This document shows positions 1 to 46,740 of a stretch of DNA of 46,740 nucleotides, in pieces. The stretch comes from Acidobacteriota bacterium (GTDB lineage: Bacteria; Acidobacteriota; Terriglobia; Bryobacterales; Bryobacteraceae). Each line of letters starts with the position of its first letter. Within the stretch, counting starts at the first letter, position 1. The notes beneath the pieces are model-generated. The model worked only from the letters and a program-made list of their open reading frames with translations. It did no database searches and had not been told where the DNA came from. The stretch covers positions 1 through 46,740 of the forward strand of contig JAFKEE010000067.1 in NCBI GenBank assembly GCA_017307505.1. Direction: 5' to 3'. A program made the position numbers and the translations under genes.

Positions 1-7
1 ATCCGCC

Positions 8-361
8 ATGCTGTTTCTTCTTTCACCCGCCAAGAAACTGGATTACGACACGCCCGCGCACGTCGAGACGTCCACCCAGCCCTTGTTCGTGGATCGCGCC
101 AAGAAGCTCATCTCGGTGCTGAAAACCAAGTCCGCCGACGACGTCGCGGGCCTCATCGCGCCTCGCCCGCTCTTCTGCGAATCCGGCGTGAAGGACCCCA
201 TCTTCCCCATCAACGCCTTCAAGGAATCCTTCGCCAACGTGAGCAAGGTCTACGAGACCTTCGGAGCCCAGGACCGCATCGGCCACGAGATCCATCCCGG
301 AGCCCACGTCTTCTCCGGCAAGCAGGGTCTTCCCTTCCTCGCCAAGCACCTCAAGGCCTAG
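8..361 (+). CDS. Chimeric ORF: YaaA N-terminus joined to an alpha/beta-hydrolase C-terminus
   Basis: This 117-residue ORF joins parts of two unrelated families. Residues 1 to about 49 (starting MLFLLSPAKKLDYDTP) match the start of YaaA/DUF328 peroxide-stress proteins, which are normally about 250 residues. From about residue 50 (APRPLFCESGVKDPIFP) to the end (HPGAHVFSGK) it reads like the last 65 residues of an acetyl-xylan-esterase/dienelactone-hydrolase type enzyme. That part keeps the acid (Asp of VKDPIFP) and the His of the triad but lacks the nucleophile Ser. The junction falls at DVAGLI, a string that could fit both families, so short homology may have guided the fusion. Neither half should be active alone. 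It may be a real deletion fusion or an assembly chimera near the window edge. The start is the ATG at position 8; upstream signals are cut off. Confidence 0.6.
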   Translation: MLFLLSPAKKLDYDTPAHVETSTQPLFVDRAKKLISVLKTKSADDVAGLIAPRPLFCESGVKDPIFPINAFKESFANVSKVYETFGAQDRIGHEIHPGAHVFSGKQGLPFLAKHLKA

Positions 362-424
362 CCGCCATCTCCGTCCGGGCGCGGCCCTCACAATTCCGCG
401 CCCTCCTCCCCCTCCGCTGGGCCC

Positions 425-430
425 TATACT
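425..430 (+). promoter_or_regulatory. Possible -10 box (TATACT) of a leaderless transcript
   Basis: TATACT lies seven bases before the ATG of the next gene, and no Shine-Dalgarno sequence is visible between them. That spacing would place the transcription start at or next to the start codon. No convincing -35 hexamer is present, so the call is tentative. Confidence 0.3.
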
Positions 431-437
431 GAATCCC

Positions 438-1154
438 ATGCGGATGCTTCTCCTGACCCTCGCGGCCACCGCCGCGCTCATGGCCCAAACCCATCCCACC
501 GTTGAATTCAAAACCAGCGCCGGACCTCTCAAACTCACCGTCATCAAACACGCCAGTTTCATGCTCGAGGCCGGCGGCCAGGTGGTTCACGTCGACCCCA
601 CCAGTCCTGGCAACTACACAGGACTCCCACAAGCCGACCTGATCCTCGTCACCGACATCCACGGCGATCACAACGACCCCAAAGCCCTCGCGGCCGTCCG
701 CAAATCCTCCGCGAAAGTGATCGCGCCCAAGGCTGTCGCTGAAAAGCTGGAAGGAGCCCAGATCCTGGCGAATGGCGAAACCACCAAGGCCGGCCACTGG
801 ACCATTGAAGCAGTGCCCATGTACAACCTCAAGCGCGGCCCGGCCGAAGGCAAGTTGTTCCACGACAAAGGCCGCGGCAACGGTTACATCGTCACCTACG
901 GAGGCTTCCGCCTCTACATCTCCGGCGATACGGAGGGCATCCCCGAAATGCGGGCCCTCAAGAACATCGACCTCGCTCTCGTCTGCATGAATCTGCCCTA
1001 CACCATGACGCCCGAGGAAGCCGCCGACGCGGTGAAAGCCTTCAAGCCGAAGGTAGCGATCCCCTACCACTACCGCGAATCCGACCTCTCGCTCTTCGAG
1101 AAAGGTCTCGCCGGCAGTGGAGTTCAGGTGAAGCTGCTGGACTGGTACAAATAG
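438..1154 (+). CDS. Secreted metallo-beta-lactamase-fold hydrolase (UlaG/YtkL-like)
   Basis: The 238-residue product has a short signal peptide (MRMLLLTLAATAALMAQ). A compact beta-lactamase-fold metal-dependent hydrolase of the UlaG/YtkL type follows. The metal motif is TDIHGDHND, with the family HxxDH core and Asp in place of the usual first His. Further metal-site elements are SGDTEG (acidic ligand in the middle) and PYHYRES near the end (last His). The substrate cannot be read from the sequence. The start is the ATG at 438, directly after a TATACT box and without a ribosome-binding site. The gene is convergent with the sialidase gene downstream, with 23 bases between the stops. Confident on fold, uncertain on function. 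Confidence 0.85.
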   Translation: MRMLLLTLAATAALMAQTHPTVEFKTSAGPLKLTVIKHASFMLEAGGQVVHVDPTSPGNYTGLPQADLILVTDIHGDHNDPKALAAVRKSSAKVIAPKAVAEKLEGAQILANGETTKAGHWTIEAVPMYNLKRGPAEGKLFHDKGRGNGYIVTYGGFRLYISGDTEGIPEMRALKNIDLALVCMNLPYTMTPEEAADAVKAFKPKVAIPYHYRESDLSLFEKGLAGSGVQVKLLDWYK

Positions 1155-1177
1155 TCGCGGCTCCAGCCGGCAGCCGC

Positions 1178-2347
1178 CTATTTCCACTCCGGCACAAACG
1201 TGCCCGGCGGCTCCACGAACTCCCGATTGAACCGGGTGAAGGTGACAAACTGGGACGTCTCCGTCACTCCGCGCTCCCACAGCACCCCGACGGTGCCGTC
1301 CTTGAGCACGGTGATGTCCGAGTAGGCGGCAATCCCACCGCTCAGCGTCTTCTGGTTCGTCCAGGTCTGCCCTTCGTCGTAGCTGACCCGCACCACCAGA
1401 TGCCTCCGCCCGGGTCCATCCGGGCCCGTCCATAACAGCCGGTTCCGGTCGCCTCCGGCGGCCTTCAAACTGAAACGCTCGATGGAAGTAGCCACGGCAG
1501 TCACGGTCTGCCCCAGGGTCGGCCAGCTCCATTGGCTGCCCTCGTTCCGGCTCAGCGCGATATACCGCCTGTCGCCGTTGCCCTGCCTGAGGTCCATCAT
1601 CACGGCTCCATCCGCAAGCTCCACCACCTGGTTCTCGTCGGCCAGCGCCTGCACCAGTTCGCTTCGCTGCCAGGTCTTTCCGTGGTCGTCGCTGAACACG
1701 GTGTAAGGACGCATCAGTTCCAGGGAACCCGCCCAACCGGTCGTGCCACCCATGACTTTGCATGTGTCCGGACACATCGCGGCCGGGAGGACAAGGCGCC
1801 CGCTCTTCGTCTGGATGGCCCCGCCCGGGCCGAAAAACATGGAGCCCCACCGCTCGTAGTCCCGCGCCTCTTTCGTAATGTCCCGGGCCGCGGACCATGT
1901 CCGCCCCATGTCGTCACTCCACCGCAGCCACGACTGGCAGTCATCGCTGCCCGGCCGGCTGTTGGCCGAGCCTTTGCCTGGCTTCCAGCGGTTGAAGGCC
2001 AGCCAGATCCTGGCCCCTGTCCGGTCCACCACCAGCGAAGGATTCGACGCGCTCCACTTCTCGCCAGGGTCATCCACCACAACCAGCTTCGACCACGTGA
2101 GACCGTTGTCCTCACTGCGCTTCATCACCAGGTCAATGTCCCCGCCGCCCGGATCGCTCTTGTTGTCCTTCCGGCCTTCCAGCAGGGCCACCAGCGATCC
2201 ATCCGAAGCGGTCACCACGGCGGGAATCCTGTACCCCGCATATCCTTCTTCTCCACTCTTGAAGACGTCCGTATGTGTCAGGAACGGCTCTGCGGCATGG
2301 CCCAGAGTCGCGGCCATCGAGAAGACCACCAGGAATCGCAACTTCAT
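1178..2347 (-). CDS. Secreted exo-alpha-sialidase (GH33-type neuraminidase)
   Basis: The 389-residue product starts with a signal peptide (MKLRFLVVFSMAATLGHA) and should act outside the cytoplasm, releasing terminal sialic acids from glycoconjugates. The sialidase Y-R-I-P motif (GYRIPAVV) occurs near residue 40 and carries the first Arg of the substrate-binding triad. Five Asp-box-like turns follow: SEDNGLTW, SDDMGRTW, SDDHGKTW, the weak SRNEGSQW, and SYDEGQTW. They mark the blades of a six-bladed propeller. Length is normal for a single-domain bacterial sialidase with no lectin module. Some relatives act on other sugars or are only BNR-repeat proteins, so the substrate is inferred. No sialic-acid catabolic genes are seen nearby. 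It is divergent from the DUF418 gene. Confidence 0.85.
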   Translation of the reverse strand: MKLRFLVVFSMAATLGHAAEPFLTHTDVFKSGEEGYAGYRIPAVVTASDGSLVALLEGRKDNKSDPGGGDIDLVMKRSEDNGLTWSKLVVVDDPGEKWSASNPSLVVDRTGARIWLAFNRWKPGKGSANSRPGSDDCQSWLRWSDDMGRTWSAARDITKEARDYERWGSMFFGPGGAIQTKSGRLVLPAAMCPDTCKVMGGTTGWAGSLELMRPYTVFSDDHGKTWQRSELVQALADENQVVELADGAVMMDLRQGNGDRRYIALSRNEGSQWSWPTLGQTVTAVATSIERFSLKAAGGDRNRLLWTGPDGPGRRHLVVRVSYDEGQTWTNQKTLSGGIAAYSDITVLKDGTVGVLWERGVTETSQFVTFTRFNREFVEPPGTFVPEWK

Positions 2348-2468
2348 AAAATGCAGGCAAAGTCTAACATATCCACCTCGTGCCCAGGACCGGCGAAATC
2401 GCGTTCAACGGCAAGAACCGCCGGAACTCGTGCTAGCCTGTACCAAATCCATCTGGGAGGACACTGTC

Positions 2469-3812
2469 GTGTCCACTGCTCTGGCACCGGTCCAATCAAG
2501 TCAACGCCTTGTCCTTGTCGATGCCCTGCGCGGCCTCGCCGTCCTTGGCATCCTGGCCATGAACATTGTCGGCTTCGCGTTTCACCCCACCGTCTACAGC
2601 GATCCGACCGTGGCGGGAGGAGCCACAGGCGCCAACCTCTGGACCTTCCTCGTGGCCGCAATCGTCTTCGACGGCAAAATGCGTGGCATCTTCACCTTGC
2701 TCTTCGGAGCCGGCGTCTACCTCTTCACTACGCGCGGTGAACAGCGTGGCGGCGGCAGCTTCGTGGCCGACATCTATTACCGGCGCACCCTCTGGCTGCT
2801 GCTGTTTGGCATCGCCCACGCCTACCTTCTCTGGTTTGGTGAAATTCTCTACCCATACGCGCTGCTCGGCCTGGTCCTCTATCCCTTCCGCCACATGTCT
2901 GCCCGGAGCCTCATCGGGCTATGGGCCGTTCAGGTGGTCTTCATGATCGCCGCAGGCATCTTCGACGCCCACGATCTGACGGAGAAACACGACATCGCCC
3001 TCGCCGCGGCTCCGCTCAGGAAAGCCGGGAAGCCGCTCACGGAAGACCAGGAGAAGGCCGTCTCCGCCTGGGAGGAACGCGTCAAGCACGACAAACCCGA
3101 TGCCGCCGTCCTCCGCAAAAACACCACCCTCAACACCACCGGCTTCGTCAATTCGGTGAAGGCACGCATTCCGGTCGTTCTCTGGTGGCACAGCCTGACC
3201 ATGTACTCACCCATGCAGTACGACCTCTTCGCCATGATGCTGCTGGGCATGGCCTTCATCAAAACCGGCGTCCTGACGGGCGAACGCTCCTCCGCCTTCT
3301 ATTGGAAGATGATCGCCGCCGGATACGGAATCGGCTTGCCCCTGACCTATGCCCAGCTCCGCCTGCAGGTCGACGGCGGATTCTCGATCCTCGCCAACGC
3401 CTGGGCCGGAGCCTGGTACGAACCGGCCCGCATCGCCGTCTGCCTCGGTCACGTTGCGCTTATCGTCCTCGTGCTGAGGCAGTCCAGACTCACGGCCCTG
3501 CGCCGCCTCCTGGCCGCCGCGGGCCAGATGGCCCTCACCAACTACCTCATGCAGAGCATCCTTTGCACCCTCTTCTTCAATGTCCTGGGCTACCACAGCC
3601 AGTTGCAGCGTTATCAGATCTACTATGTCGTCGCTGCAATCTGGCTGGCGGAACTTGCGTGGAGCCCCATCTGGCTCCGCTACTTCCGCTTCGGACCGTT
3701 CGAATGGGCCTGGCGGTCCCTCACCTACTGGCAACGCCAACCGTTGCGCCTGCAATCGGTTACATTCGAGCCCGAAGTCGAGCCCCGCAGACCGCTGCCC
3801 GCCGAGTCCTAG
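2469..3812 (+). CDS. DUF418 family membrane protein (YeiB-like)
   Basis: The product is 447 residues from the GTG start at 2469. That start was chosen because GGGAGG lies eight bases upstream and the first residues lead into the family signature LVDALRGLAVLGILAMNIVGF. The protein is polytopic. The N-terminal half resembles acyltransferase-like membrane domains. A hydrophilic loop lies roughly at residues 170-225 (rich in charged residues, around the EKHDIALAAAPLRKAG stretch). The C-terminal part is the DUF418 domain, ending with FRFGPFEWAWRSLTYWQ, a conserved tail of this family. The biochemical role of DUF418 proteins is not established; transport or membrane modification is usually guessed. 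The open frame extends upstream across the sialidase gene, but that extension is an antisense shadow. Confidence 0.85.
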   Translation: MSTALAPVQSSQRLVLVDALRGLAVLGILAMNIVGFAFHPTVYSDPTVAGGATGANLWTFLVAAIVFDGKMRGIFTLLFGAGVYLFTTRGEQRGGGSFVADIYYRRTLWLLLFGIAHAYLLWFGEILYPYALLGLVLYPFRHMSARSLIGLWAVQVVFMIAAGIFDAHDLTEKHDIALAAAPLRKAGKPLTEDQEKAVSAWEERVKHDKPDAAVLRKNTTLNTTGFVNSVKARIPVVLWWHSLTMYSPMQYDLFAMMLLGMAFIKTGVLTGERSSAFYWKMIAAGYGIGLPLTYAQLRLQVDGGFSILANAWAGAWYEPARIAVCLGHVALIVLVLRQSRLTALRRLLAAAGQMALTNYLMQSILCTLFFNVLGYHSQLQRYQIYYVVAAIWLAELAWSPIWLRYFRFGPFEWAWRSLTYWQRQPLRLQSVTFEPEVEPRRPLPAES

Positions 3813-3874
3813 GTGTAGTAAAATAATCTTGAAAACAGGATTCATAGGTCCTAATTCGGCCCAAGGAGATTTAC

Positions 3875-4903
3875 ATGGCTCTCGTTTCAATGCGCCAGCT
3901 TCTCGACGAAGCGGCTAAAGGCGGTTATGGTATCGGCGCCTTTAATGTCAACAACATGGAGCAGATTCAGTCCATCATGGAGGCGGCTCGCGAAACGAAG
4001 TCCCCCGTGATCGTGCAGGCTTCCCGCGGCGCTCGCGCTTATTCGCAGGACCGTTTCCTGTATCACCTGATGCTCGCCGCCACCGAGATCTATCCCGACA
4101 TCCCCACGGTTCTCCACCTCGACCACGGCAACAGCCCCGCCACCTGCATTTCCGCCATCGACATGGGCTTCACCTCGGTCATGATGGACGGCTCGCTGAT
4201 GGAAGACGGCAAGACCCCCTCCTCCTTCGAGCACAACGTTGCGGTGACCAAGGAAGTCGTCGAGTACGCCCACGCCCGCGGCGTCACGGTGGAAGCGGAA
4301 ATCGGCTGCCTCGGCGGCATTGAAGACGGCCACGGCTCCGGCGGCTCCGGCCTCGAGCACCTCACGGATCCGGCCCAGGCCGAAGAGTTCGTGAAGGCCA
4401 CTGGCTGCGACGCGCTCGCCATCGCCATCGGCACCTCCCACGGCGCCTACAAGTTCACCCGCAAGCCGGACGGCGACGTCCTCAAGATGGATGTCCTCAT
4501 CGAGATCCACAAGCGCCTGCCTTCCACCCACCTCGTGATGCATGGCTCTTCGTCGGTTCCGAAGGAACTCATCGACATCATCAATCAGTACGGCGGCAAG
4601 ATGAAGACCACCTTCGGCGTGCCCGTCGAAGAAATCCAGCTCGGCATCAAGAACGGCGTCCGCAAGGTCAACGTCGACACCGACAACCGCCTGGCCATCA
4701 CTGGCGCCATCCGCAAGGTCTTCATGGAGACCCCCGAAAAGTTCGACCCCCGCGACTACCTGAAGCCCGCGCGCGAAGCCATGAAGAAGGTTGTGGCGGA
4801 ACGCATGGTCCAGTTCGGTCAGGCCGGCCACGCTGGCGACTACACCCCCAAGCCGCTCTCCGAGATGGCCGAGATGTACAAAAAGCAGCTCGTCAACGCA
4901 TAG
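3875..4903 (+). CDS. fba: Class II fructose-1,6-bisphosphate aldolase
   Basis: The 342-residue enzyme cleaves fructose-1,6-bisphosphate to dihydroxyacetone phosphate and glyceraldehyde-3-phosphate in glycolysis, and runs in reverse in gluconeogenesis. It is cytoplasmic and zinc-dependent. The zinc ligands are visible as His84 (LHLDHG), His189 (GTSHGAYKF) and His223 (MHGSSSVP). Asp83 is the catalytic acid, and Glu142 lies in VEAEIG. The phosphate-binding loops around GTSHG and [12 protein letters not shown] are intact. The start at 3875 has AAGGAG seven bases upstream. A perfect hairpin terminator follows the stop, so the gene is probably monocistronic. Codon use is strongly biased to C/G-ending codons, as expected for a highly expressed gene. 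Confidence 0.97.
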
Positions 4904-4936
4904 TTTGGTTCACGGGGCCAGCCCCCGCAAGCACAA

Positions 4937-4972
4937 CAGGGCGCGGATCACTCCGCGCCCTGTTTCTGTTTT
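4937..4972 (+). terminator. Rho-independent terminator after the aldolase gene
   Basis: A perfect 11-bp stem (CAGGGCGCGGA at 4937-4947 pairing with 4952-4962) encloses a four-base TCAC loop. It is followed by TTTCTGTTTT at 4963-4972. It sits 34 bases after the fba stop. It could also stop leftward readthrough less well, since the other side is not T-rich on the minus strand. Confidence 0.9.
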
Positions 4973-4989
4973 CAGCCGCGAGCTCCGCC

Positions 4990-6123
4990 TTACAGCGGCA
5001 ACTGCTCGACAATCTCGATATTGAACCCTTCCAGGCCCACGACCTTCCGGGGGTGGTTCGTCAGCAGCCGGATCCGCTTCAACCCCAGATCCGCCAGGAT
5101 CTGCGCGCCGAACCCCGTCTCGTGCTGCAACAGCTTCTGGCCCGCCGGAGTCGCATAATGCATGTACGCCCGGGTGTGCGAGATGAGTCTTGGCAGCCCG
5201 CCCGATGGATCCGGATCAATCTGCCGGATGCCCGGCCCAGTCTGGTGCAGGTATACCAGCACCCCCGCGCCTTCGGCCACAATCCGCTCCAGCGACGCGC
5301 GCAGAATCCGGTGGCAATCGCATTCGGTCGAGTGGAACACGTCCCCGTAGGTGCACCGCGAATGCATCCGCACCAGCGCCTCCGAAGCTTTCTCCGGCTC
5401 TCCGTAAACCAGCGCCAGATGCGTCTCCGGGTCGATCGTCGACGAGTAGGAAATCGTGCGGAACTGCCCCAGGTCCATCGTGATGGACCCTTCCGCCGCC
5501 CGCCGCATGATCCGCTCGTGCTCCATCCGGTAGCGGATCATGTCCGCCACGGAGATCAGCAGCAGGCCGTGCTTCTTGCAGAACTCCACCAGCTGCGGCA
5601 CCCGCGACATCGTCCCGTCGTCGTTCATGATCTCGCAGATCACTCCGCCCGGCCGCATCCCGGCCAGCCGCGCCAGGTCCACCGCCGCTTCAGTCTGGCC
5701 GGAGCGCACCAGCACCCCGCCTTCCCGCGCGCGCAGCGGGAACATGTGCCCCGGCCGAGCCAGATCCGACGGCCGCGAGTTGGGATCAATCGCCACCTGG
5801 ATCGTCTTCGCCCGGTCGGCCGCCGAGATGCCTGTACTCACCCCTTCCGCCGCGTCGATCGCTTCACAGAATGCCGTGCCGAACTGGGATGTGTTCTTCT
5901 GCGACATCATCGGCAGCGCCAGACGGTCGCAGATCTCCGGAGCCAGCGCCAGGCATACCAGGCCCCGCCCGTGCACCGCCATGAAGTTGATGGCTTCCGG
6001 CGTCGCGAACTCCGCGGCGAGTGTCAGATCTCCTTCGTTTTCACGGTCTTCGTCATCGACAACAACCAGCATGCGGCCCTGGCGAAAGGCTTCCAGAGCC
6101 TGCGGAATCGTAGCAAAAGGCAT
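4990..6123 (-). CDS. ribBA: RibBA-type protein: DHBP synthase plus degenerate GTP cyclohydrolase II domain
   Basis: The 377-residue protein has an N-terminal 3,4-dihydroxy-2-butanone-4-phosphate synthase domain (about 1-205) and a C-terminal GTP cyclohydrolase II-like domain (about 210-377), the two entry enzymes of riboflavin synthesis. The DHBP synthase acidic loop VVDDEDRENEGD (21-32) and PGHMFPLR are intact. The usual GHTEA metal-binding His is Gln143 (SGQTEA). In the second domain the zinc cysteines are kept (C257, C268, C270 in SRCTYGDVFHSTECDC). The catalytic stretches are altered: the usual RQEGRGIG is HQTGPGIR (293-300), and the DxRDYG segment with the catalytic Asp/Arg reads LLQHETG (331-337). 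By sequence the cyclohydrolase half is probably inactive, similar to the RibBX variants known in Proteobacteria. A minus-strand GATAAT lies about 19 bases upstream of the ATG. Confidence 0.9.
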   Translation of the reverse strand: MPFATIPQALEAFRQGRMLVVVDDEDRENEGDLTLAAEFATPEAINFMAVHGRGLVCLALAPEICDRLALPMMSQKNTSQFGTAFCEAIDAAEGVSTGISAADRAKTIQVAIDPNSRPSDLARPGHMFPLRAREGGVLVRSGQTEAAVDLARLAGMRPGGVICEIMNDDGTMSRVPQLVEFCKKHGLLLISVADMIRYRMEHERIMRRAAEGSITMDLGQFRTISYSSTIDPETHLALVYGEPEKASEALVRMHSRCTYGDVFHSTECDCHRILRASLERIVAEGAGVLVYLHQTGPGIRQIDPDPSGGLPRLISHTRAYMHYATPAGQKLLQHETGFGAQILADLGLKRIRLLTNHPRKVVGLEGFNIEIVEQLPL

Positions 6124-6250
6124 AAGGTCCTACCTCTTCATTATCCGCGAAGAGAGGCGCGCCGCCCTAACCGGCAGTGCTATTCCTGAAGCTCCGTTAA
6201 AATCAGACAACTGGATCAACTTAGCTGGTTCCCTTGGCCCGCGCCGGGTG

Positions 6251-6273
6251 TATACTTGGGCCGTCTCAAGGAG
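6251..6273 (+). promoter_or_regulatory. Possible -10 box and Shine-Dalgarno of the monooxygenase gene
   Basis: TATACT at 6251-6256 is a plausible -10 box. AAGGAG at 6268-6273 lies nine bases before the ATG at 6283 and fixes that start over an upstream in-frame TTG. No good -35 hexamer is visible. Confidence 0.45.
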
Positions 6274-6282
6274 ACTTATGCC

Positions 6283-7617
6283 ATGTTCGCAGAAGGAAGT
6301 CCCGATGTTTTGATTGTCGGCGCCGGACCGGTTGGACTGCTGGCGGCCCTGGATCTCGCTAAACAGGGCATTTCCGTCCAGATCGTCGATTCCGGCGTAT
6401 GGGCCTGTAAACACAGCTACGCCCTGGCCCTCTATCCCCAGACCCTTTACCTGTTGCGGGAGTTGGGCGTATTGGACAGGCTCATGGCCAGTGCCTACGC
6501 CGTCCGGAACCTTGCACTCTGCGATCGTGAGGGTCCCCGTGCCCAGGTACGGCTGGGCGATAGCACCGACCCGCTCGGCTGCCTCGCCGTCGTCCGCCAG
6601 GACGTGATCGAGGACATGCTGGAACACGCTCTTCGCGAAGCGGGCGTCGCCGTCCATTGGCGTCACGACATCTCGGCTCTCCGGCCCGGCGCGGATCACG
6701 TCACCGCCACGATCGACCGCCTGGAGCGCGAATCGCGCGGCTATGTCGTGGCCCACAATGAGTGGGTGGTCGGCCGCCGCTGGGACATTCAGGCGCCTTT
6801 CGTCATCGGCGCCGATGGCTATAACTCCCGAGTCCGGCGCACCCTGAACATCGAGTACCCGGAGGTCGCCCCCGCCCAATACTATGCGGTCTTCGAATTC
6901 GAAACCGACGCTAGGTTGGGCGATGAGGCTCGCGTCGTCTTTGGCCCCGGCACCAGCGACGTACTCTGGCCCCTGCCCGGTGGGCTCTGCCGCTGGAGCT
7001 TCCAGCTCACCGACTATCACGACACGGTCGCCGAGGAGATGAAGGATCGCCTGCTCCGCTCCGGCTTCGGCTACTTCCCCACCGAACGGCCCAAGGACCG
7101 CAACGAGGGCGTCCCGAACAAATACCCCGCCGTCCTCGACCAGCACCACCTCACGGACCTCATCGCCGCCCGCGCCCCGTGGTTCCAGTCCTCCATAGAA
7201 CGCATCCACTGGCGCACCGTCGTCCGCTTTGAACGCCGTCTGGCTGCCAGCTTCGGCCAGAACCGCATGTGGCTGGCCGGCGATGCCGCCCACCTCGCCG
7301 CCCCCGTGGCCATTCAAAGCATGAACATCGGTTTCTTTGAAGCCCACGACCTCGCCACCGCCGTCGCAGGCATCATTCACGGCAGCGGAACTTTGGCCGA
7401 TCTCGACGCCTGCGGCGAACGCTGGCATGCCGAATGGCGGCGCCTCCACGGGCTGGAAGCCCACCTCGAGCCGACGCCCGATACGGATCCCTGGATCGCT
7501 GGACACATCCCGGACCTGCCCTCCTGCCTGCCCGGGTTCGGCGCGGAAACCGCGCGGCTGGCCGCCCAACTGCGACTGAATACACCCCCGTTGCTGAGCA
7601 AAACTGCGGTACCTTAG
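6283..7617 (+). CDS. FAD-dependent monooxygenase (PheA/TfdB/UbiH-like)
   Basis: The 444-residue flavoprotein belongs to the aromatic-ring hydroxylase superfamily. The N-terminal FAD-binding Rossmann motif is DVLIVGAGPVGLLAALDLA, with GAGPVG at about 13-18. The second FAD/NADPH motif GADGYNSRVRR starts near residue 177. The third, RMWLAGDAAHLAAP, has GDAAH near 333-337. Such enzymes use NAD(P)H and oxygen to hydroxylate phenols, polyketides or quinone precursors. The substrate cannot be told, and no ring-cleavage genes are nearby. It is divergent from ribBA, which could be relevant because it needs FAD, but that is inference. The start is set by AAGGAG nine bases upstream. The stop is five bases before the next gene, so the two are probably cotranscribed. 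Confidence 0.88.
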   Translation: MFAEGSPDVLIVGAGPVGLLAALDLAKQGISVQIVDSGVWACKHSYALALYPQTLYLLRELGVLDRLMASAYAVRNLALCDREGPRAQVRLGDSTDPLGCLAVVRQDVIEDMLEHALREAGVAVHWRHDISALRPGADHVTATIDRLERESRGYVVAHNEWVVGRRWDIQAPFVIGADGYNSRVRRTLNIEYPEVAPAQYYAVFEFETDARLGDEARVVFGPGTSDVLWPLPGGLCRWSFQLTDYHDTVAEEMKDRLLRSGFGYFPTERPKDRNEGVPNKYPAVLDQHHLTDLIAARAPWFQSSIERIHWRTVVRFERRLAASFGQNRMWLAGDAAHLAAPVAIQSMNIGFFEAHDLATAVAGIIHGSGTLADLDACGERWHAEWRRLHGLEAHLEPTPDTDPWIAGHIPDLPSCLPGFGAETARLAAQLRLNTPPLLSKTAVP

Positions 7618-7622
7618 GCGGT

Positions 7623-10004
7623 ATGTCATTTGCAGGCAGAATGGTGCGATTCGTGGTAATCGCAACACTCTCCTATCAGTTAGCTCAGACGATTGACTCC
7701 GCCCACTACCAGTTTGGTGGGCCTGCCCGTCCGTTTGATGTAACGCTCGGCACATTGCAGGTAGCCTCCACCCGGCCGGCCGCTGCCCAGGCCGGCATCC
7801 GGGACGGCGACACGATCCTGGCCCTGAATGGCCGCCCTTTCCGGTTGGCCACCCAACTGGATGAATACCTGCGCACCGTCCCCGCAGGCGCCATCCTCCG
7901 CGTGACCTACTCTCGCCCCGGGCAGATCCCTCAGGAAGCATCCGTCCCGCTCACCGCCGCCGTCAGGACCGGCCGTTCCTGGAGCGAACAGATCATGTCG
8001 CTCTTCATGGAGTTCGTCACTCGCTGGTTCTGCCTCCTGCTGGGGCTCTTCGTCGTCATCGTGCGACCGTCAGACCGGCTGGCCTGGCTTGTCCTGGCGA
8101 TGATGCTCAGCTTCAGCAACCTGGAATCCAGCTTCAGCAGCCTCCCGAACGGCTGGCCCCAGCCCTTTCGGGCACTCGGCATCTGGTACTCCACCTTCCT
8201 CCAGCGCAGCTGGCCGCTCTGGATGCTGCTCTTTGCCCTCGATTTCCCCGACCCCGCCCGGAAACTCCGCAAAGTCAACTGGACACGCTGGGCCGTTGGC
8301 CTCCCGATTTTCCTGTTCGCCCTGGCCAACGCCACCGTCCTGGCCCTGCAGCATTCCAGCCAACCCGTGAACGCCGGCTTTGCCCGCCTCGTCAGTCAGG
8401 CCGAATCCTTCGTCTACCCGCTGGGTTTCCTGGCGATTGGCCTGTTCTTCATGTCGCTGCAGCTCAAGCGCTATTCTTCCCCGGACCCCGATGCCCGCCG
8501 CCGCTTGAAACTCCTCTTCTGGGGCGCCAATGTCAGCCTGACGCCGATCTTCGCCGTCATCATCTACACGTCCGTCCTCCGGGTCCCCATCGGCTCGCTC
8601 AATCCCATCCTCCTGGCGGCCGTGGTACTCATGCTCTTCCTCTTTCCCGCCACCATTGCCTACGTCCTGGTGGTCGAGAAAGCCATGGATCTCCGCGTCG
8701 TCCTCCGGCAGGGTTTGCAGTACGCCCTGGCCCAGCGCGCCATGCGCATCTTCGTCGCGGTGCTCACCATGGGCATTGTCTACTTCACCTTCGAAGCCCT
8801 CAGCAATCCGAATACCCGCCGGCCCATCCGTCTGCAGGCCATTGCGCTGTGCGCTGCCGGCATCCTTCTCCTGCACCGCGGCTCCGGGAAAGCGGCCCAA
8901 TGGATCGACCGCCGGTTTTTCCGGGAGCAGGTTGAAACCGAGCAGGTGCTGGTCCAGCTGGGCGAGGAGGTGCGGCACATCACGGATTCCGAGGAATTGA
9001 AACGGCGCGTCTGCCAGCGCATCTCGGAATCGCTGCATGTCCCGCGCGTCGAAATCACAGTCAATGGCCCTGGGTCCGGGCACGAACTCGCATTGCCGCT
9101 GTCTGTGGGCGCCACTCACTTTGGCCACCTGGTGCTGGGCCCGAAACTGAACGAGGAACCGTACTCCGGCAGCGACCGCCGCCTGCTCCAGACCGTCGCC
9201 GGCCACACCGCCCTCGCCCTGGAGAACGCCCGGCTCACCTCCGCCGTAGCCCACGAAGCCGCCCAACGCGAGCGCATCCATCGGGAACTCGAGATCGCCC
9301 GCGAAGTGCAGGAACGCCTCTTTCCCCATCAGCCACCGGCGGTCCCCGGCCTCGACTACGCCGGCCGCTGCCGCCCGGCGCAATCGATCGGGGGCGACTA
9401 CTACGACTTCTTCCTCACTTCCGAGGGCCGCCTCATCGTCGCGTTAGGCGACATCTGCGGCAAAGGAGTGCCCGCGGCCCTGCTGATGGCCAGCCTTCAG
9501 GCCTCGCTACGCGGACTCTGCGCCGGCGGTGTGAACGACCTCGGCGAGATCATGGGCCACCTGAACCGGCTGGTCTTCGACGCCACCCCGCGCAACCGCT
9601 TCGCCACGCTCTGGTGTGGTGTCTATGACCCCGGGACGCGCATCCTCCGCCACTCCAGCGCCGGCCATGGAGATGCCCTGATCGTGCGTTCCTCGGGCGC
9701 CATCGAACGGGCCGGAGTCCGCGGCCTCGCCCTCGGGCTCACCCGCAACGCCCGCTACTCCTGCGGCGACCTCCAGCTTCATCCCGGCGACCTCGTGGCC
9801 GTTTGTACGGATGGCGTCACCGAGGCGCACAACCCCGCGCGGGAGGAGTTCGGCGATGAGCGCTGGGAGGCTTCCCTTCAGGCGGCGGCCGGACTGCCGC
9901 CCACCGCCGTCCTGGACCGGATCATCCAGCAGGTCGATACCTTCGCCGCCGGAGCCGAACAGCACGACGACATCACCGTGATGGCCCTGCGGGTCCAATC
10001 GTGA
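7623..10004 (+). CDS. PDZ - multi-pass membrane - GAF - SpoIIE/PP2C serine phosphatase
   Basis: The product is 793 residues from the ATG at 7623; a longer open frame upstream overlaps the monooxygenase gene and is not used. After an N-terminal membrane anchor comes a PDZ-like domain (about 30-115, with AQAGIRDGDTILALNGRPF). A block of about seven hydrophobic segments (about 130-420) follows, then a GAF-like domain (about 440-540). A short coiled coil (EIAREVQERLFP, about 556) leads to a SpoIIE-type PP2C phosphatase. The phosphatase motifs are GGDYYDFF (near 590), GDICGKGVPAALLM (near 608) and, close to the end, CTDGVTEAHNP and HDDITVMALR. Such proteins dephosphorylate anti-sigma-factor antagonists or respond to a membrane-sensed signal. 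No partner anti-sigma pair is next to it. Its end overlaps the convergent downstream gene by 32 bases. Confidence 0.88.
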   Translation: MSFAGRMVRFVVIATLSYQLAQTIDSAHYQFGGPARPFDVTLGTLQVASTRPAAAQAGIRDGDTILALNGRPFRLATQLDEYLRTVPAGAILRVTYSRPGQIPQEASVPLTAAVRTGRSWSEQIMSLFMEFVTRWFCLLLGLFVVIVRPSDRLAWLVLAMMLSFSNLESSFSSLPNGWPQPFRALGIWYSTFLQRSWPLWMLLFALDFPDPARKLRKVNWTRWAVGLPIFLFALANATVLALQHSSQPVNAGFARLVSQAESFVYPLGFLAIGLFFMSLQLKRYSSPDPDARRRLKLLFWGANVSLTPIFAVIIYTSVLRVPIGSLNPILLAAVVLMLFLFPATIAYVLVVEKAMDLRVVLRQGLQYALAQRAMRIFVAVLTMGIVYFTFEALSNPNTRRPIRLQAIALCAAGILLLHRGSGKAAQWIDRRFFREQVETEQVLVQLGEEVRHITDSEELKRRVCQRISESLHVPRVEITVNGPGSGHELALPLSVGATHFGHLVLGPKLNEEPYSGSDRRLLQTVAGHTALALENARLTSAVAHEAAQRERIHRELEIAREVQERLFPHQPPAVPGLDYAGRCRPAQSIGGDYYDFFLTSEGRLIVALGDICGKGVPAALLMASLQASLRGLCAGGVNDLGEIMGHLNRLVFDATPRNRFATLWCGVYDPGTRILRHSSAGHGDALIVRSSGAIERAGVRGLALGLTRNARYSCGDLQLHPGDLVAVCTDGVTEAHNPAREEFGDERWEASLQAAAGLPPTAVLDRIIQQVDTFAAGAEQHDDITVMALRVQS

Positions 10005-11463
10005 TCTTCCGCCAGTGCGCCGAGGACGGCAGCTTGTCCCCCACCAGCGTGTGCTGGAACAGGCGGATCACCATTTTGGGGCCGCCCGCCGGCAGGCTCT
10101 GCGTCACCGTCTGGATGGCCGGACCCTCGATCAGCCTGCTCAACAGGCGCTGGTTATTGACGTAAATCTCCAGCCGCCACGCCCGGTTCTCCTCCGCCCC
10201 GACCTCGAGCTTCATGAGCTTTCCGCCGCGCAGGTCGGCTGTCGTGGACAGCACCACCCCGCGGACCTCGTCCCTCGGCCAGGTCACCAGCACCTCGTTG
10301 TCCAGATAGGTGATCCCGCGCAGCCCGCCCAGGCCTCCTCCGGCCCCGCCAAAACCGGCCCGTTCCAACTGCCAGCGCGGATCCCAGTACCGGGTCAGGT
10401 CCTCTAATTCGAAGAACTCCGGCTTGACCTCCGGAACGGCCAGGGGCTGCCGGGCAATGTTCATGATTCTGGGCGCGATCCCGGAGATCCGCTCGTCCAC
10501 AGGCGGGTCGAATGTCAGCGGCCCCATGCGGTTGCCCGCAATCCGGTTCTGCAGCTTCTCCACCAGCAGCGGAGGCAATCCCTTCATCCCTCGCAGCGCG
10601 CCCACCACCGCCCCGGCATTGGCCGCGTTGCAGTCGGCATCGGTGTAGTCGGCGGCGGAGAACGCCAGGTTCACCGTTTTCAGGAAGTCGCCTTCCCCGA
10701 AGTAGACACTCATCGCCACCAGCGCGCCGTTTGCCACCGCGTTGTTGGTGGCCGGATACTCGATATGCCAGCGCTCCTCCATCGCGTTCGCGATTTCCCT
10801 GGGCAGCCGGCCCGCCTTGGCCATCGACAGAAACTGGTCCAGCGCCTTCCGGTACGGCGACCTCGGATCGATGAAACCGGCCGCCTTCTCCACAATCTGC
10901 TTCGGGTCCGTCTCTGAGTACGCCAGCGAAACCATGGCGGCAACAAACACTCCGCCATCCACAGCCTCCGCCCAGCCGTTGATCCGCCCGTAGTAGCGCG
11001 CCAACCGCGCTGCCAGCGCCGGATTGCCCGGAGCCAGCATCCCGTAGATGTCCGCCGAAAACTGCGGGCCAATCGTGAACCAGAGCCGGTTGTACCGGGG
11101 ATGGCCGGTATCCGGAGGCTGGATGCCTCGCTGCATGAGCAGCCTCGCCTGTTCCGACGAACCCCAGGACCCGGCGTTGTCTTCCTTCCACTGGGCGCCC
11201 AGCTGTTGGATGGTCAGGCGGGGCCCATACTTCTCGAAAGCGCGTAAGGCGACGATTTCGTAGTAATAGTCATCGTCCACCGGAGCGGGCCCCTTGAACG
11301 AAGCGGGCAGGTCGGAGATCCACTGCACCGAGGCCGGCTTGTGTTCGAAGGGGAACCCCATGTTCGCCCCCAGGATCTGAGCCGTAAATGCCGCCCGGGT
11401 GCGGTCTTCCACGGACTGGCCATACAGCGAACAGGCGAGGAACAGAAGGGGGGCAACGCGCAT
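9973..11463 (-). CDS. Secreted ADP-ribosylglycohydrolase-family protein with C-terminal beta-sandwich
   Basis: The product is 496 residues from the ATG at 11463, chosen because a signal peptide starts there (MRVAPLLFLACSLYGQS). The body resembles the all-helical ADP-ribosylglycohydrolase (ARH/DraG) family. AQILGANMGFPFEHKP corresponds to the family G-x-x-x-GD-x-x-G-x-P start. DDDYYYEIVAL corresponds to the TDDT-type metal site. YTDADCNAANAGAVVGALRG corresponds to the GGDTDTxAAxAGAxxGA motif, with one Thr replaced by Cys. The last about 150 residues look like an all-beta domain (from FFELEDLTRYWDP to SSAHWRKITIG), perhaps ligand-binding. A secreted location is odd for this mostly cytoplasmic family, so the substrate may be an external glycosidic compound rather than ADP-ribosyl protein. 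It is divergent to the tRNA gene. Confidence 0.7.
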   Translation of the reverse strand: MRVAPLLFLACSLYGQSVEDRTRAAFTAQILGANMGFPFEHKPASVQWISDLPASFKGPAPVDDDYYYEIVALRAFEKYGPRLTIQQLGAQWKEDNAGSWGSSEQARLLMQRGIQPPDTGHPRYNRLWFTIGPQFSADIYGMLAPGNPALAARLARYYGRINGWAEAVDGGVFVAAMVSLAYSETDPKQIVEKAAGFIDPRSPYRKALDQFLSMAKAGRLPREIANAMEERWHIEYPATNNAVANGALVAMSVYFGEGDFLKTVNLAFSAADYTDADCNAANAGAVVGALRGMKGLPPLLVEKLQNRIAGNRMGPLTFDPPVDERISGIAPRIMNIARQPLAVPEVKPEFFELEDLTRYWDPRWQLERAGFGGAGGGLGGLRGITYLDNEVLVTWPRDEVRGVVLSTTADLRGGKLMKLEVGAEENRAWRLEIYVNNQRLLSRLIEGPAIQTVTQSLPAGGPKMVIRLFQHTLVGDKLPSSAHWRKITIGPAGPSR

Positions 11464-11514
11464 ACAAACCTGGATCCATGCTACTATGCGGAAAGACCAG
11501 CCCACACACTTCGC

Positions 11515-11607
11515 GGAGAGGTGGCTGAGTGGTCGAAAGCAGCGGTTTGCTAAACCGTCGTAGGGTGTAAAGCTCTACCGAGAGTTCGAATCTCTCCCTC
11601 TCCGCCA
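11515..11607 (+). tRNA. tRNA-Ser (anticodon GCU)
   Basis: This is a complete 93-nt class II tRNA. The acceptor stem GGAGAGG (11515-11521) pairs perfectly with CCTCTCC (11597-11603). The discriminator G is at 11604, and CCA is encoded at 11605-11607. The anticodon loop TTGCTAA gives GCT at 11549-11551, which reads AGC/AGU serine codons. The long variable arm (GTAGGGTGTAAAGCTCTACC region) and the T loop GTTCGAATC are present. A TACTAT about 28 bases upstream (11482-11487) may be its -10 box. Confidence 0.97.
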
Positions 11608-11677
11608 GACACACACAAAATACTGCACTTACGGGCACACGCCCGCACTATGTCCCGCTATCCTCTTCGGCTTGCTG

Positions 11678-13615
11678 CTAGACGGAAGGTTTCTTGGCGC
11701 CGCTGTAGGCGAATAGAGGCCGGGGCTGCGGCTTCCCATCCACAAGAATATGCTTCAACTGGCTGTAATAGAGCGTGTGACACAGATCCAGCCGGACTCC
11801 GGGCCTCCGGTAGCTCGTAATCCTGTGCCCTGCCGCCGTCTCATCGCTCACCACTCCGGACATCACCTTGGCCCGGAACTTGTCGAAAGTCGCATCCTCA
11901 GCCGAGCTCCCCAGTTCCGCCACGAAGCCGTTGCAGGTCTCCAAAAGCGCCTTGCGCGAAAAGCGCCGCGCCGGACCCTCGTAGTTGACGAACTGGATCG
12001 CATAGAATCCGCGATCCTTCTCCACCCGCACCACCTCTTTCCGTCCATGATTCGTCAGAATCAGCGGGCGGAACGCGGCATATAGAAAATCGTCCTCCAC
12101 CCACACCACTCCGTCCTTTGCGTCAAACTCGACCCTCTTCAGATCACGGTAGAAGGCCGGCAGAACCACCGTCAGCCGCAACGCCCGGTAGTCATCCAGA
12201 AACTGAGCCTTGGCCTGATAGAGCGCTAGCACGGTGCCGTCCTTCTGAACGGCCCGGACCCGGCCGGCGTCCGCCAGGATGTCCCGGCTCGGATGGGGCT
12301 CCGCTGAACGCGGATCGGACCACGGATACCCCGGCCGATCTTCGTTGACACAGTAGCGGCAGTAGATGGTCCCGGTCTCCTTGATGGAAGCCGGCCGCGG
12401 CGACCGCCGGAAGTTCACGAAGAATGCATCGGTCTGGTTCCCGTCATGCATCTGCACAGTGGCGCTGCCCACGGCATAATCGGGCGTCATGTAGGTGGTC
12501 GTGACGCACTCGCCGCCCTGATACTCCATCACCTCCTGAGTCGGCACAAACTTGCCGGAGGAGTCGCGACTCATCACCATACCCGTCGCCGTACCATGCT
12601 CCGTCGTACCGGTGACATGGAACGGGAACGGCTTCTGGAAGGCCAGCCGCTCGATCTCTCCTGTGGGGTGATAGGTGCCGCTGGCGATCCACACGGTGGA
12701 GCACTGCATGAAGGGCACATCGCCATCGTGATGGATCTCCTGGTGCTCGATCGGCGGGAACATGAACCGCTTTGGATTCAGCCACAGCTTCTCACCAAAC
12801 GCCTGGTAGAACAGCATGTGGATCTGGTGCAGGTGCCCCACGCTATCCACGGAGTAGGCGCGCGAATGCGGCCCCGCCAGGATATTGGTCGGCGCATGGA
12901 AGCGCGTTGCCACATCCAGCCAGATCCGCCGCTCCAATTGGAGGGCAAGTCTTCGCGCTTCGGCATGGCGCGCATACTCGGCCACATTTGAGATGCAGAG
13001 CAGCGTGACCGGCGAGTAAGTGGAGCTGGTATATTCCGACAGCAGTCCACGCGATTCGAAGTAGTCGAGCAGCGCGCGCATGCTGTCGATCCCACGTTGC
13101 ACGGCGGAGTCGTCGTGGAACATCTCGCCGCCCAGTACGGCCACCACAAGTTCCATCGCCGGGAAGTTGTCGTTGTATCCCAGCCACCGGATGGCGCCCT
13201 TCCGGGCAAACGTCTCGCGCACCAATGACGACAGCAGCTCCCGGTTCCCGGCGGTCAATTCGCCTTTGTCCGCGGCCAGAATCTGCACGGAAGCCGTGAA
13301 CTCAAAGTGCGAGAAAGTCCACTGGAACTCTTTGCGATTCCTCATCTCAAAGGTCCGGGCGATGATCGCGTTTGCCTTCGCCCGCGTGGCGTCCGATTTC
13401 AGCAGCGAGATCGCGTGCCACAGCCGCTCACGCCCGCCGGGGGCCGTCGAATCGGCAATCCAGACGCCATGATCATCAAACTTCGGTCCGCAGTCCCGCT
13501 GGTGCAACGCATAGATCTCAGCCCGGCGGCGACTCTGCCCGGCTTCATCCCATCCCGCGCTCAACACGGCGGCAGGCGCGGCGGCTAGGCCACCAAGGAA
13601 TTCACGTCGTTCCAT
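11678..13615 (-). CDS. Tat-exported protein of unknown function, possibly polysaccharide-lyase-like
   Basis: The 645-residue protein starts with a twin-arginine signal (MERREFLGGLAAAPAAVL), so it is probably exported folded through Tat. The N-terminal about 300 residues are helical, with many aromatic and His residues (WLGYNDNFPAMELV, SHFEFTASV, HAPTNILAGPHSRAYS). This could suit an (alpha/alpha) toroid as in heparinase or alginate lyases. The C-terminal half looks beta-rich (GTYHPTGEIERLAF, QVMEYQGGECVTTTYMTP), as in the sandwich domain of such lyases. I do not recognise a specific family or a catalytic set. It is the last gene of a four-gene minus-strand operon, six bases after the SGNH hydrolase gene. 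That context favours a role in breaking down an acidic or acylated polysaccharide. Confidence 0.65.
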   Translation of the reverse strand: MERREFLGGLAAAPAAVLSAGWDEAGQSRRRAEIYALHQRDCGPKFDDHGVWIADSTAPGGRERLWHAISLLKSDATRAKANAIIARTFEMRNRKEFQWTFSHFEFTASVQILAADKGELTAGNRELLSSLVRETFARKGAIRWLGYNDNFPAMELVVAVLGGEMFHDDSAVQRGIDSMRALLDYFESRGLLSEYTSSTYSPVTLLCISNVAEYARHAEARRLALQLERRIWLDVATRFHAPTNILAGPHSRAYSVDSVGHLHQIHMLFYQAFGEKLWLNPKRFMFPPIEHQEIHHDGDVPFMQCSTVWIASGTYHPTGEIERLAFQKPFPFHVTGTTEHGTATGMVMSRDSSGKFVPTQEVMEYQGGECVTTTYMTPDYAVGSATVQMHDGNQTDAFFVNFRRSPRPASIKETGTIYCRYCVNEDRPGYPWSDPRSAEPHPSRDILADAGRVRAVQKDGTVLALYQAKAQFLDDYRALRLTVVLPAFYRDLKRVEFDAKDGVVWVEDDFLYAAFRPLILTNHGRKEVVRVEKDRGFYAIQFVNYEGPARRFSRKALLETCNGFVAELGSSAEDATFDKFRAKVMSGVVSDETAAGHRITSYRRPGVRLDLCHTLYYSQLKHILVDGKPQPRPLFAYSGAKKPSV

Positions 13616-13621
13616 CGCTCC

Positions 13622-15082
13622 TCATTTCATCGGCGGACGGTAAACCTGGATCGACTCGATCGGCACAACGCCATCCCCGTTGGGAACCACCTCCAGCGTG
13701 TGCGGACCATTCGTCAGCCCCTGCGCCACCGTCTCCACATAGACCTTCGCGGGATCGGTGGTCTCCGGCGCCCGGTACTCGTCCACATGCATCGGCTTCA
13801 CGCTCCACTTCACCTCATACCCCACCGGAGGAGGGGTGGTCTGCTTGAAGATCTTCATGATGTCGGCCAGCATCCAATCCCGCGGTTCAATCACCACGCG
13901 GCCCGACTTGGAGACAAACGGCTCCCACGAGTTCCCTGCCCCATCGGGTCCGGTCTTCGAGCCGGTCACTTCGAAGCGGAACCGCGTGGCCGTCGCATCG
14001 ATCTCCTTGATGCGGAGCGTCCAGTCCTCCACCAGGGGCATGCTGCGATAGGTCACGCGCCGGATGCAGGGGAACCACGTCTGCGGGCCGCGACTGGGCA
14101 GGGTGACGGCATAAGCCCGGATATCCTGTGAGGGCGGCTTGCCGTCGATCAGGATCTTCGCCGTCCCCCGCGCGGGACCGTCTTTCATGTAATCGGCCAC
14201 GATGTCCACGCGATTGCCCTCAAACCGCAGCCGCAGCGGACTGGAAGGCGACCGCCCCACCGCACCCTGCCGGTCGAGTTCCCACGGAGCACCGCCAAAC
14301 GTGATCTCGTCCAGCGCCTCTTCCAATGGCCGCTTGGCCTCGTACGTCCGGACCATTTCGATGCCTGAACCGGCCGGCAGCAGCGGGTTATAGCGCAGGT
14401 GCCGCCCGATGAATGTGGTGAGCAGCGCCAACCCATCCTGGTTCGGGTGCACGTTGTCGCGCAGCAGGCGGGCCGGATCCAGATTGTTCTTCTCCAGGTA
14501 GGCCGGCCACTCGGTCGAGATCTCCACCAGTTCGAAGTTGTACTTCTCCGACAGCGCGCGGAAAACCTTCGGCGCGAACTCGAGGTCCGCCTTCCGGTCT
14601 CTGGTCTGATGGTGATTGAAAAGCACAATGTCGGCCGTCGTATAGCGCCGGACGTTGGAAAGCAGCCGCTCCAGATCGCCGGTCTTCTCTCCGCCGTAAA
14701 CATGAAAGATCAGCAGATCCGGATAGAACGGATAGAGATCGTGCCAGGCCGTGCGCACCAGACGGTCGGCATTGAACCCGCCAATCGACCGGTTCTCCAA
14801 CTGCAGGTCCGCATAAGGAAACCGCTCCCGCAGGAACTTTTCGATCATGCCTGTCAGCACCGTGCTTCCGGTGATCGATTGCCCATAGATCAGCACCCGC
14901 ACCGGCCAGCGCCGCTCTTTCGAGCTCGTCGCCAGCAGCGTCATCGAGCGTTGGATTCGCCCGCCGTAGAACGCCTGTTGCGGTTCATCGACCGGCGGCG
15001 GCAACGGCGGCGCGGGCTCCTGGCCCCGGCAAATGCCGGCTAACAGCAATGCGGTAGTGAACCAGACTCCTGGCAGCTTCAT
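13622..15082 (-). CDS. Secreted SGNH/GDSL-type hydrolase (putative carbohydrate esterase)
   Basis: The product is 486 residues from the ATG at 15082, just after an in-frame GTG; a GAGGGAGG-type ribosome-binding site lies directly upstream. It has a signal peptide (MKLPGVWFTTALLLAGICRGQ). The SGNH blocks are seen as IYGQSITGS (nucleophile Ser in a GQS rather than GDS setting), ENRSIGGFNAD, FHVYGGEKTG, and DNVHPNQDG with the Asp-x-x-His dyad. A second half of about 250 residues carries beta-rich stretches (LRFEGNRVDIVADY and others). SGNH enzymes of this type often deacetylate or de-esterify plant or microbial polysaccharides; the substrate here is unknown. The gene is 36 bases after the large RIFT/FN3 protein gene and six before the Tat-exported protein gene, which supports one transcript. 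Confidence 0.8.
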   Translation of the reverse strand: MKLPGVWFTTALLLAGICRGQEPAPPLPPPVDEPQQAFYGGRIQRSMTLLATSSKERRWPVRVLIYGQSITGSTVLTGMIEKFLRERFPYADLQLENRSIGGFNADRLVRTAWHDLYPFYPDLLIFHVYGGEKTGDLERLLSNVRRYTTADIVLFNHHQTRDRKADLEFAPKVFRALSEKYNFELVEISTEWPAYLEKNNLDPARLLRDNVHPNQDGLALLTTFIGRHLRYNPLLPAGSGIEMVRTYEAKRPLEEALDEITFGGAPWELDRQGAVGRSPSSPLRLRFEGNRVDIVADYMKDGPARGTAKILIDGKPPSQDIRAYAVTLPSRGPQTWFPCIRRVTYRSMPLVEDWTLRIKEIDATATRFRFEVTGSKTGPDGAGNSWEPFVSKSGRVVIEPRDWMLADIMKIFKQTTPPPVGYEVKWSVKPMHVDEYRAPETTDPAKVYVETVAQGLTNGPHTLEVVPNGDGVVPIESIQVYRPPMK

Positions 15083-15118
15083 CACCCTCCCTCTTAGGCC
15101 CAGCCTGAATCTCTAGCG

Positions 15119-18100
15119 TTAAGGCATGGGGTAATACAGATCTATAGTCGAAGCCGGAAACTCAGCCGCGCGTCTCCGGAACGGCTCACCCGGCCGCGGA
15201 TCCCAGTTGCGCCAGCTCGCCGGATCCGTGTCGGCGCCTCCGGCGCGAGGACCTTCGCCCAAGCCGTCCACCGCGGACACAGCGTACTCATAAATCTGCT
15301 CCCCGGAAGCCCCTCGATCCGTGTAGCTGCGTCCGGTGCCGGCATAGATCCGCTGAAACTCTGCCTGGCCCCGGGCGCGCCGATACAGCCGGTACTCGGT
15401 GACACCCAGCACTTCGCCCCACTGCACGGTCACCGCTCCTGATGCCCCGCGCACCTTGAGGCCATCTGGCGGCAGCGGCGCCTTGCCCGTGACGTACACG
15501 GGATACTCCGGCCCGGGCTCACTCTGCTTCTGTCCGTTGAGGGCGATGGCGCGCACATGCACCTTCACCCCGGCGTTCAGCCCGGTCAGCGTCGTTCCCT
15601 GCATGGCGGTCCAGGTCGCTCCGTTGTCCCTGCTCAACTCCACTCGATACCCTGTCGCGCTGGCCACCGGCTTCACGAAGACGCGGGCGCCCCCGGGCAC
15701 CGACTCCGTCCGCTGAATGCGCGGCGCAAGCGGCGTCGGTGTACCGTCCGTCCATTGCCAGGAATGCTCACCGGCCGGCAACACCACGACGCCGGAATTC
15801 ACGGGCACTGCCGCACCATCTACATAAAACGTGCCACGCCCACCGCTCACTACCAGGCGCGCTTCCACGCGCGCGAGATACTGGCCACGCACATCCCCCG
15901 GCTCACGGAAACGCGCGCTGATGCCCAGATCCTTCGTGTCTGATCTCAGCACCACGCCCTGGGTCCCGATTCGGGAGCCGCTCATCAGCGCCATCTCATG
16001 CGTCCCGTCGGCCAGATGCCGGACGACACCGGCCGTGCCGTCAAACACGCTGCCGTCTCCTTCGAAGTGGACTCCCTCCGGGTCGCGGAACACCTCGTCA
16101 GTTGCGCGCGCCGATCGCACGCGGCATCCATAGGGCCGCGGCTCGACAGAGAGATCCTTATGCTGGCTCACCACTGCCATCGAGTCACCGACCCCATCCA
16201 ACCAGAACCCCTTCGAAACCCGCGTTTCCAGCGTCGTCCGCTCCGAGTCCTTCCCGCCTCCGCGAACAAACTCGACAAGCGGCAACTCGTCATGCTTGCC
16301 CGTGAACCAGGAGAACCGGTGGCGAATCGCCTGGTTGTACACATCGTCATAGGTGACGAAGTAGTCGCTGCCCACCAGCATCAGGGTGCGGCTGACATAC
16401 TCAGGCGTCGCATACGATCCGGCGCCAGTGCGCGGCAGTAGCTCCGCGTACTGGGCCGAGCCCAGGTCATACAAAGGCCGCGTCAACACGTTGCGGCCAA
16501 TGGAGCGATAACTGCCGTCCTTCCAGACTCCGAAGTTCGTCCCGAAATCCGTGTCCTGGGCATTCCGGTCTCCTACGTCTTCCTTGCCGTTGTGGCTGTA
16601 GGCCTTCCCGCCGGCATAGAAGTAAATGGAACCGTTGCCGCCCTCCGCCGCCACGCCCCAGCGGTAGTTCGGACCGTCGTCGATCTGCTGCAGATGGATG
16701 GATAGCTCCCGCGGCGTGTCCACCGCGGCACGCAGAACAAGGCCGTAGCCGGTGTACTTCTCCGAATGGAGGTGCGGATTGGTCCCCCGATTGTCCGGTC
16801 CTGGATAGAGACCGGCCCAGGGCTCCTTGTAGTCGCGCGGCAACTCCGAATCATCGTCCGTAGGGCGCGAGGCCCACATCAGCGCCTCGCTCATCAGTGG
16901 ATCAAACCTCTGCAGCAGCGTTCCCAGATGCCACATGGCCCGCGGGGGCATGCGTCTCTCGGCATGCGCACCTTGCGGCGGATAGATCCGGCGTGGACCC
17001 TCCTCCCGCCTCACCATGCCCGCCATGTGGTGCGACCACGGCTTCACGTTGAGCATCTCCGGATCTTCACCCTCAAACGGAGCCGTCAACGCACCCACCA
17101 GCCAGCGCCCCAACTGCGATGTCTCAGCCAGTGCGAACCGGTTCTTTCCGTCGAACTCGTGCAACGCGTAGTTGGCGCGGATCGCAGGTCGTACGAACCC
17201 CCACACATAGGTGCCGATGTTCTCCGTCCACCGTCCGCCCAAGGCGTTCCACTGTGGCACGTCCGGCCGCGTATGGTAATGCGAATTCAGCTCCAGGTAC
17301 TTCTCAAATTCGTCAGCCCAAACATGCGCCATCGGGTGCTCCGGGAAAAGAAACGACATCACGGCCGGCACGCTCTTCACATCGGAAAGAAAGTTCGGAT
17401 GCCCGCTCAGCATGGGCCGCATGGGCATGTAGTCTTCACCCGCGTGCGTGTACGCCATCAACAGGAAAGCGGCTGTCAGCCTGCGCCGAGCCTGCGGGGT
17501 GAGTTCGCTCCAGTGCCGGTGAAATGGCGGCACCCAGGAGTGCTCGATCTGCCGGCTCGGTACAGGCCCGAAACCGCTGTTTTCGCGAGTTCCACCGGCG
17601 GGCAGCTCCACAATGAGATTCGATTGCAGGACGCGGCGCTCCAGGTCGCTCACCTTGGCCTCATCGGTGCCGCCCAAAACCGTCGAAGGCCGCCGCGCGC
17701 TGTCGGGATACTCCAGCACCCAGTCCTTGTACTCATTCAGATCCAGAACACCGTGGCGGTTCTGCAGATAGCCCGCATACGATGCTGGCGAAAGCTCGGC
17801 GCGATACGTCACGCCGCCTTTGTCCTTCATACCCGCACGCATGCGTTCGCGTTCAGCCATCGCGTCTTTGTCCTTCTGGTGGTCGTAGGCCGCGATGCAC
17901 GTCGACCGGCCGCCCTCCGCCAACGGCCAGCGCCACGACAGTTGCCCATTCTTGTAGAAGTAACGGACCTGCAGTTTCGTGGAGGACGACCAGATGGAAT
18001 ACTCCCCATCCCGCCATGTCCCCACCTTGTCGATGAAGACGCCCACCGCATCGTTCGTCTTCTCATTCCAGAACGCCGCATACGTGCCGACGATGAACGC

Positions 18101-19042
18101 GGGCCAGGGCTGATACAGGCCCAGCCGGAACGGCAACTCACCGCTCGGGCTGTTCCCCGGCATCACACCGATGTGCGTATTCAACTGAGCGAAGTCCATC
18201 CGCTCCCAGGGATAAGCTTCATACCCCTGCCCCGCCACCAGCTTGCTACCGGGGATGTAAGGATGGTTCGGAGCCTGGCGATGAGTCGGTGACAGCCCGG
18301 TCCAAGTCATCTCCAGATACGCTCCGGCCGATGCTTCGACGCCTTCCACGGACTCCCTGAACTCGAAGTAGTCGCAGCCGGCCAACAGCCGCAAAGTCGC
18401 GGTGTACGAGCCCTTGGGCGACAGGCGGTAGGCCACCTGATACGTGGCAAAGAGCGGCCCGCTCTCCACCCGCTCCGCCGTGATCTCTTCCACTCGGAAA
18501 CCCGGTGAGACGATCCTGGAATCGCCCATCCACGCGCCGCCGCGCGAGACCTGCATCACCGGTCCCGGCGCCTCTCCGGCAATCTTCTGCGAAGCCGGAA
18601 TTCTCACTTTCATCACGCCGGTATCCAGCACCAGCGATTGCCCTTCCTTCGTCTCCCGGATCCCCATCGGAAATTCCCGGCCCGGACCGCGCCGCAGCTC
18701 AAAGCTCTTCGTCTCACCGGAATCCAGGCTTGAAAACCAGCTCACCGTGGCGCTCCGCATCCGCCCGCTCTCCATCTTCGGCTCGGAGATCTGGTACGGC
18801 AGCGCGGTTCCGCTGCCATCCACCAGCACCAGGCGTTCGCCCGGGGCCAACCCGCCTTCAAACTCGACTGGGTAGCTCAACAGTGTGCGCGGCCACGAGT
18901 AGAACGGATGATCCAGCGCCTCCTTCAGCACCACCTTCAACGGGCCGGACGCGGGAACCACACGGGGTGCGGCATGAACCGTAATGGCCGCCATCCAGAC
19001 GGCCGCCGCCACGCTCAGGGAATATGGAGAAATTCTGCGCAT
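15119..19042 (-). CDS. Large secreted RIFT-barrel (PcRGLX/YetA-like) protein with C-terminal fibronectin type III domains
   Basis: The product is 1307 residues from the ATG at 19042, where a signal peptide begins (MRRISPYSLSVAAAVWMAAI). A farther in-frame ATG at 19117 would place a GC-rich hairpin inside the coding region and is not favoured. Residues about 30-160 (ERLVLVDGSGTALPYQ, GRMRSATVSWFSSL, SGETKSFELRRGPG) resemble the N-terminal RIFT barrel of exo-rhamnogalacturonan-lyase/YetA-like proteins. A long helical, His- and Trp-rich middle part follows (for example MAYTHAGEDYMPM, WTENIGTYVWGF). The last about 230 residues hold two fibronectin type III-like domains (VASATGYRVELSRDNGATW, then GVTEYRLYRRARG). 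A polysaccharide lyase or a binding scaffold is plausible. It follows the TonB receptor gene by 100 bases and a strong hairpin. Confidence 0.72.
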   Translation of the reverse strand: MRRISPYSLSVAAAVWMAAITVHAAPRVVPASGPLKVVLKEALDHPFYSWPRTLLSYPVEFEGGLAPGERLVLVDGSGTALPYQISEPKMESGRMRSATVSWFSSLDSGETKSFELRRGPGREFPMGIRETKEGQSLVLDTGVMKVRIPASQKIAGEAPGPVMQVSRGGAWMGDSRIVSPGFRVEEITAERVESGPLFATYQVAYRLSPKGSYTATLRLLAGCDYFEFRESVEGVEASAGAYLEMTWTGLSPTHRQAPNHPYIPGSKLVAGQGYEAYPWERMDFAQLNTHIGVMPGNSPSGELPFRLGLYQPWPAFIVGTYAAFWNEKTNDAVGVFIDKVGTWRDGEYSIWSSSTKLQVRYFYKNGQLSWRWPLAEGGRSTCIAAYDHQKDKDAMAERERMRAGMKDKGGVTYRAELSPASYAGYLQNRHGVLDLNEYKDWVLEYPDSARRPSTVLGGTDEAKVSDLERRVLQSNLIVELPAGGTRENSGFGPVPSRQIEHSWVPPFHRHWSELTPQARRRLTAAFLLMAYTHAGEDYMPMRPMLSGHPNFLSDVKSVPAVMSFLFPEHPMAHVWADEFEKYLELNSHYHTRPDVPQWNALGGRWTENIGTYVWGFVRPAIRANYALHEFDGKNRFALAETSQLGRWLVGALTAPFEGEDPEMLNVKPWSHHMAGMVRREEGPRRIYPPQGAHAERRMPPRAMWHLGTLLQRFDPLMSEALMWASRPTDDDSELPRDYKEPWAGLYPGPDNRGTNPHLHSEKYTGYGLVLRAAVDTPRELSIHLQQIDDGPNYRWGVAAEGGNGSIYFYAGGKAYSHNGKEDVGDRNAQDTDFGTNFGVWKDGSYRSIGRNVLTRPLYDLGSAQYAELLPRTGAGSYATPEYVSRTLMLVGSDYFVTYDDVYNQAIRHRFSWFTGKHDELPLVEFVRGGGKDSERTTLETRVSKGFWLDGVGDSMAVVSQHKDLSVEPRPYGCRVRSARATDEVFRDPEGVHFEGDGSVFDGTAGVVRHLADGTHEMALMSGSRIGTQGVVLRSDTKDLGISARFREPGDVRGQYLARVEARLVVSGGRGTFYVDGAAVPVNSGVVVLPAGEHSWQWTDGTPTPLAPRIQRTESVPGGARVFVKPVASATGYRVELSRDNGATWTAMQGTTLTGLNAGVKVHVRAIALNGQKQSEPGPEYPVYVTGKAPLPPDGLKVRGASGAVTVQWGEVLGVTEYRLYRRARGQAEFQRIYAGTGRSYTDRGASGEQIYEYAVSAVDGLGEGPRAGGADTDPASWRNWDPRPGEPFRRRAAEFPASTIDLYYPMP

Positions 19043-19074
19043 GAAGTTGATCTGAGGTGAGACTCTTTCAGCCT

Positions 19075-19111
19075 CCGCCGGGCCGGCAGGGAGCACGAGC
19101 CGGCCCGGCGG
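19075..19111 (-). other. Perfect 13-bp inverted repeat between receptor gene and next operon gene
   Basis: CCGCCGGGCCGGC (19075-19087) and its exact complement (19099-19111) enclose an 11-base loop. No T-run follows on the minus strand. It therefore looks more like an mRNA-stabilising or partial-attenuation hairpin between the receptor and the downstream genes than a full terminator. Confidence 0.6.
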
Positions 19112-19142
19112 ATTCATCTACTGACTGTATACCCGGCGGCCG

Positions 19143-22100
19143 CTAGAACCGGAACATGATGTTCGTGCGGATGGTGCGATTGCCCAGAATCCCGTTCTGT
19201 CCAATCTTCCCGAACGTCGAGTTGATCGAGAACGGAGTCGCCGGCGTGCTGCGATTGTAGCTGCCGGTAACGAACTGGCGTCCGTAGTTCGGGTTGAACG
19301 CAAACACCGGATGATTCAGGGCGCCCATGAAGTCGCCGCGCAGTTCGATCTCGAACCGCTCGCGGATCTTCACGGTCTTGAACAGGGCCGCGTCAAACTG
19401 GTTCATCCACGGACTGCGAATCCACGGCAGCACGCGCCCCGCGTTCCCCAGTTGCGGATTGTCCAGCGAACCCGGCACGCCGAAACAGGAGGGATTCACA
19501 TACTCGCCATTGATCGGATCCTTCCGCCAATTCGGATTGATCAGATAGGAGCAGGGCATCACCTGCGGCCGCAGCGAAATGGCTCCGCCGTCAATCGCGT
19601 CGCCGCCGCCTGTGGACATGTAATAGCCCGTGCCGCCCAGCGTGATGCGGAACGGCTGTCCAGCCTGGCTCGAAAACATGCCCGACGTCCGCCAGTCGGC
19701 CAGAATGCCCTTCAACACGGGATTGCGTGGATTGTAGAGCTTGCCGGAACCGGTGCCCACAGGCAGTTCGTAGGTGTAGCCCACCACGATCCTCTGCGGA
19801 ATGTCGTTGATCGAAATCGCCTTCTCCGGACGCAGATCCGAGTAGTCCTGGGCCGGCGCGCCGCCCCACCACGTGGAACTCACCGCCGCGCTGGTCGCAT
19901 TGTCGATCGCCTTCGACACCGTATAGGAGGCCAGGAACGTCAATCCCTTGCTGAACCGCTGCCGGATCGCCGCATACCAGGCGTGGTAGATCGAGAAACC
20001 GCTGCGGTCGAAGTACTGCGGGATACCCTGGTTGAAAAACTGCTGGTAAGGCCGCAGCGCGCCAAACATATTGGTGGTCTGCACGCGTCCGGCGGAATCC
20101 GTGAGACCCAGCGGGTTGTTCACGGTCTGGCTGAAGTTCGCGTGCTGCTGGATGTAAGGCAGCACCGCATCGCGCGAGGGCGCATTGATGTTGTGCGACG
20201 GCAGGAACAGGTGCAGCCCGCGCGTGCCGTTGTACCCCGTCTCCAGGACGGCGTTTCGCGCAATCTCATACTGCATGCTGAACGACCACTGCTGCGTGTA
20301 TGGCACCGCGCTGCTCTGGTCCACATTCAACACGCTGACGCTGGAGCCGGCAAACACCGGGTCGCGGGTCAACACCGCTGACGCGGGTATCGTGCCGATG
20401 GGATTCGTGATCAGGTTCACCTGGCCGGCATTCGTGCCGCCGTTCGTACCGCCGATCGTGGTGTTGGTAGCTCCCAGCTCAGGTAGCACGGACGCCGTCG
20501 GAATGCCCAGGTTCGTCAGCGGAGCATGCAACAGGGCATACGACGCCCGAACGCTGAAACGCGAGAACGGATTCCACGCCAGGCCCACGCGCGGCTCGAA
20601 GCCCGCGTAATTGGTTGGCCACAGCGTGCGGCCCAGCCCGTTCGTGCCGGACCACGCAAACCCGCCCATCACCGGAATGCCATTCACCTGCCCGGCCAGC
20701 CCGGGCAGGAACGACCCCTGGCGGTCGTACTTCTCCGTTCTCGGAGTCTCCACCTGATACCGCACTCCAAGATTCAACGTCAGCCGCGGCGTGACCTTGA
20801 AATCGTCCTGGAAGTAACCAGCATAGTAGCGCCACCGGTAGTAGTAGGGAATGCGGACCGTCTTCACCTGGAAGCTGGAGATATTGCCCAGAATCAGAGT
20901 TGCGATGCCCTCGCCCGTCGCAATGCCATTGCCCGTATTGCCGGCATCGAAGTTGACTTGCCCGCCGTAGAGGTTCGCTTCCGGATACTTGTTCTGCTGG
21001 AACGACCGGATGTCCACGCCGAACCGCAACGAGTGCCGGCCCCGCAGCATCGAGAAGTCCTCGCCGAACCCGTAGTTGGCATCCACGCTCCGTCCGTCCG
21101 ACGTGCCCACCCCGACATCCGAGATCCCGAAGTTGAAGCGCGGAATGCCGACGCCCGCGGTCGAGGCCGGCAACCCGTAATCCGGCGCCCAGTCCTTCGA
21201 GATGCCCGACGGCGCCGGACCCCGGTAGAGATTCATCCGGCTATAGGTCAACCGCGTCTCGCTCACCAGATTCGCGCCAAACAGGTGGGTCTCGCTCACC
21301 GCCACGTTCCGCGAAACGATGTTGTCCTGCGGAATGGCGTTGTAGGGAGAATCCGGACCCCAGTAGTTGAACCGGATCCCCTGGTTCGGCGAGTATGAAT
21401 ACCGCACGCTCAACCGGTCATTCGCGCTCAGCTGATGGTCGAACTTCATGTTGTAGCGGTCGTCGTAGTTCTTCACGCCACGGGCGCTGTAGGCGTTCTG
21501 CCCGCTGACGTTATACAGCCCGTCCGGACGCAGGAAGATCGCGTACGCGCCCGGCTTGTCCGGCGTCGGGAACGCCGACAGCAGCTTCTGCGCCACCGGG
21601 TTCTTCGCCAGTTGGGCCGACAGATTGTTGTTGGCGATCCGTACATACTCCGCGCTGGTTGCATACGGCATACCCACCGGGAATCCATCCGCATTCACCG
21701 GGCTCTGGTAATACAGGTTGTTGATGGTGCCCTTCGCTTTTGCCGCATCCATCCCCTGCGTCCGGACCACATTCTGATCCAGCAGGTTCCACGAATAGCG
21801 GAAATCCCCCTGTAGTTCATAGGGGTTCGGCAGGCGGTACAGGCTCCAGGCCAGGTCACTCTGCCGCGCCGGCTCGTAGTTGAACAGGAAGAATGTCTTG
21901 TCCCGGCCGTTGTAGATCTTGGGCAGAATCACGGGACCGCTGATGACGCCATTGAAGAAGTTCTGGTGCTTCATCCCGCGCTGCGGCGAGGCGAACTGCC
22001 TGGCGTTGAAGAACGGATCGTTGTGGCCCCAGCCGGCATTGCCGTGCCACTCGTTGGATCCTGACCTTGTGGTCTGATTGATCACACCGCCGCCGGTGCG

Positions 22101-22823
22101 GCCATATTGCGCCGGTACACCGTTGCTCACCACGGTCACTTCCTGAATCGTGTCACGGGAAAAGGTCATCGCCGGACGAGGCAGCGTCGTGGCTGCGATA
22201 TCGGAACCATCCACCAGGACCGACGCCGTGCCCGGCTGCCCTCCGCCAATCGCCGTGCCTGCGTTCGGCTGGACATACCCGGTGTACGCGTTGGCCGTCT
22301 CTGATCCCACACCACCCGGCTCGGACGTAACGCCCGGCACCAGCAGGATCACGCCCAGCGTGCTGCGTTCGGCCTGCGGCATGTCCTGCACCAGCTTGCT
22401 CTCCACCGTCGAGGCCACCATGGCCGTATCGGTCGAGAGCAGTGGCGTCTTGGCTTCCACCGTCACCGCTTCCTTGACGGACCCCAGCTTCAGGGCCACC
22501 TCCACGGAACTCACACGGGCCGTCAGAACTTCCACCTCAGGCAGCACCGCCTGCTGGAACCCGGCCGCCGAAACCGTCATCTTGTACATGCCGGGCTGCA
22601 GCGAAGGAGCGACGAACAGACCGCTTTCGTTGGTCGTTACCTTGACCGTATAACCGGTGGCCGTGTTGGCGATATCCACCGTAGCTCCGCTGACCAGGGC
22701 ACGCTGCCCGTCAAAAACCTGACCCGTAATCTGACCCGTATTGGATTGTCCGAATAGACAGCCCATTGCGGCCAGAACTAGCGAGGCGAGACTTAGCCGT
22801 TGCTGTTTCACTTGGAACCTCAT
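19143..22823 (-). CDS. TonB-dependent receptor, Oar-like, with N-terminal carboxypeptidase-regulatory-like domain
   Basis: This 1226-residue outer-membrane protein has a signal peptide (about 1-25). A carboxypeptidase-regulatory-like domain follows (about 28-110, TGQVFDGQRALVSGATVDI ... NESGLFVAPSLQPGMY). Next comes a plug domain (about 115-240, with VLVDGSDIA, DTIQEVTVVSNGVPAQYGR and GGGVINQTTRSGSNEWHG). The rest is a long beta-barrel ending in NIMFRF, with the terminal Phe typical of outer-membrane barrels. This architecture is abundant in Solibacter-like acidobacteria and is thought to import oligosaccharides or similar ligands with TonB-ExbBD energy. The ATG at 22823 follows GGGAGATAGGG. 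It leads an apparent operon with three secreted proteins. A TATAAT box with an upstream direct-repeat motif precedes it. The ligand is unknown. Confidence 0.95.
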   Translation of the reverse strand: MRFQVKQQRLSLASLVLAAMGCLFGQSNTGQITGQVFDGQRALVSGATVDIANTATGYTVKVTTNESGLFVAPSLQPGMYKMTVSAAGFQQAVLPEVEVLTARVSSVEVALKLGSVKEAVTVEAKTPLLSTDTAMVASTVESKLVQDMPQAERSTLGVILLVPGVTSEPGGVGSETANAYTGYVQPNAGTAIGGGQPGTASVLVDGSDIAATTLPRPAMTFSRDTIQEVTVVSNGVPAQYGRTGGGVINQTTRSGSNEWHGNAGWGHNDPFFNARQFASPQRGMKHQNFFNGVISGPVILPKIYNGRDKTFFLFNYEPARQSDLAWSLYRLPNPYELQGDFRYSWNLLDQNVVRTQGMDAAKAKGTINNLYYQSPVNADGFPVGMPYATSAEYVRIANNNLSAQLAKNPVAQKLLSAFPTPDKPGAYAIFLRPDGLYNVSGQNAYSARGVKNYDDRYNMKFDHQLSANDRLSVRYSYSPNQGIRFNYWGPDSPYNAIPQDNIVSRNVAVSETHLFGANLVSETRLTYSRMNLYRGPAPSGISKDWAPDYGLPASTAGVGIPRFNFGISDVGVGTSDGRSVDANYGFGEDFSMLRGRHSLRFGVDIRSFQQNKYPEANLYGGQVNFDAGNTGNGIATGEGIATLILGNISSFQVKTVRIPYYYRWRYYAGYFQDDFKVTPRLTLNLGVRYQVETPRTEKYDRQGSFLPGLAGQVNGIPVMGGFAWSGTNGLGRTLWPTNYAGFEPRVGLAWNPFSRFSVRASYALLHAPLTNLGIPTASVLPELGATNTTIGGTNGGTNAGQVNLITNPIGTIPASAVLTRDPVFAGSSVSVLNVDQSSAVPYTQQWSFSMQYEIARNAVLETGYNGTRGLHLFLPSHNINAPSRDAVLPYIQQHANFSQTVNNPLGLTDSAGRVQTTNMFGALRPYQQFFNQGIPQYFDRSGFSIYHAWYAAIRQRFSKGLTFLASYTVSKAIDNATSAAVSSTWWGGAPAQDYSDLRPEKAISINDIPQRIVVGYTYELPVGTGSGKLYNPRNPVLKGILADWRTSGMFSSQAGQPFRITLGGTGYYMSTGGGDAIDGGAISLRPQVMPCSYLINPNWRKDPINGEYVNPSCFGVPGSLDNPQLGNAGRVLPWIRSPWMNQFDAALFKTVKIRERFEIELRGDFMGALNHPVFAFNPNYGRQFVTGSYNRSTPATPFSINSTFGKIGQNGILGNRTIRTNIMFRF

Positions 22824-22888
22824 CCCTATCTCCCAATTTGTTGGCGCCTTCTTCCGAGAAGCCGCCTCGGCTCTAGGACCCGAGGGCG

Positions 22889-22933
22889 ATTATAGAAATG
22901 GGTGCTCCCCAGCCAGTGATCAAATCTTCTCAA
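22889..22933 (-). promoter_or_regulatory. Putative promoter and operator of the TonB receptor operon
   Basis: On the minus strand a consensus TATAAT occupies 22894-22889, and the hexamer 17 bases upstream (ACTGGC) is a poor -35. At 22933-22920 lies TTGAGAAGATTTGA, a direct repeat TTGA-N6-TTGA with a 10-bp period. That is the format bound by OmpR/PhoB-type winged helices. The gap to the -10 is 25 bases. A near copy precedes the gene at 26890. The leader downstream contains a small CCTCGG/CCGAGG hairpin. Confidence 0.5.
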
Positions 22934-22972
22934 TCCGGATCTCAAGCCCTGGAAATCCCGGCGTTACACACC

Positions 22973-23001
22973 TTGGATCGCGGCACATCCGGCGGTATAA
23001 G
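22973..23001 (+). promoter_or_regulatory. Putative sigma-70-like promoter of the winged-helix regulator
   Basis: TTGGAT (22973-22978) and TATAAG (22996-23001) are 17 bases apart and point toward the GTG at 23028. The -10 matches five of six consensus bases, the -35 only three. The predicted leader is about 20 bases. Confidence 0.4.
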
Positions 23002-23027
23002 ATAATCGCTTAGCCCGGAATGAACCA

Positions 23028-25199
23028 GTGGAGTCGAGCCAGTCCAAATCGCCAGCAGCCCCGCGCGACATCGCCCAGTACCGCTTTGGCGCCTACGAGC
23101 TCGACGTTACGCACCGCCAGCTCGCCCGCGACGGGTCGCCCGTACCGCTCGCCTCCAAGGTGCTCGACACGCTCATCGAGCTGATTCGCCGCCGGAATGC
23201 CGTCGTGACCCGGGAGGAGTTACTTTCCGCGATTTGGCCCGACGTTAACGTTGAAGATTCGAACCTGACCCAGAACATCTTCGTGCTGCGCAAAGCACTG
23301 GAACAGCCCGGAGACCCCAGGCTCATCGTCACCGTTCCCGGCAAAGGCTACCGGTTTGTCAGCGAGGTCACAGAGGTCCCTACCCACCCGGCCGTGGAGC
23401 CGGGGCCGTCCACCGTCCCGGCAGGATCCCTTGCTCGCCCTTCCCTGAAGACATGGGCGCTGCTCAGCGTAGCCGGATTGCTGCTCGCCGGAGCCGCCCT
23501 CGGCTACCTGGCCCTGCGCAAAGATCCTCTGGCCACGCCCGCCCCCGCCGCACGCTTCCTCACCAGCCTGCCGGGCAACGAAAACCAGCCGGCTCTCTCC
23601 CCCGACGGCTCCTCGGTCGCCTTTTCCTGGAATGGCGAGGATCAGGACAACTACGACATATATATAAAAGGTGTGGGCGCCGAGACGCCGGTCCGCCTCA
23701 CCAGCCAGGCAAGCGAGGAGACCAGCCCTGTCTGGTCGTCCGATGGAAGCCGGCTGGCCTTCGTCCGGGTTTCCCCTGCCGGCGGCGCAATTTATACCAT
23801 CGACGCCCACGGCGGTGGTGAGCAGAGGGTCGCCTCCATCTTCAGCCAGCGCTTCGGTTTCCGCGTCCGCCACCTCGACTGGTCGCCCGACGGTGCTTCC
23901 TTTGCCGTCGACGACAAAAGCAACGAGGAAGATACTGTCAGCATCTTCATCGTGTCCGCCGGCGGAGCCCGCCGCCGCCTTACTTCGCCGCCCGCCCGCT
24001 CCACCAGTGACCTCGCGCCCCGCTTCTCACCCGATGGCCGGCAAGTCGCGTTTATCCGGTCCATTGCGCCTCATCTCCGGGCGATCTACCTGGTGCCCGC
24101 CGCCGGCGGCAGTCCGGTCCGCATCACTGCGGATCTGAATTGGATCGGCGACCTCGACTGGTCGCCCGATGGCAAGGAACTCGTCTATTCCACAGACCGG
24201 TCCGGCACCCCGGCCTTGTGGCGCACCCGCTCCCTGCCCGGATCCACCCCGCAGCTGTTGCGCCCCTCCGGCGAGAACGCTCAGTTCGTCTCGGTCTCCC
24301 GGCGAAAAGGAAACCTGGCCTATACGCAGGCCATCACGGACATCAACATCTGGCGCATGCGTCTGCCCGTCAACGGAGAATCCGAAGGCGAATGGACGCG
24401 GCTCCTGACCTCCACCCGCGAGGACAGCGTCGCCCATTACTCGCCGGATGGCAAACACATCGGATTCCGATCGGATCGCTCGGGCAGCCCTGCCATCTGG
24501 ATCTCCGATGCGCAGGGCCACCAGCCAGTCCAGCTGTTGAAAACAGGAGCCATGCCTGGCACCGTCGCCTGGTCGCCTGACAGCCGTGCCATCGCCTACG
24601 ATGTCCTGATTAACGACACCCTCCAAGTCCTCACCGTTCCTTCCACTGGAGGCAAACCCACTCAACTGACCTTCGACCGTTCCTCCCACGTCCTGCCGCA
24701 GTGGTCGCCCGATGGCCGCCAACTCTACTACACGTCCAACCAGAGCGGTACCTGGCAGGTCTGGCGGATTCCGGCCACCGGCGGGACGCCCGTACAGGTG
24801 ACAAGGCAGGGTGGCTGTTGCGCCCGGTTTTCGCCCGACGGTCAGACGATCTACTACGCCAAAGGGTACTCGGCCGGGGGTATCTGGAAAACCGCGGCCG
24901 AAGGCGGCGTGGAAGAGGTGGTGATCCCGGAAGTGCAGGCCGAATACTGGGGCTTCTGGGCGGTGGTCGAAAAGGGCATTTACTTCCTGGGCGGAGGTAC
25001 GCCGGGCGTTCCCCCGCCGCCCTCCATCAGGTTCTACGATTTCCAGACGCGGCACATCTCCACCGTAGCCCACCACGAGAAGCCCGGCTTCCTCATGGGC
25101 GCATACTCCTACTCCATCTCACCGGATCGCCGCTATCTGCTCACCTCTCAGCTCGATACGTCGACCAGCGACATCATGCTCATCGACACCATCCGCTGA
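23028..25199 (+). CDS. CadC-like membrane-bound transcription regulator with TolB/WD40 propeller sensor
   Basis: The 723-residue protein begins with an OmpR/PhoB-type winged-helix DNA-binding domain (about 18-113: YRFGAYELDVTHRQLARDG ... SKVLDTLIELIRR ... REELLSAIWPDVNVEDSNL ... VPGKGYRFVSEV). One transmembrane segment follows (about 142-164, TWALLSVAGLLLAGAALGYL). A large periplasmic propeller of TolB/PD40-type repeats fills the rest (recurring LSPDGSSVAFSW, WSPDGASFAVD, FSPDGRQVAFIR, WSPDGKELVYS, WSPDGRQLYYT). It has no receiver domain, so the signal is probably sensed directly, perhaps as a sugar or peptide binding the propeller. The GTG start has only a weak GGAA upstream. It is divergent from the TonB receptor operon and convergent with the enzyme gene ending at 25208. 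That makes it the obvious local regulator. Confidence 0.88.
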   Translation: MESSQSKSPAAPRDIAQYRFGAYELDVTHRQLARDGSPVPLASKVLDTLIELIRRRNAVVTREELLSAIWPDVNVEDSNLTQNIFVLRKALEQPGDPRLIVTVPGKGYRFVSEVTEVPTHPAVEPGPSTVPAGSLARPSLKTWALLSVAGLLLAGAALGYLALRKDPLATPAPAARFLTSLPGNENQPALSPDGSSVAFSWNGEDQDNYDIYIKGVGAETPVRLTSQASEETSPVWSSDGSRLAFVRVSPAGGAIYTIDAHGGGEQRVASIFSQRFGFRVRHLDWSPDGASFAVDDKSNEEDTVSIFIVSAGGARRRLTSPPARSTSDLAPRFSPDGRQVAFIRSIAPHLRAIYLVPAAGGSPVRITADLNWIGDLDWSPDGKELVYSTDRSGTPALWRTRSLPGSTPQLLRPSGENAQFVSVSRRKGNLAYTQAITDINIWRMRLPVNGESEGEWTRLLTSTREDSVAHYSPDGKHIGFRSDRSGSPAIWISDAQGHQPVQLLKTGAMPGTVAWSPDSRAIAYDVLINDTLQVLTVPSTGGKPTQLTFDRSSHVLPQWSPDGRQLYYTSNQSGTWQVWRIPATGGTPVQVTRQGGCCARFSPDGQTIYYAKGYSAGGIWKTAAEGGVEEVVIPEVQAEYWGFWAVVEKGIYFLGGGTPGVPPPPSIRFYDFQTRHISTVAHHEKPGFLMGAYSYSISPDRRYLLTSQLDTSTSDIMLIDTIR

Positions 25200-25207
25200 T
25201 CCACCGG

Positions 25208-26890
25208 TCACGAACGGGGAAAAGCGGCGCGGATCTGTTTGATGTAGGTGCGAATCATGGACGCTTTCAGAATCGACACGCGCTCCCCGTACTCCTGCTC
25301 CACCGCCACGGCCTGAGCTTCCAGTTCCGCCAGCGCGGCCTCAAACCGGTGAAGATTCTCCGCATTGGCCCGCTGCTTCTGGATCCGGTAGCGTAGGAAT
25401 GCCTCCATGTGAGGGATCGCGACCTCAATGAACCGCCGCTGCAGCCGCAACTGGCCGGTCAGCTTTTCATACTCCGCCTTGTTGAGACTTCCGCGCACCG
25501 TTTCGACATCATCCAGGGACAATTGATTCAAGCGCAGGGCCTCCACCCGCTCCGCCTTCACCCTTTCCACGGTGTACTCTCTTGGGTTCTCAGTAACTTC
25601 CCGCACTCGCGCTGCGGTCCGAAAATCACCCGGATTCCACAGCAGCATGCTCCGCGCAAACTGTACGAAGTGGCTCTCGAGGTAGGGAAGGTCCGAAAGG
25701 GCGCTGTGATTCTGCACCCAGATCCCGTCCAAATAGTAGAAGCGGTTTGCAATCTCGTTGGTCCTCTGTAGCGCCGAGATCACTTTCGGCGCCGCCGCAG
25801 CGCCAAAGCGGCCCTCCGCCCACTCCGACCAGATTCGCTCGATGGGCGTCTCAGGATCCCGGGCCAGCCGCGACAGCGCGAAGAAGTTCACCTCGTTGTA
25901 GTTGCCGAAAACAGTGGTCCCGTTCACCCAGTGCACCCGCATGCCGAGGGTGTCTATGCTCCGGTTGTTCCGCAGGGCGTGCTGCAGGCGCTGCTGGATC
26001 TCCTCCGGATAGCAGTACGGCATCAACGACTGCCCCCAATACTCACCCGTGCCGTCATAGAGCAGGATCGCCTCGCGGTCCGTCACGTTCAACATCACGT
26101 TGTTTGCCGGCCTCTGCGGAGTCCAGTCGCCCGGCTGCACCTTGTGGTCGAGCAGCATCGGCACGTCGCCGTCCATCTGCCGCAGTGCCTCAATAATCAG
26201 CTTCTCCTGCCACGGCACGTGGCTGAACGTCAGGAATACGAACTGCCTCTGCGCATCCACCGCGCCCCGGGCATAAGCCGTCAGCGTCTCGGTGAGGAAA
26301 TCCGCCCGGCCGTAATGGGGGGTAATGGAAGCGAAAGCGTCCAGATTGGTCTTTTCCCAATACATCCCGGAGAAGAAGTCGACGTCGTTCAGGAACGGTG
26401 TCTCCCAGAGGTAGATCTCGAAGGCATCCGCCTCCGGCAGCTGCCGGAACAGCTCCGCCGTCGTGCTCCGCAGATACCGTTGAAACTCACCGGAAGCGAT
26501 CCGCCGGGCCTCCGGGTAAGCCTCGAAGAAGCCTTGCGGCGGATTTGGTCCGGGTCCGCTCAGCGTTACTTTGACACCCAGCCGCTTGAACCGCTGCAGT
26601 TGCCGCCGGTACTTGGCCACCCGTTCCGCGTCCACTACCCGCTTTACCTTCGGGAACTCTGAGTTCGTCACCCATTGCTCCGGTGTGAACCCATGGATCA
26701 TCACTTCGCCAATCCCGTATTCCCGGATCTTCTTCTCGAGCGTGGCCACGAACTCTTCGCCAGAAGGCTGCTCGAGCGTGTACGACAGAATCTCGGCACA
26801 AAGGCGCATCGGCTTGCGCGGAGAGCGCGCCCCGCCGGTGGCCGCCGGCAGCATCAAACCCAAACAGAGCAATAGAGAAACAATCCGCAC
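25208..26890 (-). CDS. Secreted TIM-barrel-like protein, possibly GH67-type glycoside hydrolase
   Basis: The product is 560 residues from a GTG at 26890. It was preferred over an in-frame TTG at 26908 because AAGGAG lies nine bases before the GTG. A signal peptide follows (RIVSLLLCLGLMLPAATGGA). The region YGIGEVMIHGFTPEQWV ... RFKRLGVKVTLSGPGPNPPQGFFEAYPEARR ... DAFEIYLWETPFLNDV looks like successive strands of a TIM barrel in alpha-glucuronidase-like hydrolases, with Glu in YLWETPF a possible catalytic acid. The C-terminal third is helical with a coiled-coil tendency (LRLQRRFIEVAIPHMEAFLRYRIQKQ). I cannot assign a family firmly. It lies eight bases from the convergent regulator gene and has a promoter like that of the TonB receptor operon. 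Confidence 0.65.
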   Translation of the reverse strand: MRIVSLLLCLGLMLPAATGGARSPRKPMRLCAEILSYTLEQPSGEEFVATLEKKIREYGIGEVMIHGFTPEQWVTNSEFPKVKRVVDAERVAKYRRQLQRFKRLGVKVTLSGPGPNPPQGFFEAYPEARRIASGEFQRYLRSTTAELFRQLPEADAFEIYLWETPFLNDVDFFSGMYWEKTNLDAFASITPHYGRADFLTETLTAYARGAVDAQRQFVFLTFSHVPWQEKLIIEALRQMDGDVPMLLDHKVQPGDWTPQRPANNVMLNVTDREAILLYDGTGEYWGQSLMPYCYPEEIQQRLQHALRNNRSIDTLGMRVHWVNGTTVFGNYNEVNFFALSRLARDPETPIERIWSEWAEGRFGAAAAPKVISALQRTNEIANRFYYLDGIWVQNHSALSDLPYLESHFVQFARSMLLWNPGDFRTAARVREVTENPREYTVERVKAERVEALRLNQLSLDDVETVRGSLNKAEYEKLTGQLRLQRRFIEVAIPHMEAFLRYRIQKQRANAENLHRFEAALAELEAQAVAVEQEYGERVSILKASMIRTYIKQIRAAFPRS

Positions 26891-27342
26891 GAATCCCGTC
26901 TCCTTCAACCCGGTAGAGTGCGGACCCGGATGGCGCCCCTCGTTCTTCTGAAGGGAGAATTCGGGATTCGGCGCAGGGCCGTCCGCATGGGTTCAGACGA
27001 GTCCGATTATAGGTTTCCCCCAAGCGCGGCAACCTCGGGCCCGGGCTCAAATAATCTCAAAGAATATCTGGGTGGATCCTGGCCCCTGTTAGCCCCTCGT
27101 TACCGCGTCGCTCCTGGCCGTTCTTACCCGGACTTTCATCTCGCCATGCGAACAACCTGCCTTTAAGTGCCGATCCATCGGCACCGCCGCTATCTCTTGA
27201 TTCTGCATTACGCCGGCCCGGAAGGCAGGAGGAATTCGTGATATTTCGGAGATTGGCCTGTTCGGAATTCTGGCAACGGCCGCCGGTTTCGGCGCCCTCG
27301 AACTCCTGATCCGGCAGTAAGTTTGCACTTTACAGGTACCAC
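26891..27342. other. Intergenic region between two minus-strand genes
   Basis: These 452 bases hold the putative promoter and operator of the gene starting at 26890, listed separately. A short open stretch at about 27192-27320 on the plus strand ends with a hydrophobic tail (GLFGILATAAGFGALELLIRQ) and a TAA at 27318. It has no ATG, GTG or TTG start in frame, so it is not called as a gene. It may be the remnant of a membrane-protein gene. Nothing else is recognised. Confidence 0.5.
27006..27060 (-). promoter_or_regulatory. Putative promoter and operator of the secreted TIM-barrel gene
   Basis: A minus-strand TATAAT lies at 27011-27006 with a poor -35 (GGTTGC at a 17-base spacing). TTGAGATTATTTGA at 27060-27047 matches the motif before the TonB receptor in 12 of 14 bases and has the same TTGA-N6-TTGA layout. 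The gap to the -10 is 35 bases, exactly ten more than at the receptor promoter. The predicted leader is about 108 bases. Confidence 0.5.
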
Positions 27343-29166
27343 CTAGCCAAACAGCCTCCGGTCGGCGTTGTGGAAATCGTTTGCATCGAAGTAAGGGCGC
27401 GCCCACTTGTCGTCGGTTGAGAGGAACCAACCTGCCTCTGCCGCCGCGTGCTGCTTGGAGGCTTGTGGCTTCTGCGCCGCGTCCGCTTTGGGACTCTGCG
27501 CAAGACGGTCCAGGAAGTTGAAGTGGTCCACGAGGGCCAGGGCCTCGATGGCAAAGACGGTCGCGACGTCGCCGTCGTGGATCTCCAGAAGATTGTCTCC
27601 ATTGTTCGCCTCGCCCCCCTGGGCCAGGTTGGATGATCCGCAATAGACCACGGGATCCTCGCCATTGAAGCCGCAGACCACAAACTTGTGGTGCACCTGG
27701 TGGCCGACGCCGCCAATGGTGCGCACCTGGTCAAATGGCGGCGGCAGTTGCGAGGTTCCGGGCTTACCGCTCACCAGCACGCCAGTCTTCTTCCCGACCG
27801 GGTACAGGAAGATGCCGCCCGGGTTGTCGGAGATACCAAAACTAAACACACTGCTGTTCTCATGAAGGTCCTTCAGCGCCGTGTACACCGGACTGGTCCC
27901 GTTATCCATCTCCATGACGGCGAACAGGACGCTGCCTCGGCCCTGGGCCGCCTGTCCCTCCTGAGCGATGCGATCCGCAACGCCCTGCAGGATGGAATCG
28001 GCAAACTGCTCTACATGCGGAGCAAAGGTGATGGTCGTCTTGGGGATCCCCTTTGCCTCGAAAGTGACTGCTTTCGAGCCGAAGTCCGAAGAGGCGAATT
28101 TGCTCTTTGAGGCCTTGCTGCTCCATACCTCCTCGAACATTCCTGAGTAAGCCTGGGCCACCTTCCGGTCGTCAAAATGCAGGATGTGATTGGAGTTCAC
28201 ATACAACCCGGTCACGGAGAAGTTGGTAGACCCGGTGAGAACCTGGGCAGGCCCCGAGCTGTCGGACACGATCAGAACTTTGTCGTGGGCATAGCGGCCG
28301 AAGTGCCCCCGCAAAATAGCGGCTTTGCCCTGGGCGGCCTGCCCGAACGCCTGCTCAAACTCGTCCTCGGGCGTGGCGCCGTTCGCGTTGTGATGAAGCG
28401 CGGCATTGTCGAGCAGCATGCGGATCCGACCCTGCCCCGCAAGCTGCAGCAGGATCTTCATCACATCCGGTTCGTTGAGATCGTAGGCGCACATGTCCAG
28501 ATGGAGAGACCTGTCGCCTAGCACCTGATTCAAGATGGTGAGGATTCTCTGGCGCGCCGTGAAGCCCAGCCAGTTGTACTCATCGGCGAAGGTGAATGCC
28601 TGGCCCCTGGCATTCGTGCCGGATTGTTGCGTCGTGTCGAAGAGGAGGGTCTTCTGTTTTGGCTGGATCAGGGCGGTGAGCCCGAAGTGGTGGACGAACG
28701 CCTGCGATTGTGTGTACCCACGAGTGAAGCCGAGCGCCAGGCTGCCCTTGCTGAACGGCTTCACATCGAGAGTGACCTGGGCACTCAATTGCGGATCCAG
28801 GGGCAACATTGACGCATTGGAATCAAAGTACCGGGGCGTGACGATATAGGTGTAGGAACCTTGCAAAGGATCCAGTCCCTGGTGGACTGAGCCGGGCACG
28901 TGAATCCAGCGAAACTTGTGGATGGGCGCGTTGATCGACGAATTGGCGGGCTCCGCCTGGTCCTGGGCGTGGCTGCCCGGCTTCTCGAACTGCAGGTTGT
29001 TCTGGATGTAGTAGGGTTGCTGCCCATGAGGCTTGCACTGAATGGTGAAGCCGGCAAATCCGGCGATTGACTTCGCATCACTGAAGTTGAAGGCAAGCAG
29101 CGTTTTCATATCGCCGGCATACGCCTTGACCGTAAACGCCCTGTTGGTTCCGATGATAGCCGCCAT
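27343..29166 (-). CDS. Phospholipase D-like protein with two HKD-type motifs
   Basis: The product is 607 residues from the second of two adjacent ATGs (29166), which is better spaced from GGAGG than the first; a GTG 18 bases farther out is unlikely. There is no signal peptide. Residues about 200-350 form a first PLD half (LHLDMCAYDLNEPDV ... RIRMLLDNAALHH ... HDKVLIVSDSSG ... VLTGSTNFSVTG). A second half ends with HHKFVVCGFNGEDPVVYCGSSNLA. The first HKD motif has its Asp one position late. The second has Gly where the Asp is expected, so it is atypical. The N-terminal about 190 residues are a beta-rich region of unknown type. Phosphodiesterase activity on lipid or nucleic acid is possible. 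No effector-immunity or defence genes are next to it. Confidence 0.75.
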   Translation of the reverse strand: MAAIIGTNRAFTVKAYAGDMKTLLAFNFSDAKSIAGFAGFTIQCKPHGQQPYYIQNNLQFEKPGSHAQDQAEPANSSINAPIHKFRWIHVPGSVHQGLDPLQGSYTYIVTPRYFDSNASMLPLDPQLSAQVTLDVKPFSKGSLALGFTRGYTQSQAFVHHFGLTALIQPKQKTLLFDTTQQSGTNARGQAFTFADEYNWLGFTARQRILTILNQVLGDRSLHLDMCAYDLNEPDVMKILLQLAGQGRIRMLLDNAALHHNANGATPEDEFEQAFGQAAQGKAAILRGHFGRYAHDKVLIVSDSSGPAQVLTGSTNFSVTGLYVNSNHILHFDDRKVAQAYSGMFEEVWSSKASKSKFASSDFGSKAVTFEAKGIPKTTITFAPHVEQFADSILQGVADRIAQEGQAAQGRGSVLFAVMEMDNGTSPVYTALKDLHENSSVFSFGISDNPGGIFLYPVGKKTGVLVSGKPGTSQLPPPFDQVRTIGGVGHQVHHKFVVCGFNGEDPVVYCGSSNLAQGGEANNGDNLLEIHDGDVATVFAIEALALVDHFNFLDRLAQSPKADAAQKPQASKQHAAAEAGWFLSTDDKWARPYFDANDFHNADRRLFG

Positions 29167-29441
29167 CATTCCCTCCGGATTCACAGCCCATCTCGGCTGT
29201 CGAGTCTAACATTATCCATTTGCCCCGTCTGGTCCCATCGAAAGTAATACAGGCCTATCTCAACTGATAGCTAAAGCAATGAAATGCAATAGCTTGTACT
29301 GGCTCTTACCAGTGAAAAAGGAACGTCGAAAAGATAGCGCATCCTGCGGGCTGGCGGCCCCCGGACTCCAAACCGTCGTGGTCTGCGGCGCACCGGCGGC
29401 GTTGTCCCGTCCCGGCTCAACCCCAGGTAGAATCGGAATCG

Positions 29442-30092
29442 ATGCTGTGGCAACTGGTTGGCGGAATTCGCGGCCTTCTGATGCTTGCCGGTCTCGCGGC
29501 CGCCGGGACCCTCATTCCCTGGAAGTTCGGGTTCATGTTTCTGGACCCGGCCATCATCCTCCCCTACACGGCGATCGCGATCCTCTTCGCCTCCAACTTC
29601 GTGGCCGGAGGGGTGGTGGGCCAGGATGATATGGGCACGATTCGCGGGCTCACCCTGGGCGGAACGCTCTTCGGCTGGCTCTGCTGGGTCCTCATTCTCG
29701 GCACTGCTTTCGCCGCCCTTGCTTCCTTCCGCGACCGGGTCGTCCTGCCGCCCGCCGGCATGCTCGCCGCCCTGGCTCTGTTTACGGCTTGCGTCTCCTG
29801 GCTCAGCGCCTGCCTCGCCGCCCTCGTAGCGGTCCAGGTCTTTACCGCCAAGGCGGCACGGGACCTCATGCGGATGGGCTTCTTTTTCGTGGTCCTGCTC
29901 CTGCTGGCCGGCTCCAGGTTTCTCCCCGCCGCCTGGCGGACCTCTTCCGCCAAACTGCTGACCGGCGAACAGTTGCCGCTCGTGCTCTGCGCAGCCTGTC
30001 CGATTCTCGTGATACTCGGCTTCCTCGCCCTCCGCCGCATCCCCACCCTGTTGGCCGATCGACACCTGGGCCTTTCCATTACCGGCGAATAG
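29442..30092 (+). CDS. Hypothetical polytopic membrane protein
   Basis: The 216-residue protein has about six hydrophobic segments (GLLMLAGLAAAGTLIPW; ILPYTAIAILFASNFVAGG; TLFGWLCWVLILGTAFAAL; MLAALALFTACVSWLSACLAALVAV; GFFFVVLLLLAGS; LVLCAACPILVILGFLAL). I do not recognise a family. The start ATG at 29442 has only a weak purine stretch upstream. The gene stands alone between the divergent PLD-like gene and the AAA ATPase gene, 89 bases before the latter. It could share a transcript with the ATPase, but the spacing gives little support. Confidence 0.7.
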   Translation: MLWQLVGGIRGLLMLAGLAAAGTLIPWKFGFMFLDPAIILPYTAIAILFASNFVAGGVVGQDDMGTIRGLTLGGTLFGWLCWVLILGTAFAALASFRDRVVLPPAGMLAALALFTACVSWLSACLAALVAVQVFTAKAARDLMRMGFFFVVLLLLAGSRFLPAAWRTSSAKLLTGEQLPLVLCAACPILVILGFLALRRIPTLLADRHLGLSITGE

Positions 30093-30181
30093 GCTGCGCG
30101 TCACATTAATTTGGCGGGAATAGCGAAACTGAGCCGAAGACTCCTCTCAAGCCCCTCCTGGCATCCGCCGATAGGACGAGG

Positions 30182-31510
30182 GTGAGCGTCGATTCTGTCC
30201 TTCCCTTGACCGCGGACGCGGAAGAGATTAAATTCGTTCCCCCGGTGCCTGAGACCCTGGAAGACCTGGGGCTTGCGCAATCGATGGTGGAGCAGATGAT
30301 CCTGAAGACCCTCTATTTTAGGGGTGACTCTTCGGGCCGCCTGCTGGCCAGTTCCATGGGGCTGAACTTCAGCGTCATCGCCTCGTTGATCGAGAACATG
30401 AAACGCCAGCACCTGCTGATGGCGAAGAGCAGCCTCGGCATCGGGGACATCAGCTCGACGTTTGCCCTGACTGAGGCCGCTCGCGAACTCACGCGCGAGT
30501 ACATCGAATCCAATTCCTATGTGGGCCGGATCCCCGTTCCCCTGGAGCAATATACCGTCGGCGTCAAGATGCAGCGCAACCGCTCAGACTGGCTCAGCAA
30601 GGACATGCTGACGAACGCCTTCAAGCACATGATCGTGAACGAGGCGACGATGAGCCACCTCGGTCCGGCGGTGAACGCAGGCAAATCGTTCCTCATCTAC
30701 GGCCAGCCTGGAAACGGCAAGACCTACCTGGCGGAAGGCCTCTTCAATATCGAATCGGAGCCCATCTACGCACCGTTCGCCATTGAGTATCAGGGGCAGA
30801 TTATCCAGCTCTACGATCCGAACTATCACAGCCGCCTGGATCAGGATAATTTCGAGATCAGCGCGTTCCACCGCGACCTGGACTTCGATGGGCGCTGGTT
30901 CCGCTGCAAGCGTCCGTTCATTATGTCGGGCGGCGAACTCGCGCTCGACATGCTCGACCTGAGCTTCAATCCGGCTTCCAAGATCTACGACGCTCCATTC
31001 CAGCTCAAGGCCAACAACGGCATCTATCTCATCGACGACTTCGGGCGGCAGAAGGTCACGCCGGCGGAAGTGCTCAACCGTTGGATTGTGCCGATGGAGC
31101 GCCGCATCGACTTCCTCACCTTCCGCACCGGTGGAAAAGCGCAGGTGCCGTTCGAATGCTTCCTGGTTTTCTCCACGAACCTGCGGCCGGAGCAACTGGG
31201 CGATGAGGCCTTCCTGCGCCGTATCCAGTACAAGATGTTCGTGCGGTCTCCGGAAGTGACCGAGTTCATCAAAATCTTCAAGCGCTTCTGCGAGAGCCAG
31301 AAGATCGAGTGTGACGACGCCACCATCGAGGAGTACATCGACAAGAAGTACATGCGGAGCGGCAAGCGGTTCCGGCGCTGCCAGGCGCGCGACGTCATCA
31401 CGCACGCCATCGACCTGATCCGCTTCGAACGCAAGCCGTACAAGCTCACGTTCGACATCCTGTCTCACGCCTTCGACATGACGTTCATCAGCGAAGAGTA
31501 CGAGAGCTAG
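30182..31510 (+). CDS. AAA family ATPase with N-terminal winged-helix-like region
   Basis: This is a 442-residue cytoplasmic ATPase. The N-terminal part (about 25-120) looks like a helical winged-helix segment (ILKTLYFRGDSSGRLLASSMGLNFSVIASLIENMKRQHLL). Walker A is GQPGNGKT at about 174-181. Walker B is GIYLIDDFGRQ near 280-290. A sensor-1-like segment FLVFSTNLRPEQL follows, then basic positions (RRIQYKM) and a helical lid. The GTG start follows AGGACGAGG. Its partner and process are unknown; such ATPases often remodel a protein complex. The 3' end overlaps the convergent transporter gene by 23 bases. It is not in a recognisable pilus or secretion cluster in this window. Confidence 0.85.
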   Translation: MSVDSVLPLTADAEEIKFVPPVPETLEDLGLAQSMVEQMILKTLYFRGDSSGRLLASSMGLNFSVIASLIENMKRQHLLMAKSSLGIGDISSTFALTEAARELTREYIESNSYVGRIPVPLEQYTVGVKMQRNRSDWLSKDMLTNAFKHMIVNEATMSHLGPAVNAGKSFLIYGQPGNGKTYLAEGLFNIESEPIYAPFAIEYQGQIIQLYDPNYHSRLDQDNFEISAFHRDLDFDGRWFRCKRPFIMSGGELALDMLDLSFNPASKIYDAPFQLKANNGIYLIDDFGRQKVTPAEVLNRWIVPMERRIDFLTFRTGGKAQVPFECFLVFSTNLRPEQLGDEAFLRRIQYKMFVRSPEVTEFIKIFKRFCESQKIECDDATIEEYIDKKYMRSGKRFRRCQARDVITHAIDLIRFERKPYKLTFDILSHAFDMTFISEEYES

Positions 31511-32708
31511 GCGGGACCTTCAGCATAAACAGGTAGATGAGTACGCCAGCCAGCAGCACGCCGGAGGACGTCAGAAACGCGGCCAGAAACGTGCCTGTGC
31601 GTTCGACCAGATAGCCGGTCACGACCGGGGCGACCACGCCACCCAGATTCCCCACCGCATTCTGCAGTCCGGTCCACTTGCCGGATGCTCCGGCGCCCGC
31701 CAGGTTCTGCGACAGCGCCCAGCAGTTCGACGTGTACAAGCCCAGGCCGGAGAACGCCAGCACCAGGAACGTCATGGACAGGATGTGCGAGGGTACGGTC
31801 GCGAACGGCAACATGATGGCCGTCAGGAGCAGGCCCGCGATCATGAAGTTGCGCCGCAGCGGCACGACTTCCGCGCCCTTGGCGATCATGCGGTCGGAGA
31901 TCCAGCCCGCCGTGATGGTGCACACCGCCGTCACGCAAAGAGGGAAGGCGTTGTAGATGGACATCATGCCCATCGTGAAGTGGCGCTCGCGGATGAGGAA
32001 CGACGGCAGCCACGTCAGCAGCAGGTACCAGTTGTAGTTGAAACAGAACAGGCCGATGAACGTCGCCCAGGCGGAGCGGCTGGCCAGCAGTTCCAACCAT
32101 CCCGGGCCTTCCTGCTTCTGCTGCCCGGCGGTGGTATCGCGCGGCGAGTAGTAAAGCCACGGCACCAGCCAGGCGAGGCTCAAGCCGCCCGTGAGGATAA
32201 AGAACCAGCGCCAGCCGTAGAGCCCGATCATCCAGCCGCCTAACAGGACGCCCACCGCGGGCCCGAACTTCGTCGCCGCGTCGATGATGCCGTTTGCCAG
32301 GCCGCGCTCTTCTTCCTTGAAGCCCTTCGACAGGATCTTGGAATAGGCGGGGTAGGCCACGGACTCGCCGATGCCCAGCAGCAAGCGGAACGCGACCAGC
32401 GCCGCGAACCCGGTGACCATGCCCATCGCAAGAGTGGCTACCGACCAGACCAGGAAGCCCAGCGCATAGACGCGTGCGACGTCGTAGCGATCCACCAGCC
32501 AGCCGGCCACGATCTGGAACAGGGCGTAGGTCCAGAAGAAGGCGGCCAGCAGGAAACCCATCTGCGAATCCCGCAGCCCGAGTTCCTTCGTCAGCTGCGG
32601 AGCAGCGATGCCCAGGTTGCCGCGGTCCATGTAATTGATCAACACAGACACGGCCAGCAACAGCAGCATGGGCCAGTGGGAGGGAGTGCGCTTGGCGTTG
32701 GAAGTCAC
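31488..32708 (-). CDS. MFS transporter, anion:cation symporter (ACS) type
   Basis: The 406-residue product, from a GTG start, has the 12-segment major facilitator layout. The first helix carries the ACS-like signature LLLAVSVLINYMDRGNLGIAAPQL. The loop after helix 2 is GWLVDRYDVARVYALG, and RLLLGIGESVAYPAYSKIL fits the fourth-helix motif of hexuronate, glucarate and phthalate permeases. A cytoplasmic loop lies near residues 190-205 (RDTTAGQQKQEGPG). It probably imports an organic anion such as a sugar acid with protons; the substrate is not evident. No ribosome-binding site is visible before the GTG. A TATACT nine bases upstream could give a nearly leaderless mRNA. The metallopeptidase-like gene ends 15 bases upstream. 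Confidence 0.9.
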   Translation of the reverse strand: MTSNAKRTPSHWPMLLLLAVSVLINYMDRGNLGIAAPQLTKELGLRDSQMGFLLAAFFWTYALFQIVAGWLVDRYDVARVYALGFLVWSVATLAMGMVTGFAALVAFRLLLGIGESVAYPAYSKILSKGFKEEERGLANGIIDAATKFGPAVGVLLGGWMIGLYGWRWFFILTGGLSLAWLVPWLYYSPRDTTAGQQKQEGPGWLELLASRSAWATFIGLFCFNYNWYLLLTWLPSFLIRERHFTMGMMSIYNAFPLCVTAVCTITAGWISDRMIAKGAEVVPLRRNFMIAGLLLTAIMLPFATVPSHILSMTFLVLAFSGLGLYTSNCWALSQNLAGAGASGKWTGLQNAVGNLGGVVAPVVTGYLVERTGTFLAAFLTSSGVLLAGVLIYLFMLKVPPSSRTLR

Positions 32709-32717
32709 AAAGCGGGC

Positions 32718-32723
32718 AGTATA
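32718..32723 (-). promoter_or_regulatory. Possible -10 box (TATACT) just before the MFS start codon
   Basis: On the minus strand TATACT ends ten bases before the GTG at 32708, with no Shine-Dalgarno in between. It would start a transcript with a leader of about three bases. No -35 box is clear. Confidence 0.3.
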
Positions 32724-33875
32724 TCAGTTGCCCATCGACGCCGTGACGGAGTTCGGGCTTCGCAGCGCATCCCGCACACCCTGTTCGCCCAGGCGGCGGT
32801 ACATTCGATCGACCGCCACCCACGACCAGGTGTAGAAGATGCGCGCCTGATCCGGGGATGCGCCGAGCACCGGCGGTGTCCGCAATCCCTCGACCAACGC
32901 CACATCGGCCGCTCCGGGGCGTTCGCCCGACCAGCGCATCGCCATGCCTTCGTGGAACCAGTGGGGGAAGCGGCCGCGTGCCGTGAGGCATGCATGCACG
33001 AGTTCGTGGGCCACGGCCTGGCGGGCCTCCCGCTGGAATGCCTGCCGGAAGAGCACCACACGAATACGGCCGTCGAACTGCCCGCCACTCCACTCCTCGG
33101 CGCCTGTTGTGGCCCGGTAGGCCTGCTGATTCTGGAGCACGAGGGGAATCTGTTCTTTCAGCTCACAGCCCAGAGCCGCGTCCAGCCGCGCGTATTCCTC
33201 GTTCGCGGCCGAGAGGACCTCCGCCGCGGTGCTTTCCCCAATCTCATCGCTGTTGTAGCGCAGGACGAAGCGGTAGCCGCGCAGCTTGTTGCGGCTGGTA
33301 TCTCCGGCCAGCTCGGCCCGCGCTTTGCCCATCAGGGCATCGATGGACGCATTGGGTGCCAGGGCTTGCGACTCCGTCCAATACTCTAGGGCCATGCGGG
33401 GTTCATCGCTGCGGTAGGCAGCCAGGCCGGCCAACGCCAGCGTGAGCGGATCCTTGCGGCCTTCCCGTCTCAGTGCCGACTCCATCTTCTGCAGGGCCAG
33501 CCGCGGCTGGTTTGCCTCGATCAGGGCCAGGACCTCGTTCGCGCCGGGCCTCTCGGCGGCCTCGTCCTTGAGCCGCGCCGTCTCGGCCTTCAACATCCTG
33601 GGCAGTTCCAGCTCGGATGCCGTTCGCAGGCCGGCGCGATAGGACTCCAGTCCTTCCAACTCGGAAGCCAGGACGTAGCCTGTCTGCCCTCCGCTGGCCA
33701 CCTTGTAGCAGGTGCCCGCGTCGCCCGAGATGGAGAAGCGCACCTGCACCACCGTGCCTTCGGCCAGGCGCGCCAGAGCATCGGCCTCTGTCGAGCAGGT
33801 GGAGCGCAGGACGGCTCCGCCGCCGTGCACGACGGGATCGCTGGCCAGAAACAGGAAGGCGAGAAGGGGGAGCAC
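32724..33875 (-). CDS. Secreted or anchored gluzincin metallopeptidase-like protein with SH3-like and TPR-like regions
   Basis: This 383-residue product has a GTG start and a short hydrophobic N-terminus (LPLLAFLFLASDP). An SH3-like region follows (about 20-75). A helical TPR-like stretch comes next (about 95-190, IEANQPRLALQKMESALRR, LALAGLAAYRSDEPRMALEYW). The C-terminal domain has the zinc motif HELVH (290-294) and a downstream FHEGMA with Glu309 as likely third ligand, as in MA-clan peptidases. It may process periplasmic proteins or peptidoglycan-linked peptides; the target is unknown. It lies just upstream of the MFS gene on the same strand and is divergent from the penicillin-acylase-like gene. 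Confidence 0.78.
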   Translation of the reverse strand: MLPLLAFLFLASDPVVHGGGAVLRSTCSTEADALARLAEGTVVQVRFSISGDAGTCYKVASGGQTGYVLASELEGLESYRAGLRTASELELPRMLKAETARLKDEAAERPGANEVLALIEANQPRLALQKMESALRREGRKDPLTLALAGLAAYRSDEPRMALEYWTESQALAPNASIDALMGKARAELAGDTSRNKLRGYRFVLRYNSDEIGESTAAEVLSAANEEYARLDAALGCELKEQIPLVLQNQQAYRATTGAEEWSGGQFDGRIRVVLFRQAFQREARQAVAHELVHACLTARGRFPHWFHEGMAMRWSGERPGAADVALVEGLRTPPVLGASPDQARIFYTWSWVAVDRMYRRLGEQGVRDALRSPNSVTASMGN

Positions 33876-33989
33876 CGCTCTATCTATCGGCGGAAACGCG
33901 CCAGGCGTCCAGACCCGGGTTATCCTGGATCGTGGCTCCGTCGCCAGAGCGGCAATGTCTCCGCCGCGCGCGAAGGAGTCTCCCCCTCA

Positions 33990-36089
33990 ATGCAATGGCG
34001 CGCCGCTCTGCTCGGCTTGATCGCCGGTCTCTCCGCCTGGGCCGCTTCTCCGGCGAAGGGTACTGAAATCCTCTGGGACCGCTTCGGCGTAGCCCATGTC
34101 TATGCGAAGAACACACCAGACCTCTTCTACTGCTACGGGTATGCCCAGGCCCAGAGCCACGGGAACCTGCTGCTGAAGCTCTATGGCGAGTCGCGCGGGC
34201 GCGCGGCTGAATACTTCGGGCCGGCCGGGCTCGCCAACGACCGCTGGGTGTGGACGAACAGCGTGCCCCAGCGTTCGGCCCAATGGCTGGCGCAGCAGAC
34301 GCCGCAGTTCCGCGGGTATCTGGAGGCCTTTGCCAAGGGGATCAACGACTGGGCGGCACGGCATCCTGAGGCGCTGTCGGAGGAGGCCAAACGGGTGCTA
34401 CCGGTGACCGCGCTGGACCCGCTGCAGCATGTGCACCGGATCGTCCACTTCACCTACATCGCCCCGCCGCGGCTGGCCGCGTCGATCGCTCCGCAGGAGA
34501 CGGCGGCGAACTTCCTCGATACGCCGGAGGCCGTGGGGTCGAACGCCTGGGCCGTTGCGCCGAAGCGCACGGCGGCGGGCCATGCGTTGCTGCTGGGCAA
34601 CCCTCACCTGCCCTGGGGCGACTGGAGCACCTACTACGAGATCCATCTCACCGCGCCCGGCATCGACCTCTACGGAGCGAGCCAGGTGGGCTTCCCCGTG
34701 CTCCGCTTTATGTTCAGCGACTACGTGGGCTTCAACCAGACGGTGAACTCCCTCGACGCGGCCGACCTGTATGCGATCAAGGCGCAGGGCGACGGGTATC
34801 TCTTCGACGGCCACGTGAAGGCCTTCGAGAAGAGCTCGCAGGAACTGAAGGTCCGGCAGCCGGACGGGACGTTCCGGGTGGAACCTCTGACGACGTACAG
34901 CACGGTGCACGGTCCGGTGATCCGGCAGGATCCTTCGGGTCCGGTCGCGTTGCGCGTAGCCGGGCTGGACCGGCCGTTCCTGTTGGAGCAGTACTGGCAG
35001 ATGGCGACAGCGCACAACTTCGCGGAGTACGAGGCCGCCCTGAAGCGCCTGCAGGTGCCGACGTTCAACATCCTCTACGCGGACCGCGACGGCCACATCG
35101 AGTACCTGTTCAACGGCCTGCTGCCGAAGCGTTCGAAGGGCGACCTGCGCTACTGGGCGGGCGTCGTCCCGGGCGATACTTCGGAGACACTGTGGACCTC
35201 CTACCACTCCTATGAGGAGTTGCCCAAGGTGATCGACCCGGCGTCGGGCTATGTCCAGAACACCAACGATCCGCCGTGGAATGCGGCCTGGCCGAACTCG
35301 CTGGATCCGGCCGGGTACCCGGCGTATACGGCTCCGGTGAATACGAGCTTCCGGGCGGAGCGGTCGCTCCGCATGCTGAGCGAGGAACCTAAGTTCACAT
35401 TTGACCGGTTCGTGGACCAGAAGCACTCGACCCGGGTGGAACTGGCCGACCGGATCCTGCCGGAACTGGTGAAGGCCGCGGAGGAGTACGGGACGGAACG
35501 GGCCAGGCAGGCCGCCGCTGTGCTGACGACGTGGGACCGGCAGGCTCAGCCGGAGAGCCGCGGGGCCGTGCTGTTCTATGCGTGGGCGACGCGGTTTATG
35601 GGGCCTGCGATGGGGTCGCAGGCGGGCTTCGCGGTGCCCTATGACCTGAAGTCGCCGCTGACCACGCCTTCGGGGTTGAAGGATCCGAAGAGAGCGGCGG
35701 CGCAGCTGGATGAGGCCGCGGCGGAGACCCTCAAGAACTTCGGGGCACTGGATGTGCCCTGGGGGCAGGTGATGCGGATCCAGTGGGCGGGGGTGGATCA
35801 GCCGGCCAATGGGGGCTTCGGGAACCTTGGGATCTTCCGGGTGATTACGTTCGGACCGCTGAAGAACGGGGTCAGGACGCAGGTCCACGGAGAGACCTAT
35901 GTGGCGGCTGTCGAGTTTACGAAGCCCCGGGCCCATGCGAAGGTGCTGATGTCCTATGGGAACTCGTCGCAGCCGGGCAGCAAGCACCAGACGGACCAGT
36001 TGCCGTCCCTGGCCCGGAAGGAGCTGCGGACGGCGTGGCGGAGCCGCAGGGAGATCGAGGCCAACCTGGAGAGCCGGGAGCGGTTCTAG
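33990..36089 (+). CDS. Penicillin-acylase family Ntn hydrolase (acylase), secreted
   Basis: The product is 699 residues from the ATG at 33990, with GAAGGAG eleven bases upstream; an open extension upstream is ignored. The N-terminus is a signal peptide (MQWRAALLGLIAGLSAWAAS). The alpha-chain region contains ILWDRFGVAHVYAKN and YCYGYAQAQ. The autoprocessing site is GSNAWAV with Ser184 as nucleophile, followed by LLGNPHLPWGDW. Later family landmarks include YSTVHGPVIR, LYADRDGHIEYLFNG and YVQNTNDPPW. Such periplasmic enzymes cleave amides such as beta-lactam side chains or acyl-homoserine lactones. The length is somewhat short but complete. Which amide is cut cannot be told from sequence. The neighbours, a metallopeptidase-like protein and an MFS carrier, are divergent. 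Confidence 0.92.
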   Translation: MQWRAALLGLIAGLSAWAASPAKGTEILWDRFGVAHVYAKNTPDLFYCYGYAQAQSHGNLLLKLYGESRGRAAEYFGPAGLANDRWVWTNSVPQRSAQWLAQQTPQFRGYLEAFAKGINDWAARHPEALSEEAKRVLPVTALDPLQHVHRIVHFTYIAPPRLAASIAPQETAANFLDTPEAVGSNAWAVAPKRTAAGHALLLGNPHLPWGDWSTYYEIHLTAPGIDLYGASQVGFPVLRFMFSDYVGFNQTVNSLDAADLYAIKAQGDGYLFDGHVKAFEKSSQELKVRQPDGTFRVEPLTTYSTVHGPVIRQDPSGPVALRVAGLDRPFLLEQYWQMATAHNFAEYEAALKRLQVPTFNILYADRDGHIEYLFNGLLPKRSKGDLRYWAGVVPGDTSETLWTSYHSYEELPKVIDPASGYVQNTNDPPWNAAWPNSLDPAGYPAYTAPVNTSFRAERSLRMLSEEPKFTFDRFVDQKHSTRVELADRILPELVKAAEEYGTERARQAAAVLTTWDRQAQPESRGAVLFYAWATRFMGPAMGSQAGFAVPYDLKSPLTTPSGLKDPKRAAAQLDEAAAETLKNFGALDVPWGQVMRIQWAGVDQPANGGFGNLGIFRVITFGPLKNGVRTQVHGETYVAAVEFTKPRAHAKVLMSYGNSSQPGSKHQTDQLPSLARKELRTAWRSRREIEANLESRERF

Positions 36090-36303
36090 GTGGCCTGGTG
36101 GCCATGTGCCCGCTCATTGCCATTCGCGGTTCGCAGCGCGGAGGGCCGTGGGCGGGGTCTGGGGACCCCGCGCGGACCTGGGGGTCCGCCGTCCCACCAC
36201 GGGCCGAACCGCTTCTGGGGCAGAACCGCTTCGGGGGCAGAACCGCCTCTGGGGCGAATCGCCTCTGGGGCGAATCGCTCGTGGGGCGGACCGGGTTGCC
36301 ACG
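36090..36303. repeat. Intergenic short tandem repeats and two adjacent hairpins
   Basis: Between two convergent genes lie two GC-rich hairpins: GGGGTC/GACCCC at 36154-36169 and GCGGACC/GGTCCGC at 36172-36188. They are followed by five head-to-tail copies of a 16-17-base unit (type GAACCGCTTCTGGGGCA, later GAATCGCCTCTGGGGC) at 36206-36287. A 16-mer at 36126-36141 (GCGGTTCGCAGCGCGG) recurs at 44457 and 44703. The hairpins may serve as a bidirectional terminator. Confidence 0.75.
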
Positions 36304-38157
36304 TTATTTTGGGAGGGCGAAGGCTACGTAGCTGCCTTGGATGGGCTTTTGCGTTCCGGGCGTCAGGCCCTCCTGGGCCGCCGCGCAGAAGACTACGTAT
36401 TCGCGGCCTTCCGCTTCATAGACTGCGGCCATGCCTTCCAGGGCCGCTCCGACTTCGGCTTCCCATAAGATCTTGCCGTTGTCGACGTCCAGGGCGTGCA
36501 CCTTTTTGTCCCTCGTACCGGCGAAGATGAGGCCTCCGGCGGTCACTACCGGCCCTACCTTGGGGTAGTGCGAGCCGGTGTCGTGGATGCCCTTGGCGGC
36601 CAGTTCCGGCACTTCGCCCAGCGGGATCTTCCACTTGATGGTGCCTTCGTTCAGGTCGTAGGCCGTGAGCGAAGACCATGGTGGTTTGATGGGCGAGAGG
36701 CCCTGGCTGTCGAGCATGAAGCCGAAGCCGCTGTAGTAGCGGACCATCTCCGCTTCGGGATTGGGCGCCTTGCGCGGTTCGCCCTTGGGCTCGAGTTTGA
36801 GCATGGCGGGGAGGTCCTTGGAGACCACGTAGAGGAGGCCCTGCGAAGGGTTCACCGCGGCTCCGCTCCAGTTGGCACCGCCATTGTTGCCGGGCATCTG
36901 GACTGTGTTGCGCTTGCCGGGCGGCGTAAAGAGCCCTTCGTTGCGAGCGCTGAGAAGCTCATCCTTGAACTTCGCCCGGTCCTCCGGGGTGAGGTAGGGG
37001 CTGAGGTCGTCGACGGTGAACTTCTGGCGCGAGAAGGGCGGCGGCTTGGTGGGGAACGGCTGAGTGGGCCAGGTGGTTTCGCCGGTCATGTCGGTCTGGG
37101 GGACGGGGCGCTCTTCGATGGGCCAGAGGGGTTCTCCGGTGACGCGGTTGAAGACCCAGACGAAGCCCTGTTTGGTGACCTGGGCGACGACGTCGAGGAT
37201 CTTGCCGTTGTGGTGGACGGTGAGGAGCTTGGGCGCGGTGGCGTCGTCGTAGTCCCAGATGTCGTGATGAACCATCTGGAAGTGCCAGAGGCGCTTGCCG
37301 GTGCGGGCGTCGAGAGCGAGGAGACAGTCGCTGAAGAGGTTGGCTCCGGCTCGGTCGGCTCCATAGAAGTTGTACTTGGCGCTGGCGGTGGGGGCATAGA
37401 GGATGCCGCGCCTGACGTCGAGGGACATCTCGCCCCAGACGTTGGCTCCGCCGACGGTCTTCCAGGCTTCCTTCGGCCAGGTTTCGTAGCCGGCCTCGCC
37501 GGGGTGGGGGATGGTGTGGAAGGTCCAGACCAGCTTGCCGGTGCGGACATCGAAGGCGCGGATGTCGCCGGGGGCGGAACCGTAGCCCTGGTTGGTGGCG
37601 GAGCCGAGGATGAGAAGGTCCTCGAAGACGCGGCCGGGCGTGGTGGATTGAACGAGGGAGAGGGTCTCGGGGTCGCGGCCGAGGCCCTGCTTGAGATCGA
37701 CGCTGCCGTGGGTGCCGAAGGTGTCGATGGGCTGGCCGGTGCGGGCATCGATGGCGCGGAGGCGGTGGTTGCTGGCGAAGAGGAGACGGCGGTCGGAGCG
37801 GTCCTTGTTCTCCCAATAGTTGAGGCCGCGGTTGGTGATGATCTTCGTGTCGGGTTCAGGGGTGTAGGTCCAGAGTTCCGCGCCGTTGACGGGATCGAGG
37901 GCGACGATGCAGTTCTTCTTGGCCATGACGTACATGCGGCCGTCGGCGATGAGGGGGTTGAAGAAGTACTTGCTGCCGTCACCGGTTTTGTAGGTCCAGG
38001 CGGGCTTGAGTCTGGCGACGTTGGAGCGGTCAATCTGCTTCAGATCGGAGTATTGGGCGGCATCGGGGGCTCCGCCGTAGTCGCGCCAGGTGCTGTGGGT
38101 CTGGGCGAGTAGGGGCAGCGACAGGAGCAGGGCTCCGCGAAGGACGAAGGATGGCAA
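36304..38157 (-). CDS. PQQ-dependent dehydrogenase (quinoprotein, glucose/alcohol dehydrogenase-like)
   Basis: The product is 617 residues from a TTG at 38157. That start was chosen because GGAG lies eight bases upstream and a signal peptide begins there (LPSFVLRGALLLSLPLLAQ). The mature protein opens with TWRDYGGAPDAAQYSDLKQI and has repeated W-motif blades (VNGAELWTYTPEP, RTGKLVWTFHTIPHPG, RTGKRLWHFQMVHHDIWDYD, VTGEPLWPIEERP, NDVD-type end blades). HHDIWDYD and ANLFSDCLLALDA are typical of glucose-dehydrogenase-like quinoproteins. No cytochrome c CxxCH motif is present. It should oxidise a sugar or alcohol in the periplasm using PQQ. The frame stays open for another about 266 codons upstream through a repeat array; I treat that as non-coding or separate, though it is not excluded. 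Confidence 0.88.
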   Translation of the reverse strand: MPSFVLRGALLLSLPLLAQTHSTWRDYGGAPDAAQYSDLKQIDRSNVARLKPAWTYKTGDGSKYFFNPLIADGRMYVMAKKNCIVALDPVNGAELWTYTPEPDTKIITNRGLNYWENKDRSDRRLLFASNHRLRAIDARTGQPIDTFGTHGSVDLKQGLGRDPETLSLVQSTTPGRVFEDLLILGSATNQGYGSAPGDIRAFDVRTGKLVWTFHTIPHPGEAGYETWPKEAWKTVGGANVWGEMSLDVRRGILYAPTASAKYNFYGADRAGANLFSDCLLALDARTGKRLWHFQMVHHDIWDYDDATAPKLLTVHHNGKILDVVAQVTKQGFVWVFNRVTGEPLWPIEERPVPQTDMTGETTWPTQPFPTKPPPFSRQKFTVDDLSPYLTPEDRAKFKDELLSARNEGLFTPPGKRNTVQMPGNNGGANWSGAAVNPSQGLLYVVSKDLPAMLKLEPKGEPRKAPNPEAEMVRYYSGFGFMLDSQGLSPIKPPWSSLTAYDLNEGTIKWKIPLGEVPELAAKGIHDTGSHYPKVGPVVTAGGLIFAGTRDKKVHALDVDNGKILWEAEVGAALEGMAAVYEAEGREYVVFCAAAQEGLTPGTQKPIQGSYVAFALPK

Positions 38158-39332
38158 CAGCGGATCTCCAGAGTGGGATGGGCGGCGGGACAACAGCCGC
38201 CGGGTGTATGCGGTTATCTTATCGTGGGCGGAGCGGAGACGGGTGGAGCCGGATGGGTTTGATCGCTCCGGGCGGTTGGATTGGCGGTTGCCGGTGAGGG
38301 TGGGGTTGGTGCTCGGGTGGGCGCAGGAGGGTGGTTGCGGAGCCGCGGGTGTTGCCGGGGCGGATTGTTCGAATGGGTTTGCTCGCTCAGATTTTGCTAA
38401 GGGGCTGGTTTTGTTGATGTTGCGGCGGGCCCCCGACTTCGCCTGCGGCTTCGTCGCGGGGAATGCTGGGGGAGCGGTTTGGGTTGTTGGGATGGGTTGA
38501 TGGAATGGGTTTGTTCGCTCACACGGAGTGAATCGGCGGACGTCGTTGGGGTTGCGGCGGGCCCCCGACTTCGCCTGCGGCTTCGTCGCGGGGAATGCGG
38601 GAGGGGCGGTTTGGGTTGTTGGGATGGGTTGATGGAATGGGTTTGTTCGCTCATACGGAGTGAATTGGCAGGCGTCGTTGGGGTTGCGGCGGGCCCCCGA
38701 CTTCGCCTGCGGCTTCGTCGCGGGGAATGCTGGGGGAGCAGTGATCGGTGTTGGGGAGGAGTGATCGAATGGGTTTGTTCGCTCACGGAGAGTGGATTGG
38801 TGGTGGTTGGGGCTGGTACCTCCACGCACTTGGACAGGGCGCTCCTGTTGCTTCAATTCGCACTTCGTACTTTGCCGTCGCCTCTTCATGGAATCTCCTC
38901 TGTGGCCAGAATCGTGAAGGCCCGCCAAAGGATTCGGCTCGGCTGGGATACTCATGCCGTTGAATCCATGGGAGAAGATTTTCTTTGGCCCTGCGTGACC
39001 AGCTACTGGATCCCTTCGAAAATGACTTAACTCTTCTGGCCGGATTGAGGCGTGTGGATAGCGCTCGGGAAGTTCGACAGCGCCGAGGGTGAGGCGGGTT
39101 CAATTCGGAGGGTCGTGGGGGGTCGTGGTGGGGACCACTCCCTTGCGGTCGTGGTTCGTTGCGGGCTGGATTTGCGGCGTTGCTGTTTCGATGATACCTT
39201 CGAGTCAAGGCGTTCGAGGCGCCTCCTGTCCGCGGAAAGGACCGAGTCCACTCGTTTGGCGTTTGAGACCGATACGAACTTTCTTTCGGCCTGCACAAGC
39301 GGACATCAGGCATAGCGAAAGGACGTTCGTTT
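38158..39332. other. Gene-poor region upstream of the quinoprotein gene
   Basis: About 1.2 kb lies between two divergent genes. It holds a 132-bp tandem repeat array, described separately. A minus-strand ATG at 38889 is preceded by AGAGGAG and starts MKRRRQSTKCELKQQERP. The frame from it runs through the repeats without a stop into the quinoprotein gene. Five scattered copies of a GAATGGGTTTGTTCGCTC-like sequence occur between about 38250 and 38790. The stretch 38900-39330 shows nothing I can identify. Confidence 0.5.
38419..38814 (-). repeat. Three tandem copies of a 132-bp palindromic repeat
   Basis: Copies start at 38419, 38551 and 38683, exactly 132 bases apart. Each starts GTTGCGGCGGGCCC on the plus strand. 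An imperfect hairpin core follows (CGACTTCGCC-TGC-GGCTTCGTCG), then CGGGGAATGCTGGGGG or a close variant. The third copy diverges in its last 60 bases. Since 132 is 44 codons, the minus-strand frame stays open (repeating ERTNPFHQPIPTTQTAPPAF and PATKPQAKSGARRN). Between copies one and two, the differences in the TAPPAFP part are all synonymous, while those in the last ten residues are not. Confidence 0.85.
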
Positions 39333-40682
39333 ATGCAGAGATCTCTCCCGGCTCAACCGAGCCTGATTCAACTGAAGCACCAAGCCAAGGACCTGCTGAA
39401 GGAGTATCGCGACAGCGAGCCTGAGGCCGTGGCGCGTTATCGCGCACAGCATCCGGGCGCCAGCGGACCGGAGGCGGCGACGCTGAGCGAGGCGCAACTG
39501 GTGATCGCGCGCGAGTATGGCTTCGCAAGCTGGCCCAAGCTGAAGCAGCACGTCGAATTGCAGATCGAGGTCGAGGCGCGCGTGCTGCGGCTGCAGGAGG
39601 AGTTCGCGGCCGGAGACGCACAGACGAAGCAGCGGCTGCTGCAGCCTGCGCACGCCAGAGAGCGCTTTGAGAACTACGATCCGCGGGCGGTCTCGCTGTC
39701 TCGCCGGGACGCGCGGCTGCTTGTGGCCAATGCGGAGGGGTATGCGTATTGGGAAAAGTACGAGAGCTTTCTGCATCTGGATCCGGGCGTGCGGGCAGCG
39801 ATTGCCGCTGTGCGGAGCGGGGATCTGGCCGGACTGCAGGAGATATTGCGTTCGGATCCTGCGGCAGCGAACCGGCAATGGGTGGCGGGGTTCGCTCCGC
39901 CGCAGCCTCCGCCTAACGATTCGATTCCATTGTTCTGCGTTTCCGAGGCAGTGTTCCGCGGGACCAACCGGCGCGGCAACGAGTATGAACTGACGCGGGC
40001 GCTGATTCAGGCGGGCGCGGAGGTCGAGGTGGACGGCGGGCAACCTTTGACCTCGGCGGTGAGTTTTGGCGTGATCCGAGTGGTGGAGGCGCTGCTGGAT
40101 GGTGGCGCTCAGGTGGATGGGGTGGATGGCGATGGTTTGCCGATGGGCTATGCGCAACACTTTGCCTTCCAGGCGGTGGCCGAGTTGCTGGCTGCTCGGG
40201 GCGCCAAGCTGGACTTGCGATTCGCAGCGGGGTTGGGGCGGATGGAGGCGGTCCGGGGCTGGTTCGAGGCGGATGGCTCGTTGAAGCCGGGTGCGGGGGC
40301 GCTGGCGGATCCGTATGGGCTGGAGAGGAAGTTACGGGGCTTGTCGCCGTTCCAGTGCGAGCGGACGCGGTCGAATGTGCTGAGCCAGGCGTTGTATTTC
40401 GCGTGTGTGAACAACCGACTGGAGGCGGCGGAGTTCTTGCTGGGCCAGGGCGCGGAAATCAACGGGATTGTGCCTGGATTGGATTGCCGGGTGACCGTGC
40501 TGCACCGGATGGCGACGATGGAGCGGTATGGGGATGTGGTGGTGCGGTTTCTGTTGGAGCACGGGGCGAATCCCGGGGTACGGGATTTGGATCATCGAGG
40601 GACGCCGGCGGACTGGGCGCGGCATCATGGGCGGGGGGAGATGGTGCGGTTGTTGGGAGAGTGGCGGGGGACGGGCGGGTAG
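39333..40682 (+). CDS. Ankyrin-repeat protein
   Basis: The 449-residue protein has an N-terminal segment (LIQLKHQAKDLLKEYRDSEP ... LSEAQLVIAREYGFASWPKLKQHVE) seen in many acidobacterial and planctomycete ankyrin proteins. About six ankyrin-like repeats follow (about 150-440). Recognisable ones include TRALIQAGAEVEVDGGQPLTSAV, VVEALLDGGAQVDGVDGDGLPMGYA, AAEFLLGQGAEINGI and VVRFLLEHGANPGVRD. There is no signal peptide, so it is probably cytoplasmic and binds other proteins. The ATG has AAAGGA about ten bases upstream. The first half is more regular in composition than the second, which is strongly G-rich on the coding strand. The partner is unknown. Confidence 0.85.
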   Translation: MQRSLPAQPSLIQLKHQAKDLLKEYRDSEPEAVARYRAQHPGASGPEAATLSEAQLVIAREYGFASWPKLKQHVELQIEVEARVLRLQEEFAAGDAQTKQRLLQPAHARERFENYDPRAVSLSRRDARLLVANAEGYAYWEKYESFLHLDPGVRAAIAAVRSGDLAGLQEILRSDPAAANRQWVAGFAPPQPPPNDSIPLFCVSEAVFRGTNRRGNEYELTRALIQAGAEVEVDGGQPLTSAVSFGVIRVVEALLDGGAQVDGVDGDGLPMGYAQHFAFQAVAELLAARGAKLDLRFAAGLGRMEAVRGWFEADGSLKPGAGALADPYGLERKLRGLSPFQCERTRSNVLSQALYFACVNNRLEAAEFLLGQGAEINGIVPGLDCRVTVLHRMATMERYGDVVVRFLLEHGANPGVRDLDHRGTPADWARHHGRGEMVRLLGEWRGTGG

Positions 40683-41271
40683 GGCTCCCAGCGAAATTGC
40701 AGCGAGACTAGTCTGGTGCCTTGGAGTGCTGAGATCCAGCGATGGCCTATGACTTAGTCTGAGCTGAGAGCCTCGTGGCCTAAGGGCTGGCGCTCGCTCC
40801 GGGGAGAGCTAGCGCTTCAGCCTCGGCACCACTATCGTGGCTGACCGGGCTGCGTTTACTGATAGTAAAGTTGATACCTTTACGACTGTTTGCCAGCCCG
40901 ATTCGGGCTCATTCATGTATACCAATCGTCTATTAAGACCATTGACTCGATCTTACTCGAGCTTTATTATTCAACTATCTAGCGTATACGTCGTCCGCGC
41001 CTGGATCTCTAAGTCCCTACTCCGACTGAGGCGGTGCAGATGCCTGCAGTCCGCTTCTATCTGGAGGCTGTCCTTTGCCCTCATTCAGAGCACCGCCACA
41101 GAGTGGACGTTGATCTTCCGCTGAGTTGCCTGGGTTCATGCGCACAAGGATCTCAACGTACAGTCTCTGCCAATGGCGGCAAGGTTGGAACTGGCGGTAT
41201 TCCCTGGCGGCCTGATCTCTTCCATCTACGCTTCGCTTGCCCGCATGAGGGTCCAACAGAGGGGAGAATCA
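40683..41271 (+). other. Intergenic region with a near-consensus promoter in a low-GC patch
   Basis: In these 589 bases the stretch 40840-41000 is clearly richer in A and T than its surroundings. It contains TTGACT (40942-40947) and TATTAT (40965-40970), 17 bases apart, the best sigma-70-like promoter seen in the window. It points rightward and would start a transcript about 295 bases before the next gene. No credible ORF or recognisable RNA was found between. Confidence 0.55.
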
Positions 41272-42198
41272 ATGGCACGAATCGCGACAGTGGTCTTCGC
41301 CAGTTTGGCGGTGGGGCTATGGGCTCAGCAAGCTCCGCAGAAGGATGCAGCCAGGATCAAAGTTGTGCCAAGAGCCATAACCACCAGCAAGCCTGAGCTG
41401 CAGCGTGGACCGGGTGACCGGGTTTATCTCGATGAGCAAGGGGACGTGATTGCCGAAGGGGCGACTCTTCCGGATGGAAGGCCGTTCACGTTCCGTATCA
41501 AGAAACGCGTCCACATCAAGCCTCAAATCACGAGTGCGCTCCGCCCTGGCTCCGCCGGATACGAATACAATTTCTCGGTTGCGAATGGATCTGGGGCACA
41601 GCAGTGGATTCAACTCTTCTGGATTGATGTGAACGGTTCTATTGACGCCCGCATGGCGCCACCGTACTGGCGTGTCTATAACATCCGTCCAATGCCGCCC
41701 CAGACGAACAGGGTGTACATCGGTAGGCAAGCCAAGGATGATGACTCAACTGGACGCCTAACTGCCGGCTCATCAACTGGGCCATTCACTCTGGCTTCTA
41801 GCTGGAGTCCTGGCCTCGTGAGAGCCCAGTTCGTCGGCTATCGAGAGCCTCCGTCATCTACAGACAAACAGGAAAACTATGAGAGCTTCGCAGGCAACAT
41901 GAGCGATTGGCTGAGGGAGGCGATCAATAGCGAACTAACACAAGATCGAAATTCCGTCACAGCCTACACGATCGGACCGAAAGTGAAGCCGGGAACGCCC
42001 GGGGTTCAAGCGGTGCGCAGTGAATTACAAGAGAGCGCAAGGAATGCCATATTCTCACTCCCTGAACGAAAGGAGATGATGGCCTTGGCGTCGATGACAA
42101 ACGAGTCCGAGTTGAGGGACGGACTGCGAGCCCTACACGCTTCCTCCAGCGGACTGAGTTCACAATTCTATAGTGCCCTTCTGACTTATTTACCCTAG
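41272..42198 (+). CDS. Secreted hypothetical protein with atypical base composition
   Basis: The product is 308 residues from the ATG at 41272, chosen for GGGGAG five bases upstream and for the signal peptide beginning there (MARIATVVFASLAVGLWAQQ). The rest has a likely beta-rich middle (GYEYNFSVANGSGAQQWIQLFWIDVNG, SSTGPFTLASSWSPGLVRAQF) and a helical end (SELQESARNAIFSLPERKEMMALASM). I do not recognise any domain. Its codons are visibly less GC-biased than those of its neighbours, and it sits beside an AT-richer upstream region. Recent horizontal acquisition is possible. It is convergent with the next gene at a distance of 243 bases. Confidence 0.72.
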   Translation: MARIATVVFASLAVGLWAQQAPQKDAARIKVVPRAITTSKPELQRGPGDRVYLDEQGDVIAEGATLPDGRPFTFRIKKRVHIKPQITSALRPGSAGYEYNFSVANGSGAQQWIQLFWIDVNGSIDARMAPPYWRVYNIRPMPPQTNRVYIGRQAKDDDSTGRLTAGSSTGPFTLASSWSPGLVRAQFVGYREPPSSTDKQENYESFAGNMSDWLREAINSELTQDRNSVTAYTIGPKVKPGTPGVQAVRSELQESARNAIFSLPERKEMMALASMTNESELRDGLRALHASSSGLSSQFYSALLTYLP

Positions 42199-42441
42199 GG
42201 CGGCCTGGTGAGATCAAAGATAATCCCACGCGCGTTAGTCCAGGCTCCGGAGTCGCGGTTTGCGGGGTCAAACGCAGCCACAGAGTAAGCGGCGCATCCG
42301 CCAGGCATTCTAGATCAGTGCCGCGCCGGCGCAAGTCTTTCAACAGCGAAGGGCAATCAGTAGCCGGCACTCAGGCCAGCATGCCCAGGGTCACCGGCAG
42401 ATTGACAGATTGAAACGGATTGCAGGTTCGCAGCCTGGCCG

Positions 42442-43218
42442 CTACTGCTTAGGGTCGGTACGCATTCGCCAGAAATCCATGTCCGGCGCGGCGAATTCAT
42501 CCGACACCCAACTCATGGCGGGCTCGACGCGCAGTAGACGCTGCTCGCGGACCAGAATCGTGTCCGCTATCGTCTTGGAGTCCGTACTGTCGTACCCGCG
42601 AACGCTTGCCTCGCGCCGCGATATGCCTTCATCCAGCACGCGGAGCGACGCCATGGGCGCCAGCAGCAGGTAGGTCCCCGATGGCGCCCCGGCCAGCACC
42701 TGATAGGCCATGTCGGGCCGGTCCAGGTTCATCGAGTCGAAGGCGTGGCGCCGGTAGCCGGCCACCCTCGCAAATCCGCCTTCCATGCCCGGCCGCACGC
42801 GGTAAATCGTGACATGCACATAACGCGCCCGGGCCAGCGCCTTCAACGCCTGGTCCGGCCGGTAGCTCGCGTCTGGACGATAGATCGCCACCATCGCCTT
42901 GCTCGGCCCCAATACATCGTCGGCGACAAACCCACTATCTCCGTTGCCGGCTCGTGGCCCGTCCAGAGGATTCAGCCGTTTGTCCAACTCTTCGATGCTG
43001 GCGAAGGAGTCGTGGGCTTCCAGCGCCCAAGCCTCGGAGACTCCGGTCAGCGTGGTCAGGCCCCACACGTTCAGTGGAGCCTGCAACTCCGAATAAGGGC
43101 GCATCGGCCGCGCGTCGCCTCCCGCGCGCCTCACCAGTTGCAGGAGGAGCGGCGGTTCCCCGCCATTCTGGGCGAAACAGCAGGACAGGCAAAGGCAGGC
43201 GAGTGCAGGCAGTCTCAT
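42442..43218 (-). CDS. Secreted hypothetical protein
   Basis: The 258-residue protein has a signal peptide (MRLPALACLCLSCCFAQ). The body contains VWGLTTLTGVSEAWALEAHDSFASIEELDKRL and, later, ARYVHVTIYRVRPGMEGGFARVAGYRRHAFDSMNLDRPDMAYQV. These look like two halves of a ferredoxin-like alpha/beta fold as in NIPSNAP-type dimeric barrels, but the match is only by eye. AGGA precedes the ATG at a workable distance. No function can be given. It is divergent from the DUF4159 gene. Confidence 0.7.
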   Translation of the reverse strand: MRLPALACLCLSCCFAQNGGEPPLLLQLVRRAGGDARPMRPYSELQAPLNVWGLTTLTGVSEAWALEAHDSFASIEELDKRLNPLDGPRAGNGDSGFVADDVLGPSKAMVAIYRPDASYRPDQALKALARARYVHVTIYRVRPGMEGGFARVAGYRRHAFDSMNLDRPDMAYQVLAGAPSGTYLLLAPMASLRVLDEGISRREASVRGYDSTDSKTIADTILVREQRLLRVEPAMSWVSDEFAAPDMDFWRMRTDPKQ

Positions 43219-43494
43219 GGCTAATTCCTAGGACGTTTCCTGCTGCCATTTCGTGGAGATTGATGTGCCAATTTGTCGAGACATTCCTTCGGGTATTCGC
43301 TACTTCCGCATCCAGTTTGCCGGGAGGGTCCGCGTGGGTGGTGCTGCGTTGCCGGCTGCCCGATCTGCGGGTCGAGAAGCAGGAATAAAAGCCGCGAGAG
43401 CCGCCTGGACCCACGCGGCCGAAAGATGGGCGTCGCTGGAGCCGCGGCGTGAATCTGGTGGGAGCAGAGTGCTTGTGCTGTGGAACGGAGAGGG

Positions 43495-44349
43495 ATGGAG
43501 TGGACCAAGCCAGTCCGGGCCGCTGTTTCCGGCCTTGCCGTGATTGCCTCGTTGTGCGCCTTCCAACGGCCGTTTCGTGAGTTTCCCGGCGTTGAGTACA
43601 GTCCCGGAGAGATTCCGCTGCCCGCCGACCACCAGGAGAAGACGGAGTTTGCGTTTGCCCGGCTGATGTTTCCGGGCGGTGGGGTGGATGACGGCTACTA
43701 TCCGCGCTACCAGGGCGACTACCGGCTGGGGCTGTCGCTGTGGACGCAGGACTACCCTCGGGCGGACCGGCATTTCTCGCTCGCCGTGCGGCGGTTGACC
43801 CGGATTCATACACGGTCGGTGGAGCAGGTGGTGGATCTCGATTCGAACGACGTTTACAACTGGCCGTGGATTTATGCGGTGCAGGTGGGGGAGTGGGGGT
43901 TGACGGCGAAGGAGGCGCTCGCGCTGCGGGAATACCTGCTGCGCGGCGGCTTCTTCATGGCCGACGACCTGCATGGCCAGTATGAGTGGGACCTGTTCGC
44001 GCGGAGCATGAAGATGACGTTTCCCGATCGGCCGATTGTGGATATCGAGGATGCGGACGCGGCGTTCCACACGGTGTATGACCTGGACGAACGATATCAG
44101 TTGCCGGGCTGGGCGCATCTGCGGCAGGGGTTTAAGCGGCCGCTTCATGCGATCGGGCCGGACGATGGGAAGGGTGCCCACTGGCGTGGGATTTATGACG
44201 ACCAGGGCCGGTTGATGGTGGCGATCTCGTATAACTCGGATGTGGGGGATGCGTGGGAGTGGGCCGATGAGCCGCAGTATCCGGAGAAGTGCGCGGATCT
44301 GGCGATCCGTCTGGGGATTAATTACGTTACTTATGCGATGACGCACTGA
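43495..44349 (+). CDS. DUF4159 domain secreted protein
   Basis: The product is 284 residues from the ATG at 43495; an in-frame GTG at 43480 is the alternative, and the purine stretch GGAGAGGG precedes the ATG. An N-terminal hydrophobic segment (VRAAVSGLAVIASLCAF) acts as signal or anchor. The domain contains FAFARLMFPGGGVDDGYYPRYQGDY and ALREYLLRGGFFMADDLHGQYEWDLF, the latter typical of DUF4159. HWRGIYDDQGRLMVAISYNSDVGDAWEWAD and the tail LAIRLGINYVTYAMTH follow. Its function is not established. The 3' end of this gene, from 44284 or 44253 on, occurs two more times just downstream, each copy ending in the same MTH-stop. Confidence 0.85.
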   Translation: MEWTKPVRAAVSGLAVIASLCAFQRPFREFPGVEYSPGEIPLPADHQEKTEFAFARLMFPGGGVDDGYYPRYQGDYRLGLSLWTQDYPRADRHFSLAVRRLTRIHTRSVEQVVDLDSNDVYNWPWIYAVQVGEWGLTAKEALALREYLLRGGFFMADDLHGQYEWDLFARSMKMTFPDRPIVDIEDADAAFHTVYDLDERYQLPGWAHLRQGFKRPLHAIGPDDGKGAHWRGIYDDQGRLMVAISYNSDVGDAWEWADEPQYPEKCADLAIRLGINYVTYAMTH

Positions 44350-44529
44350 GGGGGGCGGGGCGGAGACAGATGGCATTCGCGAGCCCGAACCGAATGCGCT
44401 CAGCACAGGATTCCGTTGAGGGCGCATGGGAGACTGGCGCCCGCTTACTCACGTGCGCGGTTCGCAGCGCGGCTTGGACCGGCCTGGCGCGCCGGTAGCC
44501 CGTCGCTTACGCTTCGGGACTGGGCGGGG

Positions 44530-44595
44530 GAGAAGTGCGCGGATCTGGCGATCCGGTTGGGGATTAATTATGTTACTTATGCGATGACGCACTGA
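44530..44595 (+). pseudogene. Second copy of the DUF4159 C-terminal end
   Basis: These 66 bases encode EKCADLAIRLGINYVTYAMTH and a stop. The three differences from the intact gene are all at synonymous sites. There is no start codon or ribosome-binding site. It joins the upstream element directly at GGCGGGG. Confidence 0.85.
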
Positions 44596-44775
44596 GGGGG
44601 GAGGGGCGGCGACAGATGACATTCGCGATCCCGAACTGAATGCGCTCAGCACAGGATTCCGTTGAGGGCGCATGGGAGACAGGCGCCCGCTTACTCACGT
44701 GCGCGGTTCGCAGCGCGGCTTGGACCGGCCTGGCGCGCCGGTAGCCCGTCGCTTACGCTTCGGGACTGGGCGGGG

Positions 44776-44872
44776 GTGGGAGTGGGCGAATGAGCCGCAG
44801 TATCCGGAGAAGTACGCGGATCTGGCGATCCGGCTGGGTATTAATTACGTTACTTATGCTATGACGCACTGA
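44776..44872 (+). pseudogene. Third copy of the DUF4159 C-terminal end
   Basis: These 97 bases encode WEWANEPQYPEKYADLAIRL and the same tail and stop as the intact gene. Compared with the gene there are two amino-acid changes (D to N, C to Y) and four synonymous ones, so this copy probably descends from a different family member. It also joins the element at GGCGGGG. Confidence 0.85.
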
Positions 44873-44958
44873 GGGGGTAGGCCGGGGCACCGAGCTTTTG
44901 CACAGGCACCGAGGCGCCGTCCTCGCGAACGGAGACAGGCTTTCCCCGCTTGCGAGGC

Positions 44959-45909
44959 TTACTCGTGTCGACGCAGTTCCTCTGCGCTGTACTTTGCGAC
45001 GAAACCCGATCCGCGGTCGATTAACAGTAGAGCATTTGCTGTGGCCACTAGGGCATCGATGGAGAGTTCACCTCGAGGATTCGAGGAGGGGCGATTCGAG
45101 GTGGGAGCCTTCACCAAAGCCGGTAGGTCCGGCACCTTCAGGAGGGCCAATTTAGTGCAATTCCCATCCGGGCCCAGGGCGTACAATGGCGCTCCGTCCT
45201 GGGCGCGGAAGCCTGAGAGGACGAGCAGGACACTTCCGTACCAGCTCCCCACGGCCGGAGCGAACAACAATTCGTGCGCGTCCAGTTGCTCGCTCCGCTT
45301 GAGAACGGCCGGGTCCAGGCATTGATGCACGCGCGGCGGAGGATCGCGGCGATTCACAAAGGCAGTGCGCCCGGTTCCGATGTGGACCACCGCGATGATG
45401 CCAGGGGCAGTCCGTACGAAGTAGGCCGGGTCGTCTCCGAGGCTCGGGAATGGTGTGACCGGCCCGGGTTGTCCTGTAGAGAGGTCCAGGGAGAGTATGG
45501 CTTCGCCCATGACACCTAGAGCGTCCGATCCATCTATGAGAAGGTGGGCGTACTTCTGAGAGAACTTCGCGTTGCGGACCACCTGACACTCCGGGCTCAG
45601 TTCGGACACAACTGCTCCGAACCGGCTGATGAGGATTGTCTGCCTTTGGGGTGTGAACAAGGCTTCCCGTGAGCCGCCCGGCACGGTGCAGCGGGCTTGC
45701 TCGGTTCCGGCCAGGTCTGTCCGGACCAGTTCTGTCGCCCTGGAATCGGCGAAGGAGAACAAGAGTTCCTGGCCGGAGGAATCGACGGAGACCAGGCGGC
45801 GGGTGCTCTCCGCCGGTTGGATTCTGAAGATTGTCCCGGGCTGGATCGTTTGGGCGGACAGGGTGGCCAGGAAGAGCAAAACCAAAGTGCAGGTGGAGGC
45901 GGTGGGCAT
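44959..45909 (-). CDS. Secreted hypothetical protein, possibly beta-propeller
   Basis: The product is 316 residues from the ATG at 45909, chosen because a signal peptide starts there (MPTASTCTLVLLFLATLSAQT) with GGAAG nearby upstream; an in-frame ATG at 46008 lacks this support. The body shows repeated short strands with a propeller-like pattern (RRLVSVDSSGQELLFSFAD, REALFTPQRQTILISRFG, YAHLLIDGSDALGVMGEAILSLDLSTG, APGIIAVVHIGTGRTAFVNRRD). It ends with SIDALVATANALLLIDRGSGFVAKY. No catalytic motif or family was recognised. It has no obvious partner, and the repeat-rich region lies on its 3' side. Confidence 0.65.
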   Translation of the reverse strand: MPTASTCTLVLLFLATLSAQTIQPGTIFRIQPAESTRRLVSVDSSGQELLFSFADSRATELVRTDLAGTEQARCTVPGGSREALFTPQRQTILISRFGAVVSELSPECQVVRNAKFSQKYAHLLIDGSDALGVMGEAILSLDLSTGQPGPVTPFPSLGDDPAYFVRTAPGIIAVVHIGTGRTAFVNRRDPPPRVHQCLDPAVLKRSEQLDAHELLFAPAVGSWYGSVLLVLSGFRAQDGAPLYALGPDGNCTKLALLKVPDLPALVKAPTSNRPSSNPRGELSIDALVATANALLLIDRGSGFVAKYSAEELRRHE

Positions 45910-46046
45910 TCTGGCTTCCGGAACAGCGGTAGGAACAGGGTAGGAGTGGTGGTTGGAAACAGGCCAGAGGATTAATGTTAAAGGCTCTGGATGCGCCGCC
46001 GTGTTCAATTGAGTTTAGTGGAATCCCTCGTTCGTGGCCGGTTCGT

Positions 46047-46226
46047 TCATGGTCGTCTCTGTTTCCAGAGCAGCCAGAAGTGTACCAACAGCAGGACGAC
46101 CCCCAAGACAATCAGGAGTTGGCCTGCCAGGAGTAACCAGGGTCGGCTCGTGTTGCTGCTGGCGACCATGCAGAGTAAGCCGACCATCGTGGAGGCGCGG
46201 CCGATTGCTGTCAGAGTTTTGCTCAC
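46047..46226 (-). CDS. Small two-helix membrane protein
   Basis: A 59-residue ORF from a GTG at 46226 encodes two hydrophobic stretches (MVGLLCMVASS and WLLLAGQLLIVLGVVLLLVHFWLLW) ending in KQRRP. This is a positive-inside pattern for an inner-membrane protein. The frame is open farther upstream, but that part translates the GC-rich repeats and is unlikely to be coding. The ribosome-binding site is weak. Function unknown. Confidence 0.45.
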   Translation of the reverse strand: MSKTLTAIGRASTMVGLLCMVASSNTSRPWLLLAGQLLIVLGVVLLLVHFWLLWKQRRP

Positions 46227-46393
46227 TTCCAGATTATGAGGCCTGGGTCGGGAATGGTCCTTGAGGAAGCGGGGAGACGCTGGAGCGAGATGGAGCAGGC
46301 CTTGTCCGTTCCAAAGATGCGGCGGGGGCTGGGCTGAAGCCCAGCGCAGACTGAAGTCTACCCCACAGGGGGCTGGGGATGGGGTCGAAGCGG

Positions 46394-46596
46394 TTGGGGC
46401 TGTTGGGCTTGGGCTGGGAGAGGTTTCGAGGTTGGGGCGGGCCCTGGGCATTGCTCAGGGTAATGCTGGCGGTGGCTGGCGTTGGAGTTTTAGGCGAAGC
46501 CATTGGGGCTGTTGCGGTTGGGCTGGGAGAGGTTTTGAGGTTGGGGCGGGCCCTGGGCAATGCCCAGGGGAATGCTGGGGGTGGCTGGCGTTTGGA
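46394..46596. repeat. Two copies of a roughly 93-bp palindromic repeat
   Basis: Copies start at 46394 and 46503, 109 bases apart, and begin TTGGGGCTGTTG. Each contains GTTGGGGCGGGCCC followed by a hairpin (CCCTGGGC-AAT-GCCCAGGG, perfect in the second copy and with one G-T mismatch in the first). In the second copy GGGGAATGCTGGGGG comes next; the first has a weaker TAATGCTGGCGG. The flanks match those of the 38.4-kb array although the hairpin differs. Confidence 0.85.
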
Positions 46597-46597
46597 C

Positions 46598-46740
46598 TGC
46601 ACCCCAAAACTGAGACACGAAGTTAAGGGGCCGAATACATTGAACGGAGAGGGAAATGAATTTGGCCCGACGAGTGTACAGCCGAGAATTGAAGATCGCG
46701 GCAATGAGGGAGATCGATGGTGGGCGGTCGATGGCCGAGG
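46598..46740 (+). mobile_element. Left end of an IS3-family-like insertion sequence (cut by the window end)
   Basis: The sequence from TGCACCCCAAAACTGAGACA has the look of an IS3-family terminal inverted repeat. A transposase OrfA start follows after about 58 bases. It adjoins the end of the second repeat copy at 46596, so the repeat may have been the target. The other end lies outside the window. Confidence 0.75.
46656..46740 (+). CDS. IS3-type transposase OrfA (5' end only)
   Basis: The ATG at 46656 follows GGAGAGGG and encodes MNLARRVYSRELKIAAMREI and then DGGRSMAE. This is the N-terminal helix-turn-helix region of an IS3/IS911-type OrfA, which recognises the element ends. The reading frame continues past the window. 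OrfB is not seen. Confidence 0.8.
   Translation, partial: MNLARRVYSRELKIAAMREIDGGRSMAE

Follow-up and report, generated by a model that had tools for sequence, protein, structure and literature searches.

The window, a 46,740-nucleotide stretch of an acidobacterial genome (G000, 9.4 Mb), carries two copies of a short direct repeat, TTGAG-N5-TTGA(G), each upstream of a minus-strand promoter, and the gene between these promoters encodes a winged-helix regulator with a TolB-type propeller. The repeat is kept at the orthologous locus of a second genome of the genus (G005) and accompanies a related regulator in a second genus (G252). On these grounds it is probable, at roughly 0.72, that the membrane-anchored regulator of the window uses the repeat as its operator and would activate a module of receptor and secreted-protein genes upon a signal received by the propeller.

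Boxes, promoters and genes of the locus

The features of the locus, in window coordinates, are as follows.

11678..13615, minus: 645-aa protein of no assigned family; at a gap of 6 bases, probably the operon's fourth gene
13622..15085, minus: 487-aa protein with weak GDSL-lipase similarity, third gene
15119..19117, minus: 1332-aa protein with a weak C-terminal Fn3 match, second gene
19143..22823, minus: outer-membrane beta-barrel protein (OMP) with OMP_b-brl_4 and CarboxypepD_reg domains, first gene of the proposed operon
22889..22894, minus: -10 TATAAT of the OMP operon promoter, with a poor -35
22920..22933, minus: box 1, TTGAGAAGATTTGA, at the OMP operon promoter; the G005 copy is 100% identical
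22940..22945, minus: a further TTGAGA half-site (the third), lying 12 bases upstream of box 1; kept in G005
22973-22978, plus: TTGGAT of the probable regulator promoter, 17-base spacer to TATAAG, read by eye
22996..23001, plus: probable -10 TATAAG of the regulator promoter, read by eye
23028..25199, plus: regulator with winged helix, one hydrophobic segment (about 140-164) and PD40/TolB-like propeller
25208..26908, minus: secreted-type (beta/alpha)-barrel (TIM-barrel) protein; likely start GTG 26890, by eye
27006..27011, minus: -10 TATAAT of the TIM-barrel gene promoter
27047..27060, minus: box 2, TTGAGATTATTTGA, at the TIM-barrel gene promoter, also reading as TTTGAG-N4-TTTGAG

The first-pass annotation had described two TTGA-N6-TTGA repeats on the minus strand with 12 of 14 bases identical, and both were found (22933-22920 and 27060-27047), as were the gaps of 25 bases (box 1) and 35 bases (box 2) between box and TATAAT. 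Its description of a perfect TATAAT with a poor -35 likewise held at both promoters (TATAAT at 22894-22889 and 27011-27006); the -35 is called poor because no sigma-70 pair scoring 9/12 or better was present in 22700-27300, a TTGACA-like -35 at 16-18 bases from the -10 being absent. With the -10 hexamer set at -12 to -7, box 1 spans about -51 to -38 and box 2 lies ten bases higher. The window holds no TTGA-N6-TTGA and no TATAAT beyond these two of each. Box 1 also lies upstream of the regulator's probable -10, on the opposite strand; the two hexamers of that promoter are both kept in G005 and were missed by the sigma-70 scan of 22700-27300.

The regulator contains a Trans_reg_C winged helix (PF00486, residues 37-110, 57.1 bits against a cut-off of 26.2), after which follow a single hydrophobic region (Kyte-Doolittle mean ≥1.6 in windows starting at residues 140-146, by hydropathy only) and, C-terminal to it in the domain order, the PD40 propeller. 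The solved chains nearest to the winged helix include CadC (DNA-binding domain 5ju7, E 6.6e-8), PhoB and ToxR, and the propeller matched TolB 4r40 (E 1.7e-15), with a score below the NCBIfam TolB cut-off (210.9 vs 343.15 bits). A receiver domain was not matched in the domain scan of the regulator, and no second DNA-binding gene was recognised among the 16 window proteins and three frames of the G252 contig C60 that were scanned. This ToxR/CadC-like regulator with a TolB-type propeller is the probable binder of TTGAG-N5-TTGA(G).

For the TIM-barrel protein, the sole Pfam match was Glyco_hydro_67C (E 0.039, below the cut-off), and sequence placed the protein in neither GH67 nor GH138. Its predicted model (mean pLDDT 72.8) was closest to GH138 and GH67 enzymes, with GH138 6hzf as the best Foldseek match (E 9.8e-10, TM 0.51). 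Proteins 42-44% identical to it are encoded on two Bacteroidia MAG contigs, one with GH88, GH29, GH78, GDSL and beta-helix genes in the neighbourhood (L099), the other with GH88 and beta-helix genes (L098). These contigs and the GH138/GH67-like model point to a uronic-acid-containing polysaccharide; the substrate is perhaps an acidic polysaccharide of plant type, an assignment that leans on a model of moderate confidence. Among 237 genomes of the family, nine gave any match to the TIM-barrel protein, and no orthologue near full length was found outside the window's genome but that of G005. The TIM-barrel gene and box 2 occur together in two genomes only.

Frequency and conservation of the boxes

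As a bare motif the repeat is not enriched. In the window, two copies were seen against 0.68 expected, and 13 of 100 shuffles reached two (not significant); TATAAT was seen twice against 1.84 expected. The whole of G000 contains 87 sites, compared with 122 for the reversed pattern, which served as control, and bare-motif enrichment was rejected as evidence because the forward count does not exceed the reversed one. Forward and reversed counts were 70/78 in G252, 96/100 in G183, 59/78 in G255, 41/78 in G254 and 115/119 in G080, and the forward repeat was the commoner in G025 (30/20) and G126 (288/215). One-mismatch variants of TTGAGANNNTTTGA were about equally common in the two directions (45 vs 41 in G000, 41 vs 37 in G005) and were set aside. 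Among 2000 shuffled pairs, a 14-mer shared at 12/14 or better arose in 4.75%, and a shared 4-mer direct repeat in 0.05% at period 10 and in 0.65% at any period of 9-12.

The complete arrangement, i.e. the repeat, 18-42 bases and TATAAT, was found in G000 solely at the two window sites and in G005 at the two orthologous sites, and was absent from G006 and G003. Counted from the repeats, TATAAT lies 15-45 bases downstream in two of the 87 G000 sites, both of them those of the window. The 237 family genomes contain 32 such places in 28 genomes (11 for the reversed control), with two non-overlapping places at one locus in G000 and G005 only; the two in G146 are on different contigs, and the two in G191 overlap. 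On the question whether the motif is common at random in the genome, the outcome was therefore divided, the bare core being common and the full arrangement not. A wider G000 regulon was considered and rejected: two more of the 87 repeats have five of six -10 letters 15-45 bases away, and neither resembles a shared site. An FNR/CRP-like palindrome, TTGA-N6-TCAA, was also considered and discarded, since the conserved sites are repeats in one orientation and not inverted ones.

Conservation at the orthologous regulator locus, which the first-pass annotation had asked for, was found at one close locus. The whole TIM-barrel gene is present in one of 60 relatives, G005 (same genus, 90%), which among these is also nearest for the regulator (86%) and the OMP (94%). 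G005 keeps both boxes and both spacings (25 and 35). Site 1 sits in a well conserved gap, where the box and the additional TTGAGA 12 bases upstream are retained. Around site 2, identity is 14/16 in the box, compared with 15/32 (47%) in the 32 bases downstream and 15/38 in the 38 bases upstream, and returns to 11/11 around the -10. The two changes in box 2 fall in the middle of the repeat, so that TTGAG-N5-TTGAG and the 35-base gap are retained. The blastn homology stops at 27061, at box 2, since G005 lacks about 2.4 kb present in the window at that point.

The nearest non-orthologous regulator found belongs to the second genus. In a search over the 237 family genomes, with the four best candidates scored per genome, the G252 regulator ranked third (47%, E 2.0e-198), behind those of the window and G005. 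Its 6.5-kb contig C60 carries the regulator and an OMP_b-brl_4/CarboxypepD gene in tandem, with no other gene recognised on the contig, and the 80-bp gap between the two holds TTTTGAGATATTTTGAGG, followed ten bases on by a third half-site. On contig C893, a second OMP gene has TTTTGAGATGATTTGAGG upstream of it, and its divergent neighbour is a 54% homologue of the 1332-aa protein. On contig C34, TTTGAGAACTTTTGAA precedes a homologue of the 487-aa protein (68%), and then another 1332-aa homologue. Protein searches recover C60 (by the regulator) and C893 and C34 (by the 1332-aa protein), C893 having been reached by the motif one step earlier. The three contigs (24.5 kb) contain five TTGA-N6-TTGA repeats against 0.22 predicted from 70 in 7.7 Mb; two of the five overlap, and one is near the 5′ end of the regulator frame. 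By shuffling, the chance of a box per gap was 0.0057 (C60), 0.0187 (C893) and 0.0033 (C34). TTGAG-N5-TTGAG occurs four times in the whole of G252, against 10 for the reversed control.

The half-sites share one orientation and a 10-bp period in seven boxes (six different 14-mers) of G000, G005 and G252, and in two of G025. The first-pass claim of gaps one helical turn apart with a perfect TATAAT stands in G000 and G005 and fails in G252, whose boxes are followed either by CACAAT, at a gap of 24, or by nothing recognisable as a -10; the promoter geometry is thus not general, and the G252 boxes count against a fixed geometry.

Box, regulator and gene ancestry in the family

Full-length homologues of the 1332-aa protein were found in eight of the 237 family genomes, with the two best candidates scored per genome: G000, G005, G252 (two), G126 (two), G183, G255, G254 and G080. 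In a further 52 genomes the matches were short and confined to the C-terminal Fn3 region. Neither an exact repeat nor a regulator match is present in the 114 kb surrounding the homologues of G126, G183, G255, G254 and G080, and in G126, G255, G254 and G080 a box with at most one mismatch is missing from the 400 bases upstream of eight gene starts. Since the G183 contig ends inside the OMP gene, this locus is uninformative, and five box-free loci are left (two in G126, and one each in G255, G254 and G080). As only about 1.7 exact repeats are expected by chance in the 114 kb, absence of the box by itself proves little, and it is the pattern that matters. The best regulator matches in these five genomes (E 2.5e-72 to 3.0e-113) are weaker than that of G252. 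In G254, of the same genus as G252, the 1332-aa gene is present without so near a regulator and without the box.

In the tree of the ten 1332-aa proteins the box-bearers are interleaved with the others, one G252 copy grouping with both G126 proteins and the other with G080, G255 and G254. This indicates that the box follows the regulator and not the ancestry of the gene. At least three changes of box label are required by the branches with good support; shuffled labels get by with no more than that in 257 of 500 shuffles, given only ten rows. As far as the sequences tell, the box tracks the presence of the regulator in a genome, not the descent of the 1332-aa gene. Nor was it inherited with the OMP type, as the region of the closest OMP paralogue (42%) is free of TTGA repeats over 12 kb in G000, G005 and G007.

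Among 51 distinct winged-helix/TolB regulators with upstream sequence, which are chosen best matches and not all those in these genomes, an exact repeat occurs within the 300-base upstream slice in three (the window, G005 and G252) and a one-mismatch version in 11. The G252 repeat counted here sits at the 5′ end of the regulator gene itself and is distinct from the OMP box. The regulators of the window, G005 and G252 form one clade (100/98), outside which G025 groups with G029. In G025, TTGAGGACTCTTGAGAAGATTTCAG stands just upstream of the regulator frame, sharing TTGAGAAGATTT with box 1, between the probable -10 and the start of the regulator (read by eye), and TTGATTTCTCTTGAG precedes an OMP gene at a distance of 8 kb; in G029 the triple repeat is present in degraded form. 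The four box-bearing regulators formed one clade in none of 200 bootstrap trees. With its regulator outside the clade, the G025 box may be older, convergent or due to chance, and half of its OMP box could simply be a -35; as support for a link between regulator and box, G025 is suggestive only.

A TTGAG box common to the whole family was rejected. Allowing one mismatch, 24 regulator upstream regions (that of the window included) gave five hits vs four reversed, hence no enrichment; in two paralogue groups that are conserved across three genomes, the conserved upstream blocks are different ones; and in two other regulator/OMP neighbour pairs (G035 and G020) the repeat lies only inside the OMP coding stretch. 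These results together indicate that TTGAG does not mark the family at large, and the more distant regulator paralogues showed no such repeat beyond chance.

Proposed mechanism, known systems and significance

The first-pass interpretation was upheld in part. Its core, a regulon that belongs to the winged-helix/TolB protein and is recognised by the repeat, is well supported by the comparison with G005, G252 and the five box-free loci. Under activation by the regulator, a putative dimer would place its two winged-helix domains on two TTGAG half-sites spaced by one helical turn (TTGAG-N5-TTGA(G)). The box of the OMP operon occupies the position at which an activator of the OmpR/ToxR type would replace the poor -35, and that of the TIM-barrel gene lies one turn further upstream, presumably on the same face. 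The propeller, presumably in the periplasm, may sense something tied to the substrate of the receptor and the secreted proteins, upon which the regulator would turn on the receptor, 1332-aa, 487-aa and TIM-barrel genes together.

Several known systems share parts of this design. OmpR and PhoB, of the same DNA-binding domain family (PF00486), bind direct repeats spaced by roughly one turn next to a weak -35; unlike them, the window regulator is one-component and membrane-bound, with no receiver domain matched. The propeller has PD40 repeats in common with TolB of Tol-Pal, from which it differs in being fused to a winged helix and in scoring far below the NCBIfam TolB cut-off. CadC of Escherichia coli resembles the regulator in its winged helix, one membrane segment (hydropathy here) and predicted periplasmic sensor, although the sensor domain of CadC differs from PD40. 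In polysaccharide utilisation loci of Bacteroidota, secreted hydrolase-like proteins are grouped with a sensor and a TonB-type outer-membrane protein, and a similar grouping is seen here; the sensor types there are other.

The nature of the operator narrows the comparison. Excerpts of PMC5430869 describe head-to-head TTAxxxxT sites for the CadC domain, unlike the direct TTGA repeats of the present boxes, and the operator form here is thus nearer to ToxR and OmpR than to CadC. Direct repeats are described for OmpR in parts of PMC7496328, where the ToxR box of ompU is given as 5′-TNAAA-N5-TNAAT at -51 to -37, and direct-repeat tox-boxes are described in parts of PMC10624426. Given this position and that of box 1 (-51 to -38), a dimer on direct half-sites replacing the poor -35 appears the likeliest arrangement. 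Like ToxR of Vibrio cholerae, the window regulator is membrane-anchored and one-component, with an N-terminal winged helix, a putative direct-repeat operator of 10-bp period, and outer-membrane protein genes as proposed targets. It differs in the half-site (TTGAG, not TNAAA), in having a TolB-like propeller as its predicted outer part, and in the target, an Oar-type OMP with secreted proteins.

The same operator could serve repression, the genes being shut until the propeller meets its signal, or both modes according to the site, which we regard as rather improbable. The position of the box relative to the start does vary between loci, the G025 box between probable -10 and start would fit autorepression, and ToxR does both, activating ompU and repressing ompT according to excerpts of PMC6733452; yet activation is the better fit to the poor -35 at both window promoters and to boxes lying at -51 to -38 and one turn above that. 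There is a still smaller likelihood that the box is real and bound by another transcription factor, the regulator being a co-evolved neighbour of the same genes. Binding by the regulator is a prediction, and a 9.4-Mb genome must hold many other regulators; against this, the box accompanies the regulator clade, no box was found at the five loci of the same gene family that lack this clade, and the regulator and the OMP gene are the only genes recognised on the 6.5-kb contig C60.

A mere chance resemblance between two AT-rich promoter regions we consider very improbable. It would agree with the unenriched bare repeat, both in the genome (87 vs 122 reversed) and in the window (13 of 100 shuffles), and with the 12/14 word shared by 4.75% of shuffled pairs. 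It does not agree with a box 2 conserved within a diverged stretch, with an arrangement of repeat and TATAAT unique to these places in G000, or with three boxes at homologous genes in another genus, and the G252 and G005 comparisons have already largely refuted it.

Dozens of winged-helix/TolB regulators seem to be encoded per genome in this group, along with numerous outer-membrane proteins of the Oar type; in G000, a first look gave 77 candidates of the former (18 scored) and 174 of the latter (11 scored). A survey (PMC10269533, in part) finds transmembrane transcription regulators somewhat more numerous in Acidobacteriae, and in its main text the words TolB, PD40, WD40 and TonB do not occur; CadC, TolB and WD40 are absent as words from the Solibacter genome paper (PMC3174227). 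Among the matches listed in the open-access literature, by titles and opening lines of abstracts, none named a target or DNA site for a regulator of the winged-helix/TolB type.

With a defined box and a homologous gene set in two genera, one winged-helix/TolB system becomes testable at the bench, and a route is given to the targets of other regulators, i.e. to find what the promoter set of a clade shares and non-carriers lack. The repeat is tentatively proposed as the first operator traced for the large acidobacterial winged-helix/TolB class, and as an instance of a general plan in which each regulator might, through a direct-repeat box specific to it, be hard-wired to Oar-type outer-membrane receptors and secreted enzymes that are private to it, regulons being kept when operons break up. 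If true, this plan would be an acidobacterial counterpart of polysaccharide utilisation loci.

Surroundings of the apparent operon and the separate units of G252

The window carries two further genes in this region:
7434-10004, opposite strand, SpoIIE phosphatase gene with PDZ and GAF domains
9973-11505, ADP-ribosylglycohydrolase-like gene, downstream of the operon

The genes of the single apparent operon of the window are spread over separate units in G252, a genome of another genus (loci L308 and L307), and the TTGA-N6-TTGA box was present at all three of the G252 units seen.

Sequence blocks upstream of other winged-helix/TolB regulator genes

Three TTSAG half-sites in 10-bp steps, possibly homologous to the box of the window, were located directly upstream of the regulator gene in G025 and G029, whose regulators lie outside the clade of those of the window, G005 and G252:
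L209 5167-5192, TTSAG triple half-site of G025
L210 1724-1749, TTSAG triple half-site of G029

Upstream of another winged-helix/TolB gene, a paralogue of the regulator, the block ACAGATATATCAGTCGATTCC was identical in three genomes (L100, L101 and L102). This block differs from the box of the window and is a candidate operator of that paralogue.

Box 2 and the TIM-barrel gene

Comparison of the window with G005, the closest orthologous locus (same genus), revealed ca. 2.4 kb that is missing from the same place in G005, with its edge directly upstream of box 2 (27047-27060, minus strand):
27062-29422, stretch missing from G005 at this place
27343-29184, PLD-like gene within it

The TIM-barrel protein was almost missing among relatives, as near-full-length copies were found in only two of the 237 family genomes. 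Its relatives with 42-44% identity were encoded on two MAG contigs of Bacteroidia that also carry carbohydrate genes (L098, 3239-4933; L099, 5056-6762), and this distribution, together with the near-absence from the family, suggests horizontal transfer.
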